Shown: positions 1 through 64,000 of the stretch, piece by piece
Layout of the letters: each line of letters begins with the position of its first letter
How positions within the stretch are numbered: the stretch's first letter is position 1
Notes under the pieces: generated by a model
What the model saw: the letters and a program-made list of their open reading frames with translations, nothing else
The model's database searches: none
Told to the model about the DNA's origin: nothing
Translations under genes and position numbers: made by a program
From: Isoetes taiwanensis
Lineage: Eukaryota > Streptophyta > Lycopodiopsida > Isoetales > Isoetaceae
Length of the DNA stretch: 64,000 bases
Assembly (NCBI GenBank): GCA_021234155.1
Contig: JAJEKV010000019.1
Coordinates: forward strand, 19,777,359 to 19,841,358
Reading direction: 5' to 3'

Positions 1-1886
1 ATTATGGTAATCGCTAATGAGATCCCGGGCGCTTTTGAAGAGCAGGGAGGAGTGTTGAGCCCAAGGGCGTGGATCGGCGCAATGAGAAAATGAGAGCGCA
101 CTATGTCTTCAAGGGCGCATGGGCTTTAGAAGAAACAAACCGCACTCCATGAGGAGGCAAACCGAGACCGAAGCACCGACGCCGGCATTCGGATTGCAAG
201 AAAAGATGGGACGCCGATTTGAGGAGCTGATCGAGAGGCTCTTGAGAGCAGCACGTAAAACCCGCCTGACGGTGGACCGGGCGGGTCAGGGAGGTGGCAA
301 ATCTGTCGCAAGAAGGTGTCGAGGCCATAAATGGCATCCTGGTCGCTACAACCACGCCGCATTGGCAATATAGATCCAAAGTTGCGTGAGTGTCTAAGGT
401 GGCATTATCCTCCCCTGCCAATCGCCTAACGGCGGGGATCCCACCGGAGATCCGGCTCGAGATATGAGGCGGAGTGGATCCCGCTGCGGGCCATCCATGA
501 CCTTGGTCCGTAGGGAAGACGCCAATCGAAGTAAGAAAACCCGGGGTGGAGGGGGGCACCCAGAAGCATACCGAGAGGAGCCAGCCCGTGGGCGTGGTCT
601 GCCGAGCCCGCCCCCGAATTCACCGACAAGGGCGGGATCTAGAGCCTTGCACCAACGATCCCACTCAAGCGTGGAGCCGAGAGTAAACAGGAGGGCTATC
701 CCAACCCGTGGGAACCGCCTTTGCTATCCAGAAGAGCACGCAGTTGATTGTAACCTGCCAGGTGCTGCATGTAAACTTGTGCAAAGGGAAGATCCCGGGA
801 TGTCCCGGATACTTCCTTATTTGTTGCAAACTTCAAATTTGCCGAGAGAGGCAAATGATGAGCAAGCTCCCAAGATGTACTCTTGATGAAGAGCATGTGT
901 CTGATCATGATTAGACAGATAGGGGTTGTTATCCAAAAGCAACCATTGAAGTGTGGGGTCACCCTGAAAGTTCTGATGTGGCCCATCTCGAAATTTGTCC
1001 TGTGTATCTGCCAGATAGAAATCATGAAAAATGTATGCCATTGGCTGAACAACTCAAAGGTGATCATATCCGGATCGTTCACGGTGAATGAGATCAAAGA
1101 CTAAAAGGGCACAAAATAAACCTTTGTCTTCAACAGAGAGGTTGGGCCAGATCCGAAGAAAATCTCTGCGTCGCTAGGGAACATCAACGGACCATCAGCG
1201 CATGCCACTTCGGAAGAAAGAGGTGGCGGCGGCAACCACATAATCCGTGATAACCGGAAGGAATAGGGTAGTCAACAAAGCGTGGTTGAGAGCAATGGTA
1301 ATATAGCCTTCAAGTTTTGTCCGAGCCTCATCAGCCAGATCAATAGCTTGCTCTAGCCGTTGTTCGAGGTCACGGATCCCGTGGTCCTTTTCTAACGAAG
1401 GTGTGTCGGGTCACGGACCCGCTTTTGAGAAGTGTTAACCTCGTGGAGGAGGATTGCCCAGAGCATTGAGTCGGCACGGCAATCTCCGCGCGTCATCAAG
1501 AAGTTTCGCTTTCAACCTCCGTAGAAGCTGATCTTGGAGGGATGTTAGCCGAGAAGTCTCAAGTGGAGAGCCGAGCCAAAAGAGGCAATTTGAGCGCCAC
1601 GCTCAGTAAGGTGTTGAACTTGAGTGTTGTAATTGTCACAAAGCTCGAGTACAAAGCGCCGAGCTTAGCAATATCTTTCTCCTTGTCACTAAGGAGGGTG
1701 GCTTTGGACCGATTTTGCTCCAATAAGTCCTAAATTTCGGATTGAAGCCGAGCCCGTTGATCCGCAAGTAGGCTGGTCTGATCCTTTGCACCTGTTGAGA
1801 TCTATGCGGCCTGTAAGAGAGCCCCGCGGCTTTTCTTGAAGTTGGGCTTCCAAAGTTTGAACTTGTGCAAGGTGGCAGCTTGAAGG
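1..1886. other. No gene seen; moderately GC-rich degenerate DNA
   Basis: Only short overlapping open frames without recognisable motifs occur here. It lies 3' of the Ty3 element's extra ORF on the element's strand, so it may hold the eroded 3' end (UTR, LTR) of that element, but I could not find a matching LTR on the other side. Nothing further is supported. Confidence 0.4.
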
Positions 1887-3072
1887 TCACTTGTGGACCG
1901 TGTCGGAGGCCTCCAGAGCCTTTTGAACCCCATTCATGAGAGCTTCTTGGGATTCGTGTAACTTGAGAGCAGCAGCTTGAGCATCCTGCTGATATTGATA
2001 TAAAAGCTGGCGAGGGTGCAGAGGCGGAGGGGCCTGCTTGCCGCCGTGTTTGAGACGCTTGTGAGACATGATGAGAAGCGAGGGCCTTGTTTCTCAGAGA
2101 GGAGGAGGAGACAAAGGACATGCGTGGTGTTATCTTTGGGCATGACCAGAAGGAGAAGGGCGTGAAGTGCCAACTGGCGGATTTTGAGGAAGGGAATGAA
2201 AGGACTGTTGAGTGGAAGCAGGAGAATGAGGAGGTGAGGGAGGAAAGTAATGACAGATGAGGGCTTGAAGATGGCCTCCCACGGAAGTTTCGAGAGGTAG
2301 AAGTGGCGGCCCAAGACGGTCAATTTCTTGGAGAAGACGGTAGAACAACAATTGGGGCCAATCAATGTGGTGGTTGGAGTGCGAAAGATGAGCACAATAT
2401 TATAGAAAGGCTTATTGATATGGGTGTTCTTGATAGAATACCCAAGGAACTTATGCCACGTAAACTTAACAAAAGTTTCATGGGGTTTGTCTAAATTTGT
2501 CAGGCGATGCACATTGGCGTGATAAGGAGGTGCACCAAACTTAGTGACATCTAGATCCCGTATGGCGGACCAAGATAAACAAGGGGTTTGCAAAGGAATA
2601 TGGAATACCTCGGAAATCGGATGTTGAGTCAAGAAATGGTGGTGCCATCGACCAATCGTGGTGTAGCCATGCGGGTCGTTGACGATGTTAGCGATGAACC
2701 GCTTCAACCGGGTCGATTTGGAGCCGGAAGTTCCATTTGAGAGAATTCGTAAAGTTTCTCACGTTCTGCGACTTCACGATTCGGGCCAACAAGGGCTTCA
2801 CGGAAAGTGGGCGTCAAGAAAGAGACAGACTCGAAAAGAGCCAGTTCCCTGGGAGCAGTAGCTTGAAGTGTAGAAAATTTTGGTGCCGCCATGGCAAAGA
2901 GCTGCAGAAAAGAACGGTGATGAAAAAAGGCGAGAGCGTGAGATGTAAGGCGAAGAACGAAGGACGAAGGCGCAGAGGGACGAAAAGGTTTAGGGCGCGC
3001 AAATGGAGGTGAAGAGGCATGATGAGGACAAAACGACAACCGTTGATGGTGCCAGGTGTTGAAAGATGCCAA
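1887..3072 (-). pseudogene. Unrecognised extra ORF 3' of the Ty3 integrase
   Basis: Two open segments in different frames (about 2704-3072 and 1934-2707) read like one protein, followed by a third frame (1887-2069) with a helical Gln/Ala/Glu-rich stretch (HESQEALMNGVQKAL) that could form a coiled coil. Motifs such as SWSAIRDLDVTKF and KFTWHKFLGYSIKNT look like real protein, not shadow sequence. I do not recognise the family. It lies on the same strand as, and downstream of, gag-pol, with about 770 bp between the integrase stop and its start, and TATA-like sequences in that gap. Some TAT-lineage Ty3 elements carry extra ORFs, but homology is not shown here. It could also be a captured host gene piece. 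Frame changes make it a pseudogene. Confidence 0.45.
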
Positions 3073-3393
3073 GGAGGCGATTGAGAGGCAAAAATTTGGC
3101 TAAGTCCCCAAACTACCAAGGGAGAAGCAATGAACGGTGGAGATTAGACGGGAGAGTAGGATCGAGGTGACAAAAATAAAGGACACATATTAATGTTCGA
3201 TGGGCATGAAAAGAAGGAATGGCAGTTAATGCTGGCAACTCGAAGTGGGATATCATTAAAAGGAATGTGTCAGAAGGTACCATGGCTAGATATGCGGCGG
3301 GAGAAAAGATTCTCATTTTTAGAAACAGCCTTGCATTGCAAACACGTTGGCGATTTTTGTGATTGGTCCACGTCGACAAGGAGGTCCTCAGTT

Positions 3394-3403
3394 GGCTATA
3401 TAA
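3394..3403 (-). promoter_or_regulatory. Possible TATA box upstream of the extra ORF
   Basis: The minus strand reads TTATATAGCC about 320 bp upstream of the extra ORF. A second TATA-like CTATATAC lies near 3753-3761. Either could drive a separate transcript for the 3' ORF, but position and sequence are the only evidence. Confidence 0.25.
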
Positions 3404-3841
3404 GACGAACCGGGAGTGAAGCGAAGGCATCCAATGGCGCTCAGCATGGCTGCTGCGGGTTTGAACGAGAACTGCACTATGCCCACGAACTGTCAGGAGT
3501 GGATTACCTGCAAGATGAATTGTCTGGACCTCTGGCGCTGCCACAATCGTGGCCTGAGAATGGACGGTTGGTGTGCCGGGATGGCTGAACATCCCGATCC
3601 GAAGACCAACGGGATGGAGGTGGTTCTCGCACCGTTCGGCTGGGACCCGAAAGCGTAACCTCTACCACATCCTCAAGATCACCTCTCTCCCGAACCCGGA
3701 GTAGAGGGTTTTTCTTCTTAGGACTTAGTAGATAGGGCTCTGAGCCCGTTTTTGTATATAGGGCTGTGCCCATAGCGGAAGTAGCTGGGCGGCGCCCACA
3801 TTTTGTAAAAATTTCACCTATAATATAAATATGCCTCTGGT

Positions 3842-5000
3842 TTAGTCACTAGCTATTGTGTTTGTGTCTCGAACAGCATCTGTTTGTTGATGTTCACTTT
3901 CTGTGGTATGAAATGTTTTGAGGCGAAAGCCATTAACCAGTGTAGGTAATGGAGTTCCATCTAATTTGGCCAGCTGGAAAACGCTGGGTTTAACCACTTG
4001 AGCAATTCGATAAGGGCCAAGCCATCGAAACTTTAGTTTACCCGGAAAATTTTTGTACCGAGAGTCATAAAGAAGAACCAAATCGCCTTTCTTGAATGTT
4101 TTTTTCTTCAAACATTTGTCATGTAAAGATTTTTGTAACCGTTGTCCATGAAGAACACGAATATAAGCATCCCTTCGAAGTTCATCCAACTGTTCCAATT
4201 GATAAACCCTTTCTTGGAGTGCAGCAGGCGGATTATGGGCAGTAGCTAGTTGAAAACGGAGAGTTGGGAGAATGTACTCAAAAGGCATGAGAGCTTCTTG
4301 ACCATAAACCAATTTGAAAGGAGTGTGACCAGTAGCTATTTTGAAACAAGTATTGTAGGCCCAAAGAACAGTAGGAAGTTTGTTTTGCCAATCAGTGCGA
4401 GAAGTATCACAAATTTTTTTGAGAATTGTGACCAGAGTTTTGTTGGTGCTTTCTGCCAAACCATTCCCTTGAGGATAGTAAGGTGTGCTCTTGTGATGAT
4501 GTATCAGGAGATAATCCGTCAGCTCCTTGATGGTATGATTGATAAAATGGACACCACGATCACTGACCAGCTCCGTGGGGCAGCCAAACCGCGTGATGAT
4601 TTGTTGATAGAGGACCTTGGCTGTGCTGGCCGCAGTGTTGTCTGGAAGTGCGCAAGCTTCCGCCCATTTGGTAGCGTGAGTCGCTGAGAACTGAATGTAG
4701 CGGCACGGGTGTGCCGCTGCAGAGGATCGATGGGTCCCACAAAAATCCATTCCCCATTTGCTGAAGGGAAGTGGCGCGGGCGGCCGGCGCCAAGGGAAGA
4801 GCGCCACGGGCCGGGGCCGCCCCACACCGGGCAAGCATCACACGCGTCGGGCGTGGAGCGAGCGCCTTTGAAGAGCGTGGGCCAAAATAACCAAAGAAGA
4901 AGGATTTTGGCGCGCCGTGGTGTCACCATGAAAATGACCACCACCGAGCCCTTCATGGGCTTCTGACAATATCCGGAACCTCATGAGGGAGAACACACAA
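3842..5000 (-). pseudogene. Ty3 integrase domain
   Basis: The integrase joins retroelement cDNA to host DNA. The catalytic core is readable: MDFCGTHRSS covers the first conserved Asp region, ELVSDRGVHF holds the second Asp, and NGLAESTNKT holds the catalytic Glu. A GPY/F-type module (LGPYRIAQV) follows, after the basic KKGDLVLLYDSRYKN segment. A Cys pair of the N-terminal zinc-binding domain (DACDACPVW) is found in another frame near 4.85 kb, so the zinc domain and core are separated by a frameshift. No chromodomain follows: the frame ends about 55 residues after the GPY module. Core length is normal for a Ty3 integrase. This is the best preserved part of the element. Confidence 0.88.
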
Positions 5001-6274
5001 TCACCGAAGAATGGTATCCTTACCCTTTTTGTAAAGATGGCCTGCAACCATGGTGTAGTCACGACCTCGCGAGAAAATTGATGTCGACGGATTGTCGCTT
5101 GGTCGAGAGAGAGCGTGGCGCCCTCCGGTGGAAGAGCTCGTGGAGGAGATATCGCTGAAAGTCATGGAACCAATGTGGTGTTGCCGTGACCGTAAAGAGT
5201 TGAGCGCCGTGAAAGGCGCCCGAGACTCCGCAGAGGGATCATCCGTGTGGATGCGTGAAAGATAATCCGGGACAACATGAGATTTGCCGGCCTTGTGAAC
5301 AATTTCAAAAGGTGCAAATTCTTGCAGAAGTAGGACCCAACGTGCAATGCGGCCCGTGGGCGTGGATTTGTTGATCAAATAAAGGAGTGCTTGGTGGTCA
5401 ACAAAGAATTTGATCTGACTGCCCAAAAGATAGTGACGGAAGCGTTGGACGCAGAAAATTAAACCCAAGGCTTCTCTCTCTGTGGCAGAGTAGTTGCGTT
5501 CAGCAGAATTGAGTTTCCTACCGCGAAGCGGTTTTGGTTTGTCGGTACACATCATATTCTTGAGAAAGAACAGCTCCAATAGCAAAGGCCGAGACATCGA
5601 CATGGACATGAAAGGGCTTGTCCCATTGAGGAGGAACAAGAACCGGGGCCTGAGTAAGCAAGAGCTTCAACTGTTGGAAAGCAGCCTCCGCCTGGGAATT
5701 CCAAGCCCAGGTGGATTCATCACCCGTGAGTTTATGAATGGGATCTGCAATGGCTCCTAGTCCAGGAATGAAGGTGGAGTAATAATTGACCTTACCCAAG
5801 AAAGAGCGTGTTTCCTTGATATTGGCTGGTGCTTGAGCCTTGAGCACACAGCTGATTTTGGCAGGATCAGTGGTGATACCTGCTTTGCTGACCACATGTC
5901 CCAACAGAACACCTGAAGTGACGCAAAAGGTGCATTTCTCGGGATTGAGACTAATGCCGGACTCATCACATTTCTGAAAGACAAGTTCCAATTTATCCAA
6001 ATGGTCACCATGGAATCAGAGGCGAGAAGTCATCTTGAAAAATTTGCAAGAAGGGATTTTCCTTCATAAAATCATGAAAAACTGAGAGCATGATCCGTTG
6101 AAACGTGGATGGAGAGTTTGATAAGCCAAAAGGAACCACCTTGTAGGCAAAAGTGCCCCACGGGGTGGTCAAGGTAGTCTTGAGTTGATCAGATTCTTTG
6201 ATTGAGATCTGATTGTAGCCAGAAAAACCATCCATGAAGGAGTACATCTCGTGTCCAGCAACCTCTTCCAGAAC
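5001..6274 (-). pseudogene. Ty3 RT C-terminal half and RNase H
   Basis: This is the part of reverse transcriptase left downstream of the palindromic insertion. VAGHEMYSFMDGFSGYNQI is RT motif A, VVPFGLSNSPSTFQR is motif B, and the catalytic loop reads FQDDFS where most Ty3 elements have Y-x-D-D or F-x-D-D. The connection domain (TRSFLGKVNYYSTFIPG) and RNase H (HVHVDVSAFAIGAVLSQ, NYSATEREALGLIF, FFVDHQALLYL) follow. Frameshifts occur after the catalytic loop (about 6.0 kb) and inside RNase H (about 5.55 kb). The first codons (VLEEVAGHE) continue the RT upstream of the insertion once the insertion and one target-site copy are ignored. Confidence 0.88.
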
Positions 6275-7295
6275 TGTTGAACCACAAGTGGTCCAACATG
6301 TGTATGTGGCGATTGAGAAGATATTATTTGGGGCAATGGTTAAAAAATGTAATTTGGGGCAATGTTAAAATATTATAATGAGGTATTGTATGGTGGAGAT
6401 AAAGAGGTGAAGAATTGAAGGGAGAAGATGAAGAGGTGCATCCAACGGTCTTGATAAAGAGGTGGATATTGGAGAGCTTAGATTTTGTTATGAAAACTAT
6501 AAACATTTTGAGGAGATTTATTCTCCTCCTCTTCCCTTCACGTACTTCATTGGAGCATGGTGGCAGTGCTCAAGGAGGGGTGTGGCAGCCCCCTCCATAT
6601 TTGTTGAAGGTCCCTTGCAAGGGGTTTTTCTGTTATATCAAGATCATGCTTTGTTGATGTTTATTGAAGAAAAGATTTCTTACTGTGCAAATTTTGTTGT
6701 CTTATCATATTGATATTCCATTGATCTTTTCTTGAGATTTTTATGAGTGTTGGCCTGGATGGGGAACCAGGTTCAACATTATGGCACTCTCGGTGGGACC
6801 CACCGAGAGTGCCATAATGTTGAACCTGGTTCCCCAAATCCAGGCCAACACCCATAAAATCTCATCTCAAGGAAAGATCAATTGAATAGTCACCAAGAAG
6901 CCAGATTTGTATCAAACTTCAAAACCCAGATTTATATCAAAACTTCAAAATCATATTCAATAAGAAGATAATATATAAAGAACTTCCCCTTGCAAGGGCC
7001 TTCAACATAAGCATGAGGAGGCTGCCACCCTCCTCATATGAGCATTGCCACTATGCTCTCTTTGTAAACGTGAAGGAAGAGGAGGAGAGAGTATCTCCTC
7101 AAATTATTTATGCTTTACATTGTTAATCCCCACCATTGTTTTCCACCTCTTCATCACAACCATCAATTTTGCCTCTTCATCTTAACCATCCACTTCCACC
7201 ACTTAATCCAAGCCCTTAAAACCTAACCATTATTATATGCCCCAAATATGCTCAAATGGTCTACAAAAACATGTTGAACCACTTGTGGTTCAACA
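6275..7295. mobile_element. Palindromic insertion: two inverted LTR-PBS arms
   Basis: A 1,021-bp insert splits the Ty3 RT and is flanked by a perfect 5-bp target duplication, AGAAC, at 6270-6274 and 7296-7300. Both ends start with TGTTGAACCAC, which is itself a small hairpin. The left arm (6275-6797) and right arm (6799-7295) are diverged reverse complements, with a near-perfect centre around 6757-6838 pivoting on base 6798. Each arm looks like an LTR: TG start, ACA end at 6778 and 6818, CCTTGCAAGG in the middle. It is then followed at the centre by ATGGCACTCTCGGTGGG, which resembles a primer-binding site. The insert therefore reads LTR-PBS|PBS-LTR, with U3 ends on both outsides. Confidence 0.75.
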
Positions 7296-8104
7296 AGAAC
7301 CTGGTCTGTGAAGGGAAGGGGAAAATGATCACGCTCCGTGGCCTGATTGAGTTTCCGGTAGTCCACGCAAACGCGGATCTTACCATTGTGTTTGAGTGCA
7401 ATGACGATGGGGCTCACCCACTCAGAATGTTTGACCTCATAGATCAAACCTGCAGCAAGGAGTTTGTCAATTTCTGCCTTGACGCGATCACGGTAATTAG
7501 GGTTGAGCCGGTACTGTCGTTGCTAGACTGGACGTGCATCAGACTTGGTAGGAATGGTGAGTTCCCCCAAGGTTTTGTTGATCCCCCGAAGATCTCTGTA
7601 GCTCCAGGCGAAAATGTGTGTGAATTTTTTGAAGAGTGTGACGGCCCTGTTACGATAGGGTTTCGGAAGATTGGCAGCAATTCGGACAGGCTGATTGTTG
7701 CCTACATCCACAATCTCGACTTCAGGAGTCTGAATATGGGGGATAACATCCGTGTCCTGGACAATATGAGCAGGAGGTTGAAGCATAACAGGATGCGTGG
7801 CACCCTGCGTGGTGAAAAAGAGAGGTTGCTGAGTTTCATCAAGCAGAGGTTGCTTCATGACAGCGTGGACATCTACAGGAGCTGCAGGAGAGTCCACATC
7901 TGAAAAGTGATCAACCCGTTGAATTCGATTGCAAGGAGCCAGGTAAGGGTCAAGCAAAGCAGCCACAGCCTGGTCCTGATCAAGGGTCATTTCTCCCCAA
8001 GGATCAGCATATTCGGGGTAGGATGACAGAGGCAGACTCGCAGGTGGAGCCTGAACTTGATAGATATTCTCGCCCCCGGAATCGATGTCGGAGAGAGGGT
8101 TCAA
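7296..8104 (-). pseudogene. Ty3 RT N-terminal half with linker
   Basis: The RT fingers are readable as SEWVSPIVIALKHNGKIRV and CVDYRKLNQATERDHFPLPF, the usual Ty3 start of RT, ending in TDQVL at the insertion point. Upstream in the same direction is a linker frame (7523-8104) with LPKPYRNRAVTLFKKF and FAWSYRDLRGI, typical of the segment between protease and RT in plant Ty3 polyproteins. A frame change separates linker and RT near 7.5 kb. The catalytic half continues on the other side of the insertion. Confidence 0.85.
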
Positions 8105-8173
8105 AGATTGTCAACGGAAATGATTTTGCCCGTTCCAAGTCCATGGTGGCATTGAGGTGACCATCCGTGATGA

Positions 8174-8674
8174 CTAACCGATCTGTGGGCCCAAGAATGG
8201 ATACTCTTGGCCCGGCGGAGAAAAAGGTCTCACGACCAACATTTCATAATCACCTGGATCTTCTCCAGCCTTCCAAACACCAAATTCCAAGGGAAATCTG
8301 AGATCACCAATGTTGATGTGAAGAAGAGGCGTGACGCCTTGAGGTCTCGTGATGTGGCCATTGGCCAATTTGATGTCATAGGGGGCACGATAGAGTTGTT
8401 TGATGCCCATTTGTTTGCGGAGTTTGTCCGTAATGAGATTGACTGCACTACCTCCGTCAATTTGAACATGGTTGACTTGCTGATTACCCACCGTGGCATG
8501 TACCGTGGGTGTAGAGGTAGCAACAGCCCCAACCAAAACAGTCGGGAGTGGTAACTGGTCCTTGAGAGCAGGACAGAGTTTCAAAATTGTGGCCAAGCTT
8601 AAAGGAATTTTGATTTTGGCTAGCTCCTCCTGGAGTTCCAGAGGCACATGAGAAAAAGGATCTGCTGGATCCAC
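8174..8674 (-). pseudogene. Ty3 aspartic protease domain
   Basis: This retropepsin-type domain would cut the element's polyprotein. The active-site loop is VQIDGGSAVNLI: Asp-Gly-Gly replaces the more usual Asp-Ser/Thr-Gly, a variant often seen in TAT-like plant Ty3 elements. The hydrophobic segments YDIKLANGHIT and LLHINIGDLRFPLEFGVW fit the rest of the fold. The frame stays open for 166 codons and is then cut from the RT linker by a stop. Confidence 0.82.
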
Positions 8675-8699
8675 AGGTGCGGGAGTGCGTGGTAAAGAA

Positions 8700-10812
8700 G
8701 CAGCAACTTCTTTGAGTAGGTCAACCTCCGCAGCTATATTGGGATATGTCTGAGAGCGTGGAGGTTGAGGCGTGGACCGGTCGCGCCTTGTCTTTGTTGA
8801 GCTCTAGTGGTGGCATGGACATTAGCCAACGTGCGGCCTTCAGCAGCTTTGCATGAGATTCAAAATGCTTTGGCGAACTTTAGGCATGACATGCATGAGT
8901 TTCTCCAAGTCGTGCAAAATGGACCTTTTGTCTTACACGAGGAATTGCGTTGATTTGCAAAGGCGGGTTGCGTGCCATTAGGAATAATGGTTAAGGGACG
9001 TGGCGCCTGGTGCGCGTGAGACCAAACCAACCCAATTGGATGGCTTTGGACCGGAGGATTAAGAGCCCGAAAAATTTCTTCCCCGTGCTTGTTGATCCAT
9101 CCGAGGTTGATTGGCGTAAGCTGGTTGATAAGCGTGATTGCCGAGGCGCCAAAGGTGGCTTCCGAAGAACAGGACGCGGGCCTTGTTTGCCATTAGCAAT
9201 CCAGAGTTGGTAAGCCGTGAGGCGGACGGATGTGGTCTGATTGGTGCCAGGAAGCTGCACCTGAACTTGTGGGAGTTGAGGACACGCCGTGGTGGTATGA
9301 CCCCATTCTTGACAGTGATAACACTGAAGCTGGCGGATCAAAAGGAGGACGGTGTGTTGGGTCCCCGTTGTTGCTCCCCGCTGTCGATAGAGTTGATTGG
9401 GTTGCGCTGCAGTGGTGGTCACGATAGTGCGATTGGTGCTGAGGTGTTGTTTGCACTTGATAAACCATTTTGTGGCGGAAAGGTGTAGGATGAGTGCGAG
9501 TGCACTCTTCCGTGGCATGATTGCACATGTTGCAGCGTTTACAATGAGGCGGGCCATTGGTGGAGTTACACTCATTCGCCAAGTGGCCTTGATATTTGCA
9601 GATATGGCACCAGATCTGACTGCGCCCCGGAGTGGCGTGTTGAGGTTGAACAGCAGTCTGGGGAACCATGACGGGTGGAATGAAAGGGAGCTCCTGAAGA
9701 GCCACGCCACGGGAGGAAACATTGATCGAAAGTGATTGACAAGATCGATAGCCTTGCTCCAAAGTCTTGGCGCGCGGTATTCATCATGAGTCCGATAGCT
9801 GGAGGAAGTCCTTGGAGAAACCGCACCAAGATCCGGCTCGTGTGGGGTACTCCTTGAGTTTGCTTTGAAAGGTAATGTGAAGACGGTCCGCAAAATCCGG
9901 GCGCACTCAAGTGGGCTCTTGTTGAAGGTCATTGAGTTGCTTGAGATGAAGTTGATCATCATCCATGGTCCCATAGTGAGAAAGAAAACCAGTTTTCATT
10001 TCTGACCAATCTTGTTTCCAGTGGGTTTTGTTGGACATGAGCCATTGATGAGGGGAGCCACGTAATGTGGTGGAAAAGATGTGGAATTTCAGTTGAGGTT
10101 GCGCATGACCATTCAGGACAGCCAGAGCCTCAAATTCTTCCATGTGGGCCTAAGCACTTTGGTCTAAAAGTTTGCCTTTCGTGTTGCCAAAGGTGGGATA
10201 AGTCAGCTTAAGGGTCTGAAAGGTAGAGGTAACAGTGCTGGGCTGGACAGGAACATGATAGTGAGGATATTGAGGTGGCGTTGGAGGTGGTATGGTGCTG
10301 AAAAGACCCTGCTGAAGGGGTGGTTGATGTGGAGGTACTGGAGGTGCCTGATCATTTGTTTTGAGGTCTGTAAGAGCGTAAACAGGAAGAGCAGTGGGAA
10401 AGGTAGGGAAGGGAAATTCCTGGGGAGGAGCAAAAGAGACATGTGGATATCCCTGTCCCCCCGTAGGAGATGATGGTTGTGAAGGCAGAGGCGTATGGCC
10501 AGAAGAGTGATGGATGAAGGCATGTTCTGGGGTATGAAAGTAAGGTTGATGATCAGGAGCCGGATAGGGCTCCTGATAGTGATGAGGAGACTGAGGCTGT
10601 GAGCAATGTTTGCACGCTTGAGGCGGGGAATTTGGACGAGACATGACACGAGGGGTGGGTGGCGCCGACTGAGCCCGAGACCGAATGTGGCCTCCCTCAA
10701 TGTCATAAGCAGATCCATACATGTCACGAACAGCTTCCCTTCGATGATGGAGCTCCAAGCGAGACGCCGTCTGGGAAAGAAGTTCTTCTGGCGTGAAGTT
10801 TCGGGCAGACAT
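8700..10812 (-). pseudogene. Ty3 gag with several zinc knuckles
   Basis: Gag packages element RNA. The likely start is the Met at 10812 (MSARNFTPEELL), because an open Pro/Gln/His-rich N-terminal region follows (10150-10812). The core continues in other frames: FHIFSTTLRGSPHQWLMSN resembles the retrotransposon gag core (9907-10143), then a region to about 9.2 kb with Cys/His clusters CHICKYQGHLANEC, CKRCNMCNHATEEC and CYHCQEWGHTTTAC. The last has CX2CX4HX4C spacing. Three or more frame changes and stops break it. Confidence 0.75.
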
Positions 10813-11245
10813 TTCGACAGAAGAAAGGAAAATGGAATCAGACCCGGCAGCGGCGACAGTGTTTGGGGTCTGGGTTCGGGAACTCCTGCAAGACAGCCCT
10901 CTGTGAGGACCCTTGGATCTAACAGGAGAATCCTGGGGACTATGTCACGCGGGATTTGCAAGAAAAGAACAAGAAGAAGAAAACAGAACAAGAGAGAACA
11001 GTGAGAGGAAAATGATAAGCTTCCTTGATATCACTGATGAACATACATGAGCTCTCGCAATCGAGAGAAGACTGAAGAGAGACAAGACTCAAAACTCATC
11101 TAAAAACTCATGTGCTAGTTCTAGTCATATATATAGTACAATGGCCTTTGGCCCAATATAGACACTCTGACTGATCTCGGTGCCGACTCCTGGAAGGAGG
11201 CCTGATTTGCAGGAATGTTGGCGGTGCCTCTTGAAGTGCCTAGAA
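10813..11245 (-). promoter_or_regulatory. Probable 5' leader or LTR of the Ty3 element
   Basis: This stretch lies directly upstream of gag on the minus strand, has no coding frame, and contains a TATA-like run (ACTATATATATGA, 11126-11138). It would be the promoter side of the element. LTR borders and primer-binding site were not identified, and the neighbouring LINE begins about 11246. Confidence 0.4.
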
Positions 11246-13330
11246 TCACGCTGACGCTGATGCGGGCGGTGACGGGCCGCCATTTGTCCGAAGCGGCGCC
11301 TTTGTGGATCGGGACGCAGCTTTGATCAAGCGGGTCTGCTGCTTGGTCTTCTGGCGAGCCTTTGATGGCTGACCCGTGGCTGACTGTGGATCCTTGTTCT
11401 TGACCTGGTCCGTCGTATGCATGAATAGTCCTGTACCAGGAGGCACATGACTAACAACCACCTGCCACATAAGCACCCTAACCTTCGGTGGGGGAAGTGA
11501 GCTCCATGTCCACATCCAAACCGAGCGCCATCGAGAACCCTGAAAGTCGCAAAGACCACTTGCCCGGAAGGCAAAGGTGTCATGAATAGCCAAAGATCCC
11601 AGGTAAGACCGCACAAAGCAAGAAGACATAACATCCGGATGAACCTTCCAAACCTCGCCACCACATCATCCCGAGGGACTATAGGTATGTGTAGCGTATC
11701 AATACCCCACCACGTGCTCCCGTGATAGCCCTGGCCAATGCCTCTCAGTAAAGCGAGCTCGAAAGAACTCCCACGAAGCTAGCTGACCACCCCAATACCA
11801 ATCCTCCAAGGTGAGCACAGCAGCTCGCCTCCAACGGGCCTGCGTCCGAGCATGCACAGTGGTAGCGAAGAGAGGAACCCACAAGAACTGATCCCAAGCC
11901 ATAATCTAGCATAAACTGAGGCATAATCTAGCTGGAAAAGGACACGCACATGATCCCAAGCCCCCAACACTCCTGTGAGAAAAGGGGATGCATGTGGGAA
12001 AGGCCGGAGACCATACAACAGTGCCCAGGGCAACTCCACATGCACAGACGGCTTCCCAAACGCCACACAATGGCTAAAGAGACTCCAACAACAAATGTTG
12101 CCAAGACCAGGAGAAGATGCTCCATCCTGCAATGCTCCAAACAAACTTGGAGACCAACACCTTACTATGCGCGGCTAAATCCGCAATGGCCAAGCCCCCA
12201 TCCTCCCCCGGGGCGGAGACACTTCCACCAAGCCACTTTAACAACCGCCCCTTCATCATCCCCTCCCCACACAAAATTTCAACAATCTTATCCAAAGCCC
12301 GATCTTACCCTCGGAGCTAGCATCACAGATCTTTGTATACACATGAGTGCTACAAAGTCTTGACTTGGCAATAGTGATCCCTACCGCCATGGACAACTTG
12401 CTACCCTTCCACCAATTGAGGTGTTTCTGCAACCCCTGCAAAATCTCATCCCACACCCTCCCCATGGAAACATCCCCTCCAAAGGGAATACCCAACAGCT
12501 TAGTACATACATTACCTGGAAGCACCTCCCAAGGGAATAGAGCCAAACAAGGGGAGGCGGAGTCAGCTGGGCCCATAATACCTGAGAGCACTTACCCCAA
12601 TTCAGAAGAATGCCTGAGGCCAAGGAGAAAGTATGCAACAAACCCTTCACATTCCGCAAATTCCTCTCTTCTGCCACCAAGAAGAGGAAAGTGTCATCGG
12701 CAAACTGGTTAATTATCTGCTGGCTACCATCCCGCATCCAAGCCCATCCGCCACTCCCTCCTCCACCGCAGCCAAAAAAAATGAGACAAAGGTGCCTCCG
12801 CCACAATCGTAACAAAAAGCGGCCCAAAGGGCACCCTTGACGCACCCCTCTCGCCTAAGGAGAAAAGGCGGAGGGTTCACCCCGCACACCACCGTGGCAG
12901 TCTTGACCTATCGCGACTTCATGATCGTCAGAAAGCGTGGGACCACGCGATTAACGCTAACATCATGGCGCATAAGAACTCCCAACGGACACTATCGTAA
13001 AGCTTTGGCAAAGTCAAGCTTAAGATAGGCAATGCCCTCGTTCTTTTCCGCCCAATAAAGGCCCTCATAAGCTGCGGCAACATTAGTCAAAATGTTCCTC
13101 CCAGGGACAAACCCAGACTGCACCTTACTAATGGAAGAAGTCAACACCGGCTTCAACTTCTCTGCCAGGGCTTTCGCAATAATCTTATACACAGAGGACA
13201 ACAAGGAGATAGGCCTCCAATCATTAATAGTAGAAGGCTGCTTAACCTTAGGAATCAAGGAGATGCATGCGGTATTCAAGATCCTATCCATTTGAGAAGA
13301 CTGCAACAACTCATTGAGGCTTTTGTAATG
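11246..13330 (-). mobile_element. LINE fragment (L1-type), RT to zinc-finger region
   Basis: A minus-strand non-LTR retrotransposon piece. RT starts at about 13309 with ISLIPKVKQPSTINDWRPIS and YKIIAKALAEKLKPVL, then SGFVPGRNILTN and LKLDFAKA. It continues in another frame with MRQGCPLGRFLL and the catalytic FADDTFLFL (12381-12845). Later frames (11.3-12.3 kb) give the L1-type zf-RVT style region (PPPKVRVLMWQVVVSHV). The endonuclease and N-terminal parts are missing, so it is 5' truncated near 13.33 kb. Multiple frameshifts make it dead. Confidence 0.82.
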
Positions 13331-13688
13331 TTATTGAATGTTTTAGATTTAATATGCATTTGCACTTTTCTTTTCAAGATTAGTATGTCAAACAAACTAG
13401 AGTTTGCATTTGTAGGTTTGAAGTCTGCACATTAGTGCAATATACCAACATTCATTTAACAAGCCATAACAACAACTTACATCAGAGCAATATAATAACA
13501 TTCAAATCGAACACACTATAATTATAATACGCATGCATATTAGAGCAGTAAAACACCATAATAAGCCATAGTAAACAATATCTGAGCAACATCAACACCA
13601 AATGTGGTGAAGGCCTATCATCCTCTTCGTTCCCATTGTTGGCTTATTCGCTATATTTAAGGTCATTATTGACACGTTCTTAACTTAT
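13331..13688 (+). other. AT-rich non-coding stretch ending in a Helitron terminus
   Basis: No coding frame is seen. Because a plus-strand Helitron 3' end follows at 13689-13716, this is probably the 3' part of that Helitron. Its 5' end was not found. Confidence 0.4.
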
Positions 13689-13716
13689 GCCTAGCAACGC
13701 TGGGCACCGTTACTAG
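13689..13716 (+). mobile_element. Helitron 3' terminus (plus strand)
   Basis: The hairpin GCCTAGCAACGCTGGGC (13689-13705) is followed 8 bases later by CTAG and then T. Helitron 3' ends have a short hairpin about 10 bases before CTRR and insert before T. The hairpin is almost identical to those of the two complete Helitrons in this window, so all three belong to one family. Confidence 0.75.
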
Positions 13717-14078
13717 TGATGTGATATTGTTGTGGTGATCCCTCCCTTCGAGGTGGTTATGTATTTGATGTGATGTTATGTGCTTATGTTTATGCGCTTC
13801 CACAGCTAGGTTGGTCCCGAGGGAGACGGGGTGAATGACAAGTCACTAATAGAATATATAATATAGTTTGTCATGTTTTTTGTAACAGAAAGTACGTTAG
13901 CGGGTATATTTTTGTTGGCATCACAAAATATGATTTGTCACGGGTTACCAACGAAAAACCACTTGTAGCATGTTACAAAATATTATTCTGTAACATGTTA
14001 GTAATATAATATTTGTGACGTGTAACAAATTTTGATTGTATTTGTCGCACGTCACAAAATTATAATTTTTATACTATA
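13717..14078. other. AT-rich spacer with repeated TGTAACA/TGTTACA motifs
   Basis: No gene. Short motifs (TGTAACA, TGTTACA, CGTCACAAAAT) recur in both orientations, as in subterminal regions of DNA transposons, but no terminal inverted repeat could be paired. It sits between two Helitron 3' ends. Confidence 0.35.
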
Positions 14079-15088
14079 CTAGAAAAAGTGCCCAGCGTTG
14101 CTGGGCTTTTCACGGGCATAAGTTCAAAATTAAATAAAATATAAATTATATTTTACAAAGGCTATGTTTTGACGGTGCCCATATAAAACTATATACTATG
14201 TTCACATTCAAGCTTTGACAACATTTTATGTACAAATAAAAATTCTCCTTTTTTGGAAAGACTATGTGAATGTTTGTATGAGATCTTTTTTGGGGAAAAA
14301 CTCTATGTTCTTGAAAGACTGTGTGAATGTGGGTTGGCATGATTTAGACTATAAGCCAATTACATCTAATATGTTCTTTTTCTAGGGATGACGTTCGAAG
14401 AAGCTAAATAACGCACTATAGAGGTTATTTGAAGGCCATGCAACAAATAGCTAATTCGATGTTCAAATGGACATTTAGCCTTAATCACGTACGTGTTTCC
14501 TTTTTATTGAAGGACGTCATTTTATTCATGTATGTGTTCTGTGTATAGACTTTTTTTATTAGGTTTTCAATACTTTAAAGGAAATGCTAGTCCAATTTCG
14601 TGTACATTTTCTTACAAACTGTACTTTTCCAAATTTATATCTTATGCATCTGCATATGTAATTAGAACAGTGGCATATGACGTCATTTCTATTTAAGCTA
14701 GATTTCTATATTTTCACAATAACTTGTAATGTACCCATTTGAATTTCCGCAGAGAGCATATCCACATGAGAGAGTTCCAACCAGCTTGATGGTATTACAA
14801 AATCATCTATGAGTAGGACCATTGTGTGTTGGTCATGACCTGATAACATTGTCGGAGTGCGTAAACCAGCTTGAGTATAAGTAGAACCACAATATCATAA
14901 TCATCTATAAATAGAACCACAAGACAATGCTTATAGCCAGATACAGTCTTTGTTCATCTATGCTAAATTTTGATATTAATTTATCGCTCAGTTGTTGATG
15001 TTCTTGGATAAGAACTCAATGAAACTGAAATGGCTTAGCTATTTACAGGGTTTCTTATGCTTGTCCACATATTCCTCTTATCATATAG

Positions 15089-15266
15089 GTGCAGGTCAAG
15101 ATGTTGGGAAAAGCTGTGTGATAGCGACGATAAATGGCAAAAGGATCATGCTTGACTGTGGAATGCACATGGGCTATGAGGATGATCGCCGACATCCAGA
15201 CTTCTCGTTGATTTCCAAGGATGGAAATTTCACAAATAAAATAGCATGTGTTATTATAACTCATTT
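15089..15266 (+). pseudogene. CPSF73-II: Captured exon of CPSF73-II / INTS11-type nuclease
   Basis: The 178-bp exon encodes [37 protein letters not shown] and IACVIITHF. This is the start of the metallo-beta-lactamase fold of the INTS11/CPSF73-II branch. The CPSF73-I branch has a different LDCG-region sequence. The exon is framed by an acceptor (TCATATAG at 15088) and a perfect donor (GTAAGT from 15267), with phases that keep the frame. The family's zinc-binding HxHxDH motif would begin in the next exon, which I do not see. The exon is antisense to the Helitron. An open reading extends upstream through the acceptor but is intron-like. No other exon of this gene was recognised, so it is a captured single exon and not a working gene. 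Confidence 0.85.
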
Positions 15267-16082
15267 GTAAGTTATGATAAGAAGCCCTTGAATTCTACTA
15301 CGCATGTCATGTATGTATCAAATATGTCATATGTTAGAACATGCTGTTTGTAATTTCTGGGCAATTATTTGTTTACATAGTTGTATACATTATACACTCT
15401 TGTTTGCACGTGAGTTTCATAGCATACTGCTTTGCATCCCCTCAAGCTTCTCAAGTTATAAAACATTTCAAGCAATAAAATGCATCGGAATGGTACATGT
15501 ACTTAAGCATAACTACAGCAAGATTATGTGTATCAACTGCTGGTTGTGAAGGGCCAGGGTTATTAGGAATTGTTTGGTGAGAAACAATTACTTCCCAACA
15601 TATATCCTTCAATAGGCACAACCATAGAACTTGTGCCAACACGTTTGTCGAGCAATGAAGAAGATATCCACATCACAGCATTACTTGCATGCACCATATT
15701 ATAGAAAAATATGCTACAGCATAGGCTGTCCAAGTATAAGAACAGATATGTCATCTGCCAATTGTGGTCCAATAACAAGGAAAATGCAATCAAGGAGCAG
15801 ATAAGAGCTGTTTGTTCAGTGAGAGGTAAAGAAAAGACAAACAAATATGAACGTTCCATGTGCACTCATACTTATTTAACAGCAAAGATTCGGCATAAAA
15901 AGTTCATAAAACCTGTAGATTGCCATCATGTCTATTGCTTCGCCACTATGAGCTGGAGTCGGTTCTCCACTGTCATTTATAAAACCCTGCAACATGTGTA
16001 GAGACCATGCGAGACATGAAAAGACTTCCATAACTATGCAAATAAATATACACATAAAGCAGCAAATAAGCGACATCATGTC

Positions 16083-16340
16083 TCACTCTGCTTCTTCATC
16101 AATGAAGGGTTGCACCATTTTGAGTCGTTGCTTGCCTTTAAAAGAAAAAACTACATTTTAGAATAGTGATGAAGTAATGAGATGGCAAGCACGGAAACTC
16201 CATCATCCTTACATATTTGTAATGCATCTAACCCCAGATTTGGATTTGTTCTGCCCTTCTTCTTAACCAGCTGTCTTGGATGTGCATCTGGGCTTGTCAG
16301 CTCCCGTACTCGTCGTAAACGCTTTAACTTTCGTGGCTTA
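16083..16340 (-). pseudogene. Captured two-exon 3' end of an unidentified gene
   Basis: A minus-strand exon (from roughly 16340 to 16213) encodes a basic stretch (KPRKLKRLRRVRELTS, QLVKKKGRTNPNLG) and ends at a donor GTAAGG. A 77-bp intron ends in TTTAAAG, and a last exon (16135-16083) encodes KQRLKMVQPFIDEEAE and a stop. Frame is kept across the junction. The basic tract followed by an acidic C-terminus suggests a nuclear protein, but I do not recognise it. It lies inside the Helitron and probably derives from a captured gene. Confidence 0.5.
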
Positions 16341-17049
16341 CAGCTGGAGGCCAATCTTTCTGTAGTGCACATGTTGAGCATGATGGAAAGCTAATGGAGT
16401 TTTATTGCTTCCACAATCTGCAGCAGTAAGACATGCAGAGATTCAAAACAATGCAAGGCCCATTATTACAGTTTTTTTACGTTCCAAGCAGTTTCAAATG
16501 CCTCATATAGACCCATAGAACAATAGAAATAGAGGAATACTTTTGAAGCAAATTACTGAATAGCAAACTATAGAAGCTAAAACACTCCAACCGCCTCCCA
16601 TAACCATGTCTGTAATGAGCTGACAAAATTGTTATCACAATTTGGAGAAGTCAATTTGAAACATGCAAGTTAAAGAGCAAGACAGGAGACAACATGATGC
16701 CCAACCCACCAAGATAAGATTCTGCAGCAGAAAAGCAGATGTGTCAGTTCTTGTAGACAAATTCATGAAATGGATGGGTTAATTATGGTCTTACCTCTCT
16801 GCACCAAGACGTTCTCATCTCACACAAAGAAGAGTGCACAAAGATGTTCTCACACAATTTGCCAGGGTCTTTTGCAGAGATAGGGTTTGGCGTAATCAAC
16901 TTCTCAAAGCCACCATAATCAAGACAAAGATAGCTTCAACCTGTCGCCAAATTGTGGTGAAGCTGTGATCTGGAGGAAAGCACCCATCGCCACGAATCTT
17001 AGAATAACTACAACCATAAAATTAGTAGCCTCTCAGACAAGCTCCCAGG

Positions 17050-17366
17050 CACAACATCGAAGGCTATTTAAATCGACAAAAAATGCCTTGGCATCTCCAA
17101 AGCCAACATATATAAAGGCAACATCTACAAGCATCCCAACATAGTGCGTGTGTTGGCATGCACGAATGAAGAAGCCAGAACCTGCAAGCAAAGATATTGC
17201 TTTCTACTTTATAATTGTAAGGCTATGGTGGAGAAAACTGTGATGTATCTTACATGTGCAGGTTCTTCAATCTTGTGCACAATCCTGGCAGACATAGCCA
17301 TACTCTTCCATAACTGAAGTCTTATTTTAGAGCAGCTTTGTAATACTCTCTTTGGTGCATTTTGTC
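17050..17366 (-). pseudogene. Captured exon pair of an unidentified gene
   Basis: A minus-strand exon 17254-17366 has an acceptor (CTAACAG) and a donor (GTAAGA) and encodes KRVLQSCSKIRLQLWKS and MSARIVHKIEEPAH. The next exon begins at 17181 after TTGCTTGCAG and reads SGFFIRACQHTHYVGMLV. Good splice signals and open frames suggest captured exons, perhaps of the same gene as the piece at 16.1-16.3 kb. Function is unknown. Confidence 0.4.
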
Positions 17367-18595
17367 CTGTTAGTATCATTGTAAGTCTTGCAAACACCCA
17401 ATAGAGTCTTTCATGATGCCAGAGTTGGACAATGCATCATATTAATAAGTAAATCTTCTGATTCAGGGGCATCCGAGAAAACACACAAAGGCAGAGCAAA
17501 AATTCATACCTCTGCAAAGGGTTGCAACAATCATTTATCGCGAATAAGACCTACAACAACCCATGCTACGATGCCATACAATTAAAGCTGCACAAATGCC
17601 AAATGATGGATTTTAGTACAAAAGCTCCAGGAATGCAACATCAAATAAAATAAAGAATTTTGAACAGCACAATGCAGAGGCAAAATGCAAGACTCATAAG
17701 AACCCTCAATTGGGTACCACGAAGCCTGCAAAATCGGCCTTGCCTTTGTAACAGAGATTGCCAATACAAAAAGAGAATCTCCTCCAGCTTCCCAGATAAA
17801 CACAAGGATGATGCCACGAGGAGCCGAAACAGAAAACCGTGGAGATACACAGTGTATCTGCCGGAGGAGAATAGGTTTTGCAAAAGAATAAAGAAAGCGG
17901 AATCGTGCCAGAGGAAAATAATTTCAGACTCGAGGACACAAGCGATAAGCATTTGCACGGAAGTGAGTTAAGGAACAATTTCAGAATAAAGATGCGCACA
18001 GAAGCGCCAACATTCTTGTATACATGCTGATGCGAGAAAGGTCGCCATTACAAGTGATAACCCAGGTGTGATGCAGTGCAAAGAAGTACCGCATCCAGCA
18101 ATCCAGACAAAATCGTTCACACCGGTTTCTCGTCTGCATTGGCCTAGCCGAAAAGTCAAAATAATAACTAACAACTGAACGGCTCAAAATGAAAATTCTG
18201 GGAAAAAAATTGACGGCCGAGATGCTCTGCACACACTACATTTTGCTTTTATTACTATATATAGAAGATAGATAGATAGATATATAGATAAATTTGGATT
18301 TATCATGCCATAATTTTTATACTACATGAATTTGCATTTGTCATCTGCATGATTATTAGTTGTACCATAGTTGGTTGTCATGGATGTCAATTGCAAATAA
18401 ATTAAATTAAATTGGAGAAGGAGAAATAAAAGAATGGACTAAAAATTTAATTATATCATAGAAAATAAAGTGTACAAAAAGTATAATTCAAAGTGTTTCA
18501 ACACATTTATGCAGCATAACTACTGCCCCTATCGTCATCTCTATCAAAATAACCATGGCACATACGCCAAGGGGAATGCTATCACTAGTAGAATC

Positions 18596-18725
18596 CATGC
18601 GCCAAATAGTACCAGCAATGTCCTATAAGCACACATTAATCAATTCCTCTATCCCCACGCCATGCGCCAAATAGTACCAGTAATGTCCTATAAGCACACA
18701 TTAATCAATTCCTCTATCCCCACGC
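18596..18725. repeat. 65-bp tandem duplication
   Basis: Two copies, nearly identical, each starting CATGCGCCAAATAGTACCAG and ending in CTATCCCCACGC, lie head to tail. Only a base or so differs, so the duplication is recent compared with the surrounding decay. Confidence 0.85.
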
Positions 18726-18776
18726 CGCTTTATATATGTACGAGAGTACCCTAAATGCAACATTAAATGGGTCCTA

Positions 18777-19002
18777 CAAAATCTCATCCATCTATACTTG
18801 AACTTTAACATATTAGCATATGCAAAATAAATAAAATCCCTTAACTTCAAGAACCCTTATATGCTGCAAGTCTACTAGCCATTCTACATACAAAAGGATG
18901 CAAAATCCCATCCATCTATATTTGAATTAAACACGTTAGCATATGCAAAGTAACCCTTATAGAGCTTCAAGTCTAGCCGTCATTCTACATACAAAAGGAA
19001 GC
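18777..19002. repeat. About 124-bp imperfect tandem duplication
   Basis: Two diverged copies share CATCCATCTATA, TTAGCATATGCAAA, CTTCAAG and CATTCTACATACAAAAGGA in the same order. It is older than the 65-bp duplication next to it. Confidence 0.7.
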
Positions 19003-20199
19003 TTCTAGAGATGCAAAGGATCATGAAGATATTGTTTTCTAATGCCATGAAGATACTTTTAGAATATCTCAACTTTTATACAACACTAAAAAGGACAAGA
19101 GGAAATATGCATTTTAGGCTCTGTGACGAAGATATTATGGCATTTGCATTTCTTAAGATGCTGACAGGTGGACATGTAGTCTCAAAATAGGTTACTCGGA
19201 TGCAAGAGATTTAGGGTTTAGAGAAGAGAAGATTACCCACAAATTAATGCTATTACCTCAAGGCTCTGATATGGAACAACACATAACTTGCTAGTGTCAA
19301 ATCTATTTAGCACAATTTTAGTAAAGGAGATGCATGATGATTCCTTCTACCATTCCATAGATTTGTCAATTAGAAGACAGCTTGGTGGAGGTCGAGAGAA
19401 ACCGGAATAAAAGGTGTCAATTCTTCCTAGCAAAGTGCTTTTAGCGGGTCGATTTTGTAAGAACATCTATTGTATTCAAACTGGTCTTTCTGTACCTAAT
19501 GAGTTATTTCTTAGATCTGGTCAAGAACTTCTGTCTCAAATTTTGAGCAGATTATCTTAATCATTGCTTACATCTAAGCTTCTGAAAGGTTCCTAGCTTT
19601 GGATTTTGCCAACATCTTATTGTGACAAACCAATTGTGACAAACTAATTGTTTAGAATATGATAGTTAAAAATCCATGCTGCCAACAATTTGAATGCCCA
19701 AGTTCCATAAGCCCGATAACTGAAACAATATGGCTCTTTAACAAATCATATAAATCTTGTTTAAACAGAGAAATATTATTATACAACATGTTTTCATACA
19801 AACTAGAAATTCTGGGCATTTACAAAATGTTATATATCCTCAGATCTTGCCAAATATTGTAGATATTTATTTACACGCACAAAGCCAATACAAAAAACAC
19901 GCCTATCTCTTTGGATAACAAGAATAGACATCAGAGAAAATGATGAAAGATCTTTCGCTTTTTAAGCCTTGAAACATAAAAAACTCAATCAGATGCACAT
20001 AGACATCAAAAAAACATCCTAATGGTAAACTCATAAGAAGACTGCAACAAGAAAAAACATAGCAATAAATGGGTACCGAATTCGATTGTGCACAGAGCTA
20101 CTTGAACTATATGACTCTCGAGTTGAATCATCTCCGCTCAAACTGCATCTGGATAAACAGAGCCGCTTCACATGATCATCATTAGAGATGCCCATAATA

Positions 20200-23100
20200 A
20201 ATATAAATATAAATATATTGATCAAGCCATTTTGGGCTCCAGGCCTCTATGGCAAAAGGATACAAAATTTATTGTTCAAGATGCTCAATCCAGAGCACAT
20301 TCTAACTCAAAATCTTTCATGAACTCAAATAGATTCATTATATCTTTTCATTCTTTCCAAATAGCCTTCTCATACGAGCTTAAAATATGTGCTGGTATAT
20401 CAAAGAGATCTTTTAGAGAGGTTACCTGGATATCATAGACATCACGAATATGTGCATAAGAAGCACATCTCAGGAATGCATGCTCCTCTTTTTCAATTTC
20501 TAGCTCTAGACATGCAGGACACAACTCTGATTACGAGGAGTACCAGTCCACCTTCCAGTCTCTATATGGAGTGTATACGATGACAATCGTAGTTGAGAAA
20601 TAAGCATCCAGTTTTTCCTATCAATATTGGATAGGAGATACTTTTTTTCTTTGTATTCCTGCAAATCATTGACATTTGTAAGATAAAACTATTTTTTAAC
20701 CTCTTTTTCTTACTCCAATATCCACATTTTCTTGACAACTATTTCAGAAACCTGCGCGTGAACTTCCATGAACTTAAGCGAGACAGGCCAAGTTGCACTA
20801 CCCAGCCATCTTTTTGCCCAATGTTTGACCTCCGAATACCAATCTTTAACAATGGATTTCTCTAAAGCCAATCTAGGGTATCACAATCCATAGCAAGCAC
20901 CCTAGATATAGGTTATGGTCCTGCAAAGAGCTTCTACCTCAAGTGGAAGCATGCCTGCATCTGCCAACAACATTTCATATGGTGTTTCCCAAATTCTCCG
21001 AGTAAAAACCTCTTTTGGACCTTTTCGATTTCATCTCAGCTCTTCTTTGATAGGCATGCCCCCCAAATGGGACTACCATAAAGGATCACTAATTTCACTT
21101 GAACACCATATAGCAATCGTCTCAACTTCCAGTGATCGAAATTATTGATTTTACACTGATGAAGCATACTGTATAATGCCAGCATGCCCCCTGAAGCCCT
21201 CTTTTGGGCCGCCACATTCCATCTATAGTTCTGTGATACTTCAATACCAAGATATCTATACTCACTTACTTTCTGTAAAGGTATTCCTCCAATAGAGAAG
21301 ATTGCGGTATCATGCCCCCCAAACACCATAATTTTTGACTTATCTGTATTTATGGACAATCATTTTTCAACACAAAAAACATCCAAAACATTTAAATGCA
21401 GCTGTAAACCGCTTGTTGTTTTGGAGATTAGTACTATGTCATCCGCAAATAACAAAAGCTGAATAATATACTTCCCAAGTCTAACTCCAACACCACCAAG
21501 TCTGGCCAGCCAGCTCTCTAGCTCATCAATAAATAACCCGAAAAGGGTAGGGAAGCATGGACATCCTTGTTTTACACCAATTGTATTTGCAACTTTTTCT
21601 GTTCCAGCAAATGGAAAAGAGAGCTCTACTAGGACCTGTTTATACAAACAAGCTACCACATTTTTTCAATTCATCTGGGATACTAAGGTCATTTAGTCTC
21701 AAAGCAAGCTCTTTTCTACTAACCCTGTCAAATGCTTTTGTTAAATCAATAAAAGCCACATACCTTTTATTTCCAAAGCCTTTTGCTCCCCCTGCCATTA
21801 CTCACAAAGTAGCCAGATGATCTAATGTTGAGTGATTACTTCGGAAACCTGCCTATCCAATAGCTCTATTATCATGTTCATCAGTCCAAGAAGAAATCTT
21901 GTTCTCCAACATAGATGCAAAAAGTTAAGCAAAAACATTGCTTACCAAGATTGTTCGATAGTTCTTCACTTCATTCTTGCTTCCACATTTATAGATAGGA
22001 ATGGTCATATTAATACACCAATCACCTGGAAAATTGCCCTTTATAAGGCATTCATGTTAAGAGCATATGGAGTTTATCTCCTCCCCACTTAAACAATTCA
22101 ATCGAAAGCCCATTTGAATTGCTAGCTTTGCCATTGTTCATTTTCCGTAGAGCACATTCCACATCTGCCACGGAGAATATTTCTTTAGACTCTCCTGCAA
22201 ATAATATTTGCTCTACCTCAGGAGTACGATAGAGTTCCTTTATCCAGTTTAAAAGATCTTCTTTTGAGATGTCACCTACTGTCCCCATTTTTTTTTATGC
22301 AGTACTAAAATCGTTTAGGGTCTATCTTTTATGTGCATCATACTTTCCTGATGTCTTCTGCACCAGTCCCTTTTTTTACGTTTAACCAACACCCTATATT
22401 GCTTGATCTTGGCCTGGTTCCCCGATTTAATACACATTGTTTTAGCCGCAAAACATTCTGCATCAAACCATTTGCTTTTCCCCTAGCTGTTTTTCATGTT
22501 TTTCTTGGTCAAACCAAAAATAGAACTTGTTGTTTGCAGTATTAGATTGGTCAATACCTCATTCTTTTGCTCTAATGTGCCTGACAGCAAAGTCTGGAAA
22601 GCTTATCATCAAGCAAACGTCCATAATCTCCAGCCTTCTTATAAGTCACTCTTATTTTGGGCGGCAGTACCAATTTTGGTGACTTCTTATGCTTCAATGC
22701 AGCTAGGGTAAACCCAAGCGGAGCGTGTTCTGAGTCAGGGTTCCTTGCCAAGACTTTAAAATCTGAAATAATATCAATACCAGGGGGGTCTCCTATTAGA
22801 TAATCCACAACACTACTGCCATTGGGCTGGTGACATGTGAAATCCCCTGATCCTGGAAACTGTGTAATGCCATTGTATAAAACAAAGTTAAAGAATTCAC
22901 ACATAGTGATCATGTGTTTGCCCATCTTATTGAATATCATATCCACAGATTTATGAGACCAAGACTTTGTATCATTTGTTTGTTCTAGTAACCATAAAGG
23001 ATTACCTTCTCCAGAAAGGAGTGTCGCTTGCTTGGTGCCAGTATGACCATTAAGATCTCTGGTTATATAGACATGCCCATGCTCTTTAAAGCATGCAATA

Positions 23101-23520
23101 TCAGCCGATAAGTGTATAAAAGGATCCTCTCCATTTAATCCATCTATTGAATACACTGGTGCAGGATGTGGATCCAGAGGTGCAAATTAGACACATGCCA
23201 CATAGCATTCAAATCTAGAAGAAGCAATTTTTATCCACATAATTTGATTATATTTATCCTTACCTACAACTGTAACAGATTGTGTATGTCATCTTTCAAG
23301 TAGCACGCAATTCCACCCCAACCTCTTCTGCTAACACCTTGTAAATTCCAGACTGAATCAAGTAAAGTAAAACCTGGGATATCTAAAAACTTGTTAGACT
23401 CGTGTTCCCAAGTTTCAGTAAACAACAATATATCATAATCATAATAAAATGAATTACTCAAAATTTTTTATTCATAGAAACCGTGTATATTCCGTACAAA
23501 CAACTTGAGGGCCTTGCTTC
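20200..23520 (-). mobile_element. Degenerate LINE with endonuclease and RT
   Basis: On the minus strand an AP-type endonuclease comes first: DILLFTETWEH (23264-23461), then ITRDLNGHTG and SSVVDYLIGDP (22572-23156). RT follows: a frame with NGKASNSNGLSIELFKWGG (22052-22288), then scattered pieces including AGFRSNHSTLDHL, GVKQGCPCFPTLFGLFIDEL and the catalytic LLLFADDIVLISK (21360-21659). Next is the thumb region VSEYRYLGIEVSQNYRWNV (21036-21359). Many stops separate these blocks. The RT wording (AxLLKWAG-like, VGVKQGCP-FGLFIDELE) matches that of the LINE at 59.5-61.8 kb more than the L1-type LINEs here, so it is probably the same clade. The 3' border near 20.2 kb is approximate. Confidence 0.8.
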
Positions 23521-24787
23521 CATAATATCATGCAGGATATTAAATCCAAATAGTAATGGTGTATACTAGATTAATAATGGCTCCATCTGGGGACTTGAAA
23601 TTTGGCAACACTCATAAATTCTTATTTTCTCAGTTGCAGGTTTTTTGTAACATTCTAAGCAGGTTTCGAGCAAAGCATTAGGAGGGCAATCTGGAAGAGC
23701 ACAGAATCTGGTGGCCAAGTTGGTCTTCCACCTCAACGTTACTGAACAATTCACAATCAACTGGCACATAGCCTAACATGCACTTAAGGACCAGATTCAT
23801 AGTAGACTACATGGACATTGAAATATGTGAAAAGTCATGGCAAACGTTCTTCATAGGGACTTTCTGTTATTAGATATATTCTGACATGATCTCAAAAGCC
23901 TTACAATATGCTCACATTAAACAACGGATGAAATAAGAATTATTCTTACCTCTTTACAATGGACAAAATAGGTATTGTTGCTTGATTCAAAGTGCTGCAA
24001 CTGTGCAAGGAGTTACATTGCTGTAGCATGTTAGAGATAGAACATAACATCATCAATTCCCACTAGAAAAAGCAAATGCAATACCATCCACCGATGAGAG
24101 CTGTAGGGCACACTTACCTACTTACTTCTAGAAAAGCATGTTACGCAAGTGCCTCCTGTTTCGTTGCAATTTCGTCTATGATTCTCCAAGCAAATCTTTG
24201 AGAATTGATATTCAAAGGTCTGCAACTGAAGTTGAAATTTGCATGTTGGGATAAACATATTATGAAGGTGAGAGGGCAATAGAATACTTCTTGTAGCAAA
24301 TTTCTTGGGAATTATTTATAATACAGAGATATTTTAACAAATACACTAGGCATTTTTAAAGTTTTTCAAAATTATAATCTCATACCTTTTTCAAAAATAA
24401 GCGCATGATACTCCACCGATTCTACAAATGATTGTACCTTATAGTTGATAGCGTTTTCTATGCGGATTCATAAGATAACTAATGAGATTTTATATGCAAC
24501 TTCGACAGAAAATTTACCATACCTAGGATTGCAAACAACCACCAAGGAACCTCCTAACGTAGGATTTCTACCTGAATAGGCATGCATTTACAAGGATCCA
24601 AATCTAAGAGCAATAAAATAAAATAGATAAAAACAGAGACAAGGGCGCATGCATTAATTTTAGACTAGATGTGAATGATCAGAAATATCTGGAAGGATGA
24701 TCCTACACACAGCTTTTTGGAGGCCAAATAATACATAATTGCTAGCGACCAAATCTTACAACTCCTAAAAACAAATTATGCCACTGC
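23521..24787. other. AT-rich spacer without a recognised gene
   Basis: Only short open frames without motifs. I see no transposon ends or RNA genes. Confidence 0.45.
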
Positions 24788-25450
24788 TTAAAGTGTCCTC
24801 CTATATTCTTTCATGTCCTTTTCCAAATAACATTTGTTTAGTGAACTTGCTACAAGCGAAGCCTGTCTGACCTGGTACATCAGTAGGAGATATGGCTTGT
24901 ACAAAGTGTATACTGAGAACATGCAGCTGATTCGATGCTTTAAGTATTCAAATATGTCTTCTTTCCCACCATAACTTCTGGTGCCATGTGGGAATAAAAA
25001 AGGAAACATGCACATTTCTATTGTCAATGGCAACTCAGATACTCTATTATCTATTGTTGTACCAGTTAATGTCATGTATCTTAAGGATTGTATTAGATTG
25101 CCCCCATCTCTCCTTGACAATATCGAGAGCTCATATGTCTCATGTTTTGAGAAAGTGTTTGATGACACATTTTGCGTTACATCTTCCAATATTGAAAATC
25201 CCCTTGTATTTGTTGTCTCCATTGCAATGTATGGCCTTGTGTCAGCATATTGGTCAACAATTTTTTGTATTACATTGACTGACATAATGTTTATTCTGGT
25301 TGTTGGATTTGGTCTTTCATACAATGTTAGGAAATTTTTCACAAAAGGATTGTGTTCCAATAGGTATCCCAACAAAGATCATATGCTTGCTTCATTGGCA
25401 TCCACTGGAAGATCAATCACGTCACCCCATGCCATGAGTGGGTTTTTCTA
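24788..25450 (-). pseudogene. Helitron Rep N-terminal (Helitron_like_N) remnant
   Basis: A minus-strand frame contains LPLTIEMCMFPFLFPHGTRSY, followed by EYLKHRISCMFSVYTLYKPY and LLLMYQVRQ. This is the characteristic pattern of the Helitron helicase-like N-terminal domain found just before the HUH nuclease in RepHel proteins. The frame extends upstream through one TGA stop (about 25375) into NPLMAWGDVIDLPVDANEAS. The HUH nuclease and helicase motifs were not found, so only a fragment of an autonomous Helitron remains. It may be a relic of the partner that moved the two non-autonomous Helitrons, but no ends were found around it. Confidence 0.72.
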
Positions 25451-27244
25451 GCAATGATCTATTCCAACGAGTTCCAAATGCACTGTCATTGCAAAACATT
25501 GCATGCTGCAGATGCAGGCCAGATCTATATAATTTTTTTCTAATCTGAAATGCCCAAGGCTATGCAGTATGATTTCTTGAAATTTCTTTATGTTATGATC
25601 GAGTTCCAGTAGGCCGATGTGTAAAGACAACTTATTGATGAGTTCACATCAGAAATGTCACTATTATTTTACTGTCACAATTATATCCGTCATATTTATT
25701 TACTCTTTTTTGCTGTTCTACAGGTACAAAGGTTTACAGTAGAAACAGATACAAACAGATACATTTTTTTCCAGTCTTTCTCGGCCATGGAAACTAGAAC
25801 ATGTTATAAGTGATTGCCATCTTTGATCGTTCTGGCATCTAATGCCAATGATGGGTTCTACAGATTTATTTGTAGTTGATGTTACAAGTAACTTGATGGC
25901 ATCAATATGAGACAGATGTTCAAGCGGCTGAAGAATGTCCCTGTTTTTAAAATAAGACACCACCTTGCAGAATTACAAAATTATAAACTTTTACAAAAGG
26001 CCTGAACTCTTGCTCTAGCTATTTATGGTCTGTCATGATCTCTTTCAGGCTTCTTCCATGTATTTTCGATTAACAAAATCAGGAATCTAATGGAGTAAAG
26101 TTACAAACGCTAAGCTAGTTGTCAATATGAATAAAAAATCAATACTCAACCTTAGATGGTAGAATGACTGCCCCAGTTTTTTAAGCAACCTACATAGTAA
26201 GCAGGGAAACCATTCTAGAATATACAACCTCAGATCCATTCATTCTTCTCTATTGGCAATACTATCAATTAATGATTTTTGCTTCAGTACATTGATGGAT
26301 TGCCGGAACACCAATAGCCATTGGATATACCTCTGTTATGGTCTTCCTTTTTTATGGGCAAGAAGAAAAGCTAGATTCTGCTTCAATTTACAAACTCAGT
26401 GCAAAGAGCAAATAGAGAGTGCAAATCGTGCAAAAAATTAGCCTTCCCGTACTCTTTTTTCTGCAACACGCCTTCGCCAGAGCCCCAAGCCATGCAAAGC
26501 ACCTTCGTTTTCCCTATACTTGATGGCTTGCTAAAACTTGAATTTGGTTTCTATTTTTCTCCTCCATATTTCGATAAGGTGGAGCACAAGATCACCCCCC
26601 CTCCCCGGGGGCCTGTATCCCAACTTCTCAATTTCATTATACAATGCCTTTCGAAAATAATCTTTTGCTTTTGTATGCATTAGAATAACATGATGCTTCA
26701 AGATTTCGAAGCCCTTTCCTTGTACTAAAAGAAACAAGAGAAATATATTGAAAAGAAATGCTAAGCTACTGATATAAAGATCATACTGTTTCGACCATGA
26801 CAGCGTATTTTTCCAAGCCTTTGAATATAAAAACATTACAATTTTTAACACTTCAGCTACTAGCTACTGGTGTTGAAAGACTAAGGCTTAAACTTGACAA
26901 ATCAGTCAGTGTGGCTCTTGTGCTTATTTGGGCCTGCAAACCACAGTTGGCCAAACCGCAGTTGGCATCAAGGAGTACAACCATCAAACTTTCTTGATAC
27001 TAAAGAATCGTTGTAGAGGTTGTTGTAGCCAAATCTAATAGCATCATAACTTGCATACCTCTCAACATCTTTAGCCAAATCTAATGGCATTATAACTTGC
27101 ATACCTCTCAACGTCTTTAGCCATTTTTTGAATTGTTCCATAAGAATCCACGATTGTTTTATGAAGGCATTCATGGCATTCTTTCCACTATGCGATACAA
27201 ATGTGTTCCTCACCCTTGCCTCAAGCCTGCACTACTGCACTACT

Positions 27245-27245
<1 letters not shown>
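25451..27245. other. AT-rich spacer, possible exon-like frame, no recognised gene
   Basis: A minus-strand frame at 26531-26851 (KHHVILMHTKAKDYFRKALY) follows an acceptor-like TTTTAG and could be a captured exon, but I cannot name it. A roughly 58-bp tandem repeat (CATAACTTGCATACCTCTCA twice) lies at about 27025-27120. Nothing else is supported. Confidence 0.35.
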
Positions 27246-27289
<44 letters not shown>

Positions 27290-28920
27290 AAGGAAGGAAG
27301 GAAGGAAGGAAGGAAGTTTATTTTAACGTCCACGGAGGCCAGAGGCCTATGAGACGGCACAGACGAAAACCAACAAATTTGTTAATCAGATATAAAAAGG
27401 ACAAAATTTACATGTCTCATCTAATTGTAAGCACAAAAAGATGCCACAAGAGCACGAGCCTGGAGCACAATGTAGTTACTCCAGAATAGGAGACTAATGA
27501 TAAGAATCAATTTGAAGATACTGAATCCAAATACGTTCCATCATTTCTGACTCAAGGGAGAAACACTCATAAGCCGTCAGCATCATTTTCTGGGCCACTG
27601 TAATAACATCATGTGCAGATGAATAAATGCCTTGAAAATGTGGCGTCTGCGATGCTCCCATATCGACCACAGGAACCAACCAGAATCAAGATGGAATGCC
27701 CTCTGTTTAGCTGGGGGCCATGCATTGGAATAGAACGCCAAGAGGATGCATCGGCGGTCCAATGCACTATTAAACAAACCTTGTAGCCAGGACCATGTCA
27801 GCTGAACCTCTGGACAATAGAAAAGATTGTGCTCAAGAGTTTCAACATCTGAAAGGCAAAGCGGGAATAGTGCAGATATGCGAGGATCATAACAGTGACG
27901 GAAAGCATTAACACGCACGCACCTGTGAATAACATGCCACCAAAGTACAAAAACTTTTCCCAAGGCCATCGCCATGTATGCCGTAGAGTGGGTTGTGGAA
28001 CATGTAGGTGCCATCCATCTGGCAGGGGGAGGGGCTATGGTGCTAAGAGAAGGCGATATACTGATTTGACAAAGTGCTTGCCTTTGTGAATATTTTCATG
28101 ACAGTCCCAAGGCACCCGTGCGACAACACCAACCTGCACCATAAGTGGCAAATTTTTTGGGACATTCTCCCATACAGACACATCCCAATGGGAGAGCAGG
28201 AACTTTGCCTGAAATGTAGGCCAAGACAATAGGCGACCAGCTTCATACCATGCGTGAATAGAGTCAACACCTGCAAGAACCCACCATCTTTGTGTAAGGG
28301 AATGAACTGATGCAGCCGGTGGAGGTGCTGAGGGATTTGGAGGCTGTGGTGCCCATCACCATGGAGTCTCCAATAAGGTGTAGATGGAAGGGCATGGCCA
28401 AAAGAGGTGTTTGACTGCATCCCATGCTGTCAACAATCCACGCAAAAATGGAGAAACATTTGAAAAAGGCTGGAAATGCCGAAATAATGCTCAAGGTAGG
28501 ACTGATTTGACTGTCTTCTTGCCTAGTGGAATACAGTGAACAAGAGCTTGTCTAAGAAGGTGTAAACTAGGAGAGTCATCTTCACTATTCAGGGGTCTCC
28601 AAATGAACTTTGAAATAAGGACTTTGCTTTGCAGTAAGAAGTCCATCATACCCGGACCACCTGCCCACTTTGGAAGGATGCATTTCGACCAAACCACCTT
28701 AATCACAATACGTTCCTCAGTTTTCCATGCATTTTTTATTGCTAAGTGGCTATGGCGAATTTTCTTTCTTCTACGGGATGCCAAGTTCTTGCATTTTGTT
28801 TTTAGGTTAATTTTGGGAGCTCGTGAAGCCTTGTTTGCTGTGGATGAAATCAGTATGGCAGAGATATGGCATTTGGAAAACACAAAAACACAAATCGACC
28901 TCCATAGCCACAAAGCAAAA
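27246..28920 (-). mobile_element. LINE 3' fragment with (CTTC)n and poly-A tail
   Basis: On the minus strand the element ends in a 29-bp stem motif (27324-27357), a (CTTC)n run (27289-27316) and 43 A residues (27246-27288 as T on the plus strand). The coding part is the L1-type C-terminal region: KILPKWAGG-like wording (WSKCILPKWAGGPGMMDFL, 28491-28913) and a zf-RVT domain (GKVFVLWWHVIHRCV, FPLCLSDVETLEHNLFYC) at 27583-28014. The RT catalytic part is missing, so the copy is 5' truncated at about 28.9 kb. No target duplication was found. Confidence 0.8.
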
Positions 28921-29149
28921 CTTTACGTATTGGCAGAGGCTTGGCGGCCACGAACTTTCAAAAACAGCTTCCAGCGATGGCTTTCAATTTTAACTCGAAA
29001 ATAAAAAAACCTTCTAGAAGTTTCTTGGTGGGACTTTGCCAGAATAATAAGCAAAGTTGGAAGATAATCAAGTTTTGGAATTCTTTAATATTAAAATTGC
29101 AACTGCTTTATCTATGAAAATATCTAAAGATTGATATACATAGTGTTCT

Positions 29150-29477
29150 TGAATTCTTTATTAACGATTATAAAGATGTCAAGTTCTCTAAGTAAATTGA
29201 GGCCATTTCTAATATAACTGAAATGACAGCCTTTATCGAACAATAAATTACTGGAAATTTTTAGCCTAAAGGGCTGAACTTGGAAATTTTTAGCCTAAGG
29301 GGCTGGCTTAGAAATTTTTAGCCTAAAGGGCTGGAGTTGAAAATTTTTAGCCTAAAGGGCTGGAATTGAATATTTCTGGTTGTGGATTAAATCAGAGTTG
29401 TAACCATGGACTTGGTTATGTTAATTTTCCATATAATTTCTTGATCGAGGACGATCAATCCCGGGAAGGGGAGGAAT
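29150..29477 (+). repeat. 3' internal part and PPT of a short-LTR element
   Basis: Sequence here matches the internal region of the LTR array at 38-46.8 kb (TTATTAACGATTATAA-type segment, TTTTTAGCCTAAAGGGCTGG, the TGGTTGTGGATT block). It ends in a polypurine tract, GGGAAGGGGAGGAAT, at 29463-29477. It differs by four 29-bp repeats of the AATTTTTAGCCTAAAGGGCT block, of which the array units have one. It is a diverged relative, not a copy of the array. Confidence 0.7.
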
Positions 29478-29736
29478 TGATATGGTGGTGCTCGGGGGAG
29501 TGGTTTGGAAAGCAAGAACAAGTTAGTTACATGGGAAATGAACATAAGACTCGCACCATCGAGATATTTATGGAACCTTGGAAAAGGTTGAGATCCTATA
29601 ATTGGCCCACATACCTTTACCTTTTTCCCAAAAGGCTCCTTATATAAGGGGAAGAGGCACGCTTATTGGATTCAGATCCATCTCTATCCCTGTCTGCTCC
29701 CTTGTGACGTCCCCTATTTCCTCTATGATGCTCCCA
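29478..29736 (+). repeat. Possible short LTR with TATA box
   Basis: The segment starts TGATATGGTGGTGCTCGGGG directly after the polypurine tract, contains CTTATATAAGG (about 29638), and ends near CCCA. It is followed by TCGTATCAGAAGGCGG, which resembles the tRNA-Met primer-binding site TGGTATCAGAGC. PPT-LTR-PBS order would again be a junction of two tandem elements. The right border is uncertain. Confidence 0.4.
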
Positions 29737-29959
29737 TCGTATCAGAAGGCGGAGTTCATCCCCCTGGCAACCAAACTGACAGGGGCCATCCACCTGACAC
29801 CAATCCTTGACAACGGATCAATGAGGAAGAATGGATGGGTCATTTGCCCCATCTTCCCTCGGGGTCGTCCTAGCTGCGAAAGCGTAAGTAAACATAAGCA
29901 CATGACATCAACATACATCAACAAAGTCACCTCGAAGGGTGACCACATCCTAACATACA
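29737..29959. other. No gene; junction between short-LTR element and chromovirus LTR
   Basis: Contains only a primer-site-like start and unassigned sequence up to the chromovirus LTR. Confidence 0.35.
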
Positions 29960-31253
29960 TGTAATAACATATCAATAACATCAGCATCACATGGGAGATC
30001 CTACCCAAGGGCTCAGACTCCAAGGTATAGACTGACGGCTTGGGCCTCCAGAAGTCAATGCAGACATAATTCATAGCAAATGGATTGGGCTGGCATAGAA
30101 ACATGGCTGTAGTCCACTCCATCTGCCCCTCCTATGCACACTTTGCAGAGTAGGTTGAAGAGTCTTAGGACTGGATCGTAGCCTACTGGGTGCATAGCCA
30201 AAGGGGCTATTGCTGGGTTGCATCTCCCAGTCCCGATGAGGCAGAAGGAGAGTCTCCTCCCCTCCAAAGGCATGCATGCCCATCACAGGCGGCTAGGGGC
30301 CACTACCCATATTCGACTTGAACCTCATTGAAGGTGACGCATCACCCAAGAGGTGTCGAGCTCATGCCTTACCCACACGCAGTAGTAAACCATTAAGCCT
30401 AGCCAGCTTAGATCCCCGGTAGGCTTTACACACCAGAGGGATCAGTCAGTGATGGGACAAGTCCTTCTTATTCCACCGGTCTAGCCCCGCCACCCACAAC
30501 TAGGCGGGCTCTTGTACACGGGCCGCATTAATTGGGAATTAATGAGGTTAACTAGGACCATCTGCTACTGAAGGTTTCAGGGTCTCTACCCCCCTTCCCA
30601 CATACACAGGAGAGCATAGAATGGGGCATCAACACATCAAAGATCAATACCAAATACTGAAATACTGAATGAGATCTAATCTATCTTACCTAATCATACA
30701 AGGTTAGGTTCTTTCGTTATGGCTGGTGATCTTAGGATCTACAAGGCTGATCAGACTGATCTAACATACTATCCTAGCTCATTGCCGGGCTAAGAGGTAG
30801 CTTTGCACAATAGAATTGCAAGTTACCTGATCCTTGGCTAGCTCCAACTCCCCAGATTGCGTCCATGGCTTCGAACTTGCTGAAGACTGCTGCTCTTGCA
30901 TTGGCGAATCTAATGTGCAAGGGCGGCTCAGCGGCATCTGGCAATGCGAAATGGCAGCTTGCCTTAGCCGGAATGGCTTAGGGAAGCCCAAAAGGCGAAA
31001 GAAGAAAGGTGTAGGGTTCCCCTTTGGTTCCTTATATGTGAACTTTTAGGGTTAGGTTAGAAGGGACCAAATGGAGTATTGCCACTTGGCAAGGGGGGTT
31101 TTAATTGCATATGTATAATATACATGCGCAACATACGAGGTTGCCCCCTAGGTGCAACTCTTTACGGCTCTCAAGTACTTGTCGTGATGACATGTACGTG
31201 TGGTGGCAGTATAATATACGTATTCGGATCGCATGTTATGCTGGAACGTCACA
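29960..31253 (-). repeat. Chromovirus LTR, left copy (3' LTR of minus-strand element)
   Basis: This 1,294-bp block matches 56927-58188 along its whole length in the same orientation. Both copies start TGTAATAACATATC and end GTCACA on the plus strand, so they show the TG...CA ends of LTRs. Immediately inside, the minus strand reads AAGGTGGGGAGAT, a polypurine tract, exactly where a 3' LTR needs it. Outer flanks of the two LTRs (ATACA and TCCCT) do not match, so either one border was rearranged or they come from different insertions. Confidence 0.82.
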
Positions 31254-31904
31254 ATCTCCCCACCTTGAATTGATGATGTCCTCAACATCACGCGTCTCCC
31301 CACCTTGGAACCCTGCATACCCTGCAATTATATTTGATACATATAGTTTTACAACATAATTACCCCAAGGTAATATTTTGATTTATCATAACGCATCCTT
31401 GTTTAATATCATACTATGATAAGAGGTTCTTTCGCCCTCTTATTTTATCGTCTATTATTCACAAAATTTTATGGTTTACACCATTAACATCAACATAGCT
31501 CCAAAATTTTCTAATTAAGGTTTCTTATTGTCTCCTTGCAGCGCATTATGACAAAACATGTGTTGCAAGTCTTCGCAGTGCGACCTTCCTGCCACTAGAC
31601 TCTCCTATTGGCCTGCAGGTCCAACACCACGTCAGTATACATTTAATTATTTAAAGTTGGTTGTTAGGGAACCACCCATTAATTACAATTTATATGGATG
31701 CAAGGCTAATCTCCCGGCGTAAGAAGATTATGTTTCTTCCATCTTGGCCATGGAGACAGCGCCCTATCATGCCTAAGATGATCACTCATACCTACACCTT
31801 TAGTTGCCTTAGGCATGAAGGGTGGCGTCCTTCCCATGACCTCTTATCTCTCAAGGTCGTCTACTTCCGTGGGATGGAAGTAGACTTTTTAATCTACCTC
31901 CCAT
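31254..31904 (-). other. Chromovirus 3' untranslated region with polypurine tract
   Basis: About 650 bp between the chromodomain remnant and the 3' LTR contain no gene. A polypurine tract (31254-31267) abuts the LTR, and a second similar tract (CCAAGGTGGGGAGA on the minus strand) lies about 40 bp further in, possibly a duplicated PPT. Confidence 0.6.
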
Positions 31905-33532
31905 TCACCTATCGGTTCGGTGTCGACTACTTCGGTGACGAGCCGACCCTTGCATTGCTCCATGAATTGGGGGTACTGCTTCTCCAAATCTGATTGTAGT
32001 ACCCACGTAGCATCTTCCACAGGTAAGTGCGTCCATTTTGGGATCTTCTTGTCTTCTTATGGGCCCTGTCAAGAAGAACCTTTGGGACAATTTCAAGCTG
32101 GTCATCCGTCATTTCCAGTAACTCAGTTGTCTCCAATACTTCCTCTGGATTAGGAGTGTGCCTCTTCAAGAGACTTACATGGAAGACTTACATGGAAGAT
32201 TTTGAGATGTGCCGGCAGGTCCAACTTGTAGGATTGGCTACCTACTCTCCTGAATGGCCCAGCCCATCTTGGAGCAAGCTTCTTGCAGTTGCCAATGCGG
32301 AGCTTGGCCTGCTTGACTTTGATCTTCAGCCATACATTGTCTCCAACCTGGAATTCCCTTACTGTTCTGTGCTTATCGGCTATGCTTTTCTGCCTACTTC
32401 TCACTGCTAGAAGGTATCCTCTTACCTCCTCCACTAGTTGCTGCATATTTGATAACATCTGCTGGAAGACTTTCACTTTTGACACTGGATTGTGCCATGT
32501 ATATGGGGTAAGACACTGATACCCATAATTAATCATGAAAGGAGACATCTGGGATGACTCCTGCTTGGTGCTGTTGTAGGCGAACTCTACTAAGTGGATG
32601 AAATCATCCCACTTAGATTGTTTATTCCAAACATAATTCCTTAGCATGTCTTCAATGATTCGGTTGGTTCGCTCCGTCTGACCACCCATCTGCGGATGAT
32701 ATGCTGTGCTCATAGAGAGCTTCGTCTGAATGGTGATATGCCAGAATGCACTCATAAATTTAGAATCTTTATCCGAGATTATTTTCGTCGGCATCCCATA
32801 GAGTCTAAAGATCTATTTGGTGAACAATACGACAGTGTTCTGTGGTCCTACACGGCACGAAATGTGCCATCTTTGACGTCTTATCCACCACCACCATTAG
32901 GGCATCCTTAAATCCATATTTATGACTTCCCATTTTGCATTTGGCACTGGCAATGGCTCTAAGGCTCCTGGAATTCGGAGTTGCTCCGCTTTTGTCTGCT
33001 GGCATAATTGGCACTCTCGAATGTACCTGGCTATCTGCTTCTTCATGCCAGGCCAGAAGTAGCTGCTTCTGATCTTGAAATAGGTCTTCATGAATCCTGC
33101 ATGTCCGGCTATGGGACTATTGTGTGTATCGTGGAGTATCAACTTCCTTACTCCCGAAGATTCTGGTACACACAATTTATTCTTGTGATATAGTAGGTTA
33201 CCTTCCTTCTTATAATGCTTGAAGGTCTCCCTTTCCTTATCTATTCTTGCCTCTTTAGAAAGGCTTGCCCACACTTCCTTGAAGTCTCGGTCTAGAGGCA
33301 ACGTCTCTTCTATCTTCTTGCCAAACTCACTGGTGAGTGTTGATATGGCGTTGCTGTGGACTCTTGTCGTCAATGGGTGCCTTGAGAGCGCGTCTGCAAC
33401 CACATTGAGCTTGCCTGGCTTGTACACTATGACAAAGTCATACTCTTCCAGGAACTCCATCCATCTCCTTTGCCTCAAGTTGAGATGTGGTTGAGTGAAG
33501 AGATATTGTAGACTCTGATGGTCCATATCCAA
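31905..33532 (-). pseudogene. Chromovirus integrase with chromodomain remnant
   Basis: The HHCC zinc domain is visible as HDTHNSPIAGHAGFMKTY and CQLCQQTKAEQ (32897-33532). The core follows in another frame with KIISDKDSKF (second Asp) and HPQMGGQTERTNR (catalytic Glu). Next come VGDNVWLKIK, a WAGPFRRVG module and FHVSLPCKS (32150-32794). The C-terminal chromodomain starts as VPKVLLDRAHKKTRRSQNGR and continues in a second frame with EDATWVLQSDLEKQYPQF, so a small deletion breaks it. The chromodomain class targets integration to methylated heterochromatin. The first catalytic Asp lies in the damaged part between the frames (about 32.8-32.9 kb). Confidence 0.88.
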
Positions 33533-35045
33533 TTCTCCTTCCTAATAAATAATGTCTCCATATTCTCAGTGCTCTCACCACTGCTAACAACTCTTGATCA
33601 TGGGTTGGGTAGCGCGTTTCGGCGTCGTTCATCTTCCTTGAATCATATGCTACTACCCTGCCTTCCTGCATCAAGACCCCTCCTATTGCAATCTTGCTGG
33701 CATCTGTTGCCACCAACTTATCTTTCTCTGGGTCTGGCAAGACTAAGACTGGCGCAGTCATTAAAGCTTCCTTCAACGTCTCAAATGTTGCATGAGCCTT
33801 CCTTTGCCAATGACTCGCCCAATCTTTTATCTTTTCTGCTTTAGTGAGGTCCGTCAATGGAGCTGCCACCTTTGCAAAGTTCTTGACGAACTTCCTATAA
33901 TACCCTGCTAAGCCGAGAAAGCTCCTCACTTCATGGATGTTCTTTGGTGCCGGCCAATCAATTACCGCTTCAATCTTTGCAGGGTCGGTGAAGATCCTTT
34001 CTGCTGTGATTACATGCCCGAAGTACTCCACTCTTTTTGTCGCAAAGTGATACTTGGATAGCTTCGCATAAAGCTGATGCCCCCTCAACTTTTCAAGTAC
34101 TTTTCTCAAGTGCTGGGCATGCTCCTCTAAGGATTTGCTATAGACTAGAATGTCATCAAAGAAAACTATGATGAATGCATCTAGGAACTCGTGGAAAATA
34201 TCATTCATGAGCCTCATGAAGATTGCTAGAGCGTTGGACAATCCAAACGGCATCACTATGAACTCATAGTGGCCATACCTCGTCCTGAATGCAGTCTTAT
34301 AGATGTACTCTTTCTTGATTCTGATTTCGTGATAGCCTGACCTCAAATCTCTCTTGGAAAAGACCTTTGCTCCCTGCAGTTGATCCATCAAATCATCTGA
34401 TCGAGGTAAAGCATATTTGTTCTTGATGGTGTGCTTGTTCAATTGACGATAGTCAATGCACATTCTGAGACTTCCATCCTTCTTCTTGACGAAGAGTATT
34501 GGCGCTCCAAATGGGGAGACACTAGGTCTTATAAACCCTATGTCTAGCAACTCCTGCAATCGCTTCTTCAATTCCGTCAACTCCTGGGTTGACATCCTGT
34601 AGGGCGTCTTGCTTGTTGGCTTAGTTCCTGGCTCAAGTGCTATTTCACACTCGACTCCTCTGTAGGGTGGAAGTTGCTTAATCTCATCTGGGAACAAATC
34701 ATGGAATTCCTTCACCAACTTTGCTATAGGCTTTGGGAGCGTGCTCAATGCTTTGGCCTCTTTCTCTTGGGTTGTCTCTTGCTCGTCAACTTCGAGTTTA
34801 AAGACATAGGCCACTTGCTCCTTCCTTATGCAATTAAGTAACTTCTTACTAGACATGCATTGCATGAATGGGGTGACTTCTTTACCTGTTATCTCAATGA
34901 TCTTGCCCTCTGGCGTTGTTAAGGTTACTTTTCGCTTCCCACAATCAATCATGGCTCCAGCCGGTCCAAGTTATTCCATGCCTATGATCAAGTCGTACTT
35001 GCCTATGTTCATCACTTCTGCTCCCATTCCAACATTGATACCTGG
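33438..35045 (-). pseudogene. Chromovirus RT-RNase H, downstream copy
   Basis: A 504-codon open frame (33438-34952) runs from the protease-RT spacer through RT to RNase H. Landmarks are [32 protein letters not shown], the catalytic [29 protein letters not shown], and RNase [18 protein letters not shown] and [13 protein letters not shown]. Just upstream (to about 35045) are [15 protein letters not shown] and YDLIIGME from the protease region, separated by one stop. RNase H shows [17 protein letters not shown] where the other copy reads [13 protein letters not shown], so a frameshift spoils its end. The RT is nearly identical to the copy at 35.6-37.3 kb. Confidence 0.88.
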
Positions 35046-35385
35046 CAACTCCTGAGGTGACATCGTGTAGGGCGCCTTACTTGTTGGCTTAGTTCCTGGC
35101 TCAAGTGTTATTTCACACTCGACTCCTCTGTAAGGTGGGAGTTGCTTAATCTCATCTGGAAACAAATCATGGAATTCCTTCATCAACTTGGCTATCGGCT
35201 TTCGGAGCTTGCTCAATGCTTTGGCCTCTTTGTCTTCCTCTGCCTCTTGCTCGTCAACTTCGAGTTTAAGACATAGGCCACTTGCTCCTTTCTTATGCAT
35301 TTAAATAGCTTCTTACTAGACATGCATTCTATGCTTGGGGTGACTTCTTTACCTGTTATCTCAATGACTTCTTTACCTTTCCTTA
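35046..35385 (-). pseudogene. Small third pol segment (protease-RT spacer)
   Basis: This segment encodes [20 protein letters not shown] and [20 protein letters not shown], ending at MSPQEL, and then jumps to the protease-region PGINV of the next segment. It repeats what both flanking segments also contain, so it is an extra partial copy inserted by recombination or template switching. Confidence 0.75.
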
Positions 35386-37400
35386 TCTGTTCTTGCCTCT
35401 TTACAAAGGCTTGTCCATACTTCTTTAAAGTCACAAGGTCTCTTCAATCCTCTTGCCATACTCACTTGTGAGGGTCAATATGGCGTTGCAATGGGTCCTT
35501 GTCTTCAATGGCCTCCTGGAGAGCGCATCTGCTACTACATTTAGCTTGCCTGGCTTGTAGACTATTTCGAAGTCGTACTCTTCGAGAAATTCCATCCACC
35601 TCCTTTGCCTCAAATTCAGGAGTGGTTGCGTGAAGATGTACTAGAGGATTTGATGATCTGTATCTAGTTGGAACTTTCTTCCCAACAAGTAGTGTCTCCA
35701 GATTCTCAAGGCACTTACAATGGCCAAAAGCTCTTGGTCATGAGTCGGGTAGCATTGCTCTGCATCATTCATCTTCTTGGAGTCGTATGCGACTACCCTT
35801 CCCTCCTGCATGAGGACTGCTCCCGTTGCTATCTTGCTAGCATCAGTCGCTACAAGCTTATTCTTGCTTGGATCTGGCAAGACTAAGACTGGCGCAGTCG
35901 TTAAAGCTTCCTTCAACATCTCAAATGCTGCATGGGCCTTCTTTTGCCAATGACTTGCCCAATCTTTTATCTTTCCTGCCTTGGTGAGGTCCGTCAATGG
36001 AGCTGCCACCTTGGCAAAGTTCTTGACAAACTTCCTATAATACCCTGCTAAGCCGAGGAAGCTCCTCACTTCATGGGTGTTCTTTGGTGCCGGCCAATCA
36101 ATTACCGCTTCAATCTTTGCAGGGTCAGTGGAGATCCCTTCTGCCGTGATTACATGCCCCAAGTACTCCACTCTTTCTGTTGCGAAGTGACACTTGGATA
36201 GCTTCGCGTAAAGTTGATGCCTCATCAACTTTTCAAGTACTTTTCTCAAGTGCTGGACATGCTCCTCTAAGGATTTGCTGTAGACTATAATGTCATCAAA
36301 TAAAACTATGATGAAAGCATCTAGGAATTTGTGGAAAACATCATTCATGAGCCTCATGAAGGTTGCTGGAGCGTTGGACAATCCAAACGGCATCACTGTG
36401 AACTTATAATGGCCATATCTCGTCCTGAATGCAGACTTATGGATGTCCTCTTCCTCGATTCTGATCTGGTGATAGCCTGACCTCAAATCTATCTTAGAAA
36501 AGACCTTTGCTCCCTGCAGTTGATCCATCAAATCATCTGATCAAGGTAGAGCGTATTTGTTCTTGATGGTGTGCTTGTTCAATTGACGATAGTCAATGCA
36601 CATTCTAAGACTTCCATCCTTCTTCTTCACGACGAGTATTGGCGCTCCAAATGGAGAGACACTAGGTCTTATGAACCCTAGGTCTAGCAACTCCTGCAAT
36701 CGCTTCTTCAATTCCGTCAACTCCTGGGTTGACATCCTGTAGGGCGTCTTGCTTGTTGGCTTAGTTCCTGGCTCAAGTGCTATTTCACACTCGACTCCTC
36801 TGTAGGGTGGAAGTTGCTTAATCTCATCTGGGAACAAATCATGGAATTCCTTCACCAACTTTGCTATAGGCTTTGGGAGCGTGCTCAATGCTTTGGCCTC
36901 TTTCTCTTCGGTTGTCTCTTGCTCGTCAACTTCGAGTTTAAAGACATAGGCCACTTGCTCCTTCCTTATGCAATTAAGTAACTTCTTACTAGACATGCAT
37001 TGCATGAATGGGGTGACTTCTTTACCTGTTATCTCAATGATCTTGCCCTCTGGCGTTGTTAAGGTTACTTTTCGCTTCCCACAATCAATCATGGCTCCAG
37101 CCGGTCCAAGGTATTCCATGCCTATGATCAAGTCGTACTTGCCTATGTTCATCACTTCTGCTCCCATTCCAACATTGATACCTGGCAAGTCTATGTCGAA
37201 GTTGATCCTCTTCCCTGCTGTGTGTCGGATTGCCCCACTTGCCAACACAACTGGTCTAGGCTTGGACTGCAAAGGCTTCAGCTTCAACATCTCTATCATC
37301 CTTGGCGAAGCAAAATTGTGGGTACTCCCTATGTCTATCAGCACTATGAAGGACTTGGACCGGACCTTCCCAATTGTCGAAATGACTTGGTATTGACTCT
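35386..37400 (-). pseudogene. Chromovirus protease, RT and RNase H, upstream copy
   Basis: Protease starts with [20 protein letters not shown]: the active-site triplet is Asp-Ile-Gly where Asp-Ser/Thr-Gly is expected, so the enzyme would probably be dead. RT follows in the same frame (36541-37344) and, after a single stop at 36541, continues to [20 protein letters not shown] and the catalytic [12 protein letters not shown], then RNase H ([33 protein letters not shown]). RNase H is completed at 35431-35613 ([15 protein letters not shown]). The start of the integrase linker (DFKEVWTSLCKEAR) is reached before the sequence switches to another pol segment near 35385. Confidence 0.87.
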
Positions 37401-38015
37401 CAGCATTCTCGGAGTCAATAACAGCAAAGATGTGGCACTCACCCTGGATGTGGTCATGAGCATCTTCTTCGTCGATCTCTATCCTCCTAGCTCTGCTAAT
37501 GTCGCATTCATCACAAATGGGCAGTTATGTGTCCGATGTCCTGGCTGGAAGCATCTAAAGCACAACTACTTTTCAATACATTCCTGCCTCTTCTCCTTGG
37601 GGATAGACTGTAAGAACTGCTTCACTGCTTTGGAGTAGTTTGAACCACCTCCTTGCTCCTTGAAGCTGACCTGCTTCTTGTCCTGCTTGCCGGAATTCGT
37701 GTTGGTTTGCTTCCCGTAGCTTGTGTTGTACTGTGGTCTGGTAGCTGCTGGGCGTGTTGCTCTTGGGCTGTAGCTTCCTGTAGCCTTCCCCTTGTTCTGA
37801 TAGTACTGTTGCCTCGACCCACTCCCTTGAGGTCCTGTTCCTTGCAAGCTCACTGCCTTAGACTCTGCTTCTGACACTGTTGTGGGGTTTGTTGCTCTCA
37901 CCAGCTTCCTGATCTCCTCATTTAAGCCTTCAATGTACCCCTCTACTAAATGTCTTTCACTCAATTTCGGCACATAGAGTCTCAGCCTCATGAACTCTTC
38001 GGTGTACTTCTGGAC
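37401..38015 (-). pseudogene. Chromovirus gag, C-terminal part with zinc knuckle
   Basis: The frame at 37566-37991 reads EEFMRLRLYVPKLSERHLVE and GYIEGLNEEIRKLVRAT, the C-terminal half of a Ty3 gag core, then a Gln/Gly/Ser-rich linker. The zinc knuckle [14 protein letters not shown] (CX2CX4HX4C) follows near 37.53-37.56 kb in a shifted frame. The gag is interrupted at 38016 by the LTR array: its N-terminal half resumes at about 46780 on the other side. Confidence 0.85.
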
Positions 38016-38652
38016 TGATATGGTTTAAGGTTAATAACTAATGATGGTGCTCGGGGGAGTGGCCTTGCATGGAACAATATTTATTGATATGATCAAGTAA
38101 GAAAGCCATTCAATATGTCTAAGTCTTGATATTATCAAGGAGAGAGCTAAAAATAAACCTTGACCTTTATTTAGAAGCAAAAAGGCAAAAAATGTATTAT
38201 TACCTATAAATAAAAGGACAACTTTGCGACGTGATATCTCCCCGACCACAACTCAGAAATCGGCGATCCTTACCTTGCTGGAAAGCCCTTGAAGTATAGT
38301 TTCCAGATTGGGCCTATAGATTCCTTACGGTGTGCAAGTTATGCCCAGAAAGGTGCATAGGGGTCTAAGCTGACTGCACAGCTAAATCTGCTTCTTCCTA
38401 TGTTGTTGATGTGCCAAGCCTTACCTTCTAGTATCTTCTCTTGTTCCTTGCTTGATCATATCATTAGATAAGTTCCTATAACACCAGTGGTTAGTGGCTA
38501 GAGAGAGCTTGTTCTTATACAGTCTTGCGGAGTAGCTTGACTTGATGATATCTCTTCTAGTTGGTCCGGTTGGGTGGTAAATCGAGTATCATATGGTGTT
38601 TTACTTTCTAACATGTTGATGAATTTGCAGGAAGAATATAGCATTCATAACA
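38016..38652 (+). repeat. Array LTR 1
   Basis: 637 bp, TG...CA. The following primer site is lost: ATTGG runs straight into TCTTTACCAGCGG, an 18-bp deletion between two GGT triplets relative to the other copies. Its left flank is chromovirus gag. Confidence 0.85.
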
Positions 38653-39891
38653 ATTGGTCTTTACCAGCGGAGCTGTGGGTGATGGAAGAGTTGGAAATTT
38701 GAGTGGCTTAGCAGCACTCAAGATATCTTAAGGAAATAGGTTACCTCTTGTCTGGTATGAAGTTGATGTTTAAGGATTGTGATTAGAATCTTTAGAAATT
38801 TCTTATTGCATCCCGAGGAGGGGGAGGAATTGATATGGTCTGTGGGGTATGGGATAAAGCCTGGAAAGGTTGGGGCCCATTGGATAACGATTTCCTTGAA
38901 GGATCCGCCCTTTTGGCGTGTTGGTTAGTACTATGGAAAAATTTACCCTTAAAACCTTGTTATAAGCTTTGAATTTTGTCTAGATGGACTCGGGAAGAAC
39001 TATTCTATATTTAGTTGTGGTATAGCAACGAGTGAGTTTTAGGAACTGATGTATTTCTATGAGGAATGACCAACAATTAAGTTCTAATTTTAAAAATCTA
39101 AAACCGAAAAAGCTTGATGGTAATGGTTCAATGCTAACTAAGTTCACTTTGGCATATTGGGTGGAAAATTTTCGTGAACTTATGTTAGGTGATACGTCTG
39201 CGATTAGCGATTCTTCTTGGGTTTTGCGTGTTCTAAAGTTGTGATTGAGTTTTCGCAGAACATGGATATTACGATGTAAATGAGACTTGCGCAGGAGTAT
39301 GAGCGAACTTTGCCAGAATTCCTTATTAACGATTATAAGGATGTCAAGTCCTCTAAGTAAATTGACGCCATTTCTAATAGAACTGAAATGAAAACCTTTG
39401 TCGGACAACGGATTACCAGAAATTTTTAGCTTAAAGGGCTGGACTTGAATATTTCTAATTGTGGATTCAACTAGGGTTGCAACCATGGATTTGGTTGTGG
39501 TAGATATTTCTAGTTGTGGATTCAACTAGGGTTGCAACCATGGATTTGGTTGTGGTAGATATTTCTAGTTGTGGATTCAACTAGGGTTGCAACCATGGAT
39601 TTGGTTGTGGTAGATATTTCTAGTTGTGGATTCAACTAGGGTTGCAACCATGAATTTGGTTGTGGTATATATTTCTGATTGTGGATTCAATCAGGGTTGT
39701 AACCATGGACTTGGTTATGTTATTCTGCCATATAATTCTTGATCGAGGAAATAAGTTTATTCCTAAGAACAGAAAGACTAACACGCTTTCCAAAAATTGA
39801 TTGAAGATCAATTTTGAAAAGGGATCTTCGATGGTTTCCTTTCAGGTTTAATGATGATCGAGGACGATCATGTTTTGAGAAGGGAAGGAAT
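38653..39891 (+). repeat. Array internal region 1
   Basis: Non-coding. It has an internal sequence GAGGAGGGGGAGGAAT followed by TGATATGGTC near 38815-38840 that mimics the PPT-LTR junction. It then has a 55-bp repeat block (39449-39720) and the true PPT at 39877-39891. Confidence 0.8.
39449..39720 (+). repeat. 55-bp tandem repeats inside the array unit (4-5 copies)
   Basis: Copies begin near 39449, 39503, 39558, 39613 and 39668 with (G/A)ATATTTCTAGTTGTGG and contain GGTTGCAACCATGGATTTGG. The same block recurs in every internal region (41888-42160, 43788-44060, 45706-45980). GGTTGCAACC and CCATGG are small palindromes. Confidence 0.85.
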
Positions 39892-40529
39892 TGATATGGT
39901 TTAAGGTTAATAACTAATAATGGTGCTCGGGGGAGTGGCCTTGCATGAAACAATATTTATTGATATGATCAAGTAAGAAAGCCATTCAGTATGTCTAAGT
40001 CTTGATATTATCAAGGAGAGAGCTAAAAATAAACCTTGACCTTTATTTAGAAGCAAAAAGGCAAAAAAGGTATTATTACCTATAAATAAAAGGACAACTT
40101 TGAGACGTGATATCTCTGCGACCACAACTCAGAAATCGGCGATCCTTACCTTGCTGGAAAGCCCTTGAAGTATAGTTTCCAGATTGGGCCTATAGATTCC
40201 TTACGGTGTGCAAGTTATGCCCAGAAAGGTGCATAGGGGTCTAAGCTGACTGCACAGCTAAATCTGCTTCTTCCTATGTTGTTGATGTGCCAAGCCTTAC
40301 CTTCTAGTATCTTCTCTTGTTCCTTGCTTGATCATATCATTAGAAGAAGTTCCTATAACACCAGTGGTTAGTGGCTAGAGAGAGCTTGTTCTTATACAGT
40401 CTTGCGGAGTAGCTTGACTTGATGATATCTCTTCTAGTTGGCCCGGTTGGGTGGTAAATCGAGTATCATGTGGTGTTTTACTTTCTAACATGTTGATGAA
40501 TTTGCAGGAAGAATATAGCATTCATAACA
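39892..40529 (+). repeat. Array LTR 2
   Basis: 638 bp, TG...CA, followed by the primer-binding site TGGTATCAGAGC at 40532-40543. Confidence 0.87.
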
Positions 40530-42341
40530 ATTGGTATCAGAGCTCAGTTCCGGTCTTTACCAGCGGAGCTGTGGGTGATGGAAGAGTTGGAAATTTGAGT
40601 GGCTTAGCAGCACTCAAGATATCTTAAGGAAATAGGTTACCTCTTGTCTGGTATGAAGTTGATGTTTAAGGATTGTGATTAGAATCTTTAGAAATTTCTT
40701 ATTGCATCCCGAGGAGGGGGAGGAATTGATATGGTCTGTGGGGTATGGGATAAAGCCTGGAAAGGCTGGGGCCCATTGGATAACGATTTCCTTGAAGGAT
40801 CCGCCCTTTTGGCGTGTTGGTTAGTACTATGGAAAAATTTACCCTTAAAACCTTGTTATAAGCTTTGAATTTTGTCTAGATGGACTCGGGAAGAACTATT
40901 CTATATTTAGTTGTGGTATAGCAACGAGTGAGTTTTAAGAACTGATGTATTTCTATGAGGAATGACCAACAATTAAGTTCTAATTTTAAAAATCTAAAAA
41001 CTGAAAAGCTCATTAGGGTTTTTTTGAGATTAAAAAAGGGCCTTCAAAACATGCCAACTAAGCCAAATGAAGATAAATGAACTACCAATCAGAAATCAGA
41101 GCTTGACGGGTCCAGTCAGCAAAACTGTTATAACTAACTCACTGGATCACATTTTCTAGCAAACTATTGATAGAAAAGTCAAAATGAGCTCTCGTTTAGT
41201 GCAATAGATAGATCTCGTTGAGATCTTTCCAACCTTAGGTGCTTTGCACATATTTTAACCACTTATGATTGTCAAAACGCCAAAAAATATTGTTTTTACC
41301 ATTTTTTACTATCCTACGGGGCTAAAAGATATGCAAACCACCCAAGGTTGGAAAGATCTCAATGAGATCTATCTATTGCACCAAACAAAAGCTCATTTGG
41401 ACTTTTCTATCAACACTTATGCTACAAAATGTGATCCAGTGAGTTAGTTATAACTGTTTTGCTGACTGGATTACCAGTTCTATTTTCTGATTGGTAGTTC
41501 ATATAGCTTAGTCAGCAGTTCTTAGAAGGCCCTTTTATGATCTCAAAAAATCCCTAATGTTGATGGTAATGGTTCAATGCTAACTAAGTTCACTTTGGCA
41601 TATTGGGTGGAAAATTTTCGTGAACTTATGTTAGGTGATACGTGCAGTTAGCAGTTACTGGGTTTGCAGGTTCTAAAGTTGTGATTGAGTTTTCGCAGAA
41701 CATGGATATTACGATGTAAATGAGACTTGCGCAGGAGTATGAGCGAACTTTGCCAGAATTCCTTATTAACGATTATAAGGATGTCAAGTCCTCTAAGTAA
41801 ATTGACGCCATTTCTAATAGAACTGAAATGAAAACCTTTGTCGGACAACGGATTACCAGAAATTTTTAGCTTAAAGGGCTGGACTTGAATATTTCTAATT
41901 GTGGATTCAACTAGGGTTGCAACCATGGATTTGGTTGTGGTAGGTATTTCTAGTTGTGGATTCAACTAGGGTTGCAACCATGGATTTGGTTGTGGTAGAT
42001 ATTTCTAGTTGTGGATTCAACTAGGGTTGCAACCATGGATTTGGTTGTGGTAGATATTTCTAGTTGTGGATTCAACTAGGGTTGCAACCATGAATTTGGT
42101 TGTGGTATATATTTCTGATTGTGGATTCAATCAGGGTTGTAACCATGGACTTGGTTATGTTATTCTGCCATATAATGCCATATAATTCTTGATCGAGGAA
42201 ATAAGTTTATTCCTAAGAACAGAAAGACTAACACGCTTTCCAAAAATTGATTGAAGATCAATTTTGAAAAGGGATCTTCGATGGTTTCCTTTCAGGTTTA
42301 ATGATGATCGAGGACGATCATGTTTTGAGAAGGGAAGGAAT
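40530..42341 (+). repeat. Array internal region 2, carrying a MITE
   Basis: Same sequence as the other internal regions but enlarged by the foldback MITE at 41011-41559. It starts with the PBS and ends with the PPT. A short ATAATGCCAT duplication lies near 42170. Confidence 0.82.
41011..41559. mobile_element. Foldback MITE, present in one array unit only
   Basis: A 549-bp insert has ends CATTAGGGTTTTTTTGAGAT and ATCTCAAAAAATCCCTAATG and is an imperfect inverted repeat over most of its length (AGATCTTTCCAACCTTAGG pairs with CCAAGGTTGGAAAGATCT). The empty site is known from the three sister units (AAAAGCT|TGATGG). No clear target duplication beyond one base is seen, so the superfamily is not assigned. 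Confidence 0.8.
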
Positions 42342-42979
42342 TGATATGGTTTAAGGTTAATAACTAATAATGGTGCTCGGGGGAGTGGCCTTGCATGAAA
42401 CAATATTTATTGATATGATCAAGTAAGAAAGCCATTCAGTATGTCTAAGTCTTGATATTATCAAGGAGAGAGCTAAAAATAAACCTTGACCTTTATTTAG
42501 AAGCAAAAAGGCAAAAAAGGTATTATTACCTATAAATAAAAGGACAACTTTGAGACGTGATATCTCTGCGACCACAACTCAGAAATCGGCGATCCTTACC
42601 TTGCTGGAAAGCCCTTGAAGTATAGTTTCCAGATTGGGCCTATAGATTCCTTACGGTGTGCAAGTTATGCCCAGAAAGGTGCATAGGGGTCTAAGCTGAC
42701 TGCACAGCTAAATCTGCTTCTTCCTATGTTGTTGATGTGCCGAGCCTTACCTTCTAGTATCTTCTCTTGTTCCTTGCTTGATCATATCATTAGAAGAAGT
42801 TCCTATAACACCAGTGGTTAGTGGCTAGAGAGAGCTTGTTCTTATACAGTCTTGCGGAGTAGCTTGACTTGATGATATCTCTTCTAGTTGGCCCGGTTGG
42901 GTGGTAAATCGAGTATCATGTGGTGTTTTACTTTCTAACATGTTGATGAATTTGCAGGAAGAATATAGCATTCATAACA
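42342..42979 (+). repeat. Array LTR 3
   Basis: 638 bp, TG...CA, with PPT before it and primer-binding site at 42982-42993. Confidence 0.87.
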
Positions 42980-44231
42980 ATTGGTATCAGAGCTCAGTTC
43001 CGGTCTTTACCAGCGGAGCTGTGGGTGATGGAAGAGTTGGAAATTTGAGTGGCTTAGCAGCACTCAAGATATCTTAAGGAAATAGGTTACCTCTTGTCTG
43101 GTATGAAGTTGATGTTTAAGGATTGTGATTAGAATCTTTAGAAATTTCTTATTGCATCCCGAGGAGGGGGAGGAATTGATATGGTCTGTGGGGTATGGGA
43201 TAAAGCCTGGAAAGGTTGGGGCCCATTGGATAACGATTTCCTTGAAGGATCCGCCCTTTTGGCGTGTTGGTTAGTACTATGGAAAAATTTACCCTTAAAA
43301 CCTTGTTATAAGCTTTGAATTTTGTCTAGATGGACTCGGGAAGAACTATTCTATATTTAGTTGTGGTATAGCAACGAGTGAGTTTTAGGAACTGATGTAT
43401 TTCTATGAGGAATGACCAACAATTAAGTTCTAATTTTAAAAATCTAAAAACTGAAAAGCTTGATGGTAATGGTTCAATGCTAACTAAGTTCACTTTGGCA
43501 TATTGGGTGGAAAATTTTCGTGAACTTATGTTAGGTGATACGTGCAGTTAGCAGTTACTGGGTTTGCAGGTTCTAAAGTTGTGATTGAGTTTTCGCAGAA
43601 CATGGATATTACGATGTAAATGAGACTTGCGCAGGAGTATGAGCGAACTTTGCCAGAATTCCTTATTAACGATTATAAGGATGTCAAGTCCTCTAAGTAA
43701 ATTGACGCCATTTCTAATAGAACTGAAATGAAAACCTTTGTCGGACAACGGATTACCAGAAATTTTTAGCTTAAAGGGCTGGACTTGAATATTTCTAATT
43801 GTGGATTCAACTAGGGTTGCAACCATGGATTTGGTTGTGGTAGATATTTCTAGTTGTGGATTCAACTAGGGTTGCAACCATGGATTTGGTTGTGGTAGAT
43901 ATTTCTAGTTGTGGATTCAACTAGGGTTGCAACCATGGATTTGGTTGTGGTAGATATTTCTAGTTGTGGATTCAACTAGGGTTGCAACCATGAATTTGGT
44001 TGTGGTATATATTTCTGATTGTGGATTCAATCAGGGTTGTAACCATGGACTTGGTTATGTTATTCTGCCATATAATTCTTGATCGAGGAAATAAGTTTAT
44101 TCCTAAGAACAGAAAGACTAACACGCTTTTCAAAAATTGATTGAAGATCAATTTTGAAAAGGGATCTTCGATGGTTTCCTTTCAGGTTTAATGATGATCG
44201 AGGACGATCATGTTTTGAGAAGGGAAGGAAT
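42980..44231 (+). repeat. Array internal region 3
   Basis: Non-coding, PBS to PPT, with the 55-bp repeat block. It shows the empty MITE site. Confidence 0.82.
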
Positions 44232-44865
44232 TGATATGGTTTAAGGTTAATAACTAATAATGGTGCTCGGGGAGTGGCCTTGCATGAAACAATATTTATT
44301 GATATGATCAAGTAAGAAAGCCATTCAAGATGTCTAAGTCTTGATATTATCAAGGAGAGAGCTAAAAATAAACCTTGACCTTTATTTAGAAGCAAAAGGC
44401 AAAAAGGTATTATTACCTATAAATAAAAGGACAACTTTGAGACGTGATATCTCTGCGACCACAACTTCGGAAATCGGGATCCTTACCTTGCTGGAAAGCC
44501 CTTGAAGTATAGTTTCCAGATTGGGCCTATAGATTCCTTACGGTGTGCAAGTTATGCCCGAAAAGGTGCATAGGGGTCTAAGCCGACCGCCGCACTAAAA
44601 TCTTCTTCCTATGTTGTTGATGTGCGAGCCTTACCTTCTAGTATCTTCTCTTGTTCCTTGCTTGATCATATCATTAGAAGAAGTTCCTATAACACCAAAG
44701 TGGTTAGTGGCTAGAGAGAGCTTGTTCTTATACAGTCTTGCGGAGTAGCTTGACTTGATGATATCTCTTCTAGTTGGCCCGGTTGGGTGGTAAATCGAGT
44801 ATCATGTGGTGTTTTACTTTCTAACATGTTGATGAATTTGCAGGAAGAATATAGCATTCATAACA
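44232..44865 (+). repeat. Array LTR 4
   Basis: 634 bp, TG...CA, followed by the primer-binding site at 44868-44879. It has more small differences than LTRs 2 and 3 (for example GGGGAGTGG and several indels near 44.46-44.63 kb). Confidence 0.86.
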
Positions 44866-46148
44866 ATTGGTATCAGAGCTCAGTTCCGGTCTTTACCAGC
44901 GGAGCTGTGGGTGATGGAAGAGTTGGAAATTTGAGTGGCTTAGCAGCACTCAAGATATCTTAAGGAAATAGGTTACCTCTTGTCTGGTATGAAGTTGATG
45001 TTTAAGGATTGTGATTAGAATCTTTAGAAATTTCTTATTGCATCCCGAGGAGGGGGAGGAATTGATATGGTCTGTGGGGTATGGGATAAAGCCTGGAAAG
45101 GTTGGGGCCCATTGGATAACGATTTCCTTGAAGGATCCACCCTTTTGGCGTGTTGGTTAGTACTATGGAAAAATTTACCCTTAAAACCTTGTTATAAGCT
45201 TTGAATTTTGTCTAGATGGACTCGGGAAGAACTCTTCTATATTTAGTTGTGGTATAGCAACGAGTGAGTTTTAAGAACTGATGTATTTCTATGAGGAATG
45301 ACCAACAATTAAGTCCTAATTTTAAAAATCTAAAAAAAGTCAAAAGCTTGACTTTGCAATGGTTCAATGCTAACTAAGTTCACTTTGGCATATTGGGTGG
45401 AAAATTTTCGTGAACTTATGTTAGGTGATACGTGCGATTAGCGATTCTTCGGGTTTGCTTTAGTCGTGTTCTAAAGTTGTGATTGAGTTTTGCTAACTAA
45501 GTTCACTTTGGCATAACATGGATATTACGATGTAAATGAGACTTGGGGCAGAGTGAGCCGAACTTTGCGATGTAATTCCTTATTAACGATTATAAGGATG
45601 TCAAGTCCTCTAAGTAAATTGAGGCCATTTCTAATAGAACTGAAATGAAAACCTTTGTCGGACAACGGATTACCAGAAATTTTTAGCCTAAAGGGCTGGA
45701 CTTGAATATTTCTAGTTGTGGATTCAACTAGGGTTGCAACCATGGATTTGGTTGTGGTAGATATTTCTAGTTGTGGATTCAACTAAGGTTGCAACCATGG
45801 ATTTGGTTGTGGTAGATATTTCTAGTTGTGGATTCAACTAGGGTTGCAACCATGGATTTGGTTGTGGTAGATATTTCTAGTTGTGGATTCAACAAAGGTT
45901 GCAACCATGAATTTGGTTGTGGTATATATTTCTGATTGTGGATTCAATCAGGGTTGTAACCATGGACTTGGTTATGTTATTCTGCCATATAATTCTTGAT
46001 CGAGGAAATAAGTTTATTCCTAAGAACGGAAAGACTAACACGCTTTTCAAAAATTGATTGAAGATCAATTTTGAAAAGGGATCTTCGATGGTTTCCTTTC
46101 AGGTTTAATGATGATCGAGGACGATCATGTTTTGAGAAGGGAAGGAAT
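44866..46148 (+). repeat. Array internal region 4
   Basis: Non-coding, PBS to PPT. It has local scrambling near 45.34-45.57 kb: a second TTTTGCTAACTAAGTTCACT has been pasted in. Confidence 0.8.
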
Positions 46149-46779
46149 TGATATGGTTTAAGGTTAATAACTAATAATGGTGCTCGGGGGAGTGGCCTTG
46201 CATGAAACAATATTTATTGATATGATCAAGTAAGAAAGCCATTCAGTATGTCTAAGTCTTGATATTATCAAGGAGAGAGCTAAAAATAAACCTTGACCTT
46301 TATTTAGAAGCAAAAAGGCAAAAAAGGTATTATTACCTATAAATAAAAGGACAACTTTGAGACGTGATATCTCTGCGACCACAACTCAGAAATTGGCGAT
46401 CTTTACCTTGTTGAAAAGCCCTTGAAAGATCTTTTCCAGATTGGGCTCGGTTGCCTGTAGATTCCTTACGGTTTGAAAGTTATGCCCAGAAAGGTGCATA
46501 GGGGTCTAAGCTGACTGCACAGCTAAATCTGCTTCTTCCTATGTTGTTGATGTGCCGAGCCTTACCTTCTACTATCTTCTCTTGTTCTTGCTTGATCATA
46601 TCATTAGAAGGAGTTCCTGTAACACCAGTGGTTGGTGGCTAGAGAGAGCTTGTTCTTATACAGTCTTGCGGAGTAGCTTGACTTGATGATATCTCTTCTA
46701 GTTGGTCCGATTGGGTGGTAAATCGAGTATCATGTGGTGTTTTACTTTCTAACATGTTGATGAATTTGCAGGAAGAATA
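46149..46779 (+). repeat. Array LTR 5, 3' truncated
   Basis: The copy stops at GGAAGAATA, lacking the last ~15 bp (TAGCATTCATAACA), and runs into chromovirus gag. No primer site follows. The missing end means the array's target duplication cannot be read. Confidence 0.85.
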
Positions 46780-47534
46780 GCTACTCCAACCTATAGAACT
46801 GTTGCATCATATGGCACTTGTGTTCCCTTGGCACATAGTGTCGCTTGAATCCTTTGGCGAACTTCTTAAACCTGCAGCTATCTCTGCTTAACCCATGGGC
46901 TTTGGCATAGCCTTTTCACCAAATCCTGGCTGCTCCCTTGAGGTTGGCTGTTGCTACCCTGCCCTTGTCCTTATCCTTCGTGCTATAAGCATTCCCATAC
47001 TCCCTCATTTCATTCAACCATGCCTCGGCTTCCATTCCAGACCTGTTGTCCCCTGAGAACTGTTCTAACTTCCTGGCTTTCCACACGTTGCTCAGCGCCG
47101 AGTCGACTTTCTTCTGATAATCTGCTTCCATTCCGCCCCTATCACGGTTAGGACCCTCCCGGCGGTCCTGTCGATTGTTCTCATACTCCTAAAATTCGGA
47201 GTCGGAGTCGGAACTAGAGTTGGAGGGATCCGCGCTAGGTGATCTCCTTCTCCGGCTTCTCTTCTTTGCTTTGACTGCTCGGCTGGCCAGTGTTTCCGGT
47301 AGTTGGACGTTCTGGTCTGGTGCCATTGCTGCCGTCCCGCCAGCAAGGCTCTTATTTCATGGATATCCGATCTTATCTGCGATATTTCTTCTTCTGGGAT
47401 TGGTGCCTCAAACTCCTGGAATAGGTTCCTTGGCTGAAATTGCCTTACAGGTGTTTGATCTTCCAGAGGTTGTCTATCGTGTTCCACATTTCTGGATGCT
47501 CTGGCTGCATACACATGAGATTGCACTCTGATGA
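46780..47534 (-). pseudogene. Chromovirus gag, N-terminal part
   Basis: On the minus strand from the LINE border: an N-terminal region with EEEISQIRSDIHEIRALL, a frame change, then the gag core (KARKLEQFSGDNRSGMEAEA, WLNEMREYGNAY, NLKGAARIW at 46916-47131). It then continues to FKRHYVPREHK near the array border. Joined in thought with the part at 37.4-38.0 kb it makes one gag, so the LTR array was inserted into the gene. A stop near the border and frame changes show decay. Confidence 0.8.
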
Positions 47535-47535
47535 T
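47525..47535. repeat. LINE target-site duplication, left copy
   Basis: ACTCTGATGAT directly before the poly-T, repeated as ACTCTGATGATT at 50028-50039. Confidence 0.85.
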
Positions 47536-50027
47536 TTTTTTTTTTTTTTTTTTTTGAGTGAATGGGGTTTTTTTCATTAATTATAGAAAAAGGTACAACA
47601 TAGTGAGTGAACCTTTATAGATAGGCTACTCATGATAAAACAAGCACATGAACATAAATGAAATAGGTGCTGCTGTAAGCACATAGTAATGTAATATGTA
47701 ATATGTTAACAAAAGCAGTAGTGAACTGTAAAAGTAGATGGGATATATATTGTGCTGCAACTAAGTGTGTTGGCAGCATAAGTGAACACACTTATCAGAG
47801 CAGTTCCTGCAGAGAAAAAGTAGATGTTAATAAGCTGTAGATGTTATATGCAAGTCTGTTTCAAGCCAGAAGGGATAAGTGCAGGTCACTGATTTGTGAG
47901 GGTGGGATGATTTGTGTGAAAGTGATAGGAGTTTAGGAATTCATAGTGAGCTCGAAAGTTTGGCTGAAGTATAAGAGTTCTGCCATTTCCCCAGTTTAGC
48001 TCAGTGATCAACCTGTCTGCATTGGTAGTGGACATCAGAATTATTAAAGTGCCATATGCATCTGCCAGTCCCCTATGATGGTAGTAGCATTCCCTGTAAT
48101 ACTCAAACTGCTGATTTGTCATTCTTCTACTGTTACTCTCCATGAACCACCATATCTCATGCATTAGGTATGTGCTTCTACAGAACTCCATAGCCCAATC
48201 TAATTCTTCATCTGGTATGTCAATGATGTCTATACCGTGATCCCTCTAACTGTGCCTGTCCATATATCATGTGTGTATTGTATGTCATGTACCAGCCTCT
48301 GCCCTGGAAAGTCTGTACTCTGCAGGCTCCACTGAAGTGCCAAAGTCTCTGCTAAGGCTCCTCATGTAATCTAGGAGAAGTGCATTAAGTGTCAGTAAGT
48401 AAATCATGACAATTTAGTTTGAACAGTCTATGAGCTCCTATGAATTGGCCTATATTTAACCATTGTGTATCCAAATCATCTTTGTGCAAGTGTTTTTGAC
48501 TGGTGGCAACCATCTCAATGTCATATATAACTTGAGATTTAATCCAGAACATAGATATTTATTTTCCTCCATATTGGCACCTGTTTCTATGCTTCCAAAC
48601 ATTCTATAATGCAATGCAACATTAAGTATTCTTATAAGCATCATCATTCATCATAAATTCAAGTAAAGTAGCAAGACAATTTATATGAAAAGTATTTTCA
48701 AACCATGCCCAAAAACTAGTAAGCTTTACACAGCCAAATATGTGCTCCATAGATTCAACATAGTTGCATCCAAGAGGGCAGTAAGGATTAACTGAATTTA
48801 TTGTAGAATTGGAGTGCCTTGAGATAGTTTCCAGACATGGCACACTCTTATTTGCAATTAACCATGCAAAATAAGAAATTTTGGGGGGCAAGTAGGAAAG
48901 CCAGATATTCTTGCACAATCTGAATGCAGTGTCATCTGAAAGGTCCCAATAGAGCTTAGATTTGGAAGGTGCATGAGGCTTATTTAAACAAGTATAAACC
49001 TTGGATACATTGTAGCTGGGTTTACCACAGAGGGTCCATTGGGCAGTGATAGGATTGTGGTGAACGTTGACATTGCCAATTCTTTGCATGATGAATCTGT
49101 ACATAGTTTTATCTGAAGCTCTGATTCGATTTTTCAGATTGGTCCAGGAGATCCACCTTGTGTGATCCCAGAGATCACCAAGATGTAATATACCATAAGA
49201 CATCCATTTTTTATAGAGCTTTGGGTGGTTTATGGCCAGAGGAGTAGTATTATCCCTGGAGAAATTGGGATTCCAGAATAAACTTGTGTTGGAGTGACTG
49301 TTCTCAATAGCAGAAATATCAAAGGTTTTGTGAACCTTATTCCAAGCCAGAATGAAGCTTTTCATGAGAGGGGAAGTATTAGGGGCAGGTTTCAAAGTTG
49401 TGAAAGCTGAGGAAGGTAAGCTATGGCTGATGGAAGGATGCCCCTTGGGATGACTGCAGGACAGCCAATATTTGATGAAGACCATGGCTGGATTGTTGTG
49501 ACTGAATAATGATTTCCAGATGTACTTCCCAGCTAAAGCATAGCCCTGAAGGATCAAGTTTTTGCATCCAAGGCCACCATGTATCTTGCTTCTGGTGATA
49601 GTGTTCCAGTTAACCATGTGATGATTCTTCCAGATAAAGTTTCTTACAATTCTCTCAATTTGCTGGTAAATGCATTTGGGAGCCAAGAGAGCTGAGGAGT
49701 AATAAATGTGAGAGGCAGCAATGACTGAGTTAGCAATTATTGTTCTCCCTGCAAGAGAGAGACAATTGCCATAATTGCCTAATTTCTTTCTGATTCTTGC
49801 AACTATTGGAGACCATAACTCTTTTAAACTGGGATTGAGTGATAGAGGCATACCTAGTAGGCTTGTTGTCTCAGTTGATCTAATGCATTTGATACCTGCA
49901 ATGCTATCAGTGTCCATGTCCCCAATGATAGTACATTTATTTAGGTTCAACTGTATGCCAGAAGCAGCTCCAAAGATGTGAATGATGTGGAGGAAATTGG
50001 CAATGATGCTAGAATCATTCTTGAGAA
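47536..50027 (-). mobile_element. 5'-truncated L1-type LINE with poly-A and TSD
   Basis: About 2.49 kb on the minus strand, starting just 3' of the RT catalytic motif and ending in a ~21-nt A tail (47535-47555 as T). It is flanked by an 11-12 bp target duplication. A 442-codon frame (48622-49950) gives the RT thumb (ETTSLLGMPLSLNPSLKELW, GRTIIANSVIAASHIYY, KIHGGLGCKNLILQGYALAG) and the zf-RVT domain (LPPKISYFAWLIANKSVPCL, CPLGCNYVESMEHIFGC). A broken RNase H follows (GALAETLALQWSLQ near 48.33 kb, then WAMEFCRSTYLMHEIWWF and ELNWGNGRTL at 47886-48191). It is inserted in chromovirus gag and is well preserved, so it is young within the nest. Confidence 0.92.
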
Positions 50028-50039
50028 ACTCTGATGATT
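50028..50039. repeat. LINE target-site duplication, right copy
   Basis: ACTCTGATGATT, matching the sequence at 47525-47535 next to the LINE poly-A end. Confidence 0.85.
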
Positions 50040-50117
50040 AGCTTTTTGTTCGTTATTGCATTTGTTTGTTTGATGATATAGTTGTGGAGACAAAATATAT
50101 CAAAAGAACATACATAA

Positions 50118-53100
50118 CTAGTTAAGGTGCCCAGCGTTGCTGGGCACAGGTTGGAACTCGTAATGTTGGAGATCTGGAAATAATAAGGTTGATTGTAAAA
50201 TGACGCTGCCTAGCATTGTTGCGCTATAAGGTGGTTCGTGTCCTGACATTTGTAGGATTGGACCTGAATTGCTATGTCATTGTTATGGGGTAGAATTTGG
50301 TTCTAGCAACTTCTTGGGTATCGATAATTTTAAATGTCTTTATCTTGTGACATCCATTGTGTGCAATTGAATACATCCAATGCACCATATGGAGTTTAGA
50401 TTATTGAAGTAAGTCTCAATAGAAGAGTTGTTGTTGGGAATAAGTTAAATCAAATCAATGGCATAACATTCATGGCAGCTCACACATTTTACAACTATGT
50501 ACAAAAAATTATAGGCCTATCACTATGTAGCATTTGTTTCAACTTCCAATAATGCACAACGACGTTGAAATGTTTATATTTGTAGACATTTCTCAATTGC
50601 AGTATTGTTGAGATGCTTGTACTTGTGTAACCATACGATGTTGAGATGTTTATATTTGTAGAAATTTCTCAATGGCAGTACTGTTGAGATGCTTGTATTT
50701 GTGGAACCGTCTTAATGTAACACTATATGCTAGCTTAATCACTTCACATTCAAAAATCAAGTTGAAATAAATAACTTAAAAGAAAAAACATTATATGAAT
50801 CTCAAACTTGAGTTTTAGTGTCGTTTTTGTTTCAAGACTATCATTGCAAGTGTAAATTGACTTGCAAATTTGAACTTTTTGAGTCTTGTTTCAAGACTAT
50901 CATTGCAAGTGTAAATTGACTTGCAAATTTGAACTTGTGTAGTTAAACACTGCATAAACCCATTTATGCAACATGTCAACATTAAGTTCTTATTGAAATA
51001 AATAGATGATGGATCTGTCTACCTTGCTTAAAACAATGCCCTTGCTATTGTTCTTTAATTTTTTCTTTCCAACCATTTCCAGCCATATCATATCGTCAAT
51101 TGAATCTTATGTCAATTTAATAATGCACTTGAATGTGACCTGCAAATACATGGATTTAGAGTACCATTTTGATGCTCCCTAATAACATACATGTTTTTGT
51201 AATATAAAGCATTTCAGAATTATCCTCTGCAAAAAAATGCAGCCAATCCTAACTTGTAGTTTCATAAATTTGTTCCAAATGCCACTTTTATTCACATACT
51301 ACATGAGAGTGAATGGCAATGGTCCTTCTAGTGCAATTGCTATCTGGCGGTCTAGATGGCCTAATCAAACCAATTTGATACTGTATATATCACAAAACAT
51401 GAAAACACACTATTCAAATGGACAGGGCAAGCACATGCAAACCATTCCACAATTTTATGTATCATGATGCAATGATGGTTCTTGCAGCTTAATGAACCTA
51501 CTAACTTGCACACATGAGATACAAAGACACATCTGCCAAGATAAATTTTTGTAGAGCCGTGTTTAAATTATACTGCTTGGATGTAAAAAATACAAAAGAA
51601 TTGTCATTGTGGCATAGCCTCGCTAATAGCTATTTGATAGAGGAATGTGTAAATGGAGGATCTGAGCATACCTTGAAAGAAAGCTTTTGCTGCAAAGAAT
51701 AAGGCTATAATATAATGGCCTGCAATAGCTTCATAACCCAGTTGTTGTGCACATGCAGCAATCATACTGTTCCATGATGGCACATCGTGCAAAAGGCACG
51801 CTTTGAAAATCAGCGGCGTCATCCCGCCTCCCCTCCGTATTTGAGAAACATATCAACTCATAAACTTAAGACTAATGGCTCCAAGCATTATGGTACTTTC
51901 ATAACATATACATATACATGGATCAGCTTACCATGTAAGGTGAAGGTCCAATGCACATTCCAAGATACAACATGATGTAATTGATTAGGGAAGCTTCCCC
52001 CGAACAAAACACGGTTTTCTACTCATATTGTTGATCCTAAAAACCAAAAGACATAAAACTCAGCCACTCACAACGTAGGGCATACCTAAGCTAAGCAAGT
52101 ATGACTACCAAAGCTATGAATGGACCAACTCATACACAAAAGATGGTAACAAAGATAAAAAAGGTGCAACGCGTTTAAAAAAAATTGTTGCAAACGAAGA
52201 AAAAGCTTATCATTAAAAAACATTTTTAAATGTTTCTCTTCTGGAGCAATGTGGAGAGGCTCGAGGCTCTGTTTCAAAAGGAAGAGGTGTGCAAACATGA
52301 GAAGAAATATCATTACCTCTGCAAATAGAAGTTCCAGAAAGATGCCTAACATCAACAGAAGCTAGGTTACTGATTTTTGGGACGACCACCTAGCAGAGTT
52401 GGATCCACATAAGTTCTTGCAGTATCTGGATCATGGAGAAGCATACTTATTGTGTAACATGATCACGGAGAAGAATACTTATTGTGTAGCATGCTCTGGA
52501 ACCAAAAAGAAAAGGTGTGCCACGCCAGCTTTTGAAACATTGTCTGCTCTGCTCCAGAAGGGCTTTTGATCCAGTGAATCTCGAAAGGAAAATAGATGTA
52601 AATTTGTACATTATGCCGTCAAAATCTGTAACTGTTCTTCAAGACTTTGAATCATGTTCCGAGTTTGAACTCCAAGATATAGCCACACCCTAGCCATCCG
52701 GATTCCGGAAACAAAAGCCTGGCCAGCTCTGCTCTTACATATGGCAGAAGGATCTCCAGGAAGAGGGGGAGGGCACGCGATCTGCTGGGCTCGGGCTTCT
52801 TACCAGTGTACTGATTTTCGCATGTATCCAGCGGTAGTTTGATCCCAAAACTAATATCCAGTGCATGACAGTTCGTTGCAGCTCTACCTTTATCCCGAAG
52901 AGAGTCCTTTGCCATTTGAGGGTTCCTGGAAGAAAAAACATATCAGGCAAATCCTCTTTGCGCTAACATCTCTGGACATCTGCCGAGCAAATCTTTTCTT
53001 TGTATCTCCTGGCCAAAGCACCTCCAGGCCATTCCTGGGGCAAGTACCAGCCGCAACTCGCTCCATAGCTCTTCTCTTCTACCCTCAGTTGGGGCCTCGA

Positions 53101-53268
53101 AGGATCTGAGTCTCCCGGTTTAGGGCTAGGGTTTAGCCCTCAATTCGATGGTGAAATCTCAGCCGTTGGATCTAGGGCTGGATCCAAGAATTACAGCAAA
53201 ACATTATAATATAAGATACCATCACTTATATTCATAAGATATAATATTTTTATATTCAATAATAGAGA
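50118..53268 (-). mobile_element. Complete non-autonomous Helitron with PPR fragment
   Basis: On the minus strand it starts TCTCTATTATTGAATATAAA at 53268 (preceded by A). It ends with hairpin TGCCCAGCAACGCTGGGCA (50128-50146), a short spacer and CTAG at 50118, followed by T. No Rep or helicase is present in the 3.15 kb. The 3' hairpin is the same as in the Helitron at 14.1-18.3 kb, while the 5' ends differ. It is inserted between the second gene of the H3-like region and chromovirus gag. Confidence 0.82.
51604..51822 (-). pseudogene. Captured PPR (PLS-class) fragment
   Basis: The frame begins with LIFKACLLHDVPSWNSMIAA and continues CAQQLGYEAIAGHY. DVxSWNSMIAxxAQ is the signature of PLS-class pentatricopeptide repeats, RNA-binding proteins of plant organelles. 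Only one repeat is recognisable, and the rest of the frame is not PPR-like. It lies in the Helitron and is probably a captured host piece. Confidence 0.65.
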
Positions 53269-53312
53269 TAGAGAATTATAAAGTTTAATTCTATTCCTGG
53301 AATGCCGACTGT

Positions 53313-54858
53313 TCATCCCAAGTTCCTAAGGATGTTGGTGGCCGTGCCTCCTTGGAGTGCTGTCACCAAGTCTTCGACCCTTCTCTCCGATGTGTAGGCT
53401 GCAGTGATGGCCAACCTGCCCTGTCACCTATAAGGGACTGTAAAGTCGAAGATGCTTAAAGCTATTGTCCTCTCGACAAGGATGACTTGGTCGATGTTTG
53501 GGGGCATCCGCGCATGTCTTCCGAATCCTGAGAGGGCAATCAGCATAAAAACCCCTTCTTCTCCGCGTGGCTGAATTGGCAGTGTATGACTGCTATCCTA
53601 CCATCAGTGAGCAATGGCAAGTAGAACCTGAGGGCTTTGTCGTGCCCTGCCTCCCCTGCCTCCTCTCCAGTTCTGATTGCAGCCCTGTGTCTTCCCGCTT
53701 ATCCGTCCACCGGTATTGCTATCATCTCCCTGTAGTCGCCAAACATAGACCTAGAAGAGGTCAAGTTGATACCGCCTGTTTCCTGTCCGGCTGGTGCTAC
53801 TGCAGAGGTGCTGGGTAGGAGTGCACTCGTTGTTTTCTCCCTGATTCCCATTCGCTCTTGGAGTGCTATGAACTCCTCCTCCGTGGGTAGCTCCTGCTGT
53901 GCCATCATCTGCCTAATGCCAGTGTAGGCTTCTATATATCTGTTGATGACTGGCCAGTATACGTGCAAGCCTCCCTGATACTAATGGAAAAATCTTGGGT
54001 CTCCCGGTCGATGAAGTCATCGAGGTCGGGCTGCTGGCGTAGGAGGTGTAGGAGTTCATCTATCCTGTAACCCCTGTCCTTGCACTCGGGGAGGTTCTTG
54101 ATGTCGTGTAGGGTCAGGTATGCTTCTCCTTGAATGATGACCGGGTTAGGCTCATGATGCCTAGCCCAAGTGGTAGAGCCGTCCTTGTCGCTCTTAACCC
54201 TTCTTCGAAGCTCGGCAGGTCTTGTTCGGCTTGCTACCTTTTCTGTGTGGGGTCGATGTCGATGATGTCATCCACGTCAGACCCACGTCCTTCCTCTTCA
54301 TCCTGCTTTGCCTCTTCGTACTCCAGAAGCATCTGCTCCTCTTCACCTTCTTCCATGGCCATGGGCTCAAGGTCTAGGGGTTGAACAGAAGGTTCTCCTC
54401 TGGGTTTGGGCTCGTTGGGACAAGAATATAGCTACAACTACAGTGTAGGAGAAATTCCTCCTATTTACAACTACAGACATGTAATTGGGCATGCGGGTAG
54501 CCTTATTTTCTAGATACTTGTCTATCTTTGGAATGTCCTATAGAGCTGCACGAAGAGCTATGCTAGGTGCAAAGTATCATATGCAAGGGGGACGTTCTAC
54601 GAAAGAGGTCCCTATCTTGGCATAGAACTCGGTCAAGATCTCTTGGTAGTAAGGAGTAGCATTGATGGTGGCATCCACATCGATATCCATCTGAAAAACA
54701 GCGAAGACCGAATCGATGTCAGCTTCAACCACATGAGCAGTGGCGTTGTACCATCGTCTGAATGCAGAGGTTGCCATGATACTAGAGCTGCTGGGGTTAT
54801 CAAACAGATGTGAAAGCGCCTCTGGGTGCTGAAAAATTGCCTTGGAGTGAGGCGCCAT
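53313..54858 (-). pseudogene. Unrecognised gene downstream of the H3-like gene
   Basis: The Met at 54858 follows a TATA box by about 35 bp and opens a 93-codon frame (MAPHSKAIFQHPEALSHLFD, then FRRWYNATAHVVEADIDSVF). Coding-like sequence goes on through several stops and frame changes: NYMSVVVNRRNFSYTVVV near 54.47 kb, and a strongly acidic tract (MAMEEGEEEQMLLEYEEAK) near 54.3 kb. Then come NPVIIQGEAYLTLHDIKNL, RYIEAYTGIRQMMAQQELPT (53699-53968) and a final block ending TATNILRNLG and stop at 53313. It would be near 500 residues if undamaged. I do not recognise the family. A gag-like or capsid-like structural protein of a retroelement or endogenous virus is possible, but no motif proves it. 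Confidence 0.5.
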
Positions 54859-54885
54859 AGAGTAGGGTACAAATGAGGGTTGCGG

Positions 54886-54899
54886 TCCTATTTATAGGC
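54886..54899 (-). promoter_or_regulatory. TATA box of the unrecognised gene
   Basis: The minus strand reads CCTATAAATAGGAC, a strong plant-type TATA box, about 35 bp before the ATG at 54858, which predicts a very short leader. Confidence 0.65.
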
Positions 54900-55067
54900 A
54901 AAACTCTAATTTGGAAAATTTTAGGGTTTGGGGATATCTATCAATTTGAGATGCTGCTATGCAATTCATAGGCAATCTAGTTAGAGAGTGCATCCTAAGG
55001 GTTTTATTGCAACAAATTTCACCTAATTTGGAGGTAGTTGGGATGAGTTAGGGCCATTTTGGTCTGA

Positions 55068-55139
55068 CCACTCACACAGTGCGCGAGAGCCATTTTCAAA
55101 AAGTTTGGAAGTGCTCTTGGCACACTCTGTGAGGGGTGG
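55068..55139. repeat. Hairpin repeat, copy 1
   Basis: 72 bp starting CCACTCACACAGTGCGCGAG and ending CACTCTGTGAGGGGTGG. The two ends can pair (CTCACACAGTG with CACTCTGTGAG), giving a hairpin with a loop of about 35 bases. Lies between the H3-like gene and the next gene. Confidence 0.8.
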
Positions 55140-55270
55140 GCTCCTGTTCGGGTCCAAGATAGCTCAAAATTTACAATCTAAGGGTAGAATCCTACCTATC
55201 TCGGCGAGTAGGGCGGATTGTGCTCTTACTTTCTACATTTGGCCAAGTCTGGACAGAGATCAGTGGCCGA

Positions 55271-55342
55271 CCACTCACACAGTGCACGAGAGCCATTTTC
55301 AAAAAGCTTGGAATTGCTCCTGGCGCACTCTATGAGGGGTGG
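55271..55342. repeat. Hairpin repeat, copy 2
   Basis: Second copy of the 72-bp hairpin repeat in the same orientation, with arms CTCACACAGTGCAC and GCGCACTCTATGAG, about 130 bp from copy 1. Confidence 0.8.
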
Positions 55343-55485
55343 GGTCAAGAACACTGACTTTTGGTCCGAATTGGGTAATTCCAAATGGACATATCATCAA
55401 TATAGTCTTATTACTTACAATTTTGCACTTTAACATGATGAAAACATATTTTTATATTTATAAAAAGTTCTGTAATTACAACAGG

Positions 55486-56626
55486 TTAACAATCTTCCTT
55501 CTTAATAAACCTAGCCAATTTCATATCCCTAGGCATACAAGTTACTCTCTTTGCATGGAGAGCATATGCTAGAGAGTCTTCAAAGTGCTGGACCAGCTTT
55601 TGCTCTGCTGCCTCCTGCAATGCGGGTAATATATCGTCTGTTACTCTCTTCGTGCTGTCGAACTCTTGTAAGATTTCTCTGGTCAATCTTGCGAAGACAG
55701 CTCTTAGTATTAGCAGTTTGTAGCTCCTCTGAAAATGACGGATCTCCCGAGCAGCTCTCACAAAATAGGAGTCCGCCTTTCTCTTCATCGGCTTCTTTGG
55801 GGGTGTGGGTCTCTCCGGGGGCGGCTTCAACGTGTTTTTCTTAGATGGCCTTCCTCCCTCCACATATGTTACCTTGTGTTCTTCATAATATTTGGAGTAC
55901 TCCTCGTACATTTTCATGTACTCGTTGTACTCCTTCAGCTTTTTCCTGTAGTCTCGCTCATGCTTGAGTACATAAGACTCTCGTGTTGGCCTGCTCTTTT
56001 TCGGATCTGTTGTTGGCTTCGGCCACTTGGGGTATAGGGGCGCTGCTGCTGCCGATTCCTCCTCAGCATCCACATTTGAAGGTCCCGAGCCTTCTGTTGG
56101 GCGGGGGACCCTTGACTCATCTTCATCTGACTCAGTGCTTGATGACGATGATGGCGGCCTGTCGGGCTCCCGCTCACTTATGCTGACCCCCGTTGCCGGT
56201 GTCGACTTTGTCTTGCACCGGGGTTTCTTGGGCACCTCGGGATCCTTTCCTTTATCCTCCTTCAATTTTTGGCGCTCCTCCCTCAATCTCTTCCGCTCCA
56301 GCTTCTCTGCAATCCTCTTCCTCTTTGCCACTCTCTTCCTCTTTCCCATCTTCTTCAGCTTACGTACCAGCTCCTCTGGTAGTGCTTCGTCCTCGTCATC
56401 CTCGTTTTCTCCTCCATCGCCCTAATTCTCGGGGTTTTCATTGGGCATGTTCCTCCTCGTCCTGCTGCTCGTGATCCTCCTTCTCAGCATCAGGATTCGT
56501 GTCCGGGTTCTCTTCTTGCCTGGCTCACTCTAGAGCCTCTTTGGCCTTCTGTTGAGCTGCGAGGATCTGGGCGCTGACATAATCGTCTGGTACTACCATC
56601 CGAGCGGTTTGTTTGGTGCGGGCCAT
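55486..56626 (-). pseudogene. Histone H3-like fusion: ARTKQTAR-M tail, charged linkers, H3 fold
   Basis: The ATG at 56626 lies about 105 bp after a TATA box and opens with MARTKQTARMVVPDDYV. Residues 1-8 after Met equal the canonical H3 tail, and the place of Lys9 is Met. A helical linker (QILAAQQKAKEALE), an acidic stretch, a very basic block (KRKRVAKRKRIAEKLERKR), a Ser/Pro/Asp-rich region and a Tyr/Glu/Lys-rich helix follow. The last ~88 residues match the H3 fold without gaps: AREIRHFQRSYKLLI, ILPALQEAAEQKLVQHFEDS, HAKRVTCMPRDMKLARFI. By hand about half the fold positions equal canonical H3. Loop 1 has canonical length, unlike plant CENH3. Full length would be about 380 residues against 136 for H3. 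A TGA at codon 34, a frameshift near 56.45 kb and a further stop make this copy dead. The last 287 codons (55486-56349) are intact. Confidence 0.85.
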
Positions 56627-56726
56627 GTTTTGAAATAAGTTGATCGCCTTCCGAGCATCTAAAAATCGCCTTGTTGGACGGAGAGCAGCTAGCTGGAGAA
56701 GGAAAGTGAAAATGAAGAATCCTAAT

Positions 56727-56740
56727 GGACTATTTATAGG
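56727..56740 (-). promoter_or_regulatory. TATA box of the H3-like gene
   Basis: The minus strand reads CCTATAAATAGTCC, nearly identical to the TATA box of the next gene. Transcription would start about 30 bp on, leaving a leader of some 75 nt before the ATG at 56626. Confidence 0.65.
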
Positions 56741-56847
56741 TCTGGGGATTTTAGGGTTTGGACCTTCAATTTCATGTCATACCATTCTGTAAAGCATTAA
56801 TGCTTGTAGGATCAATACATTGGGTTTGTTTAGGCAAAAAGTGCCCA

Positions 56848-56918
56848 CCACTCACACAGTGCGCGAGAAGCATTCTCAAAAGTTTTGGAAATGCCCAGGG
56901 CGCACTCTGTGAGGGGTC
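56848..56918. repeat. Hairpin repeat, copy 3
   Basis: Third copy, upstream of the H3-like promoter, with arms CTCACACAGTGCGCGAG and GCGCACTCTGTGAG. It ends 8 bp before the right LTR. The three copies therefore bracket the H3-like gene. Confidence 0.8.
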
Positions 56919-56926
56919 ACACCTTA

Positions 56927-58188
56927 TGTAATAACATATCAATAACATCAGCATCACATGGGAGATCCTACCCAAGGGTTCAGACTCCAAGGTATGGACT
57001 GACAGCTTAGGCCTCTAGAAGTCAATGCAGACAGAATTCATGGCAAATGGATTGGGCTGGCATAGAAACATGGCTGTTGGGTAGTCCACTCCATCCGCCC
57101 CTCCCGTGCACACTTTGCAGAGTAGGTTGAAGAGTCTTGGGACTGGACTGTAGCCTGCTGGGTGCATAGCCAAAGGGGCTATTGCTGGGTTGCATCTCCC
57201 CAGTTCTGATGAGGCAGGAGGAGAGTCTCCTCCCCCCCAGAGGCATGCATGCCCATCACAGGGGGCTAGAGGGCCACTGCCTGTATTCGACTTGAACCTC
57301 ATTGAAGGTGACGCATCACCCAACAGGTGTTGAGCTCATGCCTTACCTACACGCAGCGGTAAACCATTAAGCCTAGCCAGCTTAGATCCCCGGTAGGCTT
57401 TACACACCAGAAGGATCAGTCAGTGATGGGACAAGTCCCCCTTATTCCACCTGTCTAGCCCCGCCACCCACAACTAGGCGGGCTCTTGTACACGGGCCGC
57501 ATTAATTGGGAATTAATGAGGTTAACTAGGATCATCTGCTACTGAAGGTTTCAGGGTCTCTACCCCCCTTTCCACATACACAGGAGAGCATAGAATGGAG
57601 CATCAACATCAAAGATCAATACCAAATACTGAAATACTGAATGAGATCTAATCTATCTTACCTAATCATACAAGGTTAGGTTCTTTCATTATGGATGGTG
57701 ATCTTAGGATCTGCAAGGCTGATCGGACTGATCTAACATACTATCCTAGCTCATTGCCGGGCTAAGAGGCGGGTTTGCACAATCTCCCCCGATTGCGTCC
57801 ATGGCTTCGATCTTGCTGAAGACTATTGCTCTTGGTGAATCTAATGTGCAAGGGCGGCTCAACGGCACCTGGCAATGCGAAATGGCAGCTTGCCTTAGCT
57901 GGAATGGCTTAGGGAAGCCAAAAATGCGAAAGAAGAAAGGTTTAGGGTTTCCCATTTGGTTCCTTATATGTGAACTTTTAGGGTTAGGTTAGAAGGGACC
58001 AAATGGAGTATTGCCACTTGGCAAGGGGGGTTTTAATTGCATATGTATAATATAAATGCGCAACATACGAGGTTGCCCCCTAGGTGCAACCCCTTTATGG
58101 CTCTCAAGTACTTGTCGTGATGACATGTACGTGTGACGTGGCAGTATAATATATGTACTCGGATCGTATGTTATGCTAGAATGTCACA
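56927..58188 (-). repeat. Chromovirus LTR, right copy
   Basis: 1,262 bp, matching 29960-31253 with small indels. It would be the 5' LTR of the minus-strand element. Beside its inner end (56926 downward) I see TAAGGTGTGACCCC and the hairpin repeat, not a recognisable tRNA primer site, so it could also be a solo or recombined LTR. Confidence 0.8.
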
Positions 58189-59481
58189 TCCCTCAACTGC
58201 CTCTTGCCACCTTCCATAAACCCTGTATTTGTTTCTTGGAGAGGATTCTCTAAGGGTTGATGATCCTAAAACCTCTTCTAGCTTGACATAAGTTGCGCAT
58301 GGACTATCTTGGTGACTCTTGTTTTTTGCGAGACCGGTTGGGTGGGCTTTGGGCTGAAGGCCTGGTTTGGAAATCCTTAGTGTTTTTTAGTGTTGGTTTG
58401 ATCTTTTGATTACTGGCTATCCTTTGATTCGTAACAGTCCATTTCACTCATAATGCTTTCTCTGTCCATTTCACATCATATTAGTACATACTAGAATCAA
58501 AGTCCATGGGCTGCATATTGGAATCAAAGTCCTTTTACTGATATTGTCCCTGGATACATGCCTGCCTGCAATGTGGCCTATGTAGTATGACCTATAGTTT
58601 GTGTTGCGAGATATTTACCTGCAATAAAATGGATCATCATACAGCGATGTAGCTTAAGCTCTAGAGTAAATGGGGTCCTTGGCATTAGCAAATTGGGCGC
58701 ATCCAGTAGAAATTGTAGACACTTTGTCTCTTACTGCAAGGTTGCCTGCAGTTGCTTTTGCGTAGCTTGACCATATGTGGCAACTCAAAGGCAAGGTTTC
58801 CTGCAGTTGCTTTTGCATTCCTTTGACCATCTGTCGTAACTCAAAGAGAGGAAGATCTTCACATCCAGGTCATAACTGGCGTTGCAAACAGAGAATGATA
58901 ACAAAGGATAAAAAAAGGAGATATGATAATTGGGCCTCTTTCGGAGGTGCGTATCTCTCTTTGACCTTCCTTTGGTGAGAATCCAATGTAGGATAGAAAA
59001 GGATTCATAGCACTACAAGAAGGAGATTCAAGGCACTCATGAAGTCATCATAATGCCAAAAGCTCAACTTCTTCCTCTGGAAAATTAATTTGTGGCAGTC
59101 TTACAACAAAAAGCTCCTTTCAAAAAGCTCTGATAGCTGTCACCTTCTCAAGAGGTGAAGAGGTTACATACATTGCTCCTGCCCAGATCAATTCTTCTGC
59201 AAATCAGAGTGACTCAAAGCCCTACGGGGCTTTCCAGATAGATATGTTCTTGCTATTCTAGGATCGACTTCTTCAAGGCATCTGGCTTGAAGCAAGTAAT
59301 AGGACTTAAGTCGTCTGCAATCGCCATCCAGAGGAAAGGAATATGTCCTACTCAGATACAAATCTGCAAAATAGAAACACAAAAGAAAAAAAAGAAGTCA
59401 TTTGTCATGCAAAGCAACACGGTTGTTGCCTTCCAGCTCATTTGAGAGTTTATTTGCAATTTCTCATCATGTAACCCTAGA
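58189..59481. other. No gene recognised
   Basis: Short open frames only. A 36-bp word (GCAAGGTTGCCTGCAGTTGCTTTTGC-like, near 58735 and 58790) is locally duplicated. Nothing else is supported. Confidence 0.4.
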
Positions 59482-61800
59482 AAGGAAGGAAGGAAGGTTC
59501 TTTTATCGTCCACAGAGGCCAATCGGCCTATGGGACCCAAATTACACGGGTGCAGCAAGCCCGTTGCTACCCGGATTAAAAAACCCCTCCTTACGAGGGA
59601 AAAATCGTCGCAGCAACAAGCCTGCTGGCAGCTGTACAAATATACATATACACATGAATTCCCGGCATCTCAGGTAGGCGCCCGGGGGCAGAGGTGAGTC
59701 CGCAGATCCAAAACCTTCTGGATGTAGGAGCCAAGGGATCGAACTGAAGGCGTACTGAGTAGCTCGTGCAGGGGCAGACCAGGTCGCACCAAGAGAACGT
59801 AGCGAGCCCAAATCTGACTATAGGCTGGACAGCTCTGGAAGGCATGGCTTTCATCCTCAACAATCCTCAGCGGGCAACACTGACAATGCCTGTCCTGGCG
59901 CGGCTCTCCAACCCACCGACCCGTCTCAAGCCGAAGATGGTGGGCCCCTGTTCGAATGGACGCGATGATCCTGTGCTTCTTCATGGGCAACTGAGAACGC
60001 AGGTAGAGCTGTGGGCCTCGAACCAGGGTGGGGTTTATGTGCTGTTTGTAGTGTGCCATCTTTACCTGTTCCAGAGCATGGTGGTCCCAGAGCTTCCCCA
60101 GGAAACAAGAGTCCAAGTACCCCCTCAGGCTATCCCGGCCGGCATCTGTGTGCACCTGGACACACCTATGTGTGTCTACGTTCCAGCGCGCCAGCCACTG
60201 GGCTCTCTTGTCCTTCCAACAAGCCCCGAGTCGTTGCGGGCTCATCGCCACAGCGTAAGCCAAGTGCGGGAGCCGAGTGTCGCCCATGCTGGCCACCTTC
60301 TTGAAATAAACAATGTGTCTATCGAGGGTCGCATGCTGCAGGGGCATGAATCCTGTCTCCTGCAACAAGATTTGATATGGAACTGAGGACTTGACCCCAA
60401 GTGCCCGCGTCAAAAATGCCTTCTGGACCTGCTCTAAGTCGTTCTAAGTCGCCAAAGACACCACTGGGCCCCACAACTCGACCCCATACAGAAGAACTGG
60501 CTCCACCAGTGCCCGGAACAAATGCGACTGGTGGCATACAGCTCTGCCCTGTGACTATTGTTTTGCATTGCGTACAACGCCTTCCAACCTGCGGTCACCC
60601 GAAGGCGAATGGACGCATTCCAATACATTGAGGACGGAAATTCCACCCCCAGGTACTTGTAGCTGGGTGTGACCTCTACCATCTGCCCCTGATAAGTGAG
60701 CTCCGGAGGTGCTGGATGACGTGAGGAGGATATGAGGACCATCTTAGTCTTAGCCAGGTTGACACGCATGTCCATCGCCTGACAGAATGTGTCCAGGGCA
60801 TCTAGGTGTGCCTGCATGCCCTTGGGTGTATGGGCCAAGAGGTCCACATCATCCGCATAGATGAGCTACCGGATGACCTGGTGCAAGAGCTGTATACCGT
60901 CCCCCCATTGGCAGCAAGCCAAGCTTCCAACTGGTCAATGTAAAGTCCAAAGAGTGTGGGTGAGAGAGGACATCCTTGCCTAACTCCAATGCTGCTGGCA
61001 AATGACTGTCCTTCCGGTTGCATGCGGCCTGTGCAGCTCTCTTACAGTCTGTACACTGCATTCTACAGATCCATAGGGAGTCCCAGATGGTGCAATCTCG
61101 CCCACAACTTTTCCCGGGGTACTGTGTCGAAAGCTTTTGCAAAGTCCACAAAACAGCAGTAGAGGTCCTCCCGACGGTTCTTGCTGTCCTCGACCAGGGC
61201 CCTGAGTGTGAAGATGTGATCAATGGTCGAATGTCGGGATCGGAAGCCTGCCTGGGTAAGTGCCCTGACTTCTGCTGCCTCTGCCCATCTGATTACCTGC
61301 TGTTCGAGAATGCCCGGGCACAACTTGGCAAACACTGAGCTGACTATGATGGTTCGGTAATTGGCTGGACAGTGTGGATCCCCTGCTTTGTAGATCGGAA
61401 CAACCCTGCTTGTGGTCCATGACCAGGGAAAACCCTCTTGCAGCGCCCTGTTGAACAGTGCAGCAAGGACGAGCACCATGGGCTGTCCTGCCCACTTGAG
61501 CAACTCCGCTTGCAGGTCGTCTAAGTCTGCTGCCTTCCCATTAGCCAGGCGCTGCAGCCCCTCTTCGACATCCTCTTCTGTGATCACCAGCGGTGGGCCA
61601 TGTTGCGGGGGCACATCTGTCCGTGTTCCGGGGGATCATAAAGCTGTTGCAGGTACTGCTCCCATTGCACCGCCATGATATTTCCCGTAGGCTGTGCTGG
61701 CCTGCAGAGTACCCTGCGCCAGAAAGTTCTCGGGTGGGCGTCTAGTAGGCCGAACATTTCTCCTTGGTGCCTTGCCAGGTACCTTGCTTTTGTTTCCTTG
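59482..61800 (-). mobile_element. GC-rich LINE, RT to 3' end with (CTTC)n tail
   Basis: On the minus strand RT begins near 61614 (EEDVEEGLQRLANGKAADLD, FAKLCPGILEQQVIRWAEA, AGFRSRHSTIDHIFTLRALV, CCFVDFAKAFDTVPREKLW). It continues after frame changes with SIGVRQGCPLSPTLFGLYID, the catalytic LIYADDVDLLA, and PSYKYLGVEFPSSMYWNA. A 247-codon frame (59670-60413) ends with a Cys/His cluster (CQCCPLRIVEDESHAFQSC). No RNase H is seen. The 3' end is a stem motif (59508-59535) and (CTTC)n (59482-59497). The endonuclease is missing (5' truncation near 61.8 kb). Its base composition is clearly more GC-rich than its surroundings. Confidence 0.87.
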
Positions 61801-62587
61801 AGGAAAAGGTCGATATTTCTAGGTCCATTTATACTAGAGAAATATTAAAAATTAGAATATTGAAAAAAAAACCTATGGTGAATCATTGGATTAAGAAGTC
61901 ATCAATCTGGCCATTGAGAAGGGTAAAGGGAAAGAGTCCATGCAAAAAATAGGGCAAAAACCATTAAGAATGTGGGGTTAGATTGTTTAAGATAATTTAA
62001 ATCAACGCTCAAAAAGAGACACACTCTAAAAATACTATTTAGTATGCCCCAATAAATATAGCACTAAAATCATAGGAAAACCATGCCAAAAAATGTATAA
62101 AACTATAAAAATAACCCCCTGTTATTATGTATGCTAGATATTCCGCCGATACTAAGAATAAAACATGGGAAAAAATTTGTGGGAAAGAGATGTTCCAAAT
62201 GCTTTCCAAAGCAGGAATGAGAAAGAAGAAAAAAGTATATTATTATGGCACTCAACTTTACACCACTCCTCAAAGGCAAAGCCTCAACACAAAAATGATT
62301 AAGAGAATGATTCATGGTTAATTTTTTGGTTTGGTAACATATGCTCCAATGGCCTAGCACATTGCATATATACCACCTACTCTCCTCTTCCATTTTAGAT
62401 ACGACTAAAACCGCTCAACTTTGGAACATATGCCAACATTTCTTTCCAGTTTACAAAATCGTACAATAGCCAGCCATTCATTCAAGGACATTAAATATAA
62501 TACGCGAAGGAATACCAAATGGCTTTTGAATATTGAACAGAGTTATGAATGACCTATATGGATCTTGCATCACATATGAACTATAGT
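61801..62587. other. AT-rich spacer without a gene
   Basis: No coding frame or transposon end was recognised between the LINE and the DUF7869-type pseudogene. Confidence 0.45.
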
Positions 62588-63942
62588 CTATTGAGTGCTA
62601 AGAAGTCCACCAAAAAGAGGGATTCGAGCAAGACGTTTGGAGAACCTACTAAACATCTGATCAATTTGATCGTGTGTGTGCCCAACAAGAAGAAAACCAA
62701 TCTTCACTTTCTTGAAAATCTGTTTCTCAACAAGCATAGCACAGTACGTAACTAATGCTTGGTTCTTATTCTCTCTCGTTGTGTTGTCAAGCTGGAGGTA
62801 CAGAACTGGTGGTAAATGCTCCAGACTAGAAAGAATCTTGTGCAAGGTTGTAATAGTGAGATTAGGATCAACATGAATGTTTGGATAGTTTAAGAAAGTC
62901 TTGCAAGAATGTTTTCCATTGAAAACCATAGCACCAACAACATGCAAATGTACAAAGTCTTCTTCTGGAGCATCCTTGCACATTGACAAAGTGTGGCAGG
63001 GTTGTTTTTTTTCTGGCCATTCCATCAATGACAACTGATACACAGCTGAGAGGATGTTCAAGTGCTTTTTTCCTGTGTTTTGTCAGCTTTCTCCTCTCAA
63101 GAGATTGTTGTTCTCTGTGATTGTTAAGCTTCTCTTTCAATGCATCTGAGAAGAAAAACATGGTTAGGAAAGGAATCTAATAGTATAGGCAACCAGAACT
63201 CTCGGAAGCTTACTTTTAATGTGTTGTGTCCTCGCATTCTGTTGTTCCGCTTTCAATTCAGAACATGTAGCACAAACAGACATACGTTGCTTTCTAGGAA
63301 TTGTTACCCGTGAGAATTCCTTTTTCCACAACACAGTGAATTAAGAGTAGCATACATGCCTTTCACCAACTTCAACACACAAGTCTTTGTAGTTGTTATA
63401 AACCTCATGTTTAGTAAAGTTATCACTTAAATGGTACATTGGGCTGTTAGGTAGTTTCTCGCAAGAATCTTTGAAGAAGCTTTCCATCCAAGAAACACAT
63501 TGAAGTGCATGAATTCTTGAGACACTTCCTGTGTGGCAGTAGTCGTTGATGCCTAGGTCCTTGTCTAGCTGTTTCTTCAATGTATGAAGTCTTCTGCTGC
63601 CTAAAGCATGAATCATTTTAAAGGCTGCTTGACAGACACTCGCCCACCAGCTGTGTAAGAAAACTTGTCACCTACGTCTGGTCTAATGTTCATTGCTAAG
63701 TAACCTCTTTGTTCTAGTAAGGTCATGGAACTGTAGTTGTCACGTAGTTGTCTTAATTCTCGGAGACCAATCTGTAGTAAACAGCGCTGCGAGCAACAAT
63801 GTTTTGTATGAGTTGCTCTCAAGTGCCCCTCGTCCATCAATTTCCTTCGTCTTTGTGAGGTACAAGCCTTCTTGCGCAAGTCTCGTAAAGGGGCTTTGAA
63901 CTCGAACAAAGTATCTTTTGAGCGCGCTATGTCCTCATCCAA
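62588..63942 (-). pseudogene. DUF7869-type protein, broken, probably running off the window
   Basis: N-terminal block (63613-63942): KHCCSQRCLLQIG, LRQLRDNYSSMTLLEQRGYL. Middle block (63341-63616): GSRRLHTLKKQLDKD, then a TAA stop at 63341-63343, after which the same frame continues with FTVLWKKEFSRVTIPRKQRM and a Cys pair (SVCATCSELK). A 68-bp intron (63146-63213, GTAAGC...CTCAG) keeps phase into LKEKLNNHREQQSLERRKL. After a frameshift near 62.98-63.00 kb the signature follows: LYLQLDNTTRENKNQALVTY and IGFLLVGHTHDQIDQMFSRF. The LDN-x4-ENKN and LVGHTH-x2-ID motifs are those of DUF7869. That family is repeated in many plant and other eukaryotic genomes and is suspected to be transposon-derived. 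Its activity is not established. Confidence 0.75.
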
Positions 63943-64000
63943 AAGATCTACACGAGGTGTTCACGAGAACTACACGAGGTGTTTCTTCATCAGACACGAG

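Follow-up and report, generated by a model that had tools for sequence, protein, structure and literature searches.

A histone H3-like gene with lysine or a hydrophobic residue at position 9 in a Ty3/gypsy chromovirus of Isoetes taiwanensis

A 64,000-nucleotide stretch of the Isoetes taiwanensis genome (hereafter, the window) contains a histone H3-like gene with methionine in place of H3 Lys9, and this gene is an accessory gene of a Ty3/gypsy chromovirus whose window copy is decayed. The gene is maintained by purifying selection across subfamilies that are saturated at synonymous sites, and the alternative of lysine or an aliphatic residue at position 9 looks selected, not decayed. We propose, giving the proposal an even chance, that the element’s H3-like protein may counteract H3K9 methylation and silencing.

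On the minus strand of the window, an ATG at 56626-56624 opens MARTKQTARMVVPDDYVSAQILAAQQKAKEALE, which is followed by a stop codon. These are the first residues of the H3-like gene (MARTKQTARM...), with residue 9 encoded by the methionine codon ATG; the start and the stop-ended tail, also compared with other copies, span 56528..56626 (minus strand). About 100 bp upstream of MARTKQTARM lies a TATA box (CTATAAATAG, 56739-56730, minus strand, within which TATAAATA was read at 56731..56738). The gene continues in a second frame, where a 311-amino-acid open stretch (56421-55489, minus strand; feature bounds 55486..56421) carries the charged linker and a C-terminal H3 fold. This stretch matches the Pfam Histone model (E 4.4e-20; 72.6 bits, the cut-off being 26.4), its last 104 amino acids match H3 chains in the PDB (E 8.5e-20), and the best 60 of the 175 matched PDB chains are all named H3. 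For 55489-55995, alignment-free structure prediction yielded two long helices in a model of low quality (pTM 0.32). The gene is broken by at least one stop and at least one frame change, the stop following the tail and the fold lying in another register. Because the tail, TATA box, H3 fold, Met9 and broken state were all re-read in the window, the observation of the sequence-only reading, which had claimed a gene with its own TATA box, a MARTKQTAR start with Met for Lys9, an H3 histone fold and a broken copy, is confirmed, and the H3-like gene with Met9 is real.

The gene lies within one Ty3/gypsy LTR retrotransposon insertion (29703-58188, minus strand), which is split by nested insertions and has the order 5′ LTR, H3-like gene, gene 2, gag, pol, 3′ LTR. 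LTR alignment defines a 5′ LTR that begins TGTGAC (56926..58188, minus strand) and a 3′ LTR that ends GGACGTCACA (29703..31253, minus strand). The two LTRs start TG and end CA, the 5′ LTR lacking its 3′ end, and are 91.1% identical over 1306 columns (K2P 0.052, 1252 sites). The 5-bp target site duplication AGGGA was read directly in the flanks on both the 5′ side (58189..58193, minus strand) and the 3′ side (29698..29702, minus strand). No primer binding site was seen next to the truncated 5′ LTR, where that stretch is missing. Alignment further delimits one or more nested insertions between gene 2 and gag (47603..53215, bounds approximate, an alignment gap relative to copy L013), the 5′ part of gag (46781..47602, minus strand), which adjoins gene 2 in copies L013 and L024, a nested insertion within gag (38023..46780, bounds approximate), and the remaining gag with pol (31921..38022, minus strand). 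Pfam models recognise the end of the capsid (just under the cut-off), an aspartic protease, reverse transcriptase (RT) and RNase H within 33.4-38.0 kb; at 32.2-32.8 kb they recognise the C-terminal SH3 domain of the integrase. The window pol also includes a duplicated piece (33441-36540, minus strand), with RT and RNase H present twice (33441-34970 and 35644-36540). Outside the element, a DUF7869 domain lies at 62591-63082 (minus strand; Pfam, 2.1e-42).

Among ten copies fetched with 20 kb of context, six have a block resembling the window gag downstream of the H3-like gene, and one, copy 8 (C985, loci L023/L024), is the only copy in which the whole order from 5′ LTR to 3′ LTR was read. Its 5′ LTR is 1,586 bp long (TGTGACGTTCC...GGACGTCACA) and is directly followed by a primer binding site (GTGGTATCAGAGC); a polypurine tract (GTCAAGGTGGGGAGAA) precedes the 3′ LTR. 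The gag of copy 8 matches Retrotrans_gag in Pfam, and its pol encodes RNase H, integrase, a Tf2-type SH3 domain and a chromodomain (PF00385, E 5.3e-11). The order gag, protease, RT, RNase H, integrase is thus pieced together from two copies, copy 8 and the window. Given the integrase chromodomain in the related copy 8, the sole copy tested for it, the element is a chromovirus. The sequence-only reading had called the gene transposon- or virus-embedded; the mobile element stands, as an LTR retrotransposon, and the virus does not. We rejected an insertion of a giant virus or other virus because the LTRs, primer binding site, polypurine tract, target site duplication and gag-pol anatomy mark a retrotransposon. 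The element resembles the chromoviruses of non-seed plants in being Ty3/gypsy with an integrase chromodomain (PMC2864245, PMC3350952; these and all papers cited below are represented by the parts of their text available to us), and the available parts of those two papers do not mention a histone gene.

Direct repeats of 6.6 kb with 95.8% identity (L011:1570-8136 and L012:3428-10000) flank one copy of the element. The start of the H3-like gene at L014:9248-9382 recurs 8.7 kb away and again near 2.947 Mb (L046) with an identical tail, and four Met9 starts occur within ~36 kb at C1072:5327848-5364165; these L014/L046 and C1072 repeats are possibly local duplications of the retroelement.

The sequence-only reading had proposed looking in the source genome for further copies, for tail and fold within one gene, and for purifying selection by dN/dS, and all three were found. 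A search of the genome (1,658,258,908 bases in 1,110 contigs) with the 311-amino-acid stretch gave 127 scored places, the window included, out of 15,119 candidates, with 62-100% identity across part or all of the stretch. Exact MARTKQTA-coding starts number 2,079 genome-wide, compared with 0 in a reversed control. Because of these starts against the empty control, together with the 127 protein-level places, the gene is not a chance pattern. Thirty-one distinct copies, picked by likeness to the window, were fetched, and in 11 of them a single open frame of 378-421 amino acids runs from MARTKQ through the linker (about 270-315 amino acids, charged) and the H3 fold to a stop. Some of these open frames bear small lesions: the linkers of c9 and c10 seem to have been shifted out of frame and back again, a small deletion affects the fold of L004, and L003 carries the change R8W. 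The ORFs of c4 and L034 are near-identical.

Compared with canonical H3, the 11 open copies are 47-51% identical, and 87 columns are ungapped in 10 of the 11 rows, the eleventh being L004, whose deletion leaves one gap. In the tail, R2, T3, K4, Q5 and T6 are unchanged in all 11 ORFs, and A7 and R8 in 10 each; H3 Ser10, Thr11 and Gly12 are replaced by V (11/11), V/M/A and P (10/11), respectively. In the fold, C110, H113, R116, D123 and L126, which we take to be H3 interface residues, are retained in all 11 ORFs. Residues K115 and R69 are likewise retained in 11, R83 in 9 and R72 in 7, while R63 and F84 are altered in all; the fold positions retained presumably include several H3 DNA-contact residues. 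The fold therefore qualifies as a core H3 fold, while a canonical tail joined directly to it was not found, V10, P12 and the linker standing in its place.

For the fold, dS is finite and above zero in 25 of 55 pairs, whose dN/dS values range from 0.02 to 0.20. For the whole ORF, dS is saturated in 25 of the 55 pairs and finite in the other 30, of which 28 have dN/dS values of 0.07-0.30. The outliers are c10-L003 (0.45) and c4-L034 (1.3, from about half a dozen changes). A fold-only tree with the canonical H3 core row and a Babesia H3 as outgroups was little resolved, with one starred branch.

The captured gene could instead have been a centromeric histone, CENH3, used by the element for reaching centromeres. 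Plant CENH3 tails likewise start MARTK, and loop 1 of CENH3 is longer than that of H3. The common tail start would suit such an origin, as would the centromeric location described for CRM-clade chromoviruses in the text available to us. However, loop 1 of the element’s protein has no insertion (it is ungapped there against canonical H3 in 10 of the 11 open ORFs), no CENP-A name occurs among the best 60 PDB chains, all named H3, and residues 1-8 are those of canonical H3. On these three grounds we excluded CENH3 identity, for which we see only a very slim chance.

Residue 9 is Met in 20, Val in 4, Lys in 3 and Ile in 2 of the 29 readable tails of the 31 copies (L044, which is shifted, and L002, whose tail was not found, were left out; L043, with a frame shift just upstream, was kept). 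Since these copies were selected by likeness to the window, Met9 is over-represented among them. We therefore rely on genome-wide counts of exact patterns in which codon 8 is Arg-type, AGY among them (n = 1,888 tails); 1,051 of these tails have Lys at residue 9, 753 an aliphatic residue or Phe, and 84 another residue (1,135 non-hydrophobic codons minus the 1,051 Lys). The 753 hydrophobic codons, recognised by T in the middle position, comprise 80 Met, 314 Ile and, by subtraction, 359 Val, Leu or Phe. The Lys9 tails were counted by pattern, without copy-by-copy reading of fold or LTRs; at most 25 tails combine Lys9 with a Ser/Thr/Cys-type codon 10, a class that covers the canonical H3 form, and nearly all other tails are therefore taken as retroelement copies.

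As an internal control, we used the Lys4 spectrum of the same tails (n = 1,902), in which residue 4 is Lys in 1,888, another residue in 13 and hydrophobic in 1 (1,901 non-hydrophobic codons). Departures from lysine amount to 14 of 1,902 at residue 4 versus 837 of 1,888 at residue 9, and 753 of the latter 837 are hydrophobic. Single-base changes of lysine codons lead mostly to Arg, Glu, Gln, Asn and Thr. Because 753 of 837 departures are hydrophobic, the residue-9 spectrum is the opposite of that produced by single-base decay, and it is the contrast between residues 4 and 9 that makes the residue-9 choice look selected, on counts that are non-independent because families expand clonally.

The sequence-only reading had allowed that K9M could be chance decay (of one base). 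Met9 is found throughout the window’s subfamily; because it is fixed there, it is not chance decay of the window copy, and we excluded that origin. The K9M tail holds for this subfamily and does not extend to the family as a whole, with Met in 80 and Lys in 1,051 of 1,888 tails. Other copies with Lys9 had been named beforehand as evidence that would count against the proposal, and they bear on it in part, at 1,051 of 1,888 tails with no more than 25 of canonical type.

These spectra also bear on the possibility that a host H3 was captured as a passenger, in the manner of fungal hAT elements, with Met9 as a product of decay. In Dothideomycetes, hAT DNA transposons have captured H3 as a copy of the host gene that is RIP-inactivated or, in Pyrenophora, potentially active, according to the available part of the report (PMC6710886). 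That such capture by transposons is described in fungi, and that the window copy is broken, would fit a passenger. In contrast, a passenger would account neither for purifying selection that spans subfamilies saturated in dS, nor for Met9 being common to the window’s subfamily, nor for 2,079 exact MARTKQTA starts, nor for the 753 hydrophobic codons at residue 9 when residue 4 has a single one. Purifying selection and the difference between the residue-9 and residue-4 spectra led us to exclude a passenger H3, whose chance we consider close to nil. The Isoetes and fungal elements are alike in that an H3 sequence is carried and multiplied to hundreds of copies; unlike the fungal gene, as far as it is described in the accessible text, the Isoetes gene is a diverged, selected accessory of an LTR element, and the protein it encodes has a long linker and varies at residue 9 (PMC6710886).

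Another explanation places the function in residues 1-8 of H3, which would mimic the ligand of K4 readers and recruit activators, with residue 9 incidental. Readers of unmodified or methylated K4 include PHD-type proteins, COMPASS and demethylases. The invariance of R2-T6 in 11 of 11 open ORFs and the presence of Lys4 in 1,888 of 1,902 tails agree with such mimicry. Yet under such mimicry residue 9 should show no particular spectrum, whereas Lys or an aliphatic residue is seen there, and we regard this explanation as improbable.

The 80 Met9 tails fall into seven clusters by synonymous backbone (47, 16, 10, 3, 2, 1 and 1 tails; linkage at no more than 2 differences). Among the rows listed, exact Lys9 twins occur for two of the three large Met9 clusters (C8:75290 and C120:81019) and for one Met9 singleton (C588:49163). 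Several origins of Met9 are likely, as judged from these backbones. A single change suffices for Met9, and another for Lys9, in trees built from the 11 open ORFs; Lys9 is strongly supported, while a single Met9 origin among the 11 is weakly supported (77/84 in the protein tree, 54/77 in the DNA tree). The trees have two main sides, Lys9 with Ile9 versus Met9 with Val9. Most Ile9 rows listed have the backbone ATGGCAAGAACTAAGCAAAC[CT]GCAAGG with ATC in common, and the many near-identical Ile9 tails may reflect a fairly recent burst.

Both accessory genes are preceded by an inverted repeat of ~70 bp, whose arms CCCCTCACAGAGTGCGC and GCGCACTGTGTGAGTGG are nearly invariant. Repeat comparison locates one such element upstream of the H3-like gene (56847..56917) and two upstream of gene 2 (copy 1, 55269..55346; copy 2, 55067..55137), all on the minus strand of the window. 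The spacer between the arms is 35-36 bases long in 61 of the 64 elements in the 31 copies, and inverted repeats with exact arms number 717 genome-wide (control, 0). The spacers vary between subfamilies and tend to be dyads (mean score 6.0 versus 3.4 when shuffled, 60 distinct spacers; the corresponding z of 19.6 is too high because the copies are related). All 21 adjacent pairs less than 500 bp apart are spaced 190-214 bp. The length of plant DNA per nucleosome is near 190-214 bp.

Gene 2 (MATSAFRRWYNATAHV...; 53320..54777, minus strand, 3′ bound approximate) was delimited by alignment to other copies; its TATA box was read at 54889..54896 (minus strand), and the gene is broken in the window. 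The encoded protein starts MATSAFRRWY..., its ~100 N-terminal residues are well conserved, and its dN/dS values in other copies are 0.04-0.32 over 69-110 N-terminal codons. Because dN/dS is low in both the H3-like gene and gene 2, both accessory genes have long been kept by selection. No relative of gene 2 emerged from a protein search at E 0.001, the gene in copies 8 and L007 has no Pfam match at E 0.1, and the window piece has a single Pfam match below the cut-off (DUF6019, E 0.11).

The combination of an element-encoded protein with a repeated noncoding motif inside the element is reminiscent of VANC of the Arabidopsis VANDAL elements, an anti-silencing protein associated with tandem target motifs in noncoding parts, motifs that diversify between families (PMC10398659, PMC5735166, from the accessible text). 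This likeness concerns the repeat layout, in which the Isoetes repeats are candidate targets.

The repeats also bear on the reading that the gene encodes an element-specific H3 variant that builds or marks nucleosomes on the element’s DNA or at target sites, with no trapping of methyltransferases. Such a variant could open promoters, target integration or package cDNA, and residue 9 would matter only in that a polar residue is barred there. An H3 fold that retains its interface and several DNA-contact residues agrees with a marking role, as do the spacing of inverted repeats at 190-214 bp (21/21 pairs), about a nucleosome repeat, the Lys9 in the majority of tails and the integrase chromodomain of copy 8. 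However, this role leaves unexplained why 753 of 837 departures from Lys9 are hydrophobic and why the peptide of residues 1-8 is unchanged, and taken by itself we consider it unlikely, though worth keeping in view.

We return to counteraction of H3K9 methylation, the mark with which hosts silence mobile elements of this kind. Engineered H3K9M traps Clr4 and dominantly blocks H3K9 methylation, and in the structure with G9a, Met9 takes the place of the lysine among aromatic residues, as does norleucine (PMC5030085, available text). The SET domain of EZH2 prefers linear hydrophobic chains (PMC6562757, in the part available). A natural K-to-M mimic is the host gene EZHIP, which imitates K27M via a short motif (PMC12713659, likewise). 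As in H3K9M and EZHIP, the Isoetes protein of Met9 copies has an H3-tail peptide with Met at the target lysine (PMC5030085, PMC12713659, same parts); unlike engineered H3K9M, which has the full canonical tail, it differs at residues 10-12, and its residue 9 varies by subfamily. An H3 N-terminus, an H3 fold and a residue 9 that is Lys or hydrophobic form the set expected if residue 9 fits the lysine channel, and this fit together with the H3K9M and EZHIP precedents is why counteraction of H3K9 methylation is favoured.

The encoded protein has H3 residues 1-8, Lys or an aliphatic residue at position 9, V-x-P, a long charged linker and the H3 fold. By means of the fold this protein may enter or dock on chromatin, where it would act near the element’s own promoters and display an H3 tail that H3K9 methyltransferases could bind. 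A tail with Met9 or Ile9, and perhaps Val9 or Leu9, would not be methylated at residue 9 and would possibly hold the enzyme; to our knowledge, neither Val9 nor Leu9 is an established inhibitor. Holding of the enzyme would lead to less H3K9 methylation and less silencing of the element. A tail with Lys9 could serve as a substrate decoy, or carry a mark readable by the chromodomain of the element’s integrase. Direct trapping of SET domains is the least certain part of this explanation. Phosphorylated S10 hinders SET-domain binding (PMC5030085, available text), and the replacement of S10, T11 and G12 may weaken binding by the Isoetes tails. Because Lys9 is present in over half of the tails, a methylation block is not the function of every subfamily, and this majority and the loss of S10, T11 and G12 help to keep our confidence from going beyond even. 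More tentatively, and with somewhat less than an even chance, marking and evasion may be joined in a lineage with its own histone: an H3 variant would mark the element’s chromatin at the paired inverted repeats, and Met, Ile or Val at residue 9 would poison or evade H3K9 silencing in several subfamilies. If true, the gene would be a selfish ‘oncohistone’, a long-used anti-silencing weapon of LTR retrotransposons.

If counteraction of H3K9 methylation holds, a genome parasite exploits the K-to-M and K-to-I trick of cancer histones. Sorted by residue 9, the ~2,000 natural copies of the H3 tail would then be a resource on what the H3K9 machinery tolerates. The family also offers a testable case of how transposons are silenced in lycophytes, a group whose chromatin was called little known in 2012 (PMC3350952, available part).

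Accessory genes of LTR retrotransposons are known, as is anti-silencing by proteins that transposons encode, and we know of no precedent for the histone cargo or for the residue-9 pattern. Ty3/gypsy elements of Phalaenopsis carry an ORF for an AlkB m6A demethylase, and they resemble the Isoetes element in being Gypsy-type LTR retrotransposons with a captured accessory gene and, on the proposed reading, in the aim of that gene at host epigenetic or epitranscriptomic control; their cargo is an enzyme and not a histone (PMC9289625, from the text available). The same report screened 121 angiosperm genomes, non-seed plants being outside its scope, and found 15 extra domains, among the nine of which that its available text names there is no histone. 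In the leading matches of our literature searches, which left most subscription papers outside, no retrotransposon with its own histone gene was found.

Protein searches covered 5.8 billion proteins, of which those of similar length and with shared short words were scored. The 311-amino-acid stretch gave one match, a weak one to a Babesia H3, and the open ORF of L003 gave 55 matches (E up to 10; 7,999 scored) whose coverage of 16-32% corresponds to the fold; the linker matched nothing in either search. None of the 56 matched proteins has Met after ARTKQTAR, where Lys is found and, in one protein (P0020), Gln. Five of them (P0021, P0022, P0023, P0025 and P0027) have the same plan of tail, long linker and fold with Lys9, three of the five as read over their full length, and the plan is therefore not unique to the Isoetes taiwanensis genome. 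These five proteins are 395-429 amino acids long, start MARTKQTARK or MARTKQTVRK, have charged linkers of roughly 250-320 amino acids and are encoded on contigs of 2-19 kb; judging by this plan, they could be other mobile-element histones.
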